From the NCBI GenBank assembly GCA_002271215.1, contig CP018628.1, forward strand, positions 3,658,001 to 3,722,000: a stretch of DNA of 64,000 nt, written 5' to 3'. The notes beneath the pieces are model-generated. The model was not told where the DNA came from, did not search any database, and saw nothing but the letters and a program-made list of their open reading frames with translations. Shown one piece after another: positions 1-64,000 of the stretch (positions within the stretch are counted from its first letter, which is position 1; each line of letters opens with the position of its first letter). The DNA comes from Lelliottia jeotgali (lineage in GTDB: Bacteria > Pseudomonadota > Gammaproteobacteria > Enterobacterales > Enterobacteriaceae). Position numbers and translations under genes: made by a program.

Positions 1-366
1 GCTCCGCATATTCAGCTCTCCCCTTCCCTGTGGCTCGGGCACGTTTATCTTCTGGTGATGAATAAAACGGTGTGGGATGGTCTCGACGTGAAGGATCGCG
101 GTGCCATCAAACGGGCAGCCGCCGCGACGCAAAGACGTCTCGGGGCAGCGCAAGACGCAAATCTGCTTGAGATGGTAAACCAGATGAAAAAAGATGGCGC
201 ATCCATTCACTACCTGACGAATCAGGAGCTAGAAGCCTGGCAAACCGCCACCGGATATCAGCAGGTGCAGGCCGAATGGGTGGCTCAGCAGGAAAGCAAA
301 GGGATAACGGATGCTGGCCTGCTGATGAAGGGTGTCAGCACCATTGTTAACGACGTCATAAGATAA
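1..366 (+). CDS. TRAP transporter solute-binding protein (DctP-like), C-terminal part
   Basis: The frame is open from base 1, so the gene starts before the window; only about the last 121 residues are visible. The tail (NKTVWDGLDVKDRGAIKRAA followed by a long amphipathic helix) resembles the C-terminal lobe of DctP-family periplasmic binding proteins of TRAP transporters, where a 'vW..L....r..i..Aa' segment is typical. The likely role is periplasmic capture of a carboxylate-type substrate for a Na+-driven permease. In E. coli argO precedes mscS, so this neighbour is different. The family call rests on the tail alone and the ligand cannot be told. Confidence 0.6.
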   Translation, partial: APHIQLSPSLWLGHVYLLVMNKTVWDGLDVKDRGAIKRAAAATQRRLGAAQDANLLEMVNQMKKDGASIHYLTNQELEAWQTATGYQQVQAEWVAQQESKGITDAGLLMKGVSTIVNDVIR

Positions 367-369
367 AAA

Positions 370-399
370 AACGCCCGCCGGGTTCTCCCAGCGGGCGTT
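370..399 (-). terminator. Rho-independent terminator of mscS (also faces the TRAP gene)
   Basis: Perfect 9-bp inverted repeat AACGCCCGC/GCGGGCGTT with a 12-nt loop. It is followed on the minus strand by a run of T (the A run at 364-371 read in reverse). It lies between two convergent genes and could stop both, but the T-run favours mscS. Confidence 0.85.
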
Positions 400-415
400 G
401 TCTTTCCGGGCGGAT

Positions 416-1276
416 TTACTCGCTCGCGTTTTCTTTCACACGCTTGAAGTTCACGTCCATCTGCGGATACGGGAAGCTGATACCGTTGGCATCAAACTCA
501 CGTTTGATACGCTCCAGCACGTCCCAGTAAACGTTCTGCAGGTCACCGCTTTTGCTCCAGATGCGCACCACGAAATTGATCGACGACGCCCCCAGCTCAT
601 TCAGACGCACGGTCATTTCGCGGTCTTTGATGATGCGCTCATCCGACTCAATGATGCGGGTGAGCAGCGCTTTAACCTGATCAATATCAGAATCGTATGC
701 GACGCTAATCAACAGTTCGTTGCGACGTACCGGCTCGCGGGAGAAGTTAATAATATTCCCGGCGATAATTTTCCCGTTTGGCACCACCACAATACGGCCA
801 TCAACGGTGCGCAGGGTGGTGGAGAAAATCTGCACCTGCAGTACGGTCCCGGCAATGCCACCTAAATCAACATATTCACCGGAGCGGAACGGGCGGAAAG
901 TCACCAGCAGCACGCCTGCCGCCAGGTTTGAGAGAGAACCCTGCAGGGCCAGACCGATAGCCAGACCGGCAGCACCGAGTACCGCGATGACGGAAGCCGT
1001 CTGCACCCCGACGCGCCCCAGCGCAGCAATAAGCGTAAAGGCAATAATGCCGTAGCGCACCAGCGCAGAGAGGAAATCGGCTACCGTGGCGTCAATCTGA
1101 CGCGCACGCATCACGCGGTTGATCGCATTGGACACCACGCGTGCCACGATCATCCCGACGATAATAATCGCAATTGCTGCCACGATGTTTACCGCATAAC
1201 TCAGCAGTAGCGCCTGGTTGCGCACCAGCCAGGTGCCTGCGTTATTAATGCCATCTACTACACCGAGATCATCCAT
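416..1276 (-). CDS. mscS: Small-conductance mechanosensitive channel MscS
   Basis: 286 residues, the E. coli length, with near-identical sequence. The channel opens under membrane tension to release solutes on hypo-osmotic shock. Three N-terminal membrane helices are visible (about 25-57, 65-85, 94-128). The third is the pore helix, with the Gly/Ala-packed stretch [21 protein letters not shown] beta domain and the mixed cytoplasmic cage follow, including the conserved [20 protein letters not shown]. An AAGGAAG ribosome site precedes the ATG. It is convergent with the TRAP gene and upstream of fbaA in the usual enterobacterial order. Confidence 0.97.
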
Positions 1277-1419
1277 TCATTCTTCCTTTTCTAATCCAGA
1301 CAAAAAAATCCATCTCACTTGGGAGACAGGCAGGTTAGTAAAGGGTAAACAAAAAGCGCGGATTATGCCAAACAGATCACAAAATCCGCCAATGCAGCCC
1401 GTTGAAAAGGCATAAAAAA

Positions 1420-1439
1420 AGGCCCGCAAATGCGGACCT
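1420..1439 (-). terminator. Rho-independent terminator after fbaA
   Basis: Inverted repeat AGGTCCGCA/TGCGGGCCT (one G-T pair) with a 2-nt loop, followed on the minus strand by seven T. It lies 25 bp past the fbaA stop and ends the epd-pgk-fbaA unit. Confidence 0.85.
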
Positions 1440-1463
1440 CTTTAGCGCTAAAAGCAGCTCAAA

Positions 1464-2543
1464 TTACAGAACGTCAACCGCGTTCAGTTCTTTGAATGCC
1501 TGCTCCAGACGGGTGATCATAGAGGTCTGGGCAGAACGCAGCCATACGCGTGGATCGTAGTATTTCTTGTTCGGCTGGTCTTCGCCTTTCGGGTTGCCCA
1601 GCTGACCTTGCAGGTAAGCTTCGTTGGTTTTGTAGTACTGCAGGATGCCGTCCCAGGTTGCCCATTGGGTATCGGTATCGATGTTCATTTTAACTACACC
1701 GTAGCTTACGGAGTCTTTGATTTCCTGAGCAGAAGAACCGGAACCGCCGTGGAAGACGAAGTTCAGGCTGTTGTGCGGCAGGTTGTGTTTCTTAGAAACG
1801 TATTCCTGAGAATCGCGCAGGATAGTCGGAGTCAGAACCACGTTACCTGGCTTGTAAACGCCGTGTACGTTACCGAAAGATGCCGCGATGGTGAAACGTG
1901 GGCTGATTTTGCTCAGCTCGGTGTACGCGTAATCAACGTCTTCTGGCTGGGTGTACAGTGCAGAAGCGTCCATGTGGCTGTTGTCCACGCCGTCTTCTTC
2001 ACCGCCGGTGCAACCCAGTTCGATTTCCAGGGTCATGTCCATTTTGGACATACGCGCCAGGTATTTGGAGCAGATTTCGATGTTTTCGTGCAGTGACTCT
2101 TCGGACAGGTCGATCATGTGGGAAGAGAACAGTGGCTTACCGGTCGCTGCGAAGTGTTTTTCGCCAGCGTCCAGCAGACCGTCGATCCACGGCAGCAGTT
2201 TCTTCGCGCAGTGGTCGGTATGCAGGATTACTGGAACACCGTAGTGCTCAGCCATCTGGTGTACGTGATGCGCACCAGAGATTGCGCCCAGGATTGCTGC
2301 GCCCTGAGGAACGTCAGTTTTCACGCCTTTACCGGCGATGAATGCTGCGCCACCGTTAGAGAACTGGACGATGACCGGCGCTTTAACTTTTGCAGCGGTT
2401 TCCAGTACGGCGTTAATGGAGTCGGTACCCACGCAGTTAACTGCTGGCAGAGCAAAGTTGTTCTCTTTAGCTACCTGGAACACTTTCTGAACGTCATCAC
2501 CAGTGATCACGCCAGGTTTTACGAAATCAAAAATTTTAGACAT
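1464..2543 (-). CDS. fbaA: Class II fructose-bisphosphate aldolase
   Basis: 359 residues, the same length as E. coli FbaA. A zinc enzyme of the cytosol that cleaves fructose-1,6-bisphosphate to dihydroxyacetone phosphate and glyceraldehyde-3-phosphate. The HTDHC segment near residue 110 carries the catalytic Asp and a zinc His, and the class II signature ELGCTGGEEDGVDNS follows. NVHGVYKPGN and FHGGSGSS supply further zinc and phosphate contacts. It is last in the epd-pgk-fbaA order with 92 bp to pgk, so a separate promoter may exist there; none was assigned. Confidence 0.98.
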   Translation of the reverse strand: MSKIFDFVKPGVITGDDVQKVFQVAKENNFALPAVNCVGTDSINAVLETAAKVKAPVIVQFSNGGAAFIAGKGVKTDVPQGAAILGAISGAHHVHQMAEHYGVPVILHTDHCAKKLLPWIDGLLDAGEKHFAATGKPLFSSHMIDLSEESLHENIEICSKYLARMSKMDMTLEIELGCTGGEEDGVDNSHMDASALYTQPEDVDYAYTELSKISPRFTIAASFGNVHGVYKPGNVVLTPTILRDSQEYVSKKHNLPHNSLNFVFHGGSGSSAQEIKDSVSYGVVKMNIDTDTQWATWDGILQYYKTNEAYLQGQLGNPKGEDQPNKKYYDPRVWLRSAQTSMITRLEQAFKELNAVDVL

Positions 2544-2635
2544 GTTACGTAGTCCTGTATCTTCGGCCGTTAGAAAAGGTGCGAGCTCTAATAAGCACGC
2601 TGAAATTTGGGCAGGTTTCCCTGCCCATGAATGGC

Positions 2636-3799
2636 TTACTTCTTAGCGCGCTCTTCGAGCATAGCTACTGCTGGCAGAACTTTGCCTTCCACGAATTCGA
2701 GGAATGCGCCGCCACCAGTGGAGATGTAGGAGATTTTGTCGGAAATACCGAACAGGTCGATTGCCGCCAGAGTATCGCCGCCGCCTGCGATGGAGAACGC
2801 TTCGCTGTCTGCGATTGCGTTAGCCACGATTTCAGTGCCTTTGCGGAAGTTCGGGAATTCGAACACGCCAACCGGGCCATTCCACAGAATGGTTTTCGCA
2901 TTTTTCAGGATATCAGCCAGTTTCTGTGCAGAAACGTCACCCAGATCCAGAATCTGCTCTTCATCTTTGATGTCGTTAACAGATTTCAGGGTAGCCGCTG
3001 CAGTTTCAGAGAACTCAGTTGCCACGCGAACGTCCGTTGGGACTGGGATATCACAAGTGGTCAGCAGACGTTTTGCTTCGTCAACCAGGTCCGCTTCGTA
3101 CAGGGATTTACCCACGTTGTGGCCTTGAGCAGCAACGAAGGTGTTCGCGATACCACCGCCAACAATCAGCTGGTCAGCGATTTTAGACAGGGAATCCAGA
3201 ACGGTCAGTTTGGTAGAAACTTTAGAGCCACCAACGATAGCAACCATTGGACGCGCTGGTTCTTTCAGTGCTTTACCCAGTGCTTCCAGTTCGTCTGCCA
3301 GCAGTGGACCTGCGCAAGCGACGTCTGCGAATTTACCGATACCGTGGGTAGAAGCCTGCGCACGGTGAGCTGTACCGAATGCATCCATTACGAATACGTC
3401 GCACAGGGCAGCGTATTTTTTGGAGAGTGCTTCGTCGTCTTTCTTCTCGCCTTTGTTGAAGCGAACGTTTTCCAGAACAACCAGTTCACCTGCCGCCACT
3501 TCAACGCCGTCCAGGTAGTCTTTAACCAGACGTACCGGGTTAGACAGTTTGTCTTTCAGGTAGTTAACAACCGGCAGCAGAGAGAATTCTTCGTTGTACT
3601 CGCCTTCGGTCGGACGACCCAGGTGAGAGGTTACCATCACTTTCGCACCCTGTTTCAGTGCCAGTTCGATGGTTGGCAGGGAGGCACGAATACGTGCATC
3701 GCTGGTCACTTTGCCATCTTTAACAGGTACGTTCAGATCGGCACGGATGAAAACGCGTTTACCTGCCAGATCCAGATCGGTCATCTTAATTACAGACAT
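2636..3799 (-). CDS. pgk: Phosphoglycerate kinase
   Basis: 387 residues, matching the family. It transfers phosphate from 1,3-bisphosphoglycerate to ADP in glycolysis. The N-terminal lobe has the substrate signature [13 protein letters not shown]. The C-terminal nucleotide lobe has NGPVGVFEF and the helix-capping [10 protein letters not shown]. The ATG is preceded by GAGAGGATTC, a good ribosome site. It lies between epd and fbaA on the same strand, 49 bp after epd, consistent with co-transcription. Codon choice is strongly biased (CTG, CGT, GGT), as in highly expressed genes. Confidence 0.98.
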
Positions 3800-3848
3800 G
3801 GTGAATCCTCTCGTTGATTCTTAAAGTTTTGCATGCGCACTTTGCGCC

Positions 3849-4868
3849 CTACCTGAAACCTTCTGCGGCCATGGCTAACGTGGTGTCGAGCATCCGGTTA
3901 GCAAAGCCCCATTCATTATCGCACCACACCAGCGTTTTGATGAGGTGGGCACCGCTGACCCGCGTCTGTGTACCATCGACAATGGCACTGTGCGGATCGT
4001 GGTTAAAATCTACTGAGACCAACGGTAATTCCGTATAGTCAACTATACCATGAAATGTACCCTGTGCCGCTTTTTGCAACAACAGGTTGACTTCATTAGC
4101 TTTTACCGGTTTCTTCACGGTAACACTGAGGTCAATCGCGGTGACATTTATGGTCGGCACGCGGACCGCAATGGCTTCAAATCGATCGTTAAACTGAGGG
4201 AAAATACGGGTGATCCCAGCCGCCAGTTTCGTATCCACCGGAATGATTGACTGACTCGCCGCGCGCGTGCGACGTAAGTCCGGGTGATACGCGTCGATAA
4301 CCTGCTGATCGTGCATGGCGGAGTGAATCGTGGTGACTGTGCCCGATTCAATGCCATACGCATCGTCTAGCAGTTTGATGACCGGAATAATGCAGTTTGT
4401 GGTGCAGGAGGCGTTGGAGACGATACGGTGTTCAGCTTGCAGCTCAAGATGGTTCACACCGTAGACGACGGTGGCGTCGAGGTCGTGACCACCGGGATGG
4501 GAAAACAGCACTTTCTTCGCGCCTGCTGCCAGATGCGCCTCGCCGTGTTCGCGATTGCCGTACACGCCGGTACAATCAAGCACCACATCCACACCCAATT
4601 CACGCCACGGTAGCGCTTCAATGCTGCGCTCATGCAGGACGCGAATCACATCATCGCCGACGAACAGTTGCTCTCTTTCCTGGCGAACATCCCAGGCAAA
4701 GCGCCCATGGCTGGTATCGTATTTCAACAAATGCGCCATACCCGCCGCGTCTGCCAGTTCATTGACAGCCACTACGGTGATTTCCGCCCGACGTCCGGAT
4801 TCATATAAAGCGCGAACCACGTTACGTCCGATGCGACCAAAGCCATTAATCGCTACGCGTACGGTCAT
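3849..4868 (-). CDS. epd: D-erythrose-4-phosphate dehydrogenase
   Basis: 339 residues, a GAPDH-fold enzyme. It oxidises erythrose-4-phosphate to 4-phosphoerythronate, the first step of the de novo pyridoxal-5-phosphate route. The NAD-binding start [20 protein letters not shown] is visible, as is the catalytic cysteine motif [10 protein letters not shown]. Its position upstream of pgk separates it from gapA, as does HHV-free sequence around the active site; the call follows synteny and overall similarity to E. coli Epd. GCAGGAGACC precedes the ATG. It is the first gene of the epd-pgk-fbaA unit. Confidence 0.95.
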
Positions 4869-5158
4869 AGGTCTCCTGCAAGGCTATCCCTGAATTGAAG
4901 TGGCTGAAAGAGTAATCCAGCTACGCTCAGAGGGGAATCCTTGCCTGTCACAAACTGCGACTGATTGGTCAATTGTCGAACATTTAATCGACTGAAACGC
5001 TTCAGCAAGAATAAGCGAAACGGGGAATAAAAGGAACGTTCGCCCGGAGCAATAAGCCAGCTATATGACATGCGTCACATTTTCAATGGAATAATTCACA
5101 GGGATGTTACATGAATCAGGAATAGCGGATACAAAAAAACCGGGTGGAGGGAAAAGCA
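4869..5158. other. Intergenic region between epd and tktA, upstream half
   Basis: About 290 bp with no convincing gene. It should contain the promoter of the epd-pgk-fbaA unit, which reads leftwards from 4868. In E. coli several genes separate epd and tktA; none is present here. A 68-codon minus-strand frame at 4865-5071 has no family features and no good start context. Confidence 0.5.
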
Positions 5159-5184
5159 AAACGGTAACCCATAGGTTACCGTTT
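5159..5184 (-). terminator. Terminator after tktA
   Basis: 11-bp perfect inverted repeat AAACGGTAACC/GGTTACCGTTT with a 4-nt loop and T-rich flanks on both strands. It lies 75 bp past the tktA stop. Confidence 0.8.
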
Positions 5185-5195
5185 TTGATGTTTGC

Positions 5196-5229
5196 GCCCT
5201 CTCCCGTGGGAGAGAGTTGGGGTGAGGGC
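5196..5229. repeat. Palindromic CCCTCTCCC/GGGAGAG intergenic repeat
   Basis: Core GCCCTCTCCCGTGGGAGAG followed by a GGGGTGAGGGC tail. The same module recurs at 24324-24345, 25631-25749, 30275-30299 and 31585-31677. Here it is intact, next to the tktA terminator. Confidence 0.75.
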
Positions 5230-5259
5230 ATCAGGCCGCACACACCCCATAAGCGGCGA

Positions 5260-7254
5260 TTACAGCAGTTCTTTCGCTTTCGCGACTACGTTCTCAACGG
5301 TGAAGCCAAACTCTTCGAACAGCAGTTCTGCAGGTGCAGACTCGCCGAAGGTGGTCATACCGACGATAGCGCCGTTCAGGCCCACGTATTTGAACCAGTA
5401 GTCAGCGATACCCGCTTCCACTGCAACGCGTGCAGACACGGCTTTCGGCAGTACGGATTCACGGTAAGCCGCATCCTGCTTGTCGAACGCGTCGGTAGAC
5501 GGCATGGAGACCACGCGCGCTTTCACGCCTTCGGCAGACAGTTTATCCCACGCTGCAACCGCCAGTTCAACTTCAGAACCGGTCGCGATGATGATCAGCT
5601 GCGGCTGCGAACCAGCGCAATCTTTCAGCACGTAACCACCGCGAGCGATGTTCGCCAGCTGCTCTTCGGTACGATCCTGCTGTGCCAGGTTCTGACGGGA
5701 GAGGATCAGCGCGGTAGGACCGTCCTGACGCTCAACGCCATATTTCCACGCAACCGCGGACTCAACCTGATCACATGGACGCCATGTGGACATGTTCGGG
5801 GTCACACGCAGAGACGCGACCTGCTCAACCGGCTGGTGAGTCGGACCATCTTCACCCAGACCGATAGAGTCGTGGGTGTAGACCATCACCTGACGCTGTT
5901 TCATCAGCGCAGCCATACGCACGGCGTTACGTGCATATTCCACAAACATCAGGAAGGTAGAGGTGTACGGCAGGAAACCGCCGTGCAGGGAGATACCGTT
6001 GGCAATCGCGGTCATACCGAATTCACGCACACCGTAATGGATGTAGTTACCGGCGGTATCTTCGTTAATCGCTTTAGAGCCAGACCAGATGGTCAGGTTA
6101 GACGGTGCCAGGTCAGCAGAGCCGCCGAGGAATTCTGGCAGCAGCGGGCCGAAGGCTTCGATCGCATTCTGAGACGCTTTACGGCTGGCGATTTTTGCAG
6201 GGTTAGCCTGCAGTTTGGCGATGATTTCGTTCGCTTTCGCCGCGAAATCTTCCGGCATGTCACCTTTCATACGACGGGTGAATTCAGCCGCTTCCTGAGG
6301 GAAGGCTTTCGCGTAAGCAGCGAATTTCTCGTTCCAGACGGACTCTTTCGCCTGGCCTGCTTCTTTGGCATCCCACTGAGCGTAGATCTCAGAAGGAATT
6401 TCAAACGGCGCGTATTTCCAGCCCAGCTGTTCGCGGGTCAGTGCAATTTCTGCGTCGCCCAGCGGTGCGCCGTGGGAATCGTGGGTACCGGCTTTGTTTG
6501 GAGAACCGAAACCGATGATGGTTTTGCACATCAGCAGAGACGGTTTGTCAGTCACAGCGCGCGCTTCTTCTACTGCGCGTTTAATCGCAGCAGCATCGTG
6601 GCCATCAACGCCACGTACAACGTGCCAGCCGTAGGCTTCGAAACGTTTAGCAGTGTCGTCAGTGAACCAGCCTTCAACGTGACCATCGATGGAGATACCG
6701 TTGTCATCGTAGAACGCAACCAGTTTGCCCAGTTTCAGGGTACCGGCCAGGGAGCACACTTCGTGAGAAATGCCTTCCATCATACAGCCGTCGCCCATGA
6801 AGGCGTAGGTGAAGTGGTCAACGATGTCGTGGCCTGGACGGTTGAACTGTGCCGCCAGCGTTTTCTCTGCAATCGCCATACCGACCGCGTTCGCAATACC
6901 CTGACCCAGCGGACCGGTAGTGGTCTCAACGCCAGCGGTGTAACCCACTTCCGGGTGACCTGGAGTTTTGGAATGCAGCTGGCGGAAGTTTTTCAGCTCT
7001 TCGATTGGCAGCGCATAACCTGTGAGGTGCAACAGGCTATAGATCAGCATAGAGCCGTGGCCGTTAGACAGTACGAAACGGTCACGGTCAGCCCAGGACG
7101 GGTTCTGAGGGTTATGGTTCAGGAAATCACGCCACAGGACTTCGGCAATGTCAGCCATACCCATAGGGGCACCCGGGTGACCGGATTTGGCTTTCTGTAC
7201 TGCGTCCATGCTCAGCGCACGAATAGCATTAGCAAGCTCTTTACGTGAGGACAT
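5260..7254 (-). CDS. tktA: Transketolase 1
   Basis: 664 residues from the [11 protein letters not shown] start, which aligns with E. coli TktA (663) and has GGAG eight bases upstream. The frame stays open 49 codons further up, but that extension is low-complexity leader. The enzyme moves two-carbon ketol units in the non-oxidative pentose phosphate pathway and makes erythrose-4-phosphate, the substrate of Epd nearby. The thiamine diphosphate motif begins at [12 protein letters not shown] and ends near YDDN. HGAPLG and the pyrimidine-domain [10 protein letters not shown] are also visible. Confidence 0.97.
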
Positions 7255-7525
7255 TTTAACTCCAGATCGGACTGTTAAAGGCCGTGCCCTTGACGACAGC
7301 GCGTTTTGGGCTATGCCAGAAAAAAGTGCCAACAATGTAACCCAAGCGACAAAGCATGTACATGGAGCATTCTTTTGCCGTTTAAGAAATCTCTGGATCA
7401 TGCTCGCATGTTGCGCAATCTACTCGCCCGGGCCTCCAGATATTCCTTATACTTAGCTCGACTGCGGCTTCGCTGCCGGAGCATTTTTCAGACTTTTTTC
7501 AGTTAACGAGTACGGAAGCAACATC
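7255..7525. other. Divergent promoter region of tktA and loiP
   Basis: About 270 bp between divergent start codons. It must hold the promoters of both genes. I see no clear operator; short frames here overlap the tktA leader and are not believed. Confidence 0.5.
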
Positions 7526-8284
7526 ATGAAAATGCGTGCAATAGTGCTGGCCCTGGGTACGACGCTGCTGCTGAGCGGCTGTCAGAATATGGATTCAAAC
7601 GGTCTGATGAGCTCTGGAGCAGAGGCTTTCCAGGCCTATTCCCTTAGCGATGCGCAGGTCAAAGCCTTGAGCGATCAGGCGTGCAAAGACATGGACGCTA
7701 AAGCGACCATCGCCCCCGCCAGTAGCACTTACGCACAGCGTCTGAACAAGATTGCCGCTGCACTCGGCGATAACATCAACGGTCAGCCGGTGAACTACAA
7801 AGTCTACATGGCGAAAGATGTGAACGCGTTTGCGATGGCTAACGGCTGCATCCGCGTCTACAGCGGCCTGATGGATATGATGACGGATAACGAAGTCGAA
7901 GCGGTGATCGGCCACGAAATGGGCCACGTCGCGCTCGGTCACGTGAAGAAAGGAATGCAGGTGGCGCTCGGCACCAACGCCGTGCGTGCGGCGGCGGCCT
8001 CTGCGGGCGGTATCGTCGGCAGCCTGTCGCAATCCCAGTTGGGCGATGTGGGCGAAAAACTGGTGAACTCCCAGTTCTCCCAGCGTCAGGAATCCGAAGC
8101 GGATGACTACTCTTACGATCTGTTGCGCAAACGCGGCATCAATCCTTCAGGCTTAGCGACCAGCTTTGAGAAACTGGCAAAACTGGAAGAAGGCCGTCAA
8201 AGCTCGATGTTTGACGATCACCCGGCTTCCGCTGAACGCGCGCAGCACATCCGCGATCGCATGGCGGCAGACGGCATTAAATAA
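7526..8284 (+). CDS. loiP: Outer-membrane lipoprotein metalloprotease LoiP (YggG), M48 family
   Basis: 252 residues. The N-terminus MKMRAIVLALGTTLLLSGCQ is a lipoprotein signal with lipobox LSGC and no Asp at +2, so outer-membrane sorting is expected. The zinc protease motif HEMGH lies near residue 130 (VIGHEMGHVALGH), with the third ligand in the ESEADDYSYDLL segment, as in M48 peptidases. In E. coli LoiP acts in periplasmic quality control with BepA and is induced by low osmolarity. It is a single gene, divergent from tktA and followed by REP units. Confidence 0.93.
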   Translation: MKMRAIVLALGTTLLLSGCQNMDSNGLMSSGAEAFQAYSLSDAQVKALSDQACKDMDAKATIAPASSTYAQRLNKIAAALGDNINGQPVNYKVYMAKDVNAFAMANGCIRVYSGLMDMMTDNEVEAVIGHEMGHVALGHVKKGMQVALGTNAVRAAAASAGGIVGSLSQSQLGDVGEKLVNSQFSQRQESEADDYSYDLLRKRGINPSGLATSFEKLAKLEEGRQSSMFDDHPASAERAQHIRDRMAADGIK

Positions 8285-8288
8285 AAAA

Positions 8289-8358
8289 GCCGGGTGGCGG
8301 CTAACGCCTTACCCGGCCTACAAGATTAACATGCCCGGCAAGTGCTACGCCGCCGGGC
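8289..8358. repeat. BIME: two REP units
   Basis: GCCGGGTGGCGGCTAACGCC...TTACCCGGC and GCCCGGCAAG...GCCGCCGGGC, two imperfect palindromes of the enterobacterial REP type. They lie between convergent loiP and speB, where they often act in mRNA 3'-end protection. Confidence 0.85.
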
Positions 8359-8368
8359 AATTTCTTGA

Positions 8369-9289
8369 TTACTCGCCTTTTTTGGCTGCCTGGATGTACA
8401 GCATTTCCAGCGCCAGCGTCGCCGCTGCCAGAGCGGTGATCTCAGACTGATCGTAAGCAGGCGCCACTTCCACGACGTCCATCCCCACGATGTTCAGATC
8501 TTTCAGACCGCGAACCAGTTTGATTGCACGGTCAGACGTCAGACCGCCAATCACCGGCGTACCGGTACCCGGTGCAAACGCAGGGTCCAGACAGTCGATG
8601 TCAAAGGTCAGATACACCGGCATATCGCCCACGATCTGCTTCACCTGAGCGATGATATCGTCCACGCCGCGATCGTTGACCTGGCAGGCGTCCAGCACCG
8701 TGAAGCCGTTGTCTTTATCGAATTCAGTACGGATACCGATCTGCACAGAATGATTCGGATCGATCAGCCCTTCGTTCGGCGCGGTATAGAACATAGTGCC
8801 GTGGTCAAACTCGCAGCCGTTCGCGTAGGTGTCGGTGTGGGCATCGAAATGGACCAGCGCCATTTTACCGAAATGTTTCGCGTGGGCGCGCAGCAGCGGC
8901 AGCGTCACGAAGTGGTCACCGCCGAAAGAGAGCATGCGCTTACCGGCAGCCAGCAGTTTCTCAGCATGGGCCTGCAGTTTTTCGCTCATCTCACGCGCGT
9001 CGCCGAAGGCATACACCAGGTCGCCGCAGTCGACGACGTTCAGGCGCTCGCGCATATCGAAGTTCCACGGGAAGCGGTTGTGCTCCCAGGCCAGATTGGT
9101 CGAAACCTGACGGATCGCCGCCGGGCCGTGACGGCCACCGGCACGACCCGAAGTCGCCATATCAAACGGAACGCCAGTAATCACCCAGTCAGCGTCGCTG
9201 TCGTACGGCTGGAAGTTCATCGGAAGACGTAAAAAACCAAACGCGTTAGATACCAGAGAGTTGTCGTACTGATGACCTAAAGTGCTCAT
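8369..9289 (-). CDS. speB: Agmatinase
   Basis: 306 residues, nearly identical to E. coli SpeB. A manganese ureohydrolase that converts agmatine to putrescine and urea. The metal motifs GGDHF (about residue 126), HFDAHTDTY and [12 protein letters not shown] supply the His and Asp ligands. AGGTCAGGAC precedes the ATG. It lies downstream of speA, which makes its substrate, in the same direction. The 184-bp gap contains a hairpin and a REP unit, so speB probably has its own promoter as well. Confidence 0.97.
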
Positions 9290-9334
9290 GTCCTGACCTC
9301 GTGTAGAGTCGATACAAGAAAATAGATGAAAAAA

Positions 9335-9373
9335 AATCCCCTCCGCGTCGTTAAACCCGACGAGGAAGGGATT
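9335..9373 (-). terminator. Hairpin with T-run between speA and speB
   Basis: Two 16-nt arms (9335-9350 and 9358-9373) pair with one mismatch and one G-U pair. They are followed on the minus strand by seven or more T. It would stop or attenuate speA read-through into speB. Confidence 0.65.
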
Positions 9374-9435
9374 GATTCGGAAACTGCATATTGGAGCGAA
9401 TTATCGCCGTTAATTCGTACAGGTTCAAGTATTCC

Positions 9436-9466
9436 GTAGGCCCGGTAAGCGCAGCGCCACCGGGCA
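9436..9466. repeat. REP unit
   Basis: GTAGGCCCGGTAAGCGCAGC with the closing GCCACCGGGC, a single REP palindrome 8 bp past the speA stop. Confidence 0.75.
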
Positions 9467-9473
9467 CGAGCGG

Positions 9474-11450
9474 TTACTCGTCTTCCAGATAGGTGTACCC
9501 GTACAGACCCGCTTCAAACTCTTCCAGGAACTGCTGTTGCAGTCCGGCGTCCAGATCGGTGTTTTTCACCTGATCGCGGAATTGAGTCAGCAGTTTTTTC
9601 GGATCCAGCTGCACGTATTCCAGCATATCCGCCACGGTGTCGCCCTCGTCGGAAAGCTCCACTTCGACGTTGCCGTCAGGGAAGACAAACACGTCCACCG
9701 CTTCGGTATCCCCGAACAGGTTATGCATGTTGCCCAAAATTTCCTGATACGCGCCGACCATAAAGAAGCCCAGCATTGGCGGGTTCTCTGGGTCATATTC
9801 CGGCATCGGCATGGTGGTGGCAATCCCGTCACCGTCGACGTAATGATCGATAGCCCCGTCGGAATCACAGGTGATATCCAGCAGCACCGCACGACGTTCC
9901 GGCGCGTGATTCAGCCCTTCCAGCGGCAGAACCGGGAACAGCTGATCGATACCCCAGGCATCCGGCATCGACTGGAACAGCGAGAAGTTGACGTAAATCT
10001 TATCCGCCATACGTTCCTGGAGTTCGTCGATAATCGGACGGTGCGCACGGTTGCTCGGGTCGAGCTGTTTCTGCACTTCATGACACATGTTCAGATACAG
10101 CTGCTCTGCCCAGGCGCGTTCCTGCAGGCTGAAGGTGCCCGATGAATAACCGACGTGAATGTCGTGCAGATCCATCTGGCTATCGTGCAGCCATTCGCGC
10201 AGTGAACGACGGTTGCCCGGTTCATGCATTTCCTGCCAGGTTTCCCACATGTTTTGCAGAGCACGTGGCGCATCTTCCTGCGGCGGGGTCGCTTCGGTAT
10301 TTTCGCTGCGCTCCACGCCGATGATGTTAGAGACCAGCACCGTGTGGTGCGCAGTCACCGCGCGGCCAGATTCGGTGATTACCGTCGGATGCGGCAAACC
10401 GTTCTCTTCGCAGGCATCGCCGATCGCCCAGATAATGTTGTTGGCGTATTCGTTCAAGCCGTAGTTCACGGAGCAGTCAGACTGCGAGCGCGTGCCTTCA
10501 TAGTCCACGCCCAGACCGCCGCCCACATCGAAGCATTCGATGTTCACGCCCAGCTTATGCAGCTCAACGTAGAAACGCGTGGATTCACGTACGCCCGTGG
10601 CGATATCGCGAATGTTGGCCATCTGCGAACCGAGGTGGAAGTGCAGCAGCTGGATGCTGTCCAGACGACCGCGCTCGCGCAGCATTTCCACCAGTTGCAG
10701 AACCTGCCCTGCCGCCAGACCGAATTTGGATTTTTCGCCGCCCGAGGACTGCCATTTACCGGAGCCCTGAGACGCCAGACGCGCACGCACACCGAGGCGC
10801 GGTACCACGTTCAGACGTTCAGCTTCTTCCAGCACGATAGCGATTTCAGTCATCTTCTCGATAACCAGATAGACCTTGTGGCCCATCTTCTCGCCAATCA
10901 GCGCCAGACGAATATATTCGCGGTCTTTATAGCCGTTACAGACAATCACCGAACGCGTCATACCGGCGTGCGCCAGTACCGCCATCAGTTCCGCTTTAGA
11001 ACCGGCTTCCAGACCCAGTGGTTCACCGGAGTGGATCAGGGATTCAATGACGCGACGATGCTGGTTCACCTTGATCGGGTAGACCAGGAAGTAGTCGCCC
11101 TTGTAACCATAGGACTCACGCGCACGTTTGAACGCGGCGTTTATGGAGCGCAAACGGTGTTGCAGGATCTGCGGGAAGCAAAACAGTGCTGGCAGACGTT
11201 GGCCCTGCGCTTCGCGCGCTTTCACCAGTTTGGCGAGATCCACACGAGCTTCCGGTACGTCAGGATCCGGGCAAACGCTGATGTGGCCCAGTTCGTTGAC
11301 GTCGTAGTAGTTATTACCCCACCAGGCAATATTGTATGTGCGCAGCATCTTGCTGGCCTCTTCGGAGCTCATCGCAACCTCCTGCATAGAACGTAGTACA
11401 CCCTGTTCGCCCGCTGACGAAGGCGAAACTGAAGACATGTCGTCAGACAT
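9474..11450 (-). CDS. speA: Biosynthetic arginine decarboxylase
   Basis: 658 residues from the [10 protein letters not shown] start, the E. coli length. Four further codons upstream are open, but GAGGT six bases before this ATG settles the start. A pyridoxal-phosphate enzyme of the alanine-racemase-like fold III that turns arginine into agmatine. The PLP lysine is in [11 protein letters not shown] near residue 127. LHFHLGSQ and the [10 protein letters not shown] phosphate-binding loop are visible, as is the C-terminal [12 protein letters not shown] active-site cysteine segment. yqgB ends only 8 bp upstream. Confidence 0.97.
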
Positions 11451-11458
11451 AGCGAACC

Positions 11459-11590
11459 TCAACTCTTTGTATTAAGTGTAAAACAGTTGACTACTATCGC
11501 AGTGTCACACCGCGATAACAACCCATAAACGGCCCCGTCTTCCAGCAGAGTGTGCTGAAATTCAGACCGTGCGACCGGTTTCTTATTCAT
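11459..11590 (-). CDS. yqgB: Small protein YqgB, leader gene of speA
   Basis: 43 residues: [11 protein letters not shown], then [13 protein letters not shown], then [14 protein letters not shown]. The pattern matches E. coli YqgB as remembered (MKKKPVAQLE...[10 protein letters not shown]). The frame extends 25 codons upstream, but this ATG fits the homologue. The TGA stop overlaps the ribosome-binding site of speA, so translation of this small gene may couple to, or compete with, speA initiation. In E. coli the gene lies in the same place; its molecular function is not settled. Confidence 0.75.
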
Positions 11591-12109
11591 ATCATTGTAA
11601 AACACGTAACCGAACTCTGTATGACAAGGTTCGGCGAAACCACGAGATAACTCCTGAATTAACAAGAGCGCCCTTGTTCAGTTTTCACCAAGCGGATGAC
11701 CGGCCCTGGAATCCTGAGAAGCACCGAAATGGGTATAACATCGGCAGGTTTGCAGATTAGAAATGCGGATTGCGGGAAACAGACGCACGCCAGAACGGCG
11801 TAACTGAGTTAGCGGAAAACGTTGGTTCATTATCGGGTATCACCTCCACGGCCGCCTTCAGAAGACGGACCTCAAGCCAAAGCTAAGTATTCACTGCTCA
11901 ACCCGGCTGGAAGTGGCGACACGATGACATCATCGAGCGCTTTTTTGTATGAGCCGCGCGCCGCGTTTTATACCCACATAACTCCCAAAATGCAAAACAT
12001 AAATGCGCACCTTGCCAGCACCGTCAGGAAAAATTTCCACCTGCGTTTTTAGCACAATGAGAGCGGGGTCAAAAAAAACTGGAAATCGGGCGAAGAAGTG
12101 ACCTAAAAT
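11591..12109. other. Long intergenic region speA/yqgB - metK
   Basis: About 520 bp between divergent transcription units. It should contain the speA/yqgB promoter and leader. I see no strong gene on the plus strand. The minus-strand frame at 11930-12211 is listed separately. Confidence 0.4.
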
Positions 12110-12211
12110 AGCCGTCCAGATGTTAATCCATCTATACTGATTAACACTCAGACTGCCGGTTTTATTTACCTGCAGGTCTTGGTAGAATCGTCTTCTACGG
12201 CCATTGCGCAC
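11930..12211 (-). CDS. Possible small protein at the yqgD position (doubtful)
   Basis: 93-codon frame, antisense to the metK promoter and covering its MetJ boxes. A hydrophobic segment (INIWTAILGHFFARFPVFF) and a basic N-terminus could make a small membrane protein. E. coli has an annotated yqgD between yqgB and metK, so position agrees, but I cannot verify sequence similarity. It may simply be open by chance across regulatory DNA. Confidence 0.3.
   Translation of the reverse strand: MRNGRRRRFYQDLQVNKTGSLSVNQYRWINIWTAILGHFFARFPVFFDPALIVLKTQVEIFPDGAGKVRIYVLHFGSYVGIKRGARLIQKSAR
12110..12133 (+). promoter_or_regulatory. MetJ operator (three met boxes) before metK
   Basis: Three contiguous 8-mers AGCCGTCC, AGATGTTA and ATCCATCT approximate the AGACGTCT met box. 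They sit about 120 bp before the metK ATG, where MetJ-SAM represses metK in E. coli. Confidence 0.7.
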
Positions 12212-12253
12212 AGCAGTTTGAGCTTACCAAATACTCCTTAGGTGAAATATAAC

Positions 12254-13408
12254 ATGGCAAAACACCTGTTTACGTCCGAGTCTGTATCAGAAGGGCATCC
12301 TGATAAAATCGCTGACCAAATCTCCGATGCAGTGCTGGATGCGATCCTGGAACAGGATCCTAAAGCGCGCGTGGCGTGCGAAACCTATGTCAAAACTGGC
12401 ATGGTTCTGGTGGGTGGTGAGATCACCACCAGTGCATGGGTTGATATCGAAGAGATCACCCGTAACACCGTGCGTGAAATCGGCTACGTGCATTCTGATA
12501 TGGGCTTTGATGCCAACTCTTGCGCCGTTTTGAGCGCAATTGGCAAACAGTCCCCGGACATCAACCAGGGCGTTGATCGTACCGATCCGCTTGAGCAAGG
12601 TGCTGGCGACCAGGGCCTGATGTTTGGCTATGCGACCAACGAAACCGACGTTCTGATGCCTGCGCCAATCACTTACGCTCACCGTCTGGTGCAGCGTCAG
12701 GCAGAAGTGCGTAAAAACGGCACGCTGCCGTGGCTGCGTCCGGATGCAAAAAGCCAGATCACTTTCCAGTATGACGACGGCAAAATCGTCGGTATCGACG
12801 CGGTTGTACTGTCGACTCAGCACTCCGAAGACGTTGCGCTGAAAACACTGCAGGAAGCGGTGATGGAAGAGATCATCAAGCCAGTTCTGCCTGCAGAATG
12901 GCTGAATGCCTCTACCAAATACCACATCAACCCGACTGGCCGTTTTGTGATCGGTGGCCCAATGGGCGACTGCGGTCTGACCGGGCGTAAAATCATCGTT
13001 GATACCTACGGCGGCATGGCGCGTCACGGTGGCGGCGCGTTCTCCGGTAAAGATCCGTCTAAAGTTGACCGTTCTGCGGCGTACGCGGCGCGTTATGTGG
13101 CGAAAAACATCGTCGCTGCGGGTCTGGCCGATCGCTGTGAAATTCAGGTTTCCTACGCTATCGGCGTGGCAGAACCGACGTCCATCATGGTCGAAACTTT
13201 CGGTACCGAGAAGATCTCTACCGAACAGCTGACTCTGCTGGTGCGCGAGTTCTTCGACCTGCGTCCATACGGCCTGATCCAGATGCTGGATCTGCTGCAC
13301 CCAATCTACAAAGAAACCGCAGCATACGGTCACTTTGGTCGCGAACATTTCCCATGGGAAAAAACCGACAAAGCCGCTCTGCTGCGTGAAGCTGCCGGTC
13401 TGAAGTAA
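12254..13408 (+). CDS. metK: S-adenosylmethionine synthase
   Basis: 384 residues from [20 protein letters not shown]; the in-frame ATG 12 bases earlier lacks homologue support. The enzyme makes SAM from methionine and [15 protein letters not shown] holds the ATP and magnesium contacts, [12 protein letters not shown] is MAT signature 1, and [16 protein letters not shown] is signature 2 with catalytic lysines. Repression by MetJ is likely from the boxes upstream. A strong terminator follows, so it is monocistronic. Confidence 0.98.
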
Positions 13409-13425
13409 TCGACCGATAGCGTTTG

Positions 13426-13452
13426 AAAAGGCCAGCCTCGTGCTGGCCTTTT
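13426..13452 (+). terminator. metK terminator
   Basis: 11-bp perfect stem AAAAGGCCAGC/GCTGGCCTTTT, 5-nt loop, T-tail. Confidence 0.9.
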
Positions 13453-13472
13453 GCATTTCTGTGCGCTGCCTT

Positions 13473-13549
13473 TGTCGGGTGGCGCTACGCTTACCCGACC
13501 TACGAGCTACGGTTTTGTAGGTCGGGTAAGGCGTAGCCGCCACCCGACA
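13473..13549. repeat. BIME: inverted pair of REP units
   Basis: TGTCGGGTGGCGCTACGC...TTACCCGAC and its inverse copy GTCGGGTAAGGCGTAGCCGC, separated by about 15 bp, after the metK terminator. Confidence 0.85.
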
Positions 13550-13742
13550 AAAACCACCAAATGAAACCGCTTACACCACCCTCTACAGCCCTTCATTTCA
13601 GATTAATCTCTTTGCATGTTTTGCCTTCATCTGCTGTTACATTTCATTTCAGTTAAGTCTGAAACTGCGCCAAACGGGATGCTTATCAACAGAATTAACA
13701 CTATATTTTCATAGCTTTAATAATACTGACAGTTTGCATCGA

Positions 13743-13758
13743 GTGTAACCGATTACAC
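13743..13758 (+). promoter_or_regulatory. GalR/GalS operator of galP
   Basis: GTGTAACCGATTACAC is a full match to the GalR/GalS consensus GTGTAANCGNTTACAC, 85 bp before the galP ATG. Confidence 0.88.
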
Positions 13759-13761
13759 CAA

Positions 13762-13777
13762 CGTGAGATATGTCACA
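13762..13777 (+). promoter_or_regulatory. CRP site of galP
   Basis: CGTGA-GATATG-TCACA matches TGTGA-N6-TCACA with one change. It lies directly next to the GalR operator, the usual arrangement in gal promoters. Confidence 0.75.
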
Positions 13778-13842
13778 TATTTTTACGTCGTACTCACCTA
13801 CCCTTTACATTGATTAAATTGATAACCCAACTGGAGGGCATA

Positions 13843-15240
13843 ATGCCTGACAATAAAAAACAGGGGCGTACGTCCAACAAGGCGATGACATTCTTTGTCT
13901 GCTTCCTCGCAGCCCTGGCAGGACTTCTTTTCGGCCTGGATATCGGCGTCATTGCCGGTGCTTTACCCTTCATCACCGATGAATTTCAGATTAGCCCGCA
14001 CACCCAGGAATGGGTGGTGAGCTCCATGATGTTCGGTGCGGCAGTCGGTGCCGTCGGCAGCGGCTGGCTCTCCTATCGCCTCGGGCGTAAAAAGAGCCTG
14101 ATGATCGGCGCGATTCTGTTTGTTGCCGGTTCACTGTGCTCCGCCGCTGCGCCTAACGTCGAAGTGCTGATTATATCCCGCGTACTGCTCGGTCTGGCGG
14201 TCGGCGTGGCGTCGTATACCGCCCCGCTTTATCTGTCGGAAATTGCCCCGGAGAAAATTCGCGGCAGCATGATCTCCATGTACCAGTTGATGATTACCAT
14301 CGGTATCCTCGGCGCATACCTGTCTGATACCGCGTTCAGTTACAGCGGCGAATGGCGCTGGATGCTGGGTGTGATTATCATCCCGGCGATTTTGCTGCTG
14401 ATCGGCGTCTTCTTCCTGCCTGACAGCCCGCGCTGGTATGCCGCCAAACGCCGCTTCCACGACGCGGAACGCGTGCTGATGCGCCTGCGTGATACCAGTG
14501 CCGAAGCCAAACACGAACTCGATGAAATCCGCGAAAGCCTGAAGGTCAAACAGACCGGTTGGGCGCTGTTTAAAGAGAACAGCAACTTCCGTCGCGCGGT
14601 ATTCCTCGGCGTACTACTCCAGGTGATGCAACAGTTCACCGGGATGAACGTCATCATGTACTACGCGCCGAAAATCTTTGAACTGGCGGGCTACACCAAC
14701 ACCACCGAACAGATGTGGGGGACGGTGATCGTCGGTCTGACCAACGTGCTGGCAACCTTTATCGCCATCGGTCTGGTCGACCGCTGGGGTCGTAAACCGA
14801 CGCTAACCTTAGGCTTCCTGGTGATGGCTGTCGGGATGGGCGTGCTGGGCACCATGATGCATGTGGGCATTCACTCCGCGACCGCGCAGTACTTTGCCGT
14901 GGGGATGCTGCTGATGTTTATCGTCGGTTTTGCGATGAGTGCCGGTCCGCTGATTTGGGTCCTGTGTTCCGAAATTCAGCCGCTGAAAGGGCGTGATTTC
15001 GGTATCACCTGCTCAACCGCGACCAACTGGATCGCCAACATGATCGTCGGCGCAACTTTCCTGACCATGCTCAATACGCTCGGCAACGCCAACACCTTCT
15101 GGGTGTACGGCGGTCTGAACCTGTTCTTTATTGTTCTGACTCTGTGGCTGATTCCTGAAACTAAACACGTTTCTCTGGAACATATCGAACGTAACCTGAT
15201 GAAAGGTCGTCCGCTGCGCGAGATTGGCGCCAGCAACTAA
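13843..15240 (+). CDS. galP: Galactose/proton symporter
   Basis: 465 residues from [10 protein letters not shown], with CTGGAGGG just upstream; the open frame 11 codons earlier is leader. A 12-helix sugar porter of the major facilitator superfamily. [14 protein letters not shown] and the second-half equivalent [11 protein letters not shown] are the family loop signatures, PDSPRW and PETKH flank the halves, and [18 protein letters not shown] carries sugar-binding residues. Control by GalR/GalS and CRP is expected from the sites upstream. REP units follow. Confidence 0.96.
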
Positions 15241-15247
15241 GGACCCT

Positions 15248-15319
15248 GCCCGGCGGCGCAAGCTTGCCGGGCCTACTGTTGCTCTGAACGTAGGCCCGTG
15301 CAAGCGCAGCGCCCCGGGC
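15248..15319. repeat. BIME between galP and sprT
   Basis: GCCCGGCGGCGCAAGCTTGC/CGGGC and GTAGGCCCGTGCAAGCGCAG/...CCCGGGC, two REP palindromes in opposite orientation. Confidence 0.8.
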
Positions 15320-15368
15320 AAAACCTCTCGCTTGCACTCCACCTTTTAGCACTTTATCCTCTGCCCCT

Positions 15369-15866
15369 ATGAAAACCCCACGCCTTCCCATCGCCCTCCA
15401 GCAAGCCGTCATGCACGCTTTGCGGGATAAACTCGCACAAGCCAACCTGAAGCTTGGGCGAAACTATCCTGAACCTAAAGTGGTCTATCAGCAGCGCGGC
15501 ACTTCGGCAGGCACCGCCTGGCTTGAATCATACGAAATTCGCCTCAATCCGGTACTGATGATGGAAAACCAGCAGGCGTTTATCGACGAAGTGGTCCCGC
15601 ACGAGTTGGCGCACTTACTGGTGTGGAAACACTTTGGCCGCGTGGCACCGCACGGCAAAGAGTGGAAATGGATGATGGAAGCCGTACTCGGCGTTCCCGC
15701 GCGGCGCACGCACCAGTTCGAGCTGGAATCGGTACGACGTAACACCTTCCCCTATCGCTGTCAGTGCCAGCAGCATCAGCTGACTGTTCGCCGTCACAAT
15801 CGCGTGGTGCGCGGTGAAGCCACCTACCGTTGTGTCAAATGCGGTGAACCACTGGTCGCAGAATAA
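15369..15866 (+). CDS. sprT: SprT family zinc metalloprotease-like protein
   Basis: 165 residues, near-identical to E. coli SprT. The HELAH motif near residue 78 ([16 protein letters not shown]) and a C-terminal zinc ribbon (CQC...CVKCGE) are the family hallmarks, shared with eukaryotic Spartan proteases. The bacterial role is poorly defined. The ribosome site before the ATG is weak. The gene is followed by endA, 94 bp away, as in E. coli. Confidence 0.94.
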
Positions 15867-15960
15867 TCAATTGAACAATCAGGAACTTTCCTGATCTGAC
15901 TGATTGCATACTGGAACATCTTTCGCTACGTTGCGGGCTCGTTTTGACACGGAGTTCGAG

Positions 15961-16668
15961 ATGTCCCGTAATTATTCTTCCGCTGTCGCTCTGCTGGCGA
16001 CAGTTCTCACAGGCCCTGTGCTGGCCGACGGTATCAACAGTTTTTCTCAGGCCAAGGCCGCAGGCGTCAAAGTGAACGCCGATGCGCCAGGTGATTTCTA
16101 TTGCGGCTGCAAAATTAACTGGCAGGGCAAAAAAGGGGTCGTTGACCTCGAATCGTGCGGCTACAAAGTGCGTAAAAACGAAAATCGCGCCAACCGCATC
16201 GAATGGGAACACGTAGTTCCGGCATGGCAGTTTGGCCATCAGCGCCAGTGCTGGCAGGACGGCGGGCGTAAAAACTGCGCTAAAGACCCAATCTATCGCC
16301 AGATAGAAAGTGACATGCACAACTTGCAACCCGCCGTGGGCGAAGTGAATGGCGACCGCGCCAACTTCATGTACAGCCAGTGGAACGGCGGTGAAGGCCA
16401 GTACGGCCAGTGCGGAATGAAGGTCGATTTCAAAGAGAAAGTTGCCGAGCCACCAGCCCGTGCGCGCGGCAGCATCGCTCGCACCTACTTCTATATGCGC
16501 GATCGCTACGAGCTGAATCTCTCTCGCCAACAAACCCAGCTTTTTAACGCCTGGGATAAACAGTATCCGGTTACCGACTGGGAATGCGAGCGCGATAGCC
16601 GCATCGCCAAAGTTCAGGGGAATCACAACCCGTATGTGCAGCGGGCTTGCCAGGCGCAAAAGAGCTAA
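15961..16668 (+). CDS. endA: DNA-specific endonuclease I (periplasmic)
   Basis: 235 residues from [22 protein letters not shown], a signal peptide with cleavage expected after VLA. An ACGGAG site precedes the ATG; the frame is open 19 codons further up without homologue support. A beta-beta-alpha metal nuclease. [11 protein letters not shown] carries the catalytic His region, and [20 protein letters not shown] completes the site. Eight cysteines suggest disulfides, as known for the E. coli enzyme. It degrades double-stranded DNA in the periplasm. Confidence 0.95.
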
Positions 16669-16720
16669 CCTACACTAGCGGCAATTGGTTTATACCGCAC
16701 TTTATATGGAATTTTTGACT

Positions 16721-17452
16721 ATGCGCATCCCTCGCATTTATCACCCGGAATTGATTGCCGCTGGCAGCGAAATTGCTCTCTGTGACGAAGCCGCCAACCA
16801 CGTTGGTCGCGTACTGCGCATGGGCGCGGGCCAGGCGATACAGCTTTTTGATGGCAGCAATCAGGTTTTCGACGCCGAAATCACCCGCGCCGATAAAAAG
16901 AGCGTGCAGGTTAACGTCCTGCGCGGTGAAGTGGATGACCGGGAATCCCCGCTGCACATCCATCTGGGCCAGGTGATGTCGCGCGGCGAAAAGATGGAGT
17001 TCACTATCCAGAAATCGATCGAACTGGGTGTAAGCCTCATTACGCCACTTTTTTCTGAACGCTGTGGCGTTAAACTGGATGCTGAACGTCTGAACAAAAA
17101 GATTCAGCAGTGGCAGAAGATTGCCATCGCCGCGTGCGAACAGTGCGGTCGCAACCGTATTCCGGAGATCCGCCCGCCGATGGATTTAGAGGCGTGGTGC
17201 GCTGAAGAAGAGAGCGGCCTGAAGCTCAATCTTCACCCGCGTGCCAGCGCTAGCATCAACACGCTGCCGCTGCCGGTCGAGCGCGTGCGTTTGCTGATTG
17301 GCCCAGAAGGCGGGCTGTCGACAGATGAAATTGCCATGACCGCACGTTATCAATTTACTGATATTCTGTTGGGACCTCGCGTTCTGCGCACTGAGACAAC
17401 GGCACTCACTGCCATCACCGCACTGCAGGTGCGTTTTGGCGATCTGGGTTGA
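16721..17452 (+). CDS. rsmE: 16S rRNA m3U1498 methyltransferase
   Basis: 243 residues from [16 protein letters not shown]-fold methyltransferase that modifies U1498 of 16S rRNA in assembled 30S subunits. It has an N-terminal PUA-like domain (1-75). The C-terminal trefoil knot carries the SAM-binding [10 protein letters not shown] and [15 protein letters not shown] motifs. It is followed by gshB after 20 bp, a conserved pair likely co-transcribed. Confidence 0.96.
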
Positions 17453-17472
17453 AGCATTAACGGAGAAGAACA

Positions 17473-18420
17473 ATGATCAAGCTCGGCATCGTGATGGACC
17501 CCATCGCAAGCATTAACATCAAGAAAGATTCCAGCTTCGCTATGCTGCTGGAAGCACAGCGTCGCGGCTACCAGCTCCATTACATGGAAATGGCCGATCT
17601 TTACCTGAACAACGGTGAAGCCCGCGCCCGCACGCGCATCGTTAACGTCGAGCAAAATTACGATAAATGGTACGAGTTCGGTTCTGAGCAGGATATTCCG
17701 CTTGCCGATCTCGACGTGATCCTGATGCGTAAAGATCCTCCGTTCGACACCGAATTCATCTACTGCACCTATATCCTTGAGCGCGCAGAAGAAAAAGGCA
17801 CGCTGATCGTTAACAAACCGCAGAGCCTGCGCGACTGTAACGAGAAGCTGTATACCGCCTGGTTCTCCGACCTGACGCCGGAAACACTGGTCACGCGCAA
17901 CAAAGCGCAGCTGAAAGCCTTCTGGCAGAAGCACGGCGATATCATCCTCAAGCCGCTGGACGGCATGGGCGGCGCGTCGATCTTCCGCGTGAAAGAAGGC
18001 GACCCGAACCTCGGTGTGATCGCTGAAACACTGACCGAGCACGGCACCCGCTACTGCATGGCGCAGAACTACATTCCTGCAATCGTGGATGGCGACAAAC
18101 GCGTGCTGGTGGTCGACGGCGAGCCGGTCCCTTACTGTCTGGCACGTATTCCTCAGGGCGGCGAAACCCGTGGTAATCTGGCTGCCGGTGGCCGTGGCGA
18201 ACCGCGTCCACTGACCGACAGCGACTGGGAAATTGCCCGCCGCGTTGGCCCAATGCTGAAAGCCAAAGGGCTGATTTTCGTCGGCCTGGATATCATCGGT
18301 GATCGCCTGACGGAAGTGAACGTCACCAGCCCGACCTGTATCCGCGAAATAGAAGCTGAGTTCCCGGTATCCATTACCGGCATGCTGATGGACGCGATCG
18401 AAAAACGTCTCAAGCAGTAA
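17473..18420 (+). CDS. gshB: Glutathione synthetase
   Basis: 315 residues, ATP-grasp enzyme joining glycine to gamma-glutamylcysteine. MIKLGIVMDPIASINIKKD starts the N-terminal domain. DIILKPLDGMGGASIFR is the ATP-grasp lysine/glycine loop, and GGRGEPRPLT and the C-terminal NVTSPTCIREIEAE hold substrate and metal residues. CGGAGAAG precedes the ATG. A 127-bp ERIC element and then a strong terminator follow, separating it from yqgE. Confidence 0.97.
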   Translation: MIKLGIVMDPIASINIKKDSSFAMLLEAQRRGYQLHYMEMADLYLNNGEARARTRIVNVEQNYDKWYEFGSEQDIPLADLDVILMRKDPPFDTEFIYCTYILERAEEKGTLIVNKPQSLRDCNEKLYTAWFSDLTPETLVTRNKAQLKAFWQKHGDIILKPLDGMGGASIFRVKEGDPNLGVIAETLTEHGTRYCMAQNYIPAIVDGDKRVLVVDGEPVPYCLARIPQGGETRGNLAAGGRGEPRPLTDSDWEIARRVGPMLKAKGLIFVGLDIIGDRLTEVNVTSPTCIREIEAEFPVSITGMLMDAIEKRLKQ

Positions 18421-18440
18421 CGAACTCATCACGAAGTATT

Positions 18441-18567
18441 TATCCCCTAAATAATTCGAGTTGCAGGAAGGCGGCAAGCGAGTGAATCCCCAGGAGCTTA
18501 CTAGAGTAAGTGACTGGGGTGAGCGAGCGCAGCCAACGCACATGCAGCTTGAAGTATGACGGGGATA
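18441..18567 (+). repeat. ERIC element (IRU), full length
   Basis: 127 bp bounded by TATCCCC and GGGGATA. The centre carries GTGAATCCCCAGGAGCTTAC and AAGTGACTGGGGTGAGCG, the sites to which ERIC-PCR primers match. This is the canonical length. It lies between gshB and its terminator, so it should be transcribed and fold as a long hairpin at the gshB mRNA end. Confidence 0.93.
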
Positions 18568-18569
18568 GT

Positions 18570-18612
18570 GACAAGGCCCAGGATTGTCCGCATACTGGGC
18601 CTTGTCGCTTTT
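18570..18612 (+). terminator. gshB terminator
   Basis: 12-bp perfect stem GACAAGGCCCAG/CTGGGCCTTGTC, 13-nt loop, then GCTTTTT. Confidence 0.88.
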
Positions 18613-18638
18613 TAAACCAGGAATCAGAACCTCTGACA

Positions 18639-19199
18639 ATGAATTTACAGCATCACTTTCTTATTGCCATGCCTGCTCTCCAGGACCCGATTTTCCGTCG
18701 TTCGGTCGTTTATATCTGTGAATACAGCGAAGACGGCGCGATGGGGATTATCATCAACAAACCGCTGGAAAATCTGCAAATCGAGGGCATTCTTGAGAAG
18801 CTCAAGATCACCCCGGAAGACCGCGCCCCGGAGATCCGTCTTGATAAGCCGGTGATGCTCGGCGGCCCGCTGGCAGAAGATCGTGGTTTTATCCTGCATA
18901 CGCCTCCGGGTTTCTCCTCCAGCATTCGCGTCTCCGATAATACGGTTATCACCACCTCGCGCGACGTACTGGAAACGCTGGGGACACTTAATCAGCCTTC
19001 CGAAGTGCTGGTCGCGCTGGGCTACTCCTCCTGGGAGAAAGGCCAGCTGGAGCAGGAAATTCTCGACAACGCTTGGCTCACCGCCCCTGCTGACCTGAAC
19101 ATTCTATTTAAAACGCCGATTGCCGACAGATGGCGTGAAGCGGCTAAACTCATTGGTATCGACATCCAGACCATGCCTGGCGTAGCGGGGCACGCATAA
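18639..19199 (+). CDS. yqgE: YqgE/AlgH family protein
   Basis: 186 residues from [20 protein letters not shown] frame reading in from the ERIC element extends upstream but is artefactual. The conserved UPF0301 core is seen: [30 protein letters not shown] and [13 protein letters not shown]. Function is not established. The stop overlaps the ruvX start by one base (TAATG), so the two are translationally linked as in E. coli. Confidence 0.94.
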
Positions 19200-19615
19200 T
19201 GAGCGGAACCCTTCTTGGCTTTGATTTTGGTACCAAAAGTATCGGCGTGGCGATTGGTCAACGCATCACGGGCACCGCACGTCCACTGACGGCGATTAAA
19301 GCCCAGGATGGTACGCCTGACTGGACGCTTATCGAACGCCTGCTGAAAGAGTGGCAACCCGAAGCCGTCATCGTCGGCCTGCCGCTCAACATGGACGGTA
19401 CCGAACAACCGCTCACCGCCCGTGCGCGCAAATTTGCCAATAAGATTCATGGCCGATTTGGTGTCGTCGTCAAACTGCACGATGAGCGTCTGAGCACCGT
19501 CGAAGCCCGTGCCGGTTTGTTTGAACATGGCGGATTCCGCGCCCTGAACAAAGGTAGCGTCGATTCGGCGTCGGCGGTGATTATCCTCGAAAGCTTCTTC
19601 GAGCAAGGGTTTTAA
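19199..19615 (+). CDS. ruvX: Holliday junction resolvase-like RuvX (YqgF)
   Basis: 138 residues with an RNase H-like fold. The first acidic residue is in [14 protein letters not shown], the second near [16 protein letters not shown], and the C-terminal [11 protein letters not shown] supplies the third. E. coli YqgF is implicated in pre-16S rRNA 5' processing; the resolvase name comes from fold similarity. It ends 5 bp from the convergent yggR stop, with no terminator between them. Confidence 0.95.
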
Positions 19616-19620
19616 CTCCG

Positions 19621-20601
19621 CTAAAGCCTTCCCTGCGCTTTGCGCTCGGCAAGGCTTTGGTCGAAGTTCTGCATCCCCACCTGCTGCCCGGTCTGAATAA
19701 CACCGGGCAACTGCCACGTTTTCCCCTCACGAATCAGATTCGCTGACCCCGGTGTGTTGACCAGCATTTCGAAAAGCGCCACGCGCCCGCCCTGCACATC
19801 CCGCACCAGTTTCTGTGCCAGCACGGCGCGCAAACTTCCTGCCAGCTGGTTACGTACCGGATCTTTCTCTTCCGCCGGAAAGGTATCCACCAGCCGTTCA
19901 ATGGCCTGAGACGCCCCGCGCGTATGCAGTGTCGCCAGCACCAGATGCCCGGTTTCCGCTGCCGTCAGCGCCAGCCGGATGGTTTCGCTGTCGCGTAGTT
20001 CGCCCAGTAAAATGACATCCGGATCTTCACGTAGCGCCGCCCGTAGCGCCTGAGCAAAAGTGGTGCAGTGCAGCCCAATTTCCCGCTGCTGGATCAGGCA
20101 TCGCTTGCTTTGATAGACATACTCCACCGGATCTTCCAGCGTCAGAATATGCCCGTCAGTGTGGTGGTTGAGATAATCCACCATCGCTGCCAGCGTCGTA
20201 GATTTACCGCTGCCGGTCGCTCCAGTGACCAGAATCAGGCCATTGTCGCTGGAGAGCAGATCGAGGATTGCGCGCGGGGCACCAAGCTCCGAAAGTTGCG
20301 GGCACTCCACCGGCAGCAGCCTTAACGTCAGCGAGACGCCATGAATGTGCACAAACGCGCTGGCACGCAGGCGCTGGCCACCGAGCAAAGTCACCGCAAA
20401 ATCCACGTGCCCGTTCGCCCACCAGGCCCCCTGCTGTTCGTCATTGAGCCATGTTTTTAACAGCTGCGCGACATCCGGCGCGGGAAACGGTGCGCGCTCG
20501 AGTTTGCCTAATCTACGCCAGCGCGGTGGAGAATCGCTGCGCAGGTGTAGATCCGAGACATTATGCTTTACACTAAGGGCCACAATTTCTTCCATATCCA
20601 T
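19621..20601 (-). CDS. yggR: PilT-like secretion/pilus retraction ATPase YggR
   Basis: 326 residues from MDMEEIVALS, with GAGGA nearby; an open frame upstream lacks support. A hexameric GspE/PilT-type ATPase. The Walker A loop GATGSGKSTT lies near residue 130, Asp box TLEDPVEYVY follows, Walker B is RAALREDPDVILLGELRD, and His box HLVLATLHTRGA completes the set. No type IV pilus genes lie nearby, and the partner is unknown. The start lies only 18 bp from the divergent yggS start, so the promoters overlap the neighbours' coding DNA. Confidence 0.93.
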   Translation of the reverse strand: MDMEEIVALSVKHNVSDLHLRSDSPPRWRRLGKLERAPFPAPDVAQLLKTWLNDEQQGAWWANGHVDFAVTLLGGQRLRASAFVHIHGVSLTLRLLPVECPQLSELGAPRAILDLLSSDNGLILVTGATGSGKSTTLAAMVDYLNHHTDGHILTLEDPVEYVYQSKRCLIQQREIGLHCTTFAQALRAALREDPDVILLGELRDSETIRLALTAAETGHLVLATLHTRGASQAIERLVDTFPAEEKDPVRNQLAGSLRAVLAQKLVRDVQGGRVALFEMLVNTPGSANLIREGKTWQLPGVIQTGQQVGMQNFDQSLAERKAQGRL

Positions 20602-20619
20602 ACAACCATCCTCGGACTC

Positions 20620-21324
20620 ATGAACGACATTGCGCATAACCTGGCACAGGTCAGGGACAAAATCTCAGCCGCTGCAACGCGTTGCGGCCGTGCTTCAGAA
20701 GAAGTTTCGTTGCTTGCAGTGAGTAAAACCAAGCCTGCGAGCGCCATCGCAGAAGCCATCGACGCCGGGCAGCGTGCTTTTGGTGAGAACTACGTTCAGG
20801 AGGGTGTGGACAAAATTCGCTATTTCCAGCAAACCGGGAAGGCGAACCTTGAATGGCACTTTATTGGCCCGCTGCAGTCGAACAAAAGTCGGCTGGTCGC
20901 GGAGCATTTCGACTGGTGTCATACGGTCGATCGCCTGCGTATCGCCACACGGTTGAGCGATCAACGCCCTGCCGATATGGCGCCGCTTAACGTTCTGATT
21001 CAAATCAATATTAGCGATGAGAACAGCAAGTCAGGTATTACTCTGGCTGAACTGGATGCGCTGGCCGAACAGGTGTCTGAACTGCCAGGTCTGACTTTGC
21101 GCGGACTGATGGCAATTCCGGCTCCCGAAACAAGTTATGACAGGCAGTTTGCCGTAGCACAGCAAATGGCTGTAGCATTTGAGGCGCTTAAAGCGCGCTA
21201 CACCACCGTAGACACGCTTTCACTGGGCATGTCGGACGATATGGAAGCCGCCATCGCGGCAGGCAGCACTATGGTGCGCATCGGCACAGCTATTTTCGGT
21301 GCGCGCGATTACACCCCAAAATAA
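20620..21324 (+). CDS. yggS: PLP homeostasis protein YggS (PLPBP)
   Basis: 234 residues from MNDIAHNLAQ. A fold-III TIM-barrel protein that binds pyridoxal phosphate at the lysine in LLAVSKTKP (about residue 36) but has no known catalytic reaction. It balances B6 vitamers and amino-acid pools in E. coli. HFIGPLQSNKSR and SLGMSDDMEAAIAAGSTMVRIG, the phosphate-binding part, are present. It heads the yggS-yggT-yggU-rdgB-hemW string. Confidence 0.95.
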   Translation: MNDIAHNLAQVRDKISAAATRCGRASEEVSLLAVSKTKPASAIAEAIDAGQRAFGENYVQEGVDKIRYFQQTGKANLEWHFIGPLQSNKSRLVAEHFDWCHTVDRLRIATRLSDQRPADMAPLNVLIQINISDENSKSGITLAELDALAEQVSELPGLTLRGLMAIPAPETSYDRQFAVAQQMAVAFEALKARYTTVDTLSLGMSDDMEAAIAAGSTMVRIGTAIFGARDYTPK

Positions 21325-21342
21325 GGAAACCTGAGGAACGCC

Positions 21343-21909
21343 ATGAAGACGTTGACTTTCCTGCTCTCAACGGTCATTGAGCTGTATACGATGGCGCTGC
21401 TGTTACGCGTCTGGATGCAGTGGGCCCGCTGTGATTTTTATAACCCCTTCTCACAGTTTGTCGTGAAAATCACGCAGCCTGTGATTGGGCCGCTGCGCCG
21501 CGTTATTCCACCGATGGGGCCGATCGACAGCGCTTCTCTGCTGGTGGCGTTTGTGCTCAGTATTATTAAAGCCATCGTGCTGTTTATGGTGGTCACCTTC
21601 CAGCCGATCATCTGGATCGCAGCGGTGCTAATTCTGCTGAAAACCATCGGTCTGCTGATCTTCTGGGTTCTGCTGGTGATGGCGGTGATGAGCTGGGTGA
21701 GCCGTGGCCGTAGTCCGGTCGAATACGCCATGATTCAGCTGACGGAGCCGCTCCTGCGCCCGATCCGCAATCTGCTGCCAGCGATGGGCGGGATCGATTT
21801 TTCGCCGATGATTTTGGTTCTGCTGCTGTATGTCCTGAACATGGGCATCGCTGAACTGTTACAGTCAACGGGCAACATGCTGCTGCCGGGGCTGTGGATG
21901 GCGCTATGA
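21343..21909 (+). CDS. yggT: YggT family inner-membrane protein
   Basis: 188 residues, a duplicated YGGT domain. Each half has membrane helices and the motif [19 protein letters not shown] (first) or [16 protein letters not shown] (second), ending with a Pro-x-x-GGID-type turn. About four to five membrane segments. Linked to osmotic shock and K+ tolerance in E. coli, and related to cell-division-associated YlmG proteins. GAGGAACG precedes the ATG; the stop overlaps yggU (ATGA). Confidence 0.92.
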
Positions 21910-22202
21910 GTGCCGTCTGCCCCTGCGTCGATGGGCTTGTTTTACGGCTGTATATTCAGCCGAAAGCCAGCCGCGACAGCATCGTTGGGTTACATGGCGA
22001 CGAATTAAAAGTCGCCATTACCGCCCCTCCCGTGGACGGCCAGGCGAACGCGCATTTGACCAAATTTCTGGCAAAACAGTTTCGCGTCGCCAAAAGCCAG
22101 GTCATCATTGAAAAGGGTGAACTGGGACGTCATAAACAGGTAAAAATCCTCAACCCGCAAAACATCCCGACGGAAGTCGCGGCACTGTCACAACAGGATT
22201 AA
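21906..22202 (+). CDS. yggU: DUF167 family protein YggU
   Basis: 98 residues from [11 protein letters not shown]; its ATG overlaps the yggT TGA, which decides the start. The conserved core [14 protein letters not shown]...[22 protein letters not shown] is diagnostic of DUF167. Function unknown. rdgB starts 4 bp after its stop. Confidence 0.93.
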
Positions 22203-22205
22203 ATT

Positions 22206-22799
22206 ATGCAGAAAGTTGTTCTCGCCACCGGTAACGCCGGCAAAGTGCGCGAGCTGGCCTCGCTATTGAATGATTTTGGTCTGGACGTGGTCGCGCAGAC
22301 CGAGCTGGGCGTGGATTCGGCGGAAGAGACTGGCCTGACGTTTATCGAAAATGCGATCCTGAAAGCGCGTCACGCGGCGCAGGTTACCGGTCTTCCGGCG
22401 ATTGCGGATGATTCCGGGCTGGCGGTCGATGCCCTGGGCGGCGCTCCGGGAATTTACTCTGCACGTTACTCCGGCGTGGATGCGACCGATCAGCAAAACC
22501 TGGAAAAGCTGCTGGAAACCCTGAAAGACGTACCGGACGCGCAGCGTCAGGCACAGTTCCACTGCGTGCTGGTCTATATGCGTCATGCAGAAGACCCGAC
22601 GCCGATTGTCTGCCACGGCAGCTGGCCGGGCGTGATTGCTCGCGAATCGGCGGGTAACGGCGGCTTTGGCTACGATCCGATTTTCTTTGTCCCGTCTGAG
22701 GGCAAAACCGCTGCGGAGTTAACCCGCGAAGAAAAAAGCGCGATTTCCCATCGTGGACGCGCGTTGAAACTGTTACTGGAAGCATTACGTAATGGCTAA
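22206..22799 (+). CDS. rdgB: dITP/XTP pyrophosphatase
   Basis: 197 residues. It removes non-canonical purine nucleotides (dITP, ITP, XTP) by hydrolysis to monophosphate and pyrophosphate, which keeps inosine out of DNA. The N-terminal [13 protein letters not shown], the acidic [13 protein letters not shown] and the C-terminal [21 protein letters not shown] plus SHRGRAL are the Ham1/RdgB signatures. The end overlaps hemW by 8 bases, so coupling is likely. Confidence 0.97.
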
Positions 22800-23934
22800 T
22801 TTGCCACCTCTGAGTCTTTATATTCACATCCCGTGGTGCGTGCAGAAATGTCCGTACTGCGATTTCAATTCGCACGCGCTGAAAGGCGAAGTGCCGCATG
22901 ACGACTACGTTCAGCATCTGTTAACCGATCTGGATGCCGACGTACCTTACGCACAGGGACGTGAAGTTAAGACCATATTTATTGGTGGCGGTACGCCGAG
23001 CCTGCTCTCTGGCCCGGCGATGCAGACGCTGCTGGACGGCGTGCGTGCGCGTCTGAATCTGGCAGCCGATGCGGAAATTACGATGGAAGCCAATCCTGGC
23101 ACCGTTGAGGCCGACCGTTTTGTCGAGTATCAGCGCGCCGGGGTGAACCGTATTTCGATTGGCGTCCAGAGTTTTAGCGAACCCAAGCTCAAGCGTCTGG
23201 GGCGCATTCACGGCCCGGAAGAGGCGAAACGCGCGGCCCATTTGGCGACGGGTCTTGGACTGCGCAGTTTTAACCTCGATCTGATGCACGGCCTGCCGGA
23301 TCAATCACTGGAAGAGGCGCTGGATGATTTGCGTCAAGCCATTGAGCTGAACCCGCCGCATCTCTCCTGGTACCAGTTGACGATCGAGCCGAACACGCTG
23401 TTTGGTTCGCGTCCGCCGGTCCTGCCCGACGACGATGCGCTGTGGGATATTTTTGAGCAAGGCCATCAGTTGCTGACGGCTGCGGGTTATCAGCAGTATG
23501 AAACTTCCGCCTACGCGAAGCCGGGCTACCAGTGTCAGCACAATCTGAACTACTGGCGTTTTGGCGATTATTTAGGGATTGGCTGCGGCGCACACGGCAA
23601 AGTGACCTTCCCCGACGGGCGCATTCTGCGTACCGCCAAAACCCGTCATCCGCGCGGGTATATGGAAGGACGTTATCTGGAGCGTCAGCACGACGTGGAA
23701 GTGGAGGATAAACCGTTCGAGTTCTTCATGAACCGCTTCCGCCTTCTGGAAGCCGCCCCGCGTGCGGAATTTGCGCTTTACACCGGCTTGCCACAATCGG
23801 TGATTCGCCCGCAGATTGATGAAGCGCTGGCGAAGGGGTATCTGACGGAGTGCGACGCGTTCTGGCAGATCACCGAACACGGCAAGCTGTTCCTCAACTC
23901 CTTGCTTGAGCTGTTCCTCGCCGAAGAGTCCTGA
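22792..23934 (+). CDS. hemW: Heme chaperone HemW (radical SAM)
   Basis: 380 residues. The radical-SAM cluster motif [13 protein letters not shown] lies near residue 16, with GGGTPSLL following. The HemN-like fold has the C-terminal domain. It lacks the extra N-terminal cysteine of true coproporphyrinogen dehydrogenase HemN. In other bacteria HemW binds heme and delivers it to respiratory enzymes. Last gene of the yggS-hemW string; a hairpin terminator overlaps its stop. Confidence 0.95.
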
Positions 23935-23952
23935 AGACAGCTTCAGGATTTT
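23929..23952 (+). terminator. hemW terminator
   Basis: 8-bp stem TCCTGAAG/CTTCAGGA, 4-nt loop, four T; the stem includes the hemW stop codon. Confidence 0.75.
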
Positions 23953-23997
23953 GCATCCCGTTCTGCTGGCTAAGGGAAAGGCTGGCAGAGTGTGGGG

Positions 23998-24402
23998 ATG
24001 GAAAAATCTAAACAACTCCGCAAATGTATGACCCCCGAAGAACTTCACCTCTGGTATTTACTCCGGGGACGTCGTTTTTACGGGTTCAAGTTTCGTCGCC
24101 AGATGCCCATAGGGTCATACATTGTGGATTTTTCCTGCTTTGAGGCAAGGTTGATTGTCGAGCTTGATGGCGGCCAGCATCAGGATGATTATGAGTATGA
24201 CTTACGCAGGACGGCGTTTTTGAACGCCAGCGGCTGGCGAGTGATTCGTTTCTGGAATAATGAATTCAGGACGAATGAGGAAGGGGTGTTGGGTGCCATT
24301 TTGGACGGTTTGAGTCGTCTGGTCCCCTCACCCCAGCCCTCTCCCTGTACGGTCCGGGGACATGGTAGACAGGTGTTCGGGGACATAGTGAACACTATTT
24401 AA
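23998..24402 (+). CDS. DUF559 endonuclease-like protein, C-terminus altered by an IS
   Basis: 134 residues from ATG (a GTG two codons earlier is possible). RKCMTPEELHLWYLLRGRRF, GFKFRRQMPIGSYIVDF, LIVELDGGQHQDD and FWNNEF are the DUF559 pattern. This family has a Vsr/PD-(D/E)XK-like nuclease fold, with likely catalytic Asp, Glu and Gln. Biological role unknown. The IS481 element enters the 3' end: the last 18 residues are read from the IS end, and the palindromic repeat supplies the PSPQPSP before them. The catalytic core is intact. It occupies the place where E. coli has yggM-ansB. Confidence 0.8.
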   Translation: MEKSKQLRKCMTPEELHLWYLLRGRRFYGFKFRRQMPIGSYIVDFSCFEARLIVELDGGQHQDDYEYDLRRTAFLNASGWRVIRFWNNEFRTNEEGVLGAILDGLSRLVPSPQPSPCTVRGHGRQVFGDIVNTI

Positions 24403-25630
24403 CATCCTTTACCCATGGTGATCGACTTTTTCTTCAGGTCGATCACCCCCACTTTCGTGCTGTACCACCACACCTCATAACAGCCATCTTCAGCCCCTTC
24501 CTTCAGTCCCACATATTCACCCCTGAACGCTTTTCCTGCCTTCAGCGTTACCCCTCTCAGGCTCAGTTTTCCGCTGATATCCACTTTCCTGACCATCACG
24601 CCCTCGTCGTATTCCGGGGGTTCAGCGTGACTGTTGTACTGCCGCGCTGATGGCTGATACCGCCAAGCGGGCACTGCCATATCCAGCGAGGTGTGCGGCC
24701 GTTCAAGGTTATAGACGTTGCGCCAGTGGTCAAAGGCACGCTGCAGCTCACCCCTGTCCGCGAACCACTTCCCCTGCAGAACTTCTGCCTTCAGGCTGCG
24801 GTGAAAACGCTCCAGCTTGCCCTGCGTCTGTGGATGATACGGCCGGGAGTGGCCCACCCGGATACCCTGGCGCATCAGCCACAACTCCAGTGCTGTCCAG
24901 ACTCCGGTGGTGTCGCCCCACGGTGCCCCGTTGTCCATCGTCATCCGCTCCGGCAACCCGTAGTGCCTGAACACGTTAATCAGCTGTGACTGCACGGTCT
25001 CCCGCCGCTCATCGTCGCAGTGCGCCAGACAGAGAGAAAAACGGGAGTGGTCGTCGAGCAGGGTCAGTGGATGGCAGCGGCCGCCCCCAAAGGGAAAGTG
25101 ACCCTTAAAATCCATCTGCCAGAGGCGGTTGGGGGCGTCATGCTCAAAGCGGCCGGTGGCCGGAATGCCCGGTGTCGTGCCCGGCAGCAGGCCGTGACGG
25201 GCCATCAGGTTATGGACAGTGCTGAAAGCGGGCATCCTGTGTCCCTGGTCTTCGAGCCAGCGCTTAATCTTGCGCGCGCCCCAGCGTTCATGACGGGCAT
25301 GCGCCAGGCGCAGCAGGTCAGTGATGCCGTCAGATGAGCGGTTCGGAGAATGATGAGGCACGCGGGAGCGGTCAGCCAGGCCGGCAGCGCCGTGTTCAGA
25401 CCAGCGGGCGAGCCACTTGTAGCCAGTGGCAGGGGTAATGCCGAAATGACGGCAAAGAGAACGGATGTTCGCCCCGTCTTGCGAGGCGAACAGAACAAAC
25501 TCGGTACGTAATGATATGGTATCTCTCGCATCCCAGGGCATAAGCGACTCCATAAACGGGTTCGTATGCCTTAGTTGTAAGTGTCTACCATGTCCCCGAA
25601 CAAGTGTTCATGATGTCCCCGGACCGTACA
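24346..25630 (-). mobile_element. IS481-family insertion sequence, copy 1
   Basis: 1285 bp. The ends are TGTACGGTCCGGGGACAT and its exact reverse complement (18-bp perfect inverted repeats). Further copies of GTTCGGGGACATGGT lie inside both ends. A 5-bp target duplication CTCCC is present at 24341-24345 and 25631-25635. It carries one transposase gene on the minus strand. The target is the centre of a CCCTCTCCC/GGGAG palindrome. Confidence 0.95.
24399..25541 (-). CDS. IS481-family DDE transposase, copy 1
   Basis: 380 residues from MPWDARDTISL. The codon four upstream is ATG here but TTG in copy 2, and GGAG lies 6 bases before this ATG, so this is the likely start. An N-terminal helix-turn-helix (RSLCRHFGITPATGYKWLARW) precedes the rve catalytic core with QMDFKGHF, MTMDNGAPWG and KLERFHRSLKAEVL as the D, D and E positions. 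It differs from copy 2 at about six residues. The frame is intact, so activity is plausible. Confidence 0.94.
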   Translation of the reverse strand: MPWDARDTISLRTEFVLFASQDGANIRSLCRHFGITPATGYKWLARWSEHGAAGLADRSRVPHHSPNRSSDGITDLLRLAHARHERWGARKIKRWLEDQGHRMPAFSTVHNLMARHGLLPGTTPGIPATGRFEHDAPNRLWQMDFKGHFPFGGGRCHPLTLLDDHSRFSLCLAHCDDERRETVQSQLINVFRHYGLPERMTMDNGAPWGDTTGVWTALELWLMRQGIRVGHSRPYHPQTQGKLERFHRSLKAEVLQGKWFADRGELQRAFDHWRNVYNLERPHTSLDMAVPAWRYQPSARQYNSHAEPPEYDEGVMVRKVDISGKLSLRGVTLKAGKAFRGEYVGLKEGAEDGCYEVWWYSTKVGVIDLKKKSITMGKGC

Positions 25631-25749
25631 CTCCCAAAGGGAGAAGGAGCTAAAACCGCGCCTGACAGATCCCCTCTCCCACATAGGGAGGGAGTAAAAA
25701 CTGCACCTGACAGATCCCCTCTCCCGTGGGAGAGGGTTAGGGTGAGGGC
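25631..25749. repeat. Tandem palindromic modules hit by IS copy 1
   Basis: Three successive modules, the middle one 45 bp (25669-25713). Each begins with a CCCTCTCCC-type arm and a GGGAG arm, and the first two end in TGCACCTGACAG or CGCGCCTGACAG. The third (25714-25749) ends in GGTGAGGGC. The first is split by the IS, its left arm being at 24324-24345. Confidence 0.75.
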
Positions 25750-25762
25750 AACAAACCGCACC

Positions 25763-26482
25763 TTACTTAAGCGTACCCACCAGCGCCTTACGACTGTCTT
25801 CCAGCGTAACCACGCGCTGGCACACGTCTTTGCCAAACTTCTGGAAATCCGCTTCCTGATTCTTCCATTCATTCTGAATCGAAGTTTGCAATCCGCCCAG
25901 GCTACCTAACACACCTTGCAGTGGATTACCGCCGCCTTTCAGCACGGCTTTCGCACCCATTTCATTGATGCTGTCCTGCAGGATACCGCCCATCGCCTGA
26001 TTCACCAGGTTCTGGCCGTCGGCACGCACCTGATCGATAGCCTTATAGTGGAACGTCAGGCCATCCGTACGGTGCTCGATGATTCGGTTCATCTGCTCTT
26101 TCAACTGGGCATCCAGCTTGGTCAGGCGGGTGCGCATATTGCTGCTCTCACCCACCTCTTTGGCGATGATCTTATCCAGCGCCACGCGGCCTTTCTCGAC
26201 GCGCGTCAGAGCGCCTTCGTCGATCCACGGCAGCGCCGAGCGGAGATCCGCCTGATAATCTTTCGCCTGCTCGCGTTGGGCCGCGCTCAGGGTATATTGT
26301 TTGCCGTTATACATTACGTTGCCATCTGGTGTGATCACCAGATTACCGTTCTCACCTTTTACCTGAACGGTTTGCGGGCTGAGAATCACATCGTCGCGCG
26401 GTGTGACTTCGCATTTGTAATCCGCATGGGCAGTTAACGCGGTGGTCATCAGAGCCACAGCCAGCAGCGTTTTGCGCATCAT
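25763..26482 (-). CDS. yggN: DUF2884 family periplasmic protein YggN
   Basis: 239 residues, the E. coli length. The signal peptide MMRKTLLAVALMTTALTAHA is visible, with cleavage after AHA. YKCEVTPRDDVILSPQTVQVKGENG is the conserved start of the mature protein. The helical region 95-200 is rich in charged residues. Function unknown. It is transcribed separately from yggL, as a terminator lies between them. Confidence 0.93.
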   Translation of the reverse strand: MMRKTLLAVALMTTALTAHADYKCEVTPRDDVILSPQTVQVKGENGNLVITPDGNVMYNGKQYTLSAAQREQAKDYQADLRSALPWIDEGALTRVEKGRVALDKIIAKEVGESSNMRTRLTKLDAQLKEQMNRIIEHRTDGLTFHYKAIDQVRADGQNLVNQAMGGILQDSINEMGAKAVLKGGGNPLQGVLGSLGGLQTSIQNEWKNQEADFQKFGKDVCQRVVTLEDSRKALVGTLK

Positions 26483-26503
26483 AATTATCCCTCAAGACAA
26501 AAC

Positions 26504-26523
26504 GGGCCGGCATTTGCCGGCCC
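26504..26523 (-). terminator. yggL terminator
   Basis: 9-bp stem GGGCCGGCA/TGCCGGCCC, 2-nt loop, then GTTTTG on the minus strand, 9 bp past the yggL stop. Confidence 0.85.
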
Positions 26524-26531
26524 TTTGCTAG

Positions 26532-26855
26532 TTAGTCCCACCAAATGTCGAAAAGTTCGCTGACGCGTACCTCTTCGAATTTGCGGTCTTCCAGCCATTT
26601 GCGCACGAGAGCCTGCTGCTCTTCGGTGCATTTACCGATTTCTTGCTTGCAGATCAGGCCTTCCCAGGAGAGATAGCCGCTGCCATCAAACGCCAGTTTG
26701 TTTGGCTCGATCACTTCATCGATAAAGGCATCGACTTCCTTATCAATGGTTTCGACGCTAGTCCCTTCCGGGAAACGCCATGCGACGGAAAAACCAACTT
26801 CCTGGAATTCCTCGATGTGCATCTTTTTACGCAGACGACGGCTACGGTTTGCCAT
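26532..26855 (-). CDS. yggL: YggL family (50S ribosome-associated) protein
   Basis: 107 residues. [26 protein letters not shown] is the conserved basic start, and the rest is acidic (FIDEVIEPNKLAFDGSGY). DUF469 family; E. coli YggL has been reported on the 50S subunit. Its start overlaps the trmB stop by one base (TAATG), so the pair is coupled. Confidence 0.93.
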   Translation of the reverse strand: MANRSRRLRKKMHIEEFQEVGFSVAWRFPEGTSVETIDKEVDAFIDEVIEPNKLAFDGSGYLSWEGLICKQEIGKCTEEQQALVRKWLEDRKFEEVRVSELFDIWWD

Positions 26856-27574
26856 TATTTAACCCTCTCGAACATTAAGTCCCATACACCGTGACCAAGA
26901 CGATGGCCACGCTGTTCAAATTTCGTTACCGGACGTGAATCCGGTCGCGGTACATAGTCGTTGTTTTCAGACAGGTTTTTATACCCGTCGAGCGACGACA
27001 TCACTTCCAGCATGTGTTCCGCGTAAGGTTCCCAGTCGGTGGCCATATGGAAGACACCGCCCAGTTTTAGCTTACTTTTCACAAGCTCAGCAAATTCTGC
27101 CTGAACGATACGGCGCTTATTATGACGTGCTTTGTGCCACGGGTCAGGGAAAAAGAGCTGAACCATGTTCAAAGAATTGTCAGGAATCATTTTGTGCAGC
27201 ACTTCAACCGCATCGTGGCACATGACGCGCAGGTTCTCGACGTCCTCTTCGTGCGCAGTTGCAAGGCACGCGCCGACGCCAGGTGAGTGAACTTCGATGC
27301 CGAGGAAGTTCTGCTCCGGGCGCGCTTTCGCCATCGTCACCAGCGAAGAACCCATGCCGAAGCCGATCTCCAGCGTAATCGGCGCATCGCGACCAAACAG
27401 CTCGGAGAAGTCGACGGGTTGTTCGCTGAACTCAACGCCCATCACCGGCCAGTAGTTATCCAGCGCATGTTGCTGCCCTTTTGTCAGGCGGCCCTGACGG
27501 CGGACAAAGCTGCGAATACGGCGCAGCGGGCGACCGTTTTCATCAAATTCCGGTGAGATGACGTCGTTTTTCAT
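26855..27574 (-). CDS. trmB: tRNA (guanine-N7)-methyltransferase
   Basis: 239 residues from [23 protein letters not shown], matching E. coli; 14 codons upstream are open but unsupported. A Rossmann methyltransferase acting on G46 of tRNA. The SAM loop is [16 protein letters not shown], and [16 protein letters not shown] is the family signature. It is divergent from mutY across 144 bp and is first in the trmB-yggL unit. Confidence 0.96.
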
Positions 27575-27718
27575 AAAAGAGTAGTCTGCTTGTGAGATTG
27601 TTCGGGAAACGGGCATTATCCAAAGTTAAGCCCTGTATGCAAGCATGGGAAAGATCCGGTTTACAGTCGCAAGACGCTATGTTGCAATCTGCGTCCCTGA
27701 TTATGCGAATCGATGACC

Positions 27719-28771
27719 ATGCAAGCCTCTCAATTTTCAGCCCAGGTGCTGGACTGGTACGACAAATACGGGCGTAAAACCCTGCCCTGGCAAATTGAAA
27801 AAACGCCGTACAAAGTATGGCTCTCCGAGGTGATGTTGCAACAAACGCAGGTCGCAACGGTTATCCCCTATTTTGAGCGTTTTATGGAGCGGTTCCCGAC
27901 GATAACCGATCTCGCCAATGCTCCCCTCGATGAAGTGCTGCACCTGTGGACTGGGCTTGGCTACTACGCCCGTGCGCGCAATCTGCATAAAGCGGCACAG
28001 CAGGTAGCGACGCTGCATCAGGGCAAATTCCCGGAAACATTCGATGAAGTGGCCGCTCTGCCAGGCGTCGGACGCTCCACGGCGGGCGCGGTGCTTTCTC
28101 TTTCACTCGGTAAACATTTCCCGATCCTCGACGGTAACGTGAAACGCGTGCTGGCGCGCTGCTACGCAGTGGGCGGCTGGCCGGGTAAGAAAGAGGTCGA
28201 GAAACGCCTGTGGGAGATCAGCGAAACAGTGACGCCAGCGAAAGGCGTTGAACGCTTCAACCAGGCGATGATGGATTTGGGGGCGATCGTCTGTACCCGC
28301 TCCAAACCGAAATGCGAACTCTGCCCGGTGAACAACCTCTGCGTGGCCTACGCGAATCATTCCTGGGCGCAGTATCCGGGCAAAAAACCGAAACAGACGA
28401 TCCCTGAACGCACCGGCTTTATGCTGTTAATGCAGCACGGCGATGGGGTTTACCTTGCTCAGCGTCCACCAAGTGGTTTGTGGGGCGGATTGTATTGCTT
28501 TCCACAATTTGAAAACGAAGAGGGATTACGTGAGTGGCTGGCCCAGCGGCAGATTAGTGCCGATAAACTCCAGCAACTGACGGCATTTCGTCACACCTTT
28601 AGCCATTTCCATCTGGATATTGTGCCCATGTGGCTTCCCGTGTCCTCCTTCGCCTCTTACATGGATGAAGGCGTGGCTCTCTGGTATAACTTAGCGCAAC
28701 CGCCATCCGTCGGGCTGGCAGCTCCCGTGGAGCGCCTGTTAAAGCAATTACGTGCCGGAGCCGTGGTTTAG
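27719..28771 (+). CDS. mutY: Adenine DNA glycosylase MutY
   Basis: 350 residues from [15 protein letters not shown]; two earlier in-frame codons are not in homologues. It removes adenine paired with 8-oxoguanine. The catalytic Glu37 in [11 protein letters not shown], the helix-hairpin-helix [10 protein letters not shown], the Asp of LDGNVKRV and the four iron-sulphur cysteines in [17 protein letters not shown] are all seen. A NUDIX-like C-terminal domain recognises 8-oxoG. Followed by yggX after 26 bp. It sits in the block bracketed by two IS copies. Confidence 0.97.
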
Positions 28772-28797
28772 CTTCGGTCAGACAACGAGGAATAATA

Positions 28798-30269
<1,472 letters not shown>

Positions 30270-30299
30270 GGTTTTCCCCTCACCCTAACCCTCTCCCAA

Positions 30300-31584
30300 T
30301 GTACGGTCCGGGGACATGGTAGACAGGTGTTCGGGGACATGGTGAACACTATTTAACATCCTTTACCCATGGTGATCGACTTTTTCTTCAGGTCGATCAC
30401 CCCCACTTTCGTGCTGTACCACCACACCTCATAACAGCCATCTTCAGCCCCTTCCTTCAGTCCCACATATTCACCCCTGAACGCTTTTCCTGCCTTCAGC
30501 GTTACCCCTCTCAGGCTCAGCTTTCCGCTGATATCCACTTTCCTGACCATCACGCCCTCGTCGTATTCCGGGGGTTCAGCGTGACTGTTGTACTGCCGCG
30601 CTGATGGCTGATACCGCGAAGCGGGCACTGCCATATCCAGCGAGGTGTGCGGCCGTTCAAGGTTATAGACGTTGCGCCAGTGGTCAAAGGCACGCTGCAG
30701 CTCACCCCTGTCCGCGAACCACTTCCCCTGCAGAACTTCTGCCTTCAGGCTGCGGTGAAAACGCTCCAGCTTGCCCTGCGTCTGCGGGTGATAAGGCCGG
30801 GAGTGGCCCACCCGGATACCCTGGCGCATCAGCCACAACTCCAGTGCCGTCCAGACTCCGGTGGTGTCTCCCCACGGTGCCCCGTTGTCCATCGTCATCC
30901 GCTCCGGCAACCCGTAGTGCCTGAACACGTTAATCAGCTGTGACTGCACGGTCTCCCGCCGCTCATCGTCGCAGTGCGCCAGACAGAGGGAAAAACGGGA
31001 GTGGTCGTCGAGCAGGGTCAGTGGATGGCAGCGCCCGCCCCCAAAGGGAAAGTGGCCCTTAAAGTCCATCTGCCAGAGGCGGTTGGGGGCGTCATGCTCA
31101 AAGCTGCCGGTGGCCGGAATGCCCGGTGTCGTGCCCGGCAGCAGGCCGTGACGGGCCATCAGGTTATGGACAGTGCTGAAAGCGGGCATCCTGTGTCCCT
31201 GGTCTTCGAGCCAGCGCTTAATCTTGCGCGCGCCCCAGCGTTCATGACGGGCATGCGCCAGGCGCAGCAGGTCAGTGATGGCGTCAGATGAGCGGTTCGG
31301 CGAATGATGAGGCACGCGGGAGCGGTCAGCCAGGCCGGCAGCGCCGTGTTCAGACCAGCGGGCGAGCCACTTGTAGCCAGTAGCGGGCGAAATGCCGTAG
31401 TGACGGCAAAGAGAACGGATGTTCGCCCCGTCTTGCGAGGCGAACAGAACAAACTCGGTACGTAATGACATGGTATCTCTCGCATCCCAGGGCATAAGCG
31501 ACTCCAAAAACGGGTTCGTATGCCTTAGTTGTAAGTGTCTACCATGTCCCCGAACAAGTGTTCATGATGTCCCCGGACCGTACA
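30300..31584 (-). mobile_element. IS481-family insertion sequence, copy 2
   Basis: 1285 bp, same length, orientation and 18-bp ends as copy 1. The 5-bp target duplication is CCCAA (30295-30299 and 31585-31589). Removing the element restores CCTCTCCCAAAGGGAGAGGG, the same type of palindrome as the copy 1 target. The two copies are direct repeats 4.67 kb apart. Confidence 0.95.
30353..31495 (-). CDS. IS481-family DDE transposase, copy 2
   Basis: 380 residues from MPWDARDTMSL. Here the codon four upstream is TTG, while GGAG sits 6 bases before the chosen ATG, which settles the start for both copies. Intact helix-turn-helix and D, D, E core as in copy 1. Differences from copy 1 include Met for Ile, Tyr for Phe and Ser for Thr in the N-terminal part and Ser for Trp near residue 320. 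Confidence 0.94.
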   Translation of the reverse strand: MPWDARDTMSLRTEFVLFASQDGANIRSLCRHYGISPATGYKWLARWSEHGAAGLADRSRVPHHSPNRSSDAITDLLRLAHARHERWGARKIKRWLEDQGHRMPAFSTVHNLMARHGLLPGTTPGIPATGSFEHDAPNRLWQMDFKGHFPFGGGRCHPLTLLDDHSRFSLCLAHCDDERRETVQSQLINVFRHYGLPERMTMDNGAPWGDTTGVWTALELWLMRQGIRVGHSRPYHPQTQGKLERFHRSLKAEVLQGKWFADRGELQRAFDHWRNVYNLERPHTSLDMAVPASRYQPSARQYNSHAEPPEYDEGVMVRKVDISGKLSLRGVTLKAGKAFRGEYVGLKEGAEDGCYEVWWYSTKVGVIDLKKKSITMGKGC

Positions 31585-31677
31585 CCCAAAGGGAGAGGGG
31601 ACGGTCCGGTGTTCTCCCTCCCCCGCTGAGGACGATTTTTCTCCCTCTCCCCGTGGGAGAGGGCCGGGGTGAGGGCC
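31585..31677. repeat. Palindromic modules next to IS copy 2
   Basis: CCCAAAGGGAGAGGGG is the right half of the split palindrome. A second full module at 31641-31677 reads CTCCCTCTCCCCGTGGGAGA followed by GGGTGAGGGC. An ACGGTCCGG at 31601-31609 resembles the IS tip and may be chance. Confidence 0.65.
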
Positions 31678-31713
31678 ACAAACCGCACCTCATCCCCACC
31701 ATCCATACGAAAA

Positions 31714-31729
31714 TGTTATTTGCATCACA
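31714..31729 (+). promoter_or_regulatory. CRP site upstream of nupG
   Basis: TGTTA-TTTGCA-TCACA matches TGTGA-N6-TCACA with one change, 145 bp before the nupG ATG. E. coli nupG is controlled by CRP, CytR and DeoR. Confidence 0.6.
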
Positions 31730-31873
31730 ATCTAAACTGCAAATTAATGAGGATTGCATTTTTTTGCGGGAGGTAACAAAACATAACGTTGCCTGCTGAT
31801 AGAATTGCATCAAATAACAACCCTGAATGTTCCCATAAAAACATATCTCCCGCTCAATTGTGAGGAAAGTAAC

Positions 31874-33130
31874 ATGAACCTTAAGCTGCAGCTTAAAATA
31901 TTGTCGTTTCTGCAGTTCTGTCTGTGGGGTAGCTGGCTAACCACGCTCGGCTCCTACATGTTTGTGACGCTCAAGTTCGACGGTGCGTCTATCGGTGCCG
32001 TATATAGCTCGCTGGGTATTGCAGCGGTCTTTATGCCAACACTTCTGGGGATCGTGGCGGACAAATGGATCAGCGCAAAATGGCTTTACGCGCTGTGCCA
32101 TCTGGTGGGAGCAGGAACGCTCTTTATGGCGGCAGGGGTTACAACGCCAGGCGGGATGTTTATTGTTATCCTGCTTAACTCACTGGCCTATATGCCAACG
32201 CTGGGACTTATCAACACCATCTCCTACTACCGCATTAAATCCGCTGGTCTGGATATCGTGACCGATTTCCCGCCAATCCGTATCTGGGGCACCATCGGCT
32301 TCATCATGGCAATGTGGGGCGTGAGCTTCGCAGGCTTCGAACTGAGCCATATGCAGCTCTACATCGGTGCTGGACTGTCTGTTCTGCTAGCACTGTTCAC
32401 CCTGACGCTGCCGCACATTCCGGTATCGAATCAGCAGGCAAAACAGAGCTGGAGCTCAATGCTCGGTCTGGACGCATTTGCACTGTTTAAAAACAAACGC
32501 ATGGCGATCTTCTTTATCTTCTCCATGCTGCTGGGTGCTGAACTGCAAATCACCAACATGTTCGGGAACACCTTCCTGCACAGTTTCGATAACAACCCGC
32601 TGTTCTCCGGTAGTTTTATCGTTGAGCATGCATCGGTGATGATGTCGATTTCGCAGATTTCTGAAACTCTGTTCATCCTGACCATTCCGTTCTTCCTGAG
32701 CCGTTACGGCATCAAGAACGTGATGCTTATCAGTATCTTTGCATGGATGCTGCGCTTCGGTCTGTTTGCCTATGGCGACCCATCGGCGTTCGGTACCGTA
32801 CTGCTGGTTCTGTCGATGATTGTTTACGGCTGCGCCTTCGACTTCTTCAACATCTCCGGTTCGGTGTTTGTCGAAAAAGAGGTTAAGCCTGAAATCCGCG
32901 CCAGTGCTCAGGGTATGTTCCTGATGATGACCAACGGTTTCGGCTGTATTCTCGGTGGCGTCGTGAGCGGTAAAGTCGTTGAGATGTACACCACAAACGG
33001 GATTACCGACTGGCAGCCTGTATGGCTTATCTTCGCCGGTTACTCGCTGGTACTGTTCTTCGCCTTCATCGCACTGTTCAAATACAAACACGTCCGTGTT
33101 CCGCATGGTGCTCAGCCAATCGCGCATTAA
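31874..33130 (+). CDS. nupG: Nucleoside/proton symporter NupG
   Basis: 418 residues from MNLKLQLKILSFLQFCLWGSWL, with TGAGGAAAG upstream. A 12-helix nucleoside:H+ symporter of the inner membrane, in the NHS family of the major facilitator superfamily. DFPPIRIWGTIGFIMAMWGVS and AFDFFNISGSVFVEKE are family-specific stretches. It carries purine and pyrimidine nucleosides. In E. coli speC comes next on the opposite strand; here a 10-kb citrate module separates them. Confidence 0.96.
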   Translation: MNLKLQLKILSFLQFCLWGSWLTTLGSYMFVTLKFDGASIGAVYSSLGIAAVFMPTLLGIVADKWISAKWLYALCHLVGAGTLFMAAGVTTPGGMFIVILLNSLAYMPTLGLINTISYYRIKSAGLDIVTDFPPIRIWGTIGFIMAMWGVSFAGFELSHMQLYIGAGLSVLLALFTLTLPHIPVSNQQAKQSWSSMLGLDAFALFKNKRMAIFFIFSMLLGAELQITNMFGNTFLHSFDNNPLFSGSFIVEHASVMMSISQISETLFILTIPFFLSRYGIKNVMLISIFAWMLRFGLFAYGDPSAFGTVLLVLSMIVYGCAFDFFNISGSVFVEKEVKPEIRASAQGMFLMMTNGFGCILGGVVSGKVVEMYTTNGITDWQPVWLIFAGYSLVLFFAFIALFKYKHVRVPHGAQPIAH

Positions 33131-33146
33131 GATGTGATGCCCCTGT

Positions 33147-33221
33147 GCCGGGTGGCGGCTTCGCCTTACCCGGCCTACAGTTCGAGCTTTTGTAGGCCCG
33201 GCAAGCGCAGTGCCGCCGGGC
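33147..33221. repeat. BIME at the left edge of the citrate module, partly coding
   Basis: GCCGGGTGGCGGCTTCGCCT/TACCCGGC and GTAGGCCCGGCAAGCGCAGT/GCCGCCGGGC. The citG frame runs through the second REP and stops inside the first. Confidence 0.85.
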
Positions 33222-34020
33222 AACACTCTGCCAGCACCATTCCCACCGACAGTAAATCCGCACTGCCTCCTGGACTTAAATTTCGTGCAATCAGCGCGTT
33301 ATCCATCTCTGTCAGCGCGGCCCGATCCCAGCCATTAGCCACGAGATGCTGAGCGTATCGCTGCACATAGCGCAGCCCTTCCATGCCACCGCGCGATACC
33401 AGATTACTGTCCTGATTCACCACCATTAGGCGTAATAACAAGTCATGCAATTGATGACGATTCCACTGCGATAACACTTTTCTAACCGTTGCGAAGCCGC
33501 TTTGCGCTTCACCACGCGCGCCGGCTAAACCAAAATCCTCATATTGCCGCTCACCGGCGGTTGCCCTGCCCGTACGCCCAGCCAGTTCGCGATCCACCAG
33601 CCCGCTGCAAATGTTACTCACCTCACAACAGAGCGTGTGCGCATTCACATTTTTAACGCGCCCAGCGGCAAAACAGAGTAACCCCAGCGCGAAAACGCCG
33701 CCTTTGTGAGTATTTACACCTCCCGTTGCTGCATACATGGCCTGCTCGCAGGCCATACCCATCGGGCGAATCAGGCGCAATTGCTCCGCTGCCGGTTTCC
33801 CGGCATGTTCCGCACCCAGCTCGGCAAAGCGCGAGAACCACGGCGCGATCGCGGCAATGCTGCGAACAAAGAGCGCATGATCCATATCGCGGTGCGAACC
33901 GGTGTTGATCTTATCCACCAGCCCCGGTTTTGGCGTGAGCTCTAACTCGCGCCATAGCGCCTCTTCCGCTAATAGCGGAACATCTTTGATGCGCGGTTTA
34001 GTCGCGAGAGAACCAGTCAT
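33175..34020 (-). CDS. citG: Triphosphoribosyl-dephospho-CoA synthase CitG
   Basis: 281 residues. It makes 2'-(5''-triphosphoribosyl)-3'-dephospho-CoA from ATP and dephospho-CoA, the precursor of the citrate lyase prosthetic group. EALWRELELTPKPGLVDKINTGSHRDMD, the GMACEQAMYAATGGVNTHKGGVFALGLL core and SRGGMEGL are family motifs. It starts 23 bases inside citX, so the pair is coupled. The last about 16 residues (CCPAALRLPGLQKLEL) are encoded by REP sequence, so the original C-terminus was probably replaced or extended. Confidence 0.93.
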   Translation of the reverse strand: MTGSLATKPRIKDVPLLAEEALWRELELTPKPGLVDKINTGSHRDMDHALFVRSIAAIAPWFSRFAELGAEHAGKPAAEQLRLIRPMGMACEQAMYAATGGVNTHKGGVFALGLLCFAAGRVKNVNAHTLCCEVSNICSGLVDRELAGRTGRATAGERQYEDFGLAGARGEAQSGFATVRKVLSQWNRHQLHDLLLRLMVVNQDSNLVSRGGMEGLRYVQRYAQHLVANGWDRAALTEMDNALIARNLSPGGSADLLSVGMVLAECCPAALRLPGLQKLEL

Positions 34021-34537
34021 CGATCATCTTCTCCACGCGGGCGACAACCTGCTCGACCGGATGCTGACGCGAGCGAGAACAAGCGTGAGCGGGTTCGTCG
34101 CAGAGAAGACACCTGCGCATATTCTCACCCAGAGAGCGTCGTCCGACATGTCCGGCATCTGGGCAAATCACGTCCAAATCCCACAGCCGCCCCAGCGGGT
34201 GCGTCTGTTCCAGTTCGGCGCAGTGGGCTTTGATTTCAGATGCCTGATGTTCCACACACCACAGAGCTTCTGGCCCCGTTGGCAGCCATAGCACCTGGCG
34301 ATCCAGTACCCGCCAGCGGTGTTCCCACAGCAGTTGATCGCACATCTGCAGCGCCACACCCATAGTGTTTCGATAGCGCAGGCTATCTTTGATATCACCG
34401 GGCGTGACCAGGGTCAGCGAAATCACCGGTTGTTGATAGTGCGTGAGCCAGTCAGCCTGGCGTGCCGCGCGGCTCTCTTTCGCCGCCAGCATTTGCGCCA
34501 AGCTAACACCCGCATGCGCGGGTGTCGCAATTGTCAT
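33998..34537 (-). CDS. citX: Apo-citrate lyase phosphoribosyl-dephospho-CoA transferase CitX
   Basis: 179 residues. It transfers the CitG product to the serine of the acyl carrier protein CitD. DWLTHYQQPVISLTLVTPGDIKDS, HPLGRLWDLDVICPDAG and RRCLLCDEPAHACSRSRQH are the conserved blocks. The gene starts 2 bp after the citF stop. An 8-bp perfect inverted repeat (34506-34525, ACACCCGC/GCGGGTGT) lies about 12 bases inside the coding sequence and may limit its translation. Confidence 0.93.
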   Translation of the reverse strand: MTIATPAHAGVSLAQMLAAKESRAARQADWLTHYQQPVISLTLVTPGDIKDSLRYRNTMGVALQMCDQLLWEHRWRVLDRQVLWLPTGPEALWCVEHQASEIKAHCAELEQTHPLGRLWDLDVICPDAGHVGRRSLGENMRRCLLCDEPAHACSRSRQHPVEQVVARVEKMIDDWFSRD

Positions 34538-34539
34538 GA

Positions 34540-36060
34540 TTATGACTCCTTAACCTGTCGGACAGTGTCGATCACGCTGCCATCACGGTAGCGGATCACA
34601 CCGACGATTTTGTCGGTAAATTCAATCGGTTTCGGCTCGCCGGTGAGCGAAATTGCCCGCGCATATAGCGCCTCGATATCGACAATTTTCAGTCCCGCCG
34701 CCTCCAGCCGCTCGCGGATCTCCAGGCGCGCAGGATTGACAGCAATTCCGTGATCGGTCACCAGCACGTCGATACTTTCACCTGGCGTTAAGCGCGTAGT
34801 CACACGTTTCACCACCGTCGGGATACGGCTACGCAGCAGCGGTGCGACGACAATCGTCAGGTTCGCGGCCGCCGCCACATCGCAGTGCCCGCCTGATGCC
34901 CCGCGCATCACGCCGTCGGAACCGGTAATGACGTTGACGTTGAAAGCGACGTCAATTTCTAGAGCACTGAGGATCACCACGTCGAGCCGATCGCAGCTGG
35001 CCGCTTTGCTGCCGGGATTAGCGTAGACGTTGGTGGAGATCTCCACGTGATTCGGATTGTGCGCCAGCGAGGCCGCTGCCTGACCGTCAAAACACTGGGT
35101 ATCGAGCAGTTTTTCGATCAGCCCTTTCTCGTGCAGATCGACAAGGCTGCCGGTGATCCCACCCAGTGCGAAGCGGGCTTTCACGCCGCTGCGCTCCATT
35201 TTCTCGCCCATAAAGCGGGTGCAGGCGGTGGCCGCCGCGCCGGAGCCGGTCTGCATCGAGAAACCGTTTTTGAAATAGCCAGAGTGTTCAATCACGTCCG
35301 CCGCATAGCGGGCAATCATCAGCTCTCGAGGGTTGCTGGTGACGCGTGCCGCACCGACGCTGATCTTCGCCGGATCGCCCACACTTTCGACCTGCACGAC
35401 ATAGTCCACGCGATCCTGCACCAGGCTGGCGGGCATGTTCGGGAACGGCACAAGTTCTTCCGTGAGCAGCACCACTTTGCGGGCAAAATGAGCATCGACC
35501 ATCGCATAGCCCAGCGAGCCGCAGCAGGATTTACCCTGAGTTCCGTTGGCATTACCAAACTCATCGCTGCACGGCACGCCGAGGAACGCGACGTCGATGT
35601 TCAGCTCGCCGTCCTGCAGAAGCTTCACGCGTCCGCCGTGGGAGTGGATCTGCACCGGCTCGTCCATCAGCCCGTGAGAGATGGCGTCAGCCAGTTTGCC
35701 GCGCATCCCGGAGGTGTAGATCCGGGAGATCACGCCGCTCTGGATATGCTCGATCAGCACATCGTTGCAGGTCATCAGCGAGCTGGACGCCAGGGTCAAA
35801 TTTTTAAAGCCCATTTTAGCCAGCAGCGCGACGACGGTATTAATCACCCGGTCGCCTTCGCGAAATGCATGATGGAACGAGATAGTCATCCCGTCCTGCA
35901 AGCCGCAACGCTTAACCGCCTCTTCAACGGTTTCGCAAAGCTTGCGACGCTGTTTTTCTTCAACATCAGCCAGCCACGGCGTAGCGCTATGGGCCGTATC
36001 AAAGGGTTGCAGATCCCGCAGGTGGGGGAAATTCAGGTGGAGAAGTTCTGTCTGATTCAT
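34540..36060 (-). CDS. citF: Citrate lyase alpha subunit (citrate CoA-transferase)
   Basis: 506 residues from MNQTELLHLN, with AAGGA before the ATG; an open frame 26 codons upstream belongs to citE. It exchanges acetyl on the acyl carrier protein for citrate. GLQDGMTISFHHAFREGDRVIN, IHSHGGRVKLL, VAFLGVPCSDEFGNANGTQGK and ALEIDVAFNVNVITGSDGV are conserved with E. coli CitF. Second subunit gene in citC-citD-citE-citF-citX-citG order. Confidence 0.96.
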   Translation of the reverse strand: MNQTELLHLNFPHLRDLQPFDTAHSATPWLADVEEKQRRKLCETVEEAVKRCGLQDGMTISFHHAFREGDRVINTVVALLAKMGFKNLTLASSSLMTCNDVLIEHIQSGVISRIYTSGMRGKLADAISHGLMDEPVQIHSHGGRVKLLQDGELNIDVAFLGVPCSDEFGNANGTQGKSCCGSLGYAMVDAHFARKVVLLTEELVPFPNMPASLVQDRVDYVVQVESVGDPAKISVGAARVTSNPRELMIARYAADVIEHSGYFKNGFSMQTGSGAAATACTRFMGEKMERSGVKARFALGGITGSLVDLHEKGLIEKLLDTQCFDGQAAASLAHNPNHVEISTNVYANPGSKAASCDRLDVVILSALEIDVAFNVNVITGSDGVMRGASGGHCDVAAAANLTIVVAPLLRSRIPTVVKRVTTRLTPGESIDVLVTDHGIAVNPARLEIRERLEAAGLKIVDIEALYARAISLTGEPKPIEFTDKIVGVIRYRDGSVIDTVRQVKES

Positions 36061-36070
36061 TGTGTCATCC

Positions 36071-36946
36071 TTAGCGACGCACGCCAGAGGCAGCCGCGCG
36101 TTCCAGCACCCTCTGCGCGTGGTCAATAATCGGCGCATCGACCATTTTGCCGTTAAGCGAAACCACGCCCAGGCCGTTGCGCTCGCCCTCTTCTGCCGCT
36201 TCGATCACTAATTTCGCGTGATCCACTTCCTGCTGAGTCGGCGCGTAGGCGTTGTGCAGCAAGTCGATCTGGCGCGGGTTGATCAAAGATTTGCCGTTGA
36301 AGCCCATCTTACGGATCAGGTTAACTTCGCGCAGGAACCCGGCTTCGTCGTTAACGTCTGACCACACCACGTCGAAGGCGTCGATCCCGGCGGCGCGCGC
36401 CGCGTGCAGTACCGCGCAGCGGGCATAGAACAGCTCTGTGCCGTCGCCGCGTTCGGTTTGCATGTCCATCACATAGTCAAACGCCGCCAGGGCGATGCCG
36501 ATCAGGCGCGGCGAGCTACGAGCAATCGCCACGGCGTTAATCACGCCAATTGCTGATTCAATCGCGGCCATCACGCGTGTGGAACCCACTTCGCGGCCAC
36601 ACTCGCGCTCGATGCGCTCCAGATGCCCTTCCAGCTCGAAGATATCTTCCGGGGTGTCGGTTTTTGGCAGGCGGATAACGTCCACGCCCGCGCGAACCGC
36701 CGCTTCGAGATCCTGCAGGCCAAACGGCGTGCTCAGCGGATTAATGCGCACCACGGTTTCAATATCCTGATACATCGGATGCTGTAACGCGTGGAAGACC
36801 AGCAGGCGCGCGGTGTCTTTTTCGCGTAGAGCCACGGCGTCTTCGAGATCAAACATGATGGAGTCAGGGCGATAGATAAACGCGGTAGAGAGCATCGCGG
36901 CGTTCGCGCCGGGTAAAAACAGCATACTGCGACGGAGTTTATTCAT
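36071..36946 (-). CDS. citE: Citrate lyase beta subunit (citryl-ACP lyase)
   Basis: 291 residues, an HpcH/CitE TIM barrel. It cleaves citryl-ACP to oxaloacetate and acetyl-[36 protein letters not shown] (magnesium-binding acid), [13 protein letters not shown] and [13 protein letters not shown] mark the family. The ATG overlaps the citD stop (ATGA); citF follows after 10 bp. Confidence 0.96.
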
Positions 36947-37236
36947 GACATTTTGCTCCAGTCGATCTGCTGCGTTTCTGAGGCGCGGATCAGCGCACTT
37001 TGCAGACGGGCGCGGATCACACAGTCCAGCGCCCCTTTATCTTCAACGATAATCAGCCCCTGGCGCACGTCCATAGCGCACAGTGTTTCGTTTACCACCT
37101 GGCGGATCTGCTCGCCAAACTGCTTAATCACTTCACTGTGGATGACAATCTCCAGCTCGCCGTGGGCGGGGGCGATTTTCACCATCAGGTCGCTGGACTC
37201 CTGCGTTCCGGCCAGCGCCTCCCTTACAATATTCAT
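36943..37236 (-). CDS. citD: Citrate lyase acyl carrier protein CitD
   Basis: 97 residues from [21 protein letters not shown]; the longer open frame overlapping citC is not used. Ser14 in TQESSD is the expected attachment point of the phosphoribosyl-dephospho-CoA group. [18 protein letters not shown] is the conserved C-terminal helix. It begins 16 bp after citC. Confidence 0.95.
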
Positions 37237-37252
37237 GATAAATTCCTGATAG

Positions 37253-38278
37253 TTATGCGACTTCCGCGCTCGCGCTGTAGTGCGCTTCGAGATGCACGAA
37301 AGTGGACTCCGGGACAATTTCCCGAATGCGGGAAAACTGCTGTGTCTTGAGTAAACGGCGCACTTCTGACGCCGAAATAGCGTTTCCTGTCGCCTTGATG
37401 CGCGGCATTTCCACCACGTCGATTTCCGCTGCAAGGAGCTGATGCAGCGTCTGGTTGTACTGGCGGGTGATGTCGCAAAACGGTTCCGAGCCGATAAAGC
37501 GATGGGTGATCCCAAGCGTTGGGGCAATAAAGTCGCGGAAAATCAGCACGTCGATCTCGCTCCACGCCTGCTGAACTTTGCCGGTCTCTTTGAGGAAATA
37601 GGACGGAAAAGTGGCGCGTGAGATGATGTACTGCGACCCTTCGTGCACCGAGACATTCGGAAAATGCGCCACGCCCGCACGGACCATTTCCAGACGGTCG
37701 CTAAACGGGAAGAACGACGCGTCCTCGCGCACCACGAACAGATGCAGCCAGTCGCACTGCGTCGCCGCCTGCTCCACCAGATGTCGATGCCCGAGGGTGA
37801 ACGGATTGGCGTTCATTACAATCGCGCCAATTTTTTCCCCACACTTGCGGCTGCGCTGCAGCGAGCGACAGTAACGCTCGATACCCTGCGGGGTATTCTC
37901 CAGCAGCACCGCGTTGTTGCCGCTCTGGGCAATCGGCCAGAAACCGCTGCGGGCGAAGCGCTCTTTGTTACACGGGCGGGTGCAGAGAAAGAGGTGAAAA
38001 TGGCCGCGCGCCAGTGCGGCATTTTCCACTTCGGCCAGCAGACGGGCGCTGAGATTTGCGCCCCTCAGCTTTTCATCAACCGCCACACACTTGATGACAT
38101 TGGCAGCCAGCCCCGCGCATCCCACTAACTGCGGGCCGGACCAGGCCTCCACAAACAGCGTAATGTCGTTGTCCAGCCCCAGGCCACTGTCCGCCAGCAA
38201 ATAGCGAATCTGGCTTAAGCGTTCCGGGTGTTGCGCGACAATCGTCTGACGAAAGTCGATAGGGAGTTGCGAGTGCAT
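37253..38278 (-). CDS. citC: [Citrate (pro-3S)-lyase] ligase CitC
   Basis: 341 residues. It acetylates the thiol of the citrate lyase prosthetic group with acetate and ATP, which activates the enzyme. An N-terminal GNAT-like domain (about 25-125) precedes a nucleotidyltransferase domain. VMNANPFTLGHRHLVEQAA is its HxGH-type ATP motif, and the C-terminal ATGNAISASEVRRLL is the second motif. It starts 13 bp after the fumarylacetoacetase-family gene stop, in the same operon. Confidence 0.95.
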   Translation of the reverse strand: MHSQLPIDFRQTIVAQHPERLSQIRYLLADSGLGLDNDITLFVEAWSGPQLVGCAGLAANVIKCVAVDEKLRGANLSARLLAEVENAALARGHFHLFLCTRPCNKERFARSGFWPIAQSGNNAVLLENTPQGIERYCRSLQRSRKCGEKIGAIVMNANPFTLGHRHLVEQAATQCDWLHLFVVREDASFFPFSDRLEMVRAGVAHFPNVSVHEGSQYIISRATFPSYFLKETGKVQQAWSEIDVLIFRDFIAPTLGITHRFIGSEPFCDITRQYNQTLHQLLAAEIDVVEMPRIKATGNAISASEVRRLLKTQQFSRIREIVPESTFVHLEAHYSASAEVA

Positions 38279-38291
38279 GCCGCCGCCTTAA

Positions 38292-39155
38292 TCAGTGCGC
38301 TGCCGCCAGGGTTTGCGCGGGTGCTTCCATAATCACATTGCTCAGATGACCGATGTTTTCGATCTCCACCTCAATGCGATCGCCCTCTTTCATAAACAGC
38401 GGCGGGTTGCGTTTTTTACCCACGCCGCCCGGCGATCCGGTGATGATCACGTCGCCTGGGCTGAGGCGGGTAAAGGTGCTGATGTACTCGATCAGTTCCG
38501 CAACTTTGTGGATCATGCTGCTGGTGTTGTCTTCCTGCACCATACGTCCATTAAGCCAAGTGCGGATCGCGAGGCTGTGCGGATCAGGGATTTCATCGGC
38601 GGTCGCCATCCACGGGCCAAATGCCCCGGTCTGCCGCCAGTTTTTCCCGGCGGTGAACCAGGTGTGCTGCCAGTCGCGGGCGGAACCGTCCATGTAGCAG
38701 CTGTATCCGCCGACGTGGCTCAGGGCATCTTCACGGCGGATGTTCTCGCCCCCTTTACCGATGATCACCGCCAGCTCGCCTTCGTAGTCAAATTCGCAGG
38801 AGTGGCGCGGTTTGAGCACCGGTGAGTTGTGCCCGGTCTGGGAATCCGCAAAGCGAACGAACAGCGTCGGGGCCGGATTGTGCTGGTCAAATTCTTTGCG
38901 TTTGTCAGCGTAATTCATACCAACGCAGAGGATTTTTTCCGGCTGCTCAATCACCGGTAAAAAGGTGATTGCACTCATTGGAATATCCACGACGTCGTTG
39001 ACATAACGTGTGGCATCCGCCAGGCCGTTACCCTGCAACAGCGCTTTGAGGTCGCTGTAGCGATCGCCCAGACGGCGACCTAAATCCACGACGCCATCGG
39101 CCTGCACGATGCCGTAGCTGCGTTTACCCTGATACAGAAAACTTGCGAGTTTCAT
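38292..39155 (-). CDS. Fumarylacetoacetate hydrolase-family protein; candidate oxaloacetate decarboxylase
   Basis: 287 residues. N-terminal small domain (1-70), then the FAH catalytic fold from about 74: ILCVGMNYADKRKEF, CEFDYEGELAVIIGKGG with the metal-binding Glu pair, GYSCYMDGSARDWQ, GPWMATADEIPDP and VIITGSPGGVGKKRNPPLFMKEGD. Members include acylpyruvate hydrolases and soluble oxaloacetate decarboxylases (human FAHD1, Corynebacterium Cg1458). It lies between the transporter and citC, and citrate lyase yields oxaloacetate. No oadGAB is present here, so decarboxylation is a reasonable inferred role, not shown. Confidence 0.85.
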   Translation of the reverse strand: MKLASFLYQGKRSYGIVQADGVVDLGRRLGDRYSDLKALLQGNGLADATRYVNDVVDIPMSAITFLPVIEQPEKILCVGMNYADKRKEFDQHNPAPTLFVRFADSQTGHNSPVLKPRHSCEFDYEGELAVIIGKGGENIRREDALSHVGGYSCYMDGSARDWQHTWFTAGKNWRQTGAFGPWMATADEIPDPHSLAIRTWLNGRMVQEDNTSSMIHKVAELIEYISTFTRLSPGDVIITGSPGGVGKKRNPPLFMKEGDRIEVEIENIGHLSNVIMEAPAQTLAAAH

Positions 39156-39172
39156 TGTTCTTTCCTGAAGAC

Positions 39173-40534
39173 TTAGACGAGGAAGTTGCCCAGAACCAGC
39201 AGCGAGACGGAGACATTAATCGCGCCGCCAATTCGGGTAGCAATTTGGGCGAACGGCATCAGGCTCATACGGTTGCCTGCGGTCAAAATCGCCACGTCGC
39301 CGGTACCGCCCTGCCCGCTCTGACAGCAGGAGACGATGGCGACATCAATCGGGTGCATACCAATCTTTTTACCGACGAAGAAGCCGGTCGCTACCAGCGC
39401 GGAGACGGTGCTGACAATCACCAGCAGATTGCTGACGGTGAAGGCATTGACCAGTTCCTGCCACGGAGTGATCGCCACACCAACGGCAAACAGAATCGGG
39501 TAGGTCACGGAGGTCTGGAAGAATTTGTAGACTACCTGCGAACCTTCCAGCAGGCGTGGGGACGCGCCGTTGCAGAGCTTCACCAGCACCGCCACAAACA
39601 GCATGCCAACCGGTGCTGGCAGGCCAATCAGCTTGTGACCGAGCATACCCAGCATGTAGAGCAGCACCGCCAGCAGTGCGCCGGAAGCAATCGTGGTGAC
39701 GTCGGCTTTGCCGGAGAAAGCCGGTTGCGACACGTTAGCGTCGGCATTAGCGCGGTTTGGCATCAGTTGGCCTTCGCCAGTCAGGTGCGGATAGCGTTTG
39801 CCCAACTGATTCAGGCAGCCGGAGATAATAATGGCGGTTAAGCCACCGAGCATGACCATCGGTAGAACGCGACCGAGCGCAACACCCTGATCCATGTGCA
39901 GCAGCGTGGCGTAACCGATGGAGAGCGGAATCGCCCCTTCACCGACCCCGCCCGCCATGATCGGCAGAATAATAAAGAAGAAGATCTGGAACGGCTCAAG
40001 ACCGAGCGCCATGCCGACGCCCATCCCGACGATCATGCCGACGATTTCGCCGCACAGCATCGGGAAGAAAATGCGCAGGAAGCCCTGAATCAGCACCGTG
40101 CGGTTCATGCTCATGATGCTGCCGACAATGATGCAGCAGATGTAGAGGTAGAGAATGTTGGTGGATTTGTAGAACTTCGTCGTGGATTCGACCACCACAT
40201 CCGGCAGCAGGCCGTAATAGACCATCGCCGACGGAATAAAGGTGGCGCAAATCGCCGCCGCACCGAGTTTGCCGACAATCGGCAGACGTTTGCCGAACTC
40301 ACCGCAGGCAAAACCGAAGAACGCCAGAGTTGCGACCATCACCACGATATCGCTCGGCAGTTTTCCGCCCAGACAGTCAATGGCGATCAGTGCACCGGCT
40401 AATACAAACAGCGGCAGGGGAATGATCCCGACTTTCCAGGTATCCATAATGTGCCACCAGCGCTCTTTAAGCGACGGCCGCTGAAGTTCAATCGGGTCGT
40501 GGGTAACAGAGAAAGAATCGTCAGTAGTGCTCAT
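39173..40534 (-). CDS. 2-hydroxycarboxylate transporter (CitS/CitW-type citrate carrier)
   Basis: 453 residues, about 11 membrane helices. The two signature re-entrant loops are present: GGVGEGAIPLSIGYA near residue 200 and CCQSGQGGTGDVAILTAGNR near 400, followed by the substrate arginine in QIATRIGG. The 2HCT family includes Na+/citrate CitS and citrate/acetate exchangers such as CitW. Which ion or exchange mode applies cannot be read from sequence. First gene of the operon, divergent from citA, so citrate uptake and lyase are made together. Confidence 0.92.
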   Translation of the reverse strand: MSTTDDSFSVTHDPIELQRPSLKERWWHIMDTWKVGIIPLPLFVLAGALIAIDCLGGKLPSDIVVMVATLAFFGFACGEFGKRLPIVGKLGAAAICATFIPSAMVYYGLLPDVVVESTTKFYKSTNILYLYICCIIVGSIMSMNRTVLIQGFLRIFFPMLCGEIVGMIVGMGVGMALGLEPFQIFFFIILPIMAGGVGEGAIPLSIGYATLLHMDQGVALGRVLPMVMLGGLTAIIISGCLNQLGKRYPHLTGEGQLMPNRANADANVSQPAFSGKADVTTIASGALLAVLLYMLGMLGHKLIGLPAPVGMLFVAVLVKLCNGASPRLLEGSQVVYKFFQTSVTYPILFAVGVAITPWQELVNAFTVSNLLVIVSTVSALVATGFFVGKKIGMHPIDVAIVSCCQSGQGGTGDVAILTAGNRMSLMPFAQIATRIGGAINVSVSLLVLGNFLV

Positions 40535-40880
40535 AATTAAGCCTCTTGGTTATTTGTGCGTTAATCCTAGAGTCTCAAAGGCTTACTTTATGTGAGGAAA
40601 GGCATATTAAAACCGAAGTTTTAATGGCCTCTATGGTTTTAATGGTTTCTTTTATTTAATGTGATTAACGCCTGATTTATTGCCGTGGTTTTTATGGTTT
40701 CTTTTCCAGAACGTACAAACAAATAACATTAATTAAATTAGCATTAAGACAAGCCTGAATTATCTATTTTTGTTTTGCGAGCCGCGCTGTGGAAATGATC
40801 ACAAGTTTCAGGCAAAGCTCCTGGCAAGCGGAAAAAAGATGATATATTGGCGAAACCCGTTGATACCCTGCGTGATAGTC
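40535..40880. promoter_or_regulatory. Divergent control region of the citrate operon and citAB
   Basis: 346 bp, AT-rich. Repeats of ATGGTTTCTTTT occur at 40642 and 40694, with a related ATGGTTTT at 40633. A CRP-like site TGTGG-AAATGA-TCACA lies at 40788-40803 before citA. CitB-type response regulators bind AT-rich direct repeats, so the repeats are candidate operators. Confidence 0.55.
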
Positions 40881-42518
40881 ATGAAAGTGTCGTTTCAGAT
40901 TAAGCTCTTTATTTCGCTGGTCGCCTTTTTCTCAGTGCTCTTTGCATTACTGGGCGGATATTACTATGCCGACGTCAGCAGACAGCTTTATCAGGAAATG
41001 AGCATGCGTGCCAAAATACAGGCGGAAGAGATTGCGCTTATTCCAACCTTGCGCAAAGAGGTTGAAGAAAAGGATATCAAAGCCATTCGTGAATTTATGT
41101 TCCAAATAGCAACCCGCAGCGATGCCAGCTTTATTGTGATTGGTGACAATAAAGGTCTGCACCTGTTCCATTCTGCGTTTGCAGACAGGATCGGTAAAAC
41201 GCTGATCGGCGGGGATAACGAGGAGGTGCTGCACGGCAAAAGCACCACCACCATCCGTAAAGGGGGTTTGGGGATTTCGCTACGCAGCAAAGCGCCGATT
41301 TTCAACGACGCGGGAGAAGTGGTGGGGATTGTCTCTGTCGGGTATCTCACCAGCTATCTCGACACCATTACCGTCAGCAAAGTGGTAAACATTTTAATTG
41401 CTGCGGTGCTGCTGCTGATCGCCCTGTTTGTCTTCTCGTGGTTTTTCACACGCAGCATTAAGAAGCAGATTTTCTCGCTGGAGCCGCGCGAAATCGGCCT
41501 GCTGGTGCGCCAGCAAAAAGCGATGATGGAGTCGATTTACGAAGGGGTAATCGCAATTGATGATAATCACCGGATCGGGGTGATCAACCAGGCAGCGCGT
41601 AATCTTCTCGGTTTACCGCAACCTGCACGGGAACTGCGCGGGCAGCCGATTAGCCAGGTAATTACTCCGGTCCCGTTTTTCTCACCTCAAACCATGCTGG
41701 TGAAAGATACTCACGATGAGATTTGTCGCTTTAACGATCTGACCGTGATTGCCAGCCGCGTGCGGATCATGCTGGAAGATTCACTTCAGGGATGGGTGAT
41801 CACCTTCCGCGATCGCAATGAGATAGACTCCCTGAGCGCCCAGTTAAGCCAGGTCAAACGTTACGTCGATAACCTGCGCATCATGCGCCACGAGCAGTTG
41901 AATCGTATGACGACGTTGTCGGGGCTGTTGCATATGGGGCGCTACGAAGAAGCAATTGGCTTTATTCAGGCGCAATCAGAACACGCTCAGGAGCTGCTGG
42001 ACTTTATCTCCTCGCGCTTTAGCTCGCCGACGTTGTGTGGCCTTTTATTAGGTAAAGCCGCGCGAGCACGAGAGAAAGGCGTCGAGTTGAACTTTGATCC
42101 CGCCTGCCGGGTGGATAAGCCTTTCGCCTCGCTTCTCGAAGCGGAGCTGATTTCCATCATTGGGAATTTACTGGATAACGCCATTGAAGCCACCCAGCGT
42201 GCCCCGCTTCCACATGAGCCGGTAGAAGTGCTAATAAAACTCAACGAACGTGAGCTGATTATTGAAGTGGCGGATCGGGGCGTTGGCATTAAGCCTGAGA
42301 TCCGCGAGCGGATCTTTGAACGCGGCATCACGACGAAAACGCGTGGCGATCATGGGATAGGCCTGTACCTGATCGACAGTTATGTCACCCAGGCTGGCGG
42401 TGCCATAGAGGTTGCCGATAACATGCCTCGGGGCACGATTTTTTCGCTGTTTATTCCCGCCACGGGAACTCCGAAGCGACCTGTTCAGGAACTGGAAGAT
42501 ACTGACTATGCAACATGA
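40881..42518 (+). CDS. citA: Citrate sensor histidine kinase CitA
   Basis: 545 residues from MKVSFQIKLFISL; an ATG 14 codons earlier (40839) is possible, and neither has a strong ribosome site. Membrane helix (about 8-28), periplasmic PAS-like citrate domain ending LRSKAPIFNDAGEVVGIVSVGYL, second membrane helix (about 170-190), and a cytoplasmic PAS domain. The SpoOB-like histidine box is LRIMRHEQLNRMTTLSGLL. The HATPase has NLLDNAIEA, DRGVGI and GDHGIGLYLI. It overlaps citB by 11 bases. Confidence 0.92.
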   Translation: MKVSFQIKLFISLVAFFSVLFALLGGYYYADVSRQLYQEMSMRAKIQAEEIALIPTLRKEVEEKDIKAIREFMFQIATRSDASFIVIGDNKGLHLFHSAFADRIGKTLIGGDNEEVLHGKSTTTIRKGGLGISLRSKAPIFNDAGEVVGIVSVGYLTSYLDTITVSKVVNILIAAVLLLIALFVFSWFFTRSIKKQIFSLEPREIGLLVRQQKAMMESIYEGVIAIDDNHRIGVINQAARNLLGLPQPARELRGQPISQVITPVPFFSPQTMLVKDTHDEICRFNDLTVIASRVRIMLEDSLQGWVITFRDRNEIDSLSAQLSQVKRYVDNLRIMRHEQLNRMTTLSGLLHMGRYEEAIGFIQAQSEHAQELLDFISSRFSSPTLCGLLLGKAARAREKGVELNFDPACRVDKPFASLLEAELISIIGNLLDNAIEATQRAPLPHEPVEVLIKLNERELIIEVADRGVGIKPEIRERIFERGITTKTRGDHGIGLYLIDSYVTQAGGAIEVADNMPRGTIFSLFIPATGTPKRPVQELEDTDYAT

Positions 42519-43200
42519 ACATATCGACGTACTGATCGTTGAAGATGAGAACGAGCTGGCACAACTTCATGCGGAGCTGATCGGTAAACATCCGCGCCTT
42601 CGCCTGGTGGGTATCGCCTCTTCTCTTGCCGAGGCACAGACTCTGCTTTCCAGTCTGCAGCCGCAGCTCGTTCTGCTGGATAACTATTTGCCGGACGGTA
42701 AAGGCATCACTTTAATTAGCAATCCTTTACTGGTGCATGCCAACTGCTCGGTGATTTTTATTACCGCCGCCAGTGACATGGACACCTGTAGCCTGGCGAT
42801 TCGTAACGGCGCGTTCGACTACATCCTGAAACCCGTGTCATGGAAGCGGCTCAGCCAGTCGCTGGAGCGCTTCGTGCAATTCGCCGAGCAGCAGCGAGTG
42901 TGGAAGATTGTCGATCAGCAGAACGTTGATTCGCTGTATCAGTTGCAGGCCAAAAATTACCGCCAGGATAATGGCAGTAAAGGGATTGAGGAGAACACGC
43001 TGGCGCTGGTGCAAACCCTGTTTAACGACCAGGCGGCGCACTGCTTCTCCGTGGATGAGGTGGTGAACGAGACAGGATTGAGCAAAACCACTACCCGGCG
43101 CTATCTGGAACACTGCGTGGATGCGGGGTTTTTGAGCGTGGAGATGCTGTACGGGAAGATTGGCCATCCGCGCCGGATGTACCGGCGCAGTGCGGAGTGA
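42508..43200 (+). CDS. citB: Citrate response regulator CitB
   Basis: 230 residues from MQHEHIDVLIVEDE, starting inside citA. The receiver domain has the phosphorylated Asp in LVLLDNYLPDG (about residue 57), a switch Thr in FITAASD and Lys in ILKPVSW. The C-terminal helix-turn-helix FSVDEVVNETGLSKTTTRRYLEHC is typical of the DcuR/CitB/DpiA family. It probably activates the divergent citrate operon in citrate under low oxygen. Confidence 0.93.
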   Translation: MQHEHIDVLIVEDENELAQLHAELIGKHPRLRLVGIASSLAEAQTLLSSLQPQLVLLDNYLPDGKGITLISNPLLVHANCSVIFITAASDMDTCSLAIRNGAFDYILKPVSWKRLSQSLERFVQFAEQQRVWKIVDQQNVDSLYQLQAKNYRQDNGSKGIEENTLALVQTLFNDQAAHCFSVDEVVNETGLSKTTTRRYLEHCVDAGFLSVEMLYGKIGHPRRMYRRSAE

Positions 43201-43206
43201 AAAAAA

Positions 43207-43279
43207 CCGGGTGGCGGCTGCGTTTTATCCGACAGGCTTTGACGGTTTTAGTAGGCCCGGCAAGCTTGCGCCGCCGGGC
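43207..43279. repeat. BIME at the right edge of the citrate module
   Basis: A decayed REP (CCGGGTGGCGGCTGCGTTTT/ATCC) and a full one (GTAGGCCCGGCAAGCTTGCG/CCGCCGGGC), between citB and convergent speC. Confidence 0.8.
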
Positions 43280-43294
43280 AAAAATGCGAGCACA

Positions 43295-45430
43295 TTACTG
43301 TAAAACATACCCATACAACCGCTTGATGCCGTCGGCATCTTTCTCGCTATAGACGCCCTGCAATTCTGGTGAGAAGCCGGGCAGCAGATTAACGCCCTCT
43401 TCCAGCGCCAGGAAATAACGTTGCACCGCGCCGCCCCAGACTTCTCCCGGCACAACGCACAGCACGCCAGGCGGGTATGGTAGCGCACCTTCAGCAGCGA
43501 TTCGCCCTTCGGCTTCGCTGATACGCACCAGCTCCACGTCACCGCGAATATAGGCCTGATTCGCATCCTGCGGATTCATCACCACCGCAGGCAAACTCGC
43601 TTTGCGGAACATGGCTTTTTGCAGATCTTTCACGTTAAAGCTGACGTACAGATCGTGCATTTCCTGGCACAGGTCGCGAATCGTATAGTCGCGGTAGCGC
43701 ACCGGGTATTTGTTGAAGATGGTCGGCAACACCTCGGCGAGCGGCGTATCGTCTTCGATATGCTGTTCAAACTGCCCGAGCATCGCCACCAGTTGCGCCA
43801 GCTTCTCCGCGCTTTCTGCGGGCGTGAGCAGGAACAGGATCGAGTTCAGGTCGCACTTCTCTGGCACAATGCCATTTTCGCGCAGGTAATGGGCGAGGAT
43901 CGTCGCGGGAATACCAAATTCCGTGTAATCACCTGTTTCCGCGTCAATGCCCGGCGTAGTCAGCAGCAACTTGCACGGATCGACAAAATACTGCTCGTCG
44001 GCATACCCCTCAAAGCCGTGCCACTTCGCGCCCGGCTCAAAACTGAAGAAACGACGCTCGCTGGCAATCGCGTGCGTTGGATGATCCTGCCACGGCCGCC
44101 CCGCCACCACTGGCGGAATGAAGGGTTTGATCATCTTACAGTTGGCGATGATCGCTTTCCGCGCTTCGATACCCAGCTCGACACACTCCGCCCACAGCCT
44201 GCGCCCGCTCTCCCCTTCATGGATTTTGGCGTTGATATCCAGCGCGGCAAACAACGGATAAAACGGGCTGGTTGAAGCGTGGAGCATAAACGCATTATTC
44301 AGGCGCTTATGTGGACAGAACCGGGCCTGGCCGCGAATGTGGTTATCTTTTTTATGGATCTGCGACGTTTGCGAGAACCCGGCCTGCTGCTTATGCACCG
44401 ATTGGGTCACAAAGATTCCCGGATCGTTCTCGTTCAGTTCCAGTAACAGAGGTGAGCTGTCGGCCATCATCGGGATAAACTGCTCGTAGCCGACCCATGC
44501 GGAGTCAAACAGGATGTAGTCGCATAAATGGCCGATCTTGTCGATCACCTGACGGGCGTTGTAGATCGTGCCGTCGTAGGTGCCGAGCTGGATAACTGCC
44601 AGTCGGAACGGGCGAGCGTCATGGGCTTTTTCGGGGGCCACTTCGCGGATTTGGTCACGCAGATAAGTATCGTCAAAGCAGTGTTCGTCGATTCCGCCGA
44701 TGAATCCAAATGGATTGCGCGCGGCTTCCAGATAGACCGGAGTAGCCCCTGCCTGAATCAGCGCCCCGTGGTGGTTGGATTTGTGGTTATTGCGGTCGAA
44801 CAGCACCAGATCGCCGCGTGTCAGCAGCGCGTTGGTCACCACTTTATTGGCCGCGGACGTTCCGTTAAGCACAAAGTAAGTTTTATCGGCGTTGAACACT
44901 TTTGCCGCAAACTTTTGCGCATCTTTGGCGGAGCCTTCGTGGATCAGTAAATCGCCCAACTTGACGTCAGCGTTACACATATCGGCACGAAAAACGTTCT
45001 CGCCAAAGAAGTCGAAAAACTGACGCCCCGCCGGGTGCTTTTTGAAGAAGGCACCGTGCTGATGGCCAGGGCAGGCAAAAGTGCTGTTGTTCATCGCCAC
45101 ATACTGGCTCAGGGTGTCAAAAAAAGGTGGTAGTAAGTTCTCTTCGTAGCGGCAGGCTGCCGCTTCCAGTTCCAGGAACTCTTGCGCTTTGCCGCTTATC
45201 ACTGTGACGACATCTTCTGAAGCATCCACAGGCTCTTGCGAGAAGATAAACACTGGAAGCTGGAACCCTGTGCGTTTCAGTAATGCGAGAATACCGCTGC
45301 GGCTTTCGGCCACGGTAATGACGACTGCCGCCACATCCGTAAAATCGGTGTTATCCAGTGTCACCACTTCCCGGTGCGTGGACAGCGTAGAAACCAGCTC
45401 ATGGCTGACGGCAATTTTTAGTGATTTCAT
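43295..45430 (-). CDS. speC: Constitutive ornithine decarboxylase
   Basis: 711 residues from MKSLKIAVSHELV, the E. coli length; a TTG seven codons upstream keeps the frame open but is not conserved. A PLP enzyme (fold I, prokaryotic ornithine/lysine/arginine decarboxylase family) making putrescine. PLP lysine is in TQSVHKQQAGFSQ (about residue 355). FACPGHQHGAFFKKHPAG and YGEN-like ADMCNADVKLGD are conserved. It complements the speA-speB route elsewhere in this window. Confidence 0.97.
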   Translation of the reverse strand: MKSLKIAVSHELVSTLSTHREVVTLDNTDFTDVAAVVITVAESRSGILALLKRTGFQLPVFIFSQEPVDASEDVVTVISGKAQEFLELEAAACRYEENLLPPFFDTLSQYVAMNNSTFACPGHQHGAFFKKHPAGRQFFDFFGENVFRADMCNADVKLGDLLIHEGSAKDAQKFAAKVFNADKTYFVLNGTSAANKVVTNALLTRGDLVLFDRNNHKSNHHGALIQAGATPVYLEAARNPFGFIGGIDEHCFDDTYLRDQIREVAPEKAHDARPFRLAVIQLGTYDGTIYNARQVIDKIGHLCDYILFDSAWVGYEQFIPMMADSSPLLLELNENDPGIFVTQSVHKQQAGFSQTSQIHKKDNHIRGQARFCPHKRLNNAFMLHASTSPFYPLFAALDINAKIHEGESGRRLWAECVELGIEARKAIIANCKMIKPFIPPVVAGRPWQDHPTHAIASERRFFSFEPGAKWHGFEGYADEQYFVDPCKLLLTTPGIDAETGDYTEFGIPATILAHYLRENGIVPEKCDLNSILFLLTPAESAEKLAQLVAMLGQFEQHIEDDTPLAEVLPTIFNKYPVRYRDYTIRDLCQEMHDLYVSFNVKDLQKAMFRKASLPAVVMNPQDANQAYIRGDVELVRISEAEGRIAAEGALPYPPGVLCVVPGEVWGGAVQRYFLALEEGVNLLPGFSPELQGVYSEKDADGIKRLYGYVLQ

Positions 45431-45620
45431 AGGCGTAGAGACCCATTTCAAGGGGAGAAGAGATCCAGACTGGAGGAGAAAATTCGCGCAATAATGTCAC
45501 CTTTTATTTTGAGGTGCAAGACAGAAACTTTATGCATTTCTGGCAGCGAAAGCTACCCGCTCTCCGCCTTCATCATGTAATAATAATTCAATATCAATGA
45601 TTAAATAACAGGAGTGTATT

Positions 45621-46334
45621 TTGGTTATTGGACCCTTTATTAATGCCGGTGCCGTATTACTGGGTGGCGTGCTTGGTGCGGTGTTAAGCCAAAGATTACC
45701 TGAACGTATTCGCTCTTCTATGCCGTCGATCTTTGGGCTTGCGTCGCTGGGCATCGGCATCTTGCTGGTTATCAAGTGCGCCAATTTACCGGTGATGGTA
45801 CTGGCGACACTCCTTGGCGCGCTCATTGGCGAATTTTGCTATCTGGAGAAAGGGATAAACGCGGCGGTGAGCAAAGCCAAAAACCTTATCTCTCGCCCCG
45901 GAAAAACCGCAAGCGGAACGCAAGAGACGTTTATTCAGAACTATGTGGCAATCATTATTCTGTTTTGCGCCAGCGGCACGGGGATTTTTGGATCGATGCA
46001 GGAAGGGATGACCGGTGATCCCAGCATTCTGATTGCCAAGGCGTTTCTTGATTTCTTCACCGCCACCATTTTCGCTACCACGCTCGGGATTGCCGTCGCC
46101 GCAATTTGCGTGCCGATGCTGATGATTCAGCTGGCGCTAGCTACCTGTGCCACGCTGATTCTCCCGTTAACAACGCCCGCGATGATGGCTGACTTCACCG
46201 CCGTGGGCGGGCTTTTGCTGCTGGCAACAGGTCTTCGAATCTGCGGGATTAAGATGTTTGCGGTGGTGAATATGCTGCCAGCACTGGTGCTCGCCATGCC
46301 GCTCTCAGCCCTGTGGACGCACTTTTTCGCCTAA
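45621..46334 (+). CDS. yqgA: DUF554 inner-membrane protein YqgA
   Basis: 237 residues. TTG start with AGGAG 7 bases upstream; the next residues MVIGPFINAGAVLLGGVLGA match E. coli YqgA. About six membrane helices. GTGIFGSMQEGMTGDPSILIAKAFLDFFTA is the DUF554 hallmark. Transport function unknown. It is divergent from speC across 190 bp and precedes pheV, as in E. coli. Confidence 0.94.
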   Translation: MVIGPFINAGAVLLGGVLGAVLSQRLPERIRSSMPSIFGLASLGIGILLVIKCANLPVMVLATLLGALIGEFCYLEKGINAAVSKAKNLISRPGKTASGTQETFIQNYVAIIILFCASGTGIFGSMQEGMTGDPSILIAKAFLDFFTATIFATTLGIAVAAICVPMLMIQLALATCATLILPLTTPAMMADFTAVGGLLLLATGLRICGIKMFAVVNMLPALVLAMPLSALWTHFFA

Positions 46335-46390
46335 GTTGTCAGCGAAATGGTGGCAGAGTGTGCAGTCGGTGGCGAAAACAATAAATTTCG

Positions 46391-46419
46391 TTGACGACGG
46401 AAGTACGATCGGGTTTAAT
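46391..46419 (+). promoter_or_regulatory. pheV promoter
   Basis: TTGACG (-35), 17-bp spacer, TTTAAT (-10), then GCGCCCCG, a GC-rich discriminator typical of stringently controlled stable-RNA promoters. The mature tRNA begins 11 bases after the -10. Confidence 0.8.
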
Positions 46420-46429
46420 GCGCCCCGTT

Positions 46430-46505
46430 GCCCGGATAGCTCAGTCGGTAGAGCAGGGGATTGAAAATCCCCGTGTCCTTGGTTCGATTCCGAGTCCGGG
46501 CACCA
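46430..46505 (+). tRNA. pheV: tRNA-Phe (GAA)
   Basis: 76 nt with encoded CCA. Acceptor GCCCGGA/TCCGGGC, D arm GCTC/GAGC, anticodon stem GGGGA/TCCCC with GAA at 46463-46465, and T arm with GGTTCGATTCC. Identical in design to E. coli tRNA-Phe. The position after yqgA identifies pheV, a frequent island integration site in enterobacteria. Confidence 0.98.
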
Positions 46506-46513
46506 CTATTTAG

Positions 46514-46540
46514 AAAAACCAGCCTACGGGCTGGTTTTTT
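46514..46540 (+). terminator. pheV terminator
   Basis: 11-bp stem AAAAACCAGCC/GGCTGGTTTTT, 4-nt loop, T-tail. Confidence 0.9.
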
Positions 46541-46716
46541 GCTTTTTAAAGTCCAGACAGGCTCACACAGGGCTTTCCAGCGATACATCCTGCTTTTCCA
46601 CCCTAAAGACTTTACTTTTTTACCCTTCTGTATTGTATGCCCACCGGATGCTTCCAGCAGGCAGCATAGTGATGTGCGCCGTTAATGGTTAGCGTAACAG
46701 TTGCAGAGCGCGCACA

Positions 46717-47307
46717 TTAATAAACATACTGACTACTATTATCTTTTATTTTACTTATAACTCTGATGCTCGGCGCAAGGTATTCAGAATGAAAAAGATT
46801 ATGAATGTTAACGCTGGAATATCCTATTGACCGCAGTAATTTCCTATGGCTGGAATGTGTTTTTTTTGCATCAAAATTACACCTTTGTAACCATTCAATG
46901 TACACATTTATACCTTGCGACATCATAATCAATAGCGGACAATGTTTTTTACGCGGAGTATAGCCAACCAAATTAAAGCGTGAACGATATATTTTCGATA
47001 GTTTAAGATGACAAGTTTTTAATGGCATCCTTGAGTCCCAAAAAACGCGGTCATACCCGATTAAATCGCGAGAAAATCGAAAGAAAAAGCGAACCGCCCC
47101 TGTATAACCTTGCAGTTTTTTACAGATTTCACGGTGCATTTCTATATCACTGATAAATACAAATACAGCTTCAGCGCGATGAAACGACATGTCTTTAATA
47201 TTGGTCTGGTCCGGGTTCAGTAAATTTACCACTTTGTCAGCCGGGTGAATAGCACTAAAGCCAATCAAGAAATATTGATTATCAGATATAACTACAACTT
47301 CATTCAT
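46717..47307 (-). CDS. LuxR/FimW-like regulator with a degenerate HTH
   Basis: 196 residues. The N-terminus MNEVVVISDNQYFLIGF has the receiver-like start seen in fimbrial and capsule LuxR regulators. The C-terminal YTPRKKHCPLLIMMSQG...KKTHSSHRKLLRSIGYSS lines up with the LuxR helix-turn-helix pattern (LTPRE..vl.l...G......A..L..S..TV..H......KLG) but misses several usual residues. No clear phosphorylation Asp. First gene after pheV and divergent from the SgrR-like gene across 271 bp. AT-richer than the backbone, suggesting acquisition. Confidence 0.6.
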   Translation of the reverse strand: MNEVVVISDNQYFLIGFSAIHPADKVVNLLNPDQTNIKDMSFHRAEAVFVFISDIEMHREICKKLQGYTGAVRFFFRFSRDLIGYDRVFWDSRMPLKTCHLKLSKIYRSRFNLVGYTPRKKHCPLLIMMSQGINVYIEWLQRCNFDAKKTHSSHRKLLRSIGYSSVNIHNLFHSEYLAPSIRVISKIKDNSSQYVY

Positions 47308-47578
47308 GCTGCATTGCTCTTAATGGTAATAATATAATCCCTCACGTCACTATTGATAACGCGAGATTAAATGAACGTATTGATTTTCTGTTTCTTAGAG
47401 TTGGTCACGTGTAGCGTCAAAAAGGATTTAAAAACAGGAGATTATGCAGTTTAACGTTAGAAATACGTACTCACTCAAGATAGACATGAATAGCTATTCT
47501 GGCGCATAGGCCCCAGTATAGGGCGATCTAAGAGCGCCTTTCTGGATGTCACGAAGGTCAGTGAGAGTGGGAAAAACG

Positions 47579-49201
47579 ATGAAGAAAACAAATAAAGAAG
47601 CTTACTCTCTGCAAGAGGATCGCTTAAAACGCCAATACAAACGATTGTTGCTCCGCTGGAAGACACAATCGGCAGAAGTCAGTCTGCCTGAAATCGCCGA
47701 GGTGCTCATTTGTACTCCTCGGTATGCGCGTGTATTGCTTAATCAAATGATTGAACGCAAATGGCTTAACTGGGCATCCCGGCCGGGTCGCGGTGCCAAA
47801 GGGCGACTCCATTGTCGAGTAAATGACTCAGTCCTTGATTATCTGAATCGTAGTGATCAAATAGAGCCAGAGATGATTCAGGGTCATCCGCCTGACACGC
47901 CTGATTCCGATAACCGTATCGTGATTCGTTTCTATCGCCCGATAGACGAAATTACCCCCTCTGACCATAAAGGCAGAGTTGAACGTCACATCATCCTGAT
48001 GGTTCATGCGGGGTTGACACGGTTTAACCATCTGGGCATTCCCGAGCCGGACCTGGCACATACCATGGAATGTAATATTGACCATACGATATGGCGTTTT
48101 TATATCGGCTCAGGTCTTATCTGGCATAACGGTGAACATGTTCGCGCAGAGCAGCTTTTGCAGTCCTTTCAGCGGCATCTTTCACGGCCTGCTTTCCATC
48201 ACATCAGTTCCGCGACGCTTGAAGGTAAAGATGTCATCGTGATGAGATTGACGCGTTCTGATGCCTTACTCGCATATCGACTTGCGAATGCAGTTCATGT
48301 GTTATCGCATCCCGGAAGAGCTGAAATTGGCCTTGGCGCTTTCTCCGTTAGCCTTCATAACGATGAACATATTTTTCTTAACCGCTTTGCGCGGTACCAC
48401 GGCGCTCATCCCGCTGTGCAAGAGGTGGAATACCGCATTATTCCAGGTTTACCGAAATATCAATGGACAACGGTTACGGTGACACAATCCGATGATAATG
48501 TAGAAACAGCCGATCAGGTTTACATATCAAATGATTCTCCTGGTTTTGTTTTTCTGGCATTTAATGAACGCAAAGGAACGGTCGATAAAGCTCAACAAGC
48601 GTTCATACGTAGTATGATCAGTTCAACAATAAACTCATTAAGTCGCGTTCAGGAGATGCAGTCGGTACAGAGCGAGTTAAAATCGTCTCTCCATGAACCT
48701 GTTATAGCTTCTGATATTAAGCTCCCAGCTACCCTCTCTCTCGTTTATTTTTGGTCGCCAGAAACAGAGCTGACATTGAAACACCTGGCACGTCAACTTT
48801 CCTACTGGAATTGCCGTCTGGTGTTAAGGCCGATTGATCCTAACCACTGGTTTTTAACCACGGAGTGGGACAGATGGGATATTAGCGTTTCAGATCTGCG
48901 TTTCAGCAAGACGTCGTGGTTTTCACCAGAAGAACGATTGCGCCACTCTCTGATGGCACAGCGTTTTATGCCGGAGCCGATGATGCGGCAGCTGATAAGA
49001 ATATTAGATCGAATGGGGAAAAATGCCGCAAGATATCCAGTGCAATCGCGCAAACTCATGCAGTTTCTCATTGATAAGCACGTCCTGATGCCTCTGTTTA
49101 GCTTTAAATTCAAAATTAAATCTACGTCACGGATTTGCGGTATAGAGGTCAACTCTCAGGGATGGCCCGATTTAACACGGCTATGGATCAAAAAAGAATA
49201 A
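47579..49201 (+). CDS. SgrR-family transcriptional regulator, paralogue 1
   Basis: 540 residues from MKKTNKEAYSLQ; an in-frame ATG 11 codons earlier is possible, but this start matches the paralogue at 50519-52141. N-terminal winged helix (about 28-80: SLPEIAEVLICTPRYARVLLNQM...GRGAKGRL), then a solute-binding-like domain (IRFYRPIDEITPS...WRFYIGSGLIWHNGEHV) and the C-terminal SRICGIEVNSQGWPDLTRLWI. The same architecture as SgrR of E. coli, which senses sugar-phosphate stress. No sgrS or setA lies nearby, so the ligand and target are unknown. It converges on the adhesin gene. Confidence 0.82.
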   Translation: MKKTNKEAYSLQEDRLKRQYKRLLLRWKTQSAEVSLPEIAEVLICTPRYARVLLNQMIERKWLNWASRPGRGAKGRLHCRVNDSVLDYLNRSDQIEPEMIQGHPPDTPDSDNRIVIRFYRPIDEITPSDHKGRVERHIILMVHAGLTRFNHLGIPEPDLAHTMECNIDHTIWRFYIGSGLIWHNGEHVRAEQLLQSFQRHLSRPAFHHISSATLEGKDVIVMRLTRSDALLAYRLANAVHVLSHPGRAEIGLGAFSVSLHNDEHIFLNRFARYHGAHPAVQEVEYRIIPGLPKYQWTTVTVTQSDDNVETADQVYISNDSPGFVFLAFNERKGTVDKAQQAFIRSMISSTINSLSRVQEMQSVQSELKSSLHEPVIASDIKLPATLSLVYFWSPETELTLKHLARQLSYWNCRLVLRPIDPNHWFLTTEWDRWDISVSDLRFSKTSWFSPEERLRHSLMAQRFMPEPMMRQLIRILDRMGKNAARYPVQSRKLMQFLIDKHVLMPLFSFKFKIKSTSRICGIEVNSQGWPDLTRLWIKKE

Positions 49202-49438
49202 CAATAGGCTTATTTTATAACGCGTGTTTTTCGTCAAGATGATGACAAAACCTGATCAACAATAGAGAGGATACTGATACACCGCTGATTAGCGTCAGGG
49301 ATTTCGTCTTGAAGGGATAATAACTATAATATTGATTATTCTGCCAAATGTTCGCTTGATACTCATTATATTTAATTTATCCAGTACCCAGCGAGCCACA
49401 TAATCAATGTCAGAAGTAAAGCTCGGTATTAAATACAA
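49202..49438. other. Gap between SgrR-like gene and adhesin
   Basis: 237 bp between convergent genes, AT-rich. No terminator with a clear stem and T-run was found and no gene is visible. Confidence 0.4.
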
Positions 49439-50389
49439 TCAGTGTTTTGTCAAAATAAGTATAGCATCTGCAGTAAAATCACCTGTCGCGATATCTCCGA
49501 TGTCAATACCAGGGGCTCTTAATACCTCAAATCCCAATCTAACTTCCGTGACTCCAGGGCCAAAATCCACATTCATAGAGTCATTTAATGACATGACTTT
49601 ATCATTAATAGAAATCGCTATACCAACCCCCTGGATACTGGAACTGACTATTTCGATGCCAGGTATTGTTATGGGCGTATATTGAAGGGTAAATGTTGCT
49701 ATCTGGCTGGCATCGCCAATGCACATCACTTTTAGTGGCAATGTTTTTTTGGTGATCCCCCCCGGCACCGGAGAGATAGAACTCCGCTCAATCGAACCCA
49801 AATCAACATTAAAATCTGTTCCCATGTTCAGATAGCAAAACGCAGGGGACTCAGGTAAAGCGTAGGCATCCTGACAGGTTCTTGGGGAACTTGTTTTCCA
49901 CTCACTCCCGTCTGGTGCGACAAAGGTAAAGCAGAGCCTGCTGGGTCCAGAAAGGGTACCTGAGCCGCCGCCAAAGCCAGGTGTCTGATCAATTATTCTC
50001 TCCGATGAGTTGAGCATGATACTTCTTACAGCATCAAAATATTCTGTACTCTTCGCGATGAGACAATTCCCGGCTGTTTGTGACGCGCATGCGCGGGTTC
50101 GCAATTTGTATAGCCCTGCATAGGGTACATAGGATTTATCAAAACCGTCGGACATTAAGGCCTCGCTGGTTCCCATTTTCGTTGGACCATAAAACAGAGC
50201 AATGCCATCACTCATATGATCTCGTGCCCAGTAACAATCTCCTGCACCATTTGTTTGTGTATTAATTCCTTTATCACACTCTCCAATCGGCATCACCGCA
50301 CCGTTTATATGGTTAGCAAAAGAGAGGTGAGAAAACGCAAACAGAAACACAATGGCACTAATAAAAGAAAGATAAAATCGATGTAGCAT
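49439..50389 (-). CDS. Two-domain pilin/adhesin-like secreted protein, paralogue A
   Basis: 316 residues from ATG; a TTG four codons upstream (50401) has a better ribosome site (GAGGT) and may be the true start. Signal peptide MLHRFYLSFISAIVFLFAFSHLSFA. An N-terminal domain with several Cys (GECDKG, GDCYW, RACASQTAGNC) precedes a C-terminal pilin-like domain (PLKVMCIGDASQIATFTLQY... ending GDIATGDFTADAILILTKH). This layout resembles fimbrial tip adhesins. No chaperone or usher lies adjacent. About half of the residues are shared with the partial gene at 63228-64000. Confidence 0.65.
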   Translation of the reverse strand: MLHRFYLSFISAIVFLFAFSHLSFANHINGAVMPIGECDKGINTQTNGAGDCYWARDHMSDGIALFYGPTKMGTSEALMSDGFDKSYVPYAGLYKLRTRACASQTAGNCLIAKSTEYFDAVRSIMLNSSERIIDQTPGFGGGSGTLSGPSRLCFTFVAPDGSEWKTSSPRTCQDAYALPESPAFCYLNMGTDFNVDLGSIERSSISPVPGGITKKTLPLKVMCIGDASQIATFTLQYTPITIPGIEIVSSSIQGVGIAISINDKVMSLNDSMNVDFGPGVTEVRLGFEVLRAPGIDIGDIATGDFTADAILILTKH

Positions 50390-50518
50390 TGGGATAGTCA
50401 AATCTCATACCTCATCATTCGCAAAACTCATGAAAATACGATTACTCTGGCGTTTTATATGAAAATATATCCATCGATATCATTCTGTATTGAATAGGGT
50501 CAGTGACGGAATTTCAAA

Positions 50519-52141
50519 TCAGTTGCACCTCATCTTTATTGGGTCCTGGATCCAAATTTTAGTGAAATCTGGCCAACCTTGAGGGGATACCGATATGCCT
50601 CTAATTCTGGGGGTTGCTTTCACTTTGAAAACATAGCTAAACAGAGGGTTAATCACATTAAACCTTACAAGTGAATTCATTAATTGACTTGCAGCTCTTT
50701 GGTAGTTTTGCTCACTATAACTAAATTTATTAAGTATCTTTTCCACTTTCATAAATGAGTTTGAAGGCATGAAGCTTTGGAGCATATTGGACCTTTTAAA
50801 ACGCTCCTCGGTTGATAACCATCCAATTGGATCAAACGATAAATCTGAGATAGCCACGTCTATAGAATCCCAGTCCATTTTATTAAACCAATGGTTTGCA
50901 TCAACAGGGTACAACTGGAGCCGGCAACCTCTGTATGCGAGTTGTTTCTTTAAAGAGCTAACGACGATCTCTGTCTCTTTTGACCAAAAATATGCCAGTG
51001 AAAGAGTTGCAGGTAGGATGACGTTTTTATTGCACTGATAATAATCCTTGCCTTTAAAGATAGTAATATTTTTCAAATCATCAAGAGATTTAGATGAGAC
51101 ATAGGTTATCTCTCTTACTAACTCTCTTTGCTCTTTAGTGAGGCTATTTTTATTTAAATTAAAAGCCATAAAAACATATCCGGGAGGCCTGACGTTTTCT
51201 TTAATTGCACTCGCATCGCGCACAGATTCGCCAGGCAACGTCAGAACGACAGTGGTCCACTCATGTTCAACCACTTTAGCAGAAATATTGTATTCTATTT
51301 CCTGTATTAACGGAGTAAACCCATGATATAAATGAGACCTCTGCAATATGACTCTTTCTTTATTATCAGATATCACGGCAAAAGGCCCCAGACCAATTTT
51401 TCCATCTACCGGGTGATGTAACGAGTATATAGGGTTTGCAAGTCTGTAGGCTAAGATAACATCTGGATGGGACAGTGTAATGACCAGCGTATTATCACTA
51501 ACAAGAACAACAGATGTGACATGTTTAAATTCGACATTAGCCAAATGCTTCTTCGTCACTTCCAGCAATTGTTCATTTCTGACAGACTCACCATTATGCC
51601 AGACCAGGCCAGTCCGCAAATGGAAATACCATGTTGTAAAATCATCCGAATGTTCTATTTTATGGGCCAGGTCGGGAACAGGGGTTTCATCTGAGTTCAA
51701 CTTTGTAAAACATGAGTGAACCATTTTAATCAAATGAAGCTCTGCCCGGTCTGATTTTAATGAAGGCGTGAGGCTGCCTATTGGTCGATAAAATGGAATA
51801 CATATTTTATCATCACCAATGAGTGATGCAGAATAATTTTCGTCATCACAGTCGTTTGCATCAACATTCTTCAGATTCAATAAATCATCTTTGCTCACTA
51901 AACATTGCAAACGACCTTTAGCACCACGCCCCGGTCTGGATGACCAGGAAATAAACCCCTCCTCTATCATCTCCTTGAGTAAGGATCGGGCATATCGCTG
52001 GGTGCAGATGAGGACAGAAGAGATCTCATCAATGGTGACAGCGACCTCCTGGGTATTCCATTCTCCGAGCAATCTAAGATACTTTATTTTCAGTCGATGA
52101 AATTTCTTAGATTTTGTATCTATATTAATTTTGCAATTCAC
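50519..52141 (-). CDS. SgrR-family transcriptional regulator, paralogue 2
   Basis: 540 residues, the same length and order as paralogue 1. Winged helix at about 38-82 (TIDEISSVLICTQRYARSLLKEM...GRGAKGRL), solute-binding-like domain with CIPFYRPIGSLTPS and WYFHLRTGLVWHNGESV, and C-terminal PRIRGISVSPQGWPDFTKIWI. Visibly AT-rich with rare codons (ATA, AGA, TTA), unlike the other genes. It lies 117 bp upstream of the adhesin on the same strand, so it may be co-transcribed with it or control it. Confidence 0.82.
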   Translation of the reverse strand: MNCKINIDTKSKKFHRLKIKYLRLLGEWNTQEVAVTIDEISSVLICTQRYARSLLKEMIEEGFISWSSRPGRGAKGRLQCLVSKDDLLNLKNVDANDCDDENYSASLIGDDKICIPFYRPIGSLTPSLKSDRAELHLIKMVHSCFTKLNSDETPVPDLAHKIEHSDDFTTWYFHLRTGLVWHNGESVRNEQLLEVTKKHLANVEFKHVTSVVLVSDNTLVITLSHPDVILAYRLANPIYSLHHPVDGKIGLGPFAVISDNKERVILQRSHLYHGFTPLIQEIEYNISAKVVEHEWTTVVLTLPGESVRDASAIKENVRPPGYVFMAFNLNKNSLTKEQRELVREITYVSSKSLDDLKNITIFKGKDYYQCNKNVILPATLSLAYFWSKETEIVVSSLKKQLAYRGCRLQLYPVDANHWFNKMDWDSIDVAISDLSFDPIGWLSTEERFKRSNMLQSFMPSNSFMKVEKILNKFSYSEQNYQRAASQLMNSLVRFNVINPLFSYVFKVKATPRIRGISVSPQGWPDFTKIWIQDPIKMRCN

Positions 52142-52366
52142 AAGCCTGTTATTCCATTCAACACGCGCACGTATATTAAACGACCAAAAGTTATAGAATA
52201 AAAATAAATCAAAATGAAAAAATGGTTAAAGCCACCCCCACCTTCAGATAAAAATCATAAAGTGTCTTTTATTTTAGATTTGAAATAGAGATCACTGATT
52301 AACTCAATAACCAGAAAGGGTATTTTCTATTATTTTTCTATTTTATAAATAAGGTTAAATATTAAT
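52142..52366. other. AT-rich gap before the glycan operon end
   Basis: 225 bp, very AT-rich. It should contain the promoter of the second SgrR-like gene and the 3' end of the glycan operon. No strong hairpin and no believable gene. Confidence 0.4.
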
Positions 52367-52810
52367 TTAAGATGCCATCTCCACCCTGTCTTCTCTGTCG
52401 AGGCCAAGAATCGATGCCTGATGCCAGCAGTCCAGTAAGCTTGCATTTCCCCATTCCGGGTTATGCTCGCGGATCGCATTCTGAGCGCTGAGCACAAATT
52501 GCTGATGCCTGGGGAAAAATAACATTCCTCTATCCTGTTCACTCAAATAAGCCTGTGCTGTCGCGGTCTCTGGAGCAGGTAACAACCAGCGATCGTCCGT
52601 AATAAGAGCAACGGGTGTTTCAGTAGGTATGCTGGCTAATGCGTACAGGGCTTTACACAGGGTGGAGATTTTCTTTTCGGGCATAAAGATGATTTCATTG
52701 GCATCCACCTGTTTAATCTCTGCCGCAGCCGGTGCACACCAGACGGTATGCCATGCGGGCCAGGCGCCCACTGGCGGATTATCGTTAACAATCAACAGGA
52801 TCGGTTTCAC
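52367..52810 (-). CDS. Uncharacterised protein in glycan operon (147 aa)
   Basis: GTG start overlapping the preceding TGA (GTGA), which supports its place as last gene of the operon. The start MKPILLIVNDNPPVGAWPAWHTVW and the later DDRWLLPAPETATAQAYL suggest a soluble alpha/beta protein. No signal peptide or membrane helix. I do not recognise the family; a role in handling a nucleotide or sugar is only suggested by location. Confidence 0.7.
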   Translation of the reverse strand: MKPILLIVNDNPPVGAWPAWHTVWCAPAAAEIKQVDANEIIFMPEKKISTLCKALYALASIPTETPVALITDDRWLLPAPETATAQAYLSEQDRGMLFFPRHQQFVLSAQNAIREHNPEWGNASLLDCWHQASILGLDREDRVEMAS

Positions 52811-53439
52811 GCAGCAGCCTCACATTGCTTAATAAAATGATGAATACGTGTCCAGGTCACTTCAGAAGGGTCTTTAACAGCCAGCACATTGGCACCCGAC
52901 GCACGTGCCGCGGCGATACCATGTGGATTATCTTCAACAATGACGCACTCATGGGGCTTGAGTCCTAAACGATGCTGAGCCAGAAGATAAATTTCCGGGT
53001 CGGGTTTGCCAGACTTCACGTCTTCATTGGAGAGCGTGAACTCCAGATAGGGCAGCAGATTGGCACGAGAAAGCATGCACTCAATACTTCCGCGAACAGA
53101 ATTAGATGCCACAGCCAGGCGATAACCCGCTTGTTTCAACTGTGATAAAGCATATTGATGCTGATCGACAGGTATACAGTTCTGATGAATCAAATTCATG
53201 GTGTAGCGCTGCTTCATCTCATTGATAAAACTATGTAATGCTGGAGGTAAACCGCTGCGCTCGGTCAGGCGATTTAGCTTGTCGCGGGTTGGCAGGCCAT
53301 CAAATTCACCTTCATGTTCTGCGCGGGTGATCGTGCTACCAAACAGCGAAAGCGCCTGGTTCATGGCCTCGTAATGCCACTCTTTCGCATCAATCAGCAC
53401 ACCGTCCATATCGAAAATTACGCCTTTAACCCGACTCAC
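52807..53439 (-). CDS. HAD-superfamily phosphatase (beta-phosphoglucomutase-like)
   Basis: 210 residues from a GTG that overlaps the previous stop; the open frame upstream is not used. VIFDMDGVLIDAKEWHYEAMN is HAD motif I with both Asp, VASNSVRG is motif II, KSGKPDPEIYLLA motif III, and VIVEDNPHGIAAARASG motif IV. The cap domain is of the beta-phosphoglucomutase/GMH-B type. It probably dephosphorylates a sugar- or polyol-phosphate intermediate of the glycan; substrate unknown. Confidence 0.88.
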   Translation of the reverse strand: MSRVKGVIFDMDGVLIDAKEWHYEAMNQALSLFGSTITRAEHEGEFDGLPTRDKLNRLTERSGLPPALHSFINEMKQRYTMNLIHQNCIPVDQHQYALSQLKQAGYRLAVASNSVRGSIECMLSRANLLPYLEFTLSNEDVKSGKPDPEIYLLAQHRLGLKPHECVIVEDNPHGIAAARASGANVLAVKDPSEVTWTRIHHFIKQCEAAA

Positions 53440-54068
53440 GCGAAATACTCCTTCGCCTGTTCGGGGTAATCCGTGCAAAGCATCAGCGCAGGGTATTTCC
53501 ATAGAATGTCAGAAAGCGTCGCCAGTTTGTGCCAAAACGGAGCGTGCTCTCTTCCATGCAATTCAGGCGAAACCAGACAGACCTGTTTCCCCCAGCCCAA
53601 CCATTCTTCCAGCCTGTCAGGCGAGACATCCTGATATTGGAACCCATCGACCCAGAGAACAGGAGCCAGCTCACTGAGCATACCCTCCGGCTCATATTCA
53701 CTCAGTCTTGCGGCGGCATTCAGCCCACGATGGAGGTACGGCAGCGTGTCAGGAACGGACATATCAAAGCAAAAATAGTGTTTGATTCCGTGTTGAATGA
53801 GCAAATGCTGTAACACATCCGTCAAGCCGTCAGATTTTATATTCAGTGCCAGCGTGCCTGGATTCTCTGCCTGCACATAATCCTCGAACATCACACTGAG
53901 TGGGAGCGCTTCATGACCTGGCATATCGTGACTGACAACTAAGGTTCCGTCGAAGTCACGGACATCCGTTTCTACCCCGAAACCACTCTGAAATGCCCTC
54001 TGCAGAGCCTGCCGGCTGTTTTTTTCTCCCGGAGTCAACCAGTGCCCCCGGTGTGCCAAAATTTGCAT
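53436..54068 (-). CDS. Glycerophosphodiester phosphodiesterase-like protein
   Basis: 210 residues. The start MQILAHRGHWLTPGEKNSRQAL and VETDVRDFDGTLVVSHDMPG are the GDPD motifs with His and the Glu/Asp metal ligands. WVDGFQYQD and LCTDYPEQAKEYF end the barrel. The protein is short for the family and lacks a signal peptide, so it is cytosolic. Such enzymes in surface-polysaccharide loci suggest a phosphodiester or glycerol-phosphate moiety; that is an inference. It overlaps the HAD gene by 4 bases. Confidence 0.85.
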   Translation of the reverse strand: MQILAHRGHWLTPGEKNSRQALQRAFQSGFGVETDVRDFDGTLVVSHDMPGHEALPLSVMFEDYVQAENPGTLALNIKSDGLTDVLQHLLIQHGIKHYFCFDMSVPDTLPYLHRGLNAAARLSEYEPEGMLSELAPVLWVDGFQYQDVSPDRLEEWLGWGKQVCLVSPELHGREHAPFWHKLATLSDILWKYPALMLCTDYPEQAKEYFA

Positions 54069-54100
54069 TGCGTTTAATCCTTATTAAAAACGGGAAACTC

Positions 54101-54814
54101 TTATTGCGGAGAATGGTAGTGCGCCAGAGCGGTATCGATATCGCCGTCGTAAACCACCCTGCCGGCAGCCAGTAATAAGCCACGTTTGCACACGGCTCGC
54201 AGTTGCGTATCGTCATGACTGACCAGCACGAGGGTTCCGCCATCCGATTGAAAATGGGCAATTTTTTCAAAGCATCGCATCTGGAATTCCCGGTCACCCA
54301 CGGCGAGGGCTTCATCAATGACCAGGATATCGCTGTCGAGGTGAATACCGACGGAAAATGCCAGTCTTAACAACATGCCAGAAGAGTAGGACCTGACCGA
54401 CGCATCAATAAATGACGCCAGCCCGGCGAACGCGACCATCTCATCAAGCTTGCGCTGCACGGCGCGACGATTCATACCGAGGATCGCACCGGCTAAAAAA
54501 ATGTTCTCACGTCCGCTCAAATCGTGATGAAACCCTGCGCCAACCTCTAACAACGAAGAGAGTCTTCCCCGCACTTTAATCTGCCCGGCAGTCGGTCGGG
54601 TGACTCGGGTCAACAGCTTAAGTAAGGTCGATTTCCCGGCACCATTTTTACCCGGGATACCCAGCGACTCCCCTGCTTTCAGGTGGAAACTGACATCCTC
54701 AAGGGCGGTGAATCCCCCGACGGGTGCCTGACGGCGAAATGCCAGTGCGCTACGCAGGCTGTCCCCTTGTTTTTGTGAGGGATACACTTTGCTCACATGC
54801 TCAAACGTAATCAT
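54101..54814 (-). CDS. Polysaccharide ABC exporter ATPase (KpsT/Wzt-like)
   Basis: 237 residues. Walker A GIPGKNGAGKSTLLKLL (Pro at a position usually Ile or Ser), signature YSSGMLLRLAF, Walker B DILVIDEALAVGD and the switch His in LVSHDD. It has only the nucleotide-binding domain, like KpsT; there is no C-terminal carbohydrate-binding domain as in O9a-type Wzt. It energises export of a glycan across the inner membrane with the permease upstream, which it overlaps by 4 bases. Confidence 0.93.
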   Translation of the reverse strand: MITFEHVSKVYPSQKQGDSLRSALAFRRQAPVGGFTALEDVSFHLKAGESLGIPGKNGAGKSTLLKLLTRVTRPTAGQIKVRGRLSSLLEVGAGFHHDLSGRENIFLAGAILGMNRRAVQRKLDEMVAFAGLASFIDASVRSYSSGMLLRLAFSVGIHLDSDILVIDEALAVGDREFQMRCFEKIAHFQSDGGTLVLVSHDDTQLRAVCKRGLLLAAGRVVYDGDIDTALAHYHSPQ

Positions 54815-55656
54815 TCGCGGTCAATCACCTTAGCTTCGTAGCAAATAAAGAAACGGTAACCACAAACCGCTATCACAACGCATCCGACGACCGACCAGAC
54901 AAGATGAAGCACTGGCGGCAAAGGGCCATCAAGCAGGGCAAAACGAAACAGAGTCACCAGTCCATAGAGCGGATTGAGCGCCAGCAAATCCTGCAAACGC
55001 GGGGACAGCAGTCCCGGCGTCCACACGACGGGAGTGGCATAAAACAGAGATTGCATCAGCAGCGGCATGGCATGTCGGACGTCGCGAAAGCGTAATTTGG
55101 CTACAGCAAGCAGGCAGCCCAACCCCCAGCCACTCATCGCCACCAGCGCGGTACACAGCAACAAGAGTGGCATTTTTGCCAACGACGGAGGCAACCCGAC
55201 CGTGGCAGCAAGAAGCACAAACAGCACTAACGCGATAGCGAAGTCCCCCAGGCTAACCCCAGTTCCAGCCAGCGTTAAAACCGTTCTGGGGAAGTAAATT
55301 TTCTTCACCAGATGGATGTTGTTGAGCAGGCTATCTGCAACGGCATTAACGGTTGACTGAAATAACATCCACACCAGAAGCCCGCTGAGTAGAACCAGCG
55401 CATAAGGGACTGAATAATCAGGTGGATTTAGGCGGACCAGAAGGCCAAACACCAGGTAATACATCGCAAGATTCATTAACGGGCTGAATACAGCCCAAAG
55501 CCAGCCGAGCCAGGTCTGGCGGTAGCGGACGGTTAAATCCCGCCACATCAGCTGTGTCACAATATGGCGAGCCTGCCAGAGGTCACGCAGGGTTGTGCGG
55601 CTGTGCGGATCGGAGACAAACCCCTCTTCATGCGATAAAAAAGGAAACTTGCGCAT
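54811..55656 (-). CDS. Polysaccharide ABC exporter permease (KpsM/Wzm-like)
   Basis: 281 residues, about six membrane helices. The ABC-2 entry segment LWQARHIVTQLMWRDLTVRYRQTWLGWLWAVFSPL is typical of Wzm/KpsM/TagG. VKKIYFPRTVLTLAGTG and RDVRHAMPLLMQSLFYATPVVW follow. It pairs with the ATPase. No KpsD, KpsE, KpsC or KpsS is in the window, so the outer-membrane path is undefined. Confidence 0.92.
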   Translation of the reverse strand: MRKFPFLSHEEGFVSDPHSRTTLRDLWQARHIVTQLMWRDLTVRYRQTWLGWLWAVFSPLMNLAMYYLVFGLLVRLNPPDYSVPYALVLLSGLLVWMLFQSTVNAVADSLLNNIHLVKKIYFPRTVLTLAGTGVSLGDFAIALVLFVLLAATVGLPPSLAKMPLLLLCTALVAMSGWGLGCLLAVAKLRFRDVRHAMPLLMQSLFYATPVVWTPGLLSPRLQDLLALNPLYGLVTLFRFALLDGPLPPVLHLVWSVVGCVVIAVCGYRFFICYEAKVIDRE

Positions 55657-55691
55657 TATTCAATTCCGGTTAATTCGATAGAGGTCGCGCG

Positions 55692-56702
55692 TTAGCGGTG
55701 ATGGCTGAAGAGACGCATTGCCAGCCGACGAATTGCAGGCTGTCTGAGTAATTTCGCTCGCAGGATGTAACCTCTGCGCCAGAGCGCAATCAGCATACGT
55801 TCAGGCATTCTGTAAGGTTCGCCCTGTTGCCCGCGTTGATACCATGCGTTCAACTGTTCCCATCGGCTAAAGGTCATCGTGCTAAACAGGCCACGCAACG
55901 GATAGCAACGCCAGTACTTTGGCCAGCGCAACTGCAATTGACGGGGGCGGAAGGGAACAAAGTTATTCAGAAAATAGAGTTCAGAATCCTGGCGATCTTG
56001 GTCGACGCCCCCCAAACAGCCCTGATAAACGGTCTTTCCTGTCACCTTGCGAATAGCATTTACCCACAGCCACTGCTCGGGAACATAGCGCCAGGGGATC
56101 CACAATCCCGGCACTGACGAGGGCTGGAACAGATCGGTGTCCGCTATCGGGGCGCTGAAAAACAGACGTAAGTCTTCCGTCCTCCCCGCGAGCAAAATGT
56201 CCCCTGGGTGGTAAAGAAACGGCAAGCTGCCACGGGCATCACGGGCAAACCAGGAGGCATTGATCACCCGGTCTGTGAAAACCGAGTAATCGGGATGACG
56301 TAACGGGCCGCGTCCCTCTACCACATAGCGATTGATCATGTTTTCCAGGCCGCGCCCGGCGAGCCGGGTATCGGTACGCAATTTCACCGCCAGCGGCCGT
56401 GTTGCCGCCGCGAGTCCTGCGAATGAGGAACGGAGCAAACGGTTAACATTACAATGGTACCCACCAGCCTCATCGCTACCGATAAGAGCGCCAGGATCAT
56501 CATTCAAGATCAGCCTGACCTGAATGGCATCCAGTGCACGTTGTAGCGCCGCATCCGCAACAGGTGTCACCCTCCAGGAGGAGACAATCATCTCAGCATC
56601 CGGGAAGAAACGCCGGGTATGGAGAATATTACCTCTCACCTCAGGGCTGAGTTTGCCAGGCTCACCGGTAGGGCCCTGAAAAACAATGGATAACGCTTTC
56701 AT
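55692..56702 (-). CDS. WavE-family glycosyltransferase
   Basis: 336 residues from the ATG after a GTG; AGGAAAGGG precedes it and the ATG overlaps the previous TGA. IVFQGPTGEPGKLSPEVRGNILHTRRFFPDAEMIVSSWR, LNDDPGA, LLRSSFAGLAAATRPLAVKLRTDTRL (the acidic K.RTD motif) and HPGDILLAGRTEDL are WavE features. WavE proteins act in Vibrio LPS core and in other polysaccharides. The protein is cytosolic or membrane-peripheral and the sugar is unknown. Confidence 0.83.
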   Translation of the reverse strand: MKALSIVFQGPTGEPGKLSPEVRGNILHTRRFFPDAEMIVSSWRVTPVADAALQRALDAIQVRLILNDDPGALIGSDEAGGYHCNVNRLLRSSFAGLAAATRPLAVKLRTDTRLAGRGLENMINRYVVEGRGPLRHPDYSVFTDRVINASWFARDARGSLPFLYHPGDILLAGRTEDLRLFFSAPIADTDLFQPSSVPGLWIPWRYVPEQWLWVNAIRKVTGKTVYQGCLGGVDQDRQDSELYFLNNFVPFRPRQLQLRWPKYWRCYPLRGLFSTMTFSRWEQLNAWYQRGQQGEPYRMPERMLIALWRRGYILRAKLLRQPAIRRLAMRLFSHHR

Positions 56703-57172
56703 CACCCTTTCCTGCCAACCAGACGAAGCAATAACTTCGGTACACGTACAGGCAATCCACGAAACAGTGATAGCAGCAATCCAAACGCATAAAGCCTGCC
56801 CATAGGAGGCGTGCCCGGCGTTACGAAAGAGAAGTGCTGCTGCCAGGCGGCTTCACGCTGTGACAGTAATCCGCCGGTCAGTACCAGCCACAGAGGCTCT
56901 CCGTCATGGGCCGCTTGCAATGCATGACGTTGCAGCTGGGGCCAGACTTTATCGGGCTGAGTCGCCAGCCCGCCCTGATGGAGAATGATCACACCCGGAC
57001 CTTTTTTGTTCAGCAATAACTCATGCCCGACGACGAGGCTATCGTTCAGCGTGTACCACCGGCAGTGCGTTGACTCTGCCGCGGGTAAGCAGGTGAGCGA
57101 GCCGACGCCATTCAGCCAGTCCAGTGCATCATTGACGGAACATGTCACAATACGGATATCAGGTTGTGTCAC
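56702..57172 (-). CDS. Uncharacterised protein in glycan operon (156 aa)
   Basis: GTG start overlapping the TGA of the glycosyltransferase upstream. MTQPDIRIVTCSVNDALDWL and the PGVIILHQGGLATQPDKVWPQL stretch suggest a Rossmann-like fold; the hydrophobic C-terminus (RLYAFGLLLSLFRGLPVRVPKLLLRLVGRKG) could contact the membrane. The start, with a list-like 'DIRIVTCSVND', resembles the entry of GT-A domains but is too short for a full one. Family not recognised. Confidence 0.7.
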   Translation of the reverse strand: MTQPDIRIVTCSVNDALDWLNGVGSLTCLPAAESTHCRWYTLNDSLVVGHELLLNKKGPGVIILHQGGLATQPDKVWPQLQRHALQAAHDGEPLWLVLTGGLLSQREAAWQQHFSFVTPGTPPMGRLYAFGLLLSLFRGLPVRVPKLLLRLVGRKG

Positions 57173-58893
57173 GGCTTACCTCGATTTTGCAGATGTGGGT
57201 TGCGGGCATTCAGATAAATCAATCGCCACAGGTCAAAAAACGGCAGCCGTAGTGATACATGGTGACAGCCATACTTCAGCCAAAGGGCACTGAGCAGACT
57301 CCCCACGACACGACGGCCTTTGTTGTTATGGAAAGCAGCGCCAGAAGGTGCAAAACAGTGGCTAAATGGATTGTTGTAGATTTGCCGCAACAGTGAAGGG
57401 TGGCGAATCATAATGAGTTTTTTTCGGGCGGGCGAAGACACGCTGTCCAGCACAATCTGCAGATAATAGAGTTCAGGCGGCACCGCGGTTTCACACAGCA
57501 CGTCACGATACCAGTCAGCCAACAGATTTTGCATATCACCCCGCGCTTGCCACAGCAGGCGAGCCACGAGGCGGTAGCGGCTCAAACCACGCAGGGAAGT
57601 TGCCCGGCGAACCAGCACATCGCTGCCGGTATATTTGCTGGCAAACGACGATAACCGTGCGCGTGCTTCGCTCTCAGTTAGTATCAGATGAGGATGCCGT
57701 GGGAATCCCCATAATTCCTGAGGTGCACGCTGGTATGAGACCCGGCCATTTTTTTTCACCCCTGACTGGAAACCAAATGCATGCATGATGCTGCGATACG
57801 ACAGAGTGGTGGCGAAACCCCAGGGATTTATCGATGACGGGATGCCGGCCACTGCCGCACAAAGCCCCTGCTCAACATCCTCGTAATCCTGCCAGAAAAG
57901 TGCTTCATTCTGGGGCATATGCTGCCAGACCGAGCGCTTGCACAAACAGAGACTTCCGGTCAGATAGTCGTGCCCAAAAGCGGAGCGGGCCGGATGCCTG
58001 GCGGCCATTCCGATCGCTTCAAAGCGCGGTAATGACTCACGCGTGATCCGCGACCCGGCAAAATCAATCGCCGGCATCGCCAGTACCACCCCGGCATCCG
58101 AGTAACGGCGCGGAACGGCCTGCCAGGTGTCAGCAAACCAGAAAGACTGAAAAGTGGTAAACGGATAGGCATCGCCGTACTGGTTTACAGCCTGACGGAA
58201 GTTTTCCGCCAGCAATACCCGGTCATGCAGAATACAAAGATTAGGGTAGCGTGCCGCCTGAGCCAGAACGTTTTTCTTACGCGTGATATGAACAGGTGGT
58301 GCCACGATATCTTCGCCAACAATGCGAACGTCCTGCCAAAATTTAAAATCATGATGTGGACGACCGCACAGGATGATTTCATATTCGGGAAGGCCCAGGC
58401 TGAGGATCCTTGCAACACAGGCATTGAGCGATGTCGGATCGCCATCTCCTGTTGGAATACAAAAACTCCAGCTGTCCAGCCCGGACTCTGCTTCAACCGC
58501 CAGGGGGCCTAGCTTGACGAAACAGCGAGCAACCTCCCCTTCTTCACCCATCTCACGAAAGGCTTCTGCGTAATAACTCCGCCCCAACAGGTCAGCCACC
58601 GACTGCGACGCCGCCAGATAGATTTTTCGCCCAACTTGAAGCAGGTGCGCAATATCCCACAGCAGTTGGGCAGCCAGCGGTGAATCGTCAAAATGCACCA
58701 GCAGCACATCCCCTGTCAGCTGATCCTGAAAACGATCCAGCGCACTGATGCGACGAATCCGGCTGTCGCCTCGGGCAAACGAAATCACGGTGGTCTGCGC
58801 GGGGTTATCCATTTTTACGCTTGCGGGATCGAACGTCTGACGGCACGTCGGATAACCTAAAGCGCGGTCATGGGCCAGACAGATCAGTTTCAT
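57169..58893 (-). CDS. Large two-part glycosyltransferase-like protein
   Basis: 574 residues. Residues 1-140 form an alpha/beta unit (LVHFDDSPLAAQLLWDIAHLLQVGRKIYLAA) like a methyltransferase or nucleotide fold. From about 145 a GT-A-like domain follows: EYEIILCGRPHHDF, NLCILHDRVLLAENFRQAV in the DxD place, and FWQDYEDVEQGLCAAVAG as the late acidic motif. The C-terminal 150 residues are helical. It overlaps neighbours by 4 bases on both sides. It likely adds a sugar or phosphosugar to the glycan; specificity unknown. Confidence 0.75.
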   Translation of the reverse strand: MKLICLAHDRALGYPTCRQTFDPASVKMDNPAQTTVISFARGDSRIRRISALDRFQDQLTGDVLLVHFDDSPLAAQLLWDIAHLLQVGRKIYLAASQSVADLLGRSYYAEAFREMGEEGEVARCFVKLGPLAVEAESGLDSWSFCIPTGDGDPTSLNACVARILSLGLPEYEIILCGRPHHDFKFWQDVRIVGEDIVAPPVHITRKKNVLAQAARYPNLCILHDRVLLAENFRQAVNQYGDAYPFTTFQSFWFADTWQAVPRRYSDAGVVLAMPAIDFAGSRITRESLPRFEAIGMAARHPARSAFGHDYLTGSLCLCKRSVWQHMPQNEALFWQDYEDVEQGLCAAVAGIPSSINPWGFATTLSYRSIMHAFGFQSGVKKNGRVSYQRAPQELWGFPRHPHLILTESEARARLSSFASKYTGSDVLVRRATSLRGLSRYRLVARLLWQARGDMQNLLADWYRDVLCETAVPPELYYLQIVLDSVSSPARKKLIMIRHPSLLRQIYNNPFSHCFAPSGAAFHNNKGRRVVGSLLSALWLKYGCHHVSLRLPFFDLWRLIYLNARNPHLQNRGKP

Positions 58894-59651
58894 GCAGCCA
58901 CCCGGCCACTGCTGACCGCTTTTTCTGCCACATCACTTTGTAAAAAAGTGGCGAGATCGGCCGGAGTACCCAGGCCGTACATACCGGTGCCAATCGGGTA
59001 GGTGTCGATACGTGTTTGGCCGTTCTGGTACAGACGGGTGTACACCGGCGCAACGTAGAATTCACCCTGGCTACGCTCGTTCTCTGCCACCATTTTGCGG
59101 GCCTGGAAGCAGAAATCACGGCCCCGGCGGAAATTGTAAATCCCCACTGTCGCTTCATCAGAAACCACCTGCTTTTCCACCACCTGGCAAACCTGTTGCT
59201 GCTCATCGCGCAGCACATAGGACCATTTGGCATCGCTGGCGTGAAACGTCATCAGCAGGCCATCAAGTTCCCGGCGATCCATCGTCGCCAGATAGGCATC
59301 AATATCGCTGTCCACCCACTGATCCGAGTTGGCGATCATCAGCGGTTGATCGTTATCGATTAGCGCTGCTGCCGCCAGGACGGTGCAGGCGGCGCCGTCA
59401 GTCAGCCCTGGTAATCCAATGACCTCACACCCCGGAGCCAGCCGCTGCAATTTTTGCTTAAAGCGATACCGTTCCAGGTGCTCCTGCTGACAGATAAAGA
59501 TAAAACGGTGTGGGCGCGACGGGCGAAGATTGCGAATCACTAACTCCACCATCGGCAGCCCCTTCACCGGAATAAAGGGTTTCGGATCGGTAAAACCAGC
59601 GTGTGAGAAACGGCTGCCAAGCCCTGCCATGGGTATTACGATATTCAACAT
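58890..59651 (-). CDS. Sugar-phosphate nucleotidyltransferase-like protein
   Basis: 253 residues. IVIPMAGLGSRFSHAGFTDPKPFIPVKGLPMVELVIRNL is the NTP-transferase signature with the GxGxR-type loop and Lys. MIANSDQWVDSDIDAYL carries the metal Asp, and ATVGIYNFRRGRDF follows. The N-terminus resembles the cytidylyltransferase-like enzymes of Campylobacter capsule modification clusters (for example Cj1416). It should activate a sugar or polyol phosphate for the glycan. Its ATG overlaps the cupin stop by one base. Confidence 0.88.
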   Translation of the reverse strand: MLNIVIPMAGLGSRFSHAGFTDPKPFIPVKGLPMVELVIRNLRPSRPHRFIFICQQEHLERYRFKQKLQRLAPGCEVIGLPGLTDGAACTVLAAAALIDNDQPLMIANSDQWVDSDIDAYLATMDRRELDGLLMTFHASDAKWSYVLRDEQQQVCQVVEKQVVSDEATVGIYNFRRGRDFCFQARKMVAENERSQGEFYVAPVYTRLYQNGQTRIDTYPIGTGMYGLGTPADLATFLQSDVAEKAVSSGRVAA

Positions 59652-60007
59652 CAGCTAACGTCATCCAGATATTTGTCGTTCAAAGCGCCAGGAAGTTTCA
59701 CCACCACCGTGGTACAGGCATCCAGCGCATAAAAGGAAGAAGAGGTGCCGGGAGAGAGCGTCAGAATATCGCCCGCGTTCAGCTCAACACCCGCCATACA
59801 GGCCCGGCCTGACAGCAACAGAGTCACCTCAGTGGCAATCTTGTGGTGGTGCCATTCGGCGCAATAGCCTGCCGGAAAGTGCTGAACCGCGACCTCAACA
59901 TCCGAAGTATTGAAGGCGGCAGGCGAGAACGCCCCGACAAACCATCCTCCTTTCATGTCTGAGAGGTGGTCGAGCTTTACCCCAGCTAACACGTCATGTT
60001 TCGTCAT
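59651..60007 (-). CDS. Small cupin-fold protein
   Basis: 118 residues from MTKHDVLAGVKLDHL, with GGAG 8 bases upstream; a longer frame upstream overlaps the ligase gene and is less likely. FPAGYCAEWHHHKIATEVTLLLSGRACM is a cupin motif 1 with metal-type His and Glu, and AGDILTLSPGTSSSFYALDACTTVVVKLPG motif 2. It could be an epimerase, isomerase or sensor of a sugar derivative. It lies between the ligase and nucleotidyltransferase genes. Confidence 0.83.
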   Translation of the reverse strand: MTKHDVLAGVKLDHLSDMKGGWFVGAFSPAAFNTSDVEVAVQHFPAGYCAEWHHHKIATEVTLLLSGRACMAGVELNAGDILTLSPGTSSSFYALDACTTVVVKLPGALNDKYLDDVS

Positions 60008-60018
60008 TGGCGACTCCA

Positions 60019-61851
60019 TCATCGAGAAACAGGTTGCAGTGACGAGCAGCGAAACCGCGCGTCCTGATAAAAACTCAGGCAACCGCGTTCGCGCCAGTAG
60101 TGAGCGCTTTCGCTGTCATTTCGGGAATGCGCAATTTGCAGCATCGTCAGGGTGAGGTTGGCGTCGTTGTGGCGGCTCAACCACACCCCGGCTTTTTGCT
60201 GAAAATCGGTGAGAAGATCCCGGTCATGCGTCTGGTTGAAGACCATCAGGTCCTTGACGGCGCGATCAAACATCAGACGATCGGCCTGCGCCCAGGGGTT
60301 GCTCACCGTGCTCAACGCCGATGAGTCCATCAAATCAAACGATTCCGCCTCGTGCAGCTGCAGCGAGGAATAAACGCCACTGACCATAAACACCATTCCA
60401 GCCAGGCTTAATAACGCGACAAGAATTGTCATCGCCCAACGAGCGGTGGCAGACAAACCAGCAGCTGTGCTTTTTTTTCGCTCTCTCACCGGGAGCGCGA
60501 GCCATAACAATATCGCCAGCAAAACAAGGTGGATGACTGACTGATAAAGGGGATACTCACTCATCATATGCGCCATCACCGGCAGTAGCAGAGCGCCTCT
60601 TGCCGCGACATTGCGGCCTCTCAGCGCGGTATAGCGCCAGCGATGCGTGCGGATATTCAGAAGGCTAACGGCAAAGGGAAGAAAAGGTTTGAACCCGACA
60701 ACCAGCCACAGCAGGAAGCCTGTTAAGGCAACAACCCCACCTTCAAACCAGACGTAAAGTAGTTCGTTATGCGGATGCACCGCCGTCACCGGGAAAGGAT
60801 TGATCGCCCCGTTATCACGCAGAACCTGAGGGAAGCGAACTTCAAAGCTGCCCAGCCCCTCACCGGCGAGTGGGTTTTCCCGCTTCATCAACAGCGCCCC
60901 TTTAAACAACGTCATTCGCTCGTTGTTAGAGTGCTGGCGATTCCATGCCAGTCGCTCCTGGGTGTTGTTCGGGCGCATATCACCGGCAGCCACACTGGAC
61001 GTCAGCGGCGTTGTTTGTAAAACAGGCTGCGCCACAAGTCCCAGCATAAGACCGCCGTACAGGCAGAGAAGCACTTTGCGCAATGCCGGGGAGTCAAATC
61101 GCAACACCACCAGTACAATCAAGGTGAGCAAGGCACTCGCCTGCATTGATCGAGATTGCGACATCACCACTCCCGCGCTGAGCAGGACTATGGCCAGCAT
61201 GTTCAATCGTGAGATCAGGTGAGACCGTGTCTGACTGCGCGGAATTGACAGTGCCAGCCACACTGAACAGGCAAGCGCCGTCACTAAAAATGAACTCAGC
61301 AGGTTCACCTGATTCAGGCTACCAAGAGGGCGACCATCAGCGGCATTCAGGTTGTAGCCCAGCCACATTTCTGCGGAACTAGGAGAGCCGATTTGCCAGA
61401 AGGCCATCGCTACCTGAATGAGTCCTGCGATAACGACAACACCATAGATTTTGCGGCGCTGATCACCACGGACCGGCAGTTGAAGCAGCAAGGCAAACAA
61501 CATTGCAATGGCGGCAATACCGGCCAGACGCATCAACGCGTTGGCGCGGAAAATATCTGGCGTCCATAACAGCGGTAGCGCCATCAGTATGGCCCCCATC
61601 AGCAGAGCCAGGATGACGTTTTTTCCGCGCAGTCGGCGGCGCCATAACACCGGTATCAGGCACAGCCCGCAGAAGCAGATCCACACCCAGGTCATCAGAT
61701 TGATGGGCTTATCGAGACCGATTCCCGACAGCGTCGGCCAGGGCAGCGGCAGCAGAACAACGAGCAGCACTGCCAGCACAATCCCAGGATTCAGACAGAA
61801 GCGGAATGAGAGAGCTGAACGCAACCGGGTTGCAGAATGGACGTTAGACAT
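60019..61851 (-). CDS. O-antigen ligase/PglL-type O-oligosaccharyltransferase
   Basis: 610 residues from MSNVHSATRL, with GGAGAAAG just upstream. About ten to twelve membrane helices, and the large periplasmic loop between residues 300 and 385. GRPLGSLNQVNLLSSFLVTALACSVW recalls the PglL_A motif (R..G...Q.N..A), and VHPHNELLYVWFEGGVVAL is the Wzy_C motif whose His is needed in PglL and WaaL. A soluble C-terminal region of about 130 residues follows (Wzy_C_2-like). It should transfer lipid-linked glycan to protein or lipid acceptor in the periplasm. Which acceptor is unknown. Confidence 0.85.
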   Translation of the reverse strand: MSNVHSATRLRSALSFRFCLNPGIVLAVLLVVLLPLPWPTLSGIGLDKPINLMTWVWICFCGLCLIPVLWRRRLRGKNVILALLMGAILMALPLLWTPDIFRANALMRLAGIAAIAMLFALLLQLPVRGDQRRKIYGVVVIAGLIQVAMAFWQIGSPSSAEMWLGYNLNAADGRPLGSLNQVNLLSSFLVTALACSVWLALSIPRSQTRSHLISRLNMLAIVLLSAGVVMSQSRSMQASALLTLIVLVVLRFDSPALRKVLLCLYGGLMLGLVAQPVLQTTPLTSSVAAGDMRPNNTQERLAWNRQHSNNERMTLFKGALLMKRENPLAGEGLGSFEVRFPQVLRDNGAINPFPVTAVHPHNELLYVWFEGGVVALTGFLLWLVVGFKPFLPFAVSLLNIRTHRWRYTALRGRNVAARGALLLPVMAHMMSEYPLYQSVIHLVLLAILLWLALPVRERKKSTAAGLSATARWAMTILVALLSLAGMVFMVSGVYSSLQLHEAESFDLMDSSALSTVSNPWAQADRLMFDRAVKDLMVFNQTHDRDLLTDFQQKAGVWLSRHNDANLTLTMLQIAHSRNDSESAHYWRERGCLSFYQDARFRCSSLQPVSR

Positions 61852-62122
61852 ACTTTCTCCACTTCTGCGATGGCTCCTGCCAGGCAACAATATCGAGTTT
61901 TCCCACTGCAGCCACATCACGTAAATATCTCACGATATCGTTCAGTAACTGTGCAGCCTCTGGCTCGCTTTCATGAAGGCTTTCCGCTGCTCCACGCGCC
62001 CGGGACTCCAGACGGACAATTCCGCCGCCATAGTTGATGACCGCATTTTCCAGTAATTGCAGACGATCTGGCTTACTTGCCGTCTTTCTTTTATCCGACA
62101 AGCCGATCAGTGTTGTTAACAC
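61844..62122 (-). CDS. Uncharacterised small protein (92 aa) before the ligase
   Basis: GTG start with AAGGAGC 6 bases upstream; its end overlaps the ligase start by 8 bases, so it is translated in the same unit. Soluble, mixed-charge, with RLESRARGAAESLHESEPEAAQLLNDIVRYLRDV as a predicted helix. No known motif. A helper of the ligase or of the acceptor is possible only by position. Confidence 0.65.
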   Translation of the reverse strand: MLTTLIGLSDKRKTASKPDRLQLLENAVINYGGGIVRLESRARGAAESLHESEPEAAQLLNDIVRYLRDVAAVGKLDIVAWQEPSQKWRKYV

Positions 62123-62201
62123 AGGTGCTCCTTTTGCGTTTTAACGTCTCATCAGAGAGGCTGGTAGAATCCCGCCGCTTAAGGTGCTAAGCGGCAAAAG
62201 A

Positions 62202-63131
62202 TCAGTTGGCTTTCAGCCCCTTGAAGTGATACTCCAGCACCGTAAAGGGCTGAACATGATCCGGGAGCGGCAGGGAGCCGTAGACCGATTTCGCCAGCCC
62301 ATAGGCCACTATGTCGCTGCCCACACCCAAGAGCGGCAGCGCATCGCGCACAACGGACGGCATCGAATCTTCCGCCGAGATAGTCAGGGAAGGCACTTCG
62401 CTAATGACATCCCCACCGAGAACCTGTTCATGCAAAGACAGGCGCACTGGTGACTCTTTGTCGGTCAACGGCTGACCTTTATTGATCACCAGGTAAGTCA
62501 CGCCATTTTTAGTCTGCGCAGGTATCCGCTCGCCAATCTCTTTTCGCAACGTGGCTTCACTGACTTTCATTTTGTCTTCGACGCCAGACTGAACACGTTC
62601 AGCAAAGTCTTTCCATGAATCGTCAAAAGTCTTCTGATCAAGCCGGTGGGCGTCCTGAAGACCATCGAGCAGACCCGTTTCAAACCAGTGGTCGTCAACC
62701 TTCACCCCAACCGCTTCCCAGCCTTCAAGGCGACCATTAATACCGGAGATCATCGACTGACCAGCTACGTAGGCCATTTTTGCCTCCACGGTAACCGGGG
62801 GTTGAGCCGACTCAGTCGCTTTAGCGATCAGGGCATCAAGTTCCTTTTGCTGGCTCGCCAAACGTTTTTCCAACTCTGCGCGCTCGGTAATCTGTTTTGC
62901 TGCTTCTTCTCTTAAGCGCTGGTTCTGGCTTTCCAGCGCGACAGACGTAATGCCATATTCAGAGAGTGGCGCGACCGCTTTTTTCGATGTCGCGGCTGTA
63001 GCAGATTCGTTATTCACAGGTTTAACGTTTTTGATATCGGAAGGGGCTGCTGATGCCAGAAGTGGAATACAGATCCCCGCAATAATAGATATACGCATAC
63101 ACGCAGGCAGCACAGAATAAGACACTGTCAT
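62202..63131 (-). CDS. FKBP-like periplasmic protein, degenerate PPIase domain
   Basis: 309 residues from ATG 63131; a second ATG at 63098 (MRISIIAGICIPLLASAAPSD) also gives a signal peptide. Residues 65-105 form a coiled coil (ESQNQRLREEAAKQITERAELEKRLASQQKELDAL). AYVAGQSMISGINGRLEGWEAVGVKVDDHWFETGLLDGLQ resembles the FkpA N-terminal dimer domain, and the C-terminal half has FKBP-like YGSLPLPDHVQPFTVLEYHFKGLK. Many active-site aromatics look absent, so isomerase activity is doubtful and a chaperone role is more likely. Confidence 0.72.
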   Translation of the reverse strand: MTVSYSVLPACMRISIIAGICIPLLASAAPSDIKNVKPVNNESATAATSKKAVAPLSEYGITSVALESQNQRLREEAAKQITERAELEKRLASQQKELDALIAKATESAQPPVTVEAKMAYVAGQSMISGINGRLEGWEAVGVKVDDHWFETGLLDGLQDAHRLDQKTFDDSWKDFAERVQSGVEDKMKVSEATLRKEIGERIPAQTKNGVTYLVINKGQPLTDKESPVRLSLHEQVLGGDVISEVPSLTISAEDSMPSVVRDALPLLGVGSDIVAYGLAKSVYGSLPLPDHVQPFTVLEYHFKGLKAN

Positions 63132-63227
63132 TAACCTCACACAATAAAAATAGAATTAACTAAAATGACAAAAAATAATGAAACCGACACACCATCGCGG
63201 CTTTAAATAATAAAAAACAGTGCTTAT

Positions 63228-64000
63228 TTATTGCTTCGTTAAAATCATTACGGCGTCGGCATTAAAACTGCCGGTACCGATCGTCCCGATATTCACATAG
63301 GGATCTCTCACGACTTCAAATCCAAGGTTGACCGTTGTCACACCCGGCTGGAACGTTTGTGTCACCGTTTCTTTTGTCGTCATTAATTTATCATCAATAA
63401 AAATGGCGACACCAAGTCCTGCTTTATCTGCACTCACCACTTCACTACCCACGATAGTGACAGGCGTATACTCGAATTTCATTGTTGTGGTTGCAGCGGC
63501 ATCACCACTACACATCACTTTTAAAGGAACCGTTTTTTTGGTGGTGCTCCCCGGAACAGTGGAGATCATCCCTCGCTCGATCGTCCCCATATCCACATCA
63601 AGATCGACACCCGAATTCAGATAACAGAACGAGGGCTTTTCCGGTAAACGCGGTGCATCCTGACAGGTACGCTTTGCGCTGGTACTCCATTCACTACCGT
63701 CATCCGAGACAAAGGTGAAGCAAATCGTACTTGAAGTCGCAAGTTGCCCTGCACCACCGCCAAAATCAGGCGTCTGATCCACAATTTTCGCACCCGACTG
63801 CAGTTGGACTGCATTTCTGGAGTCGAAGGTTTGCGCACTGCTTCCCAGCGTGCAGTTTCCGGCCTGGGTTCCAGGACACGCATGCGTGCGCACGCGGTAC
63901 AGACCTGAATAGGGCACATAGGATGTGGAGAAGCCATCGGCCATTAATTTATAGCTGCCTGCTTTTTCCCCATCCACGGGCGTTGGACCATAAAAAAGAG
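63228..64000 (-). CDS. Two-domain pilin/adhesin-like protein, paralogue B (5' end outside window)
   Basis: The frame is open to base 64000 (reading LFYGPTPVDGEKAGSYK), so the N-terminus is missing. The visible about 256 residues share with paralogue A at 49439 the motifs LFYGPT, YVPY(S/A)GLY, IDQTP(D/G)FGGG, CFTFV, RTCQDA, FCYLN, GTIERG/GSIERS and TKKT(V/L)PLKVMC, and end NADAVMILTKQ. The C-terminal domain is pilin-like. It lies 97 bp upstream of the FKBP-like gene on the same strand. The pair may be the start of a secretion or fimbrial unit continuing to the right. Confidence 0.75.
   Translation of the reverse strand, partial: LFYGPTPVDGEKAGSYKLMADGFSTSYVPYSGLYRVRTHACPGTQAGNCTLGSSAQTFDSRNAVQLQSGAKIVDQTPDFGGGAGQLATSSTICFTFVSDDGSEWSTSAKRTCQDAPRLPEKPSFCYLNSGVDLDVDMGTIERGMISTVPGSTTKKTVPLKVMCSGDAAATTTMKFEYTPVTIVGSEVVSADKAGLGVAIFIDDKLMTTKETVTQTFQPGVTTVNLGFEVVRDPYVNIGTIGTGSFNADAVMILTKQ

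Follow-up and report, generated by a model that had tools for sequence, protein, structure and literature searches.

Chaperone-usher pili are widespread adhesion fibres of enteric bacteria and are mostly taken as plain protein. We know of no ligase or glycan genes in the pap and stf systems, whose P and Stf fimbriae belong to the pi clade. CfaB of the CFA/I fimbria of ETEC, which we take to be of the chaperone-usher type, belongs to another fimbrial clade. PglL systems are known with a Wzx-type flippase, and the native acceptor of the Klebsiella pneumoniae wzm-wzt-glf glycan is lipid A-core, reached via WaaL. CfaB has been reported as an O-glycosylated fimbrial subunit (BEMAP, PMC5000012), and in the accessible part of that report neither a PglL-type ligase nor a glycan operon is connected with it. 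The PglL/TfpO ligases of type IV pilins in Neisseria and Acinetobacter have Wzy_C and Wzy_C_2 domains, characteristic residues and a gene beside the presumed pilin substrate (Schulz et al. 2013, PMC3643930). S-layer glycosylation in Geobacillus and Paenibacillus combines Wzm/Wzt with a predicted ligase, WsaB/WsfB (PMC2943079). PglL has been combined with the wzm-wzt-glf cluster of K. pneumoniae in engineered E. coli (PMC10163571). Among the matches listed, titles and abstract starts of open-access PMC articles linked no PglL-type ligase to chaperone-usher fimbriae; a mention in full texts, subscription journals or bioRxiv is possible.

The locus described here lies in a window of 64,000 nucleotides of Lelliottia jeotgali, the whole stretch of DNA that was analysed. 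It probably encodes dedicated O-glycosylation of a chaperone-usher pilus, for which an ABC exporter would here supply the glycan. It resembles the PglL/TfpO systems in ligase domains, listed residues and a gene position beside the candidate substrate, but the neighbour is a chaperone-usher fimbria instead of a type IV pilin, and a Wzm/Wzt-like exporter takes the place of the Wzx-type flippase. An ABC exporter and a predicted Wzy_C O-oligosaccharyltransferase for a surface protein are shared with the S-layer systems, which, in the accessible part of their description, differ by a Gram-positive S-layer protein, the lack of a pilus and other sugars. ABC export of the glycan is also common to the K. 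pneumoniae cluster, but the sugar genes of the window come from other families. P (pap)/Stf fimbriae have homologues of the usher, the chaperone and the major pilin.

The glycan operon comprises 12 genes, all on the minus strand (Table 1). The initial annotation counted eleven, but its own list of a ligase, a cupin, a nucleotidyltransferase, two glycosyltransferases, a permease, an ATPase, GDPD-like and HAD proteins and three unknown proteins sums to 12. Its overlaps of 1-8 bases at most junctions were found at 9 of 11 junctions. This count takes GTG 53439, an internal codon, as the start of the HAD gene and ATG 60022 as that of the cupin gene; if the longest frames are used instead, the overlaps at these genes grow to 67 and 64 bases. 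At the remaining two junctions, 32 and 35 bases separate the genes. The genes lie at the annotated coordinates, and the operon is confirmed. Its gene order is the same in four more named enterobacteria (L037-L040) and on a Scandinavium plasmid, which makes a chance arrangement very unlikely. L038 lacks the genes of the 574-aa glycosyltransferase and the 156-aa protein, and the 92-aa gene has no match in L040. A promoter and terminator scan yielded no more sites than shuffled sequences and is therefore uninformative on co-transcription.

Table 1. Genes of the glycan operon and the adjoining region (positions in the window).
Feature	Position	Strand	Evidence
147-aa protein, unknown, final gene of the operon	52367..52810	-	no Pfam; kept in L037-L040 and L144 (34-52% identity)
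HAD phosphatase/phosphomutase-like enzyme	52807..53502 (start may be GTG 53439)	-	HAD_2 121 bits; beta-phosphoglucomutase subfamily 128 bits, below cut-off
GDPD/PI-PLC-like protein	53436..54068	-	no Pfam; weak PDB match to glycerophosphodiester phosphodiesterases
Short (237 aa) Wzt/TagH-like ATPase of the ABC exporter	54101..54814	-	ABC_tran; TagH-type 181 bits, galactan Wzt/RfbE 167 bits, both under cut-off
ABC exporter permease, Wzm-like	54811..55656	-	ABC2_membrane; galactan Wzm/RfbD 72 bits, KpsM 51 bits, below cut-offs
WavE-family glycosyltransferase	55692..56705	-	PF07507 105 bits
156-aa protein, unknown	56702..57172	-	no Pfam; kept in L037, L039, L040 and L144
574-aa glycosyltransferase-like protein, helical C-terminal part	57169..58893	-	no Pfam; AlphaFold2 pLDDT 91.9
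Sugar-1-phosphate nucleotidyltransferase	58890..59651	-	NTP_transferase 44 bits; PDB 4evw 63 bits
Small cupin-like protein	59651..60022	-	Cupin_2 13 bits, below cut-off; kept in L037-L040 and L144
PglL-type O-oligosaccharyltransferase (predicted), 610 aa	60019..61851	-	Wzy_C and Wzy_C_2 above cut-off; PglL-listed residues
92-aa protein directly 5' of the ligase	61844..62122	-	no Pfam; pre-ligase matches in L037, L038, L039 and L047
FKBP N-terminal-domain-like protein	62202..63140	-	FKBP-type isomerase model at 24.5 bits, well short of its cut-off; 48% identical in L037
Tip-adhesin-like fimbrial subunit, last fimbrial subunit gene of its operon	63228..64000, on to 64226	-	Fimbrial 24.4 bits, just below cut-off 25.6

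The 92-aa, 147-aa and cupin-like proteins had no match in NCBIfam. Partial-length Foldseek matches of the 574-aa model were glycosyltransferases with query TM of 0.2-0.3. Homology searches with this protein and the GDPD-like protein returned mostly unnamed or 'hypothetical' rows and gave no names for the sugars of the glycan. The GDPD-like protein belongs to a large family, and sources name some members phosphodiesterase.

The ligase scored 60.7 bits with Wzy_C (cut-off 31.7) and 53.7 bits with Wzy_C_2 (cut-off 28.5), presumably the PglL_B region, while PglL_A (Pfam PF15864) stayed at 18.5 bits below its cut-off of 25. The domain profile is not that of a WaaL alone. In the predicted structure, the C-terminal part is helical and the nearest solved fold is WaaL 7tpg. 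A PDB sequence search had no match and NCBIfam only a weak RfaL match. Seven residues have been listed as kept in PglL and not in WaaL: Nm Q178, N180, G316, G318, H400, E404 and P406 (PMC3643930). The equivalents Q181, N183, G330, G332, H428, E432 and P434, assigned to the Nm numbering by spacing and motif, are all present in the ligase and invariant in 23 of 23 aligned rows. In the alignment, the genome's own WaaL has the equivalents of Q181, N183, G332 and H428 and lacks G330, E432 and P434. Four of the seven are common to both proteins, so only three listed residues separate them. The other Wzy_C gene encodes 456 aa, the size of a WaaL, in an apparent waa locus (genes named by eye); the ligase gene lies outside the LPS locus and adjoins a candidate substrate gene. 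A WaaL identity was rejected in view of the separate waaL and the residue differences. Domains, residues and the second gene support the assignment as a PglL-type O-oligosaccharyltransferase, already made in the initial annotation, with a predicted transfer to Ser/Thr of a protein.

A PapC-like chaperone-usher fimbrial operon, missed in the initial annotation, lies just past base 64000. It combines usher, chaperone and pilins and runs into the ligase on the same strand. This operon outside the window names the likely acceptor; a protein acceptor had been considered possible before and is now supported computationally by the fimbrial linkage, with the acceptor itself being predicted. The C-terminal piece of the usher scored 698 bits with PapC and 230 with FimD, the chaperone was nearest to StfD (294 bits, below the cut-off of 447) and the major pilin was marginally closer to FimA (82 bits) than to PapA (72). 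An in-frame TAA interrupts the usher at codon 164, and the strain may therefore not assemble the pilus. Neighbouring genes include two for SgrR and one for an orphan adhesin.

The linkage recurs. Among 295 genomes of the family, an usher was near 39 of 42 ligase matches of at least 70 bits (11 of 53 rows scored less and were dropped), including three with only 29-31% identity to the Lelliottia usher. In the named loci outside Vibrionaceae/Moritella, 26 of 29 had an usher with at least about 50% identity to it, on the opposite strand in 7 of the 26; L055 and L061 had no usher nearby and L080 one of only 29-31% identity. Inside Vibrionaceae/Moritella, none of 51 named ligase loci had such an usher. 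Contig-set and family-genome loci come partly from the same assemblies. In a survey limited to the best four usher candidates of each genome, 70 of 96 ushers of this kind had no ligase nearby. When descent was considered, five independent pairs were left on well-supported branches, of which on average 3.2 agreed, 0.0 opposed and 1.8 were equal (median p 0.25).

The major pilins provided a candidate acceptor site. An Ala-Ser loop was present in 37 of 41 ligase-linked and 4 of 37 unlinked operons; in rows unseen when the motif was formed, the counts were 10 of 10 and 1 of 19. For this comparison, 47 linked loci were hand-picked from the contig set and the family genomes, and 40 unlinked loci, likewise by hand, from the 70 ushers without a ligase nearby; 9 of these 87 were dropped because the major pilin was low-scoring or outside the fetched stretch. 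Minor subunits had no comparable Ala-Ser excess. The loop is a predicted glycosylation site. The major pilin of the Lelliottia locus lacks the motif (GSTTSVIAGAF), as do those of L037, L038 and L049.

A pathway can be proposed from the computed gene identities, fimbrial linkage, ligase family and conserved loop; for donor lipid, glycan structure, transfer and acceptor residue, we infer the following. An activated sugar would come from the nucleotidyltransferase together with the HAD, GDPD-like and cupin proteins. The 574-aa and WavE-type glycosyltransferases would build the glycan, probably on undecaprenyl pyrophosphate, a carrier presumably primed by the housekeeping WecA. Once the Wzm/Wzt-like exporter has flipped the glycan, the ligase would attach it in the periplasm to a Ser/Thr of the major fimbrial subunit, with the loop ahead of the last beta strand as the most likely site; this would happen before or during chaperone/usher assembly. 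The finished pilus would display the glycan. Relatives that lack the cassette would supply the ligase with a different lipid-linked glycan, e.g., O-antigen or ECA units.

The sugar-transfer gene adjoins pilus genes in many relatives, which suggests that such bacteria decorate this pilus type with sugar. In Citrobacter FP75, the glycan cassette is flanked on both sides by fimbrial genes of the same strand. Pantoea agglomerans (L047) has a like pilus-ligase module with a different ABC cassette (GT4, Wzm, Wzt, GLF, GT2 and DUF4422/GT8), a gene set similar to the K. pneumoniae wzm-wzt-glf cluster. Ligases adjoining ABC cassettes form one clade (99/100); an extra tandem ligase of Lelliottia falls outside. 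We lean towards a wider reading in which PglL-type ligases of Enterobacterales are a class dedicated to PapC-like pili, with Ala-Ser loops along the shaft and the whole pilus coated. The sugar would be interchangeable: most species would draw on host lipid-linked glycans, and one ligase clade on dedicated ABC-exported cassettes, of which there are at least two different ones. If true, many chaperone-usher pili are glycoproteins with a dedicated, genetically encoded glycosylation machinery, which bears on adhesion, antibody and phage recognition and structural work; the Ala-Ser loop is a directly testable site. Natural O-ligases apparently matched to ABC-exported glycans would be useful for glycoconjugates.

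Other destinations of the glycan were considered. The exporter had been annotated as KpsM/KpsT-like; Wzm/Wzt-like is the better description. The permease is nearer to Wzm than to KpsM, and the ATPase scored best with a TagH-type and then a Wzt/RfbE model, with no score reaching an equivalog cut-off. Its place within the broad KpsMT/Wzm-Wzt family would fit a capsule or secreted polysaccharide, which is extremely unlikely: this leaves no role for a PglL-type ligase, and no kps or wza genes were seen in the 18 kb past base 64000, in agreement with the earlier view that this is no ordinary capsule locus. Whole-genome profile searches placed the sole PF05159 match about 1.2 Mb away, assuming a circular contig, among apparent flagellar genes and the sole Poly_export (PF02563) match in a colanic-acid-like cluster; after both regions had been read by eye, the capsule reading was rejected. 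An ordinary ABC-dependent O-antigen or LPS modification, with the ligase as a second WaaL for lipid A-core, would agree with the Wzm/Wzt-type exporter, the WavE glycosyltransferase and the fold shared with WaaL 7tpg. It is quite improbable in view of the WaaL-sized gene in the apparent waa locus, the three PglL-listed residues and the C-terminal domain missing from that WaaL, and the fimbrial linkage.

PglL enzymes can act generally (PMC3643930), and the main acceptor could be another periplasmic protein, the fimbrial linkage being regulatory or accidental. For three of the 42 ligases (L118, L121 and L122), no usher lies nearby, and the sugar cassette also occurs beside a GDSL-motif protein. 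Such general glycosylation is nevertheless unlikely given the recurrent PapC-like usher and the loop motif in the major pilin. Fimbrial islands may also be insertion hot spots on which ligase and glycan genes hitch-hike without a functional link. The locus was found on plasmids with transposases near two of three stretches, and the SgrR genes and orphan adhesin would fit. This explanation has little probability, as the ligase is beside like fimbrial operons in many genera, a second cassette lies behind the ligase and the pilin loop motif tracks the ligase. A dedicated pilus glycosylation system remains the preferred reading.

In three genomes, the sugar cassette had no exporter or fimbriae within 20 kb and no ligase match; it is therefore not pilus-specific. 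The GDSL-motif protein adjoins it in L192-L194 (read by eye). The 574-aa glycosyltransferase was also matched in a seventh genome, G054, in a frame with stops.

The glycan operon of Lelliottia jeotgali (one contig, 4.60 Mb) is filled by 12 genes, all on the minus strand. In order of transcription, these encode a 92-aa protein, the ligase, a cupin-like protein, a nucleotidyltransferase, a 574-aa glycosyltransferase-like protein, a 156-aa protein, a WavE-family glycosyltransferase, an ABC permease, an ABC ATPase, a GDPD-like protein, a HAD enzyme and a 147-aa protein. Overlaps of 1-8 bases were present at 9 of 11 junctions, a count that assumes internal start codons in two genes. The compact operon of the initial annotation was confirmed, with twelve instead of eleven genes. 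Here and below, gene names marked as by eye or read as are a reading of translations.

By its sequence, the ligase is a PglL-type enzyme with a predicted O-oligosaccharyltransferase activity. The Pfam domains Wzy_C (60.7 bits) and Wzy_C_2 (53.7 bits) scored above cut-off, and PglL_A matched below it. A passage in Schulz et al. (2013, PMC3643930) lists seven residues conserved in PglL and not in WaaL. Judged by motif and spacing, the ligase carries all seven, and none of them varies across the 23 rows of a ligase alignment. In a second alignment, the WaaL of the same genome (456 aa, in an apparent waa locus with genes read by eye) shares four of the seven listed residues and lacks G330, E432 and P434, which makes this test less sharp. 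The AlphaFold2 model of the ligase had a mean pLDDT of 82.9, and WaaL 7tpg was its sole PDB match at E < 0.001. The earlier assignment to the PglL type was upheld by the two Wzy domains and the listed residues; of the three domains suggested for checking it, PglL_A was below cut-off, and the closest PDB fold is that of WaaL.

An acceptor other than capsule or lipid A core, possibly protein, had been proposed. This guess was strengthened by the sequence past base 64000, where a chaperone-usher fimbrial operon lies on the same strand as the glycan operon. Its genes encode a major pilin, a second pilin, an usher, a chaperone and four minor subunits, and a tip-adhesin-like gene at its end crosses into the window. 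The usher, one of 13 usher matches in the genome, groups with PapC (698 bits versus 230 for FimD), and the chaperone was closest to StfD in a profile comparison. Whatever goes beyond gene identity, linkage and sequence conservation is inferred, including that the acceptor is most likely this neighbouring pilus. The usher reading frame is broken by an in-frame TAA at codon 164 and is open afterwards; it is uninterrupted in several relatives (L037-L040: Cedecea, Citrobacter FP75, Buttiauxella sp. B2, Lelliottia sp. V86_10). Either pilus formation may fail in this strain, or the TAA may be an error of the genome assembly. The two usher pieces were used separately in comparisons. A capsule locus was rejected as a candidate: the 18 kb read beyond base 64000 showed no kps genes, and in the genome the only PF05159 hit lies among apparent flagellar genes and the only Poly_export hit in a colanic-acid-like cluster.

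Coordinates of features in the window, in the stretch beyond it (L004) and in other fetched loci
Feature	Location	Strand	Remark
SgrR-type region	window 47546-52141		two regulators
Orphan tip-adhesin-like gene	window 49439-50401		within SgrR-type region
Glycan operon	window 52367-62122	-	
Ligase	window 60019-61851	-	
FKBP_N-like gene	window 62202-63140		between tip-adhesin-like gene and 92-aa gene, then ligase
Tip-adhesin-like gene	window 63228-64226		
In-frame TAA of usher	L004:7615-7617 (G000:C1:3727614-3727616)		
Autotransporter-like gene	L004:11386-14415		
Tandem ligases	L040:8225-11701		Lelliottia sp. V86_10
Recurrent protein	L040:19731-21167; L141:8180-9409		
Lipoprotein-like gene	L141:9406-9834		
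Locus with galactan-like ABC cassette	L047:9651-18434		Pantoea agglomerans
Flippase-like gene	L138:6515-7807		Wzx-type
KpsS-domain region	L165:3518-8704 (G000:C1 about 311500-316700)		L. jeotgali

The link between ligase and usher is general outside Vibrionaceae and Moritella. A scan with a ligase profile gave 159 related stretches, the best 80 of which were kept as named loci, 29 of them outside these two groups. In 26 of the 29, an usher with roughly 50% or higher identity to that of the window was found within 10 kb on either side, on the ligase strand in 19 and on the opposite strand in 7. At L080, the usher was only 31% identical, and L055 and L061 had no usher within 10 kb of the ligase. 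Such ushers were near the ligase in none of the 51 Vibrionaceae and Moritella loci. The 295 genomes of the family, a set that overlaps with the named loci in assemblies and whose rows also share descent, yielded 53 ligase rows, 42 with at least 70 bits. A high-scoring usher was at most 15 kb away for 24 of these 42, and for 15 of the remaining 18 the fetched neighbourhood contained an usher. This amounts to 39 of 42, including three ushers of only 29-31% identity; by rough arithmetic (13 ushers per 4.6 Mb), chance would provide a nearby usher for about 9%. No usher was present in the fetched neighbourhoods of the other three (L118, L121, L122), and the L118 ligase adjoins genes reading as IS21-type. 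A ligase was near 26 of 96 high-scoring ushers, and therefore it is an optional extra of this PapC-like pilus class. Plasmid-borne pilus-ligase modules were observed in Pantoea, Scandinavium and Serratia entomophila (L167, L168, L169), with IS transposases in two of the three stretches.

A reading of the major pilins revealed an Ala-Ser dipeptide in the loop preceding the last beta strand, for example ..GDGASATIVPGDF.. in sequence. Defined as [GNTS]AS within this loop, the motif was present in 37 of 41 major pilins with a ligase nearby (linked) versus 4 of 37 without (unlinked; p 4e-13), and in 28/32 versus 4/36 distinct loops. Rows unseen when the motif was formed gave 10/10 linked versus 1/19 unlinked (distinct loops 7/7 versus 1/18). 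For two of the four unlinked exceptions, the genome encodes a ligase at another locus (G025, G254). Minor subunits had no comparable Ala-Ser excess, one type being sparse (4/10 linked, 1/5 unlinked). On a pilin tree calculated without the loop, there are 14 changes between linked and unlinked, of which at least 5 fall on firm branches. Five independent pairs on firm branches gave a mean of 3.2 in agreement, 0.0 opposed and 1.8 without difference (median p 0.25). By count, the association of motif and ligase is strong; once descent is corrected for, the test is underpowered. The window's pilin has the loop GSTTSVIAGAF, without Ala-Ser, and the loops of Cedecea and Citrobacter FP75 are likewise Ser/Thr-rich without it; the motif is thus missing from three of six operons with a window-type cassette. 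The Ala-Ser loop is similar to Ala-Ala-Ser-Ala-Pro of AniA, reported in a passage of PMC3643930 as accepted by Neisseria PglL, and is predicted as a likely glycosylation site.

For the exporter, the permease scored best with galactan-type Wzm and the ATPase reached 181 bits with a TagH-type model and 167 bits with galactan Wzt, all below the equivalog cut-offs. The model of the 574-aa protein (pLDDT 91.9) matched glycosyltransferases over partial lengths (best E 6e-7, query TM 0.2-0.3). The window's sugar genes are absent beside the ligase in most relatives, and no glycan cassette was recognised there in ORF lists read by eye. A flippase-like gene lies about 4 kb from one fimbria-linked ligase without ABC cassette. 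The window's cassette behind fimbriae and ligase was also found in Cedecea, Citrobacter, Buttiauxella, Lelliottia and on the Scandinavium plasmid. In Citrobacter FP75, it is flanked by fimbrial genes, all on one strand; two extra ORFs precede the adhesin, and the 574-aa glycosyltransferase and the 156-aa gene are missing. In Lelliottia sp. V86_10, one fimbrial operon is followed by a tandem pair of different PglL-type ligases. In P. agglomerans, a different, galactan-like ABC cassette (GT4, Wzm, Wzt, UDP-galactopyranose mutase GLF, GT2 and a DUF4422/GT8 protein) lies behind similar fimbriae, a small gene and a ligase. A tree of 56 proteins placed the ligases adjacent to ABC cassettes in one clade of eight (support 99/100), which takes in one plasmid ligase without cassette and with an IS6 transposase downstream; the first of the two Lelliottia ligases is outside. 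The ligases of this clade may thus be adapted to ABC-exported glycans.

Seven genomes match the 574-aa protein. In three of them (L192-L194), the sugar genes (cupin, NTP, 574-aa glycosyltransferase family, WavE, GDPD, HAD) occur although the fetched 20 kb gave no match to exporter or fimbriae and the whole genome none to the ligase. From this occurrence, the sugar cassette appears to be a module that the pilus has recruited. In the three genomes, its neighbours are a split acyltransferase-like gene and a gene for a secreted-looking protein of 672 aa that has a GDSL-like motif (both by eye).

For S-layers, a passage in PMC2943079 describes glycans that leave through an ABC exporter and are then attached to protein by a predicted Wzy_C O-ligase, and PMC10163571 reports that engineered E. 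coli used PglL together with the O1/O2 cluster of K. pneumoniae (wzm, wzt, glf). O-glycosylation of a fimbrial subunit was reported for CfaB of ETEC, in a passage that mentions no linked ligase (PMC5000012). The survey of Schulz et al. (PMC3643930) labels the neighbours of three Yersinia pglL genes as 'pilin', defined there as a type IV pilin homologue, whereas chaperone-usher genes are present near the ligase in all four Yersinia loci here (L050, L051, L059, L075); the comparison assumes gene identity between the sets. A description of PglL-type ligases linked to chaperone-usher fimbriae was not found among the titles and abstract starts listed by searches of the open-access library.

In the window, an orphan tip-adhesin-like gene lies between two SgrR-type regulators that share 42% identity; this orphan and the adhesin-like gene of the fimbrial operon are 51% identical. 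SgrR-like genes are also near the Cedecea (L037) and P. agglomerans loci. A recurrent protein near ligase-linked fimbriae is 24-26% identical to the FKBP_N-like gene and is preceded in L141 by a lipoprotein-like gene. The KpsS-domain (PF05159) hit is accompanied by glycosyltransferase-like genes in the apparent flagellar cluster, perhaps for flagellar glycosylation. The stretch beyond the window also encodes a 1009-aa autotransporter-like protein (by eye) with the proline-rich repeat PPVVTPPVV.
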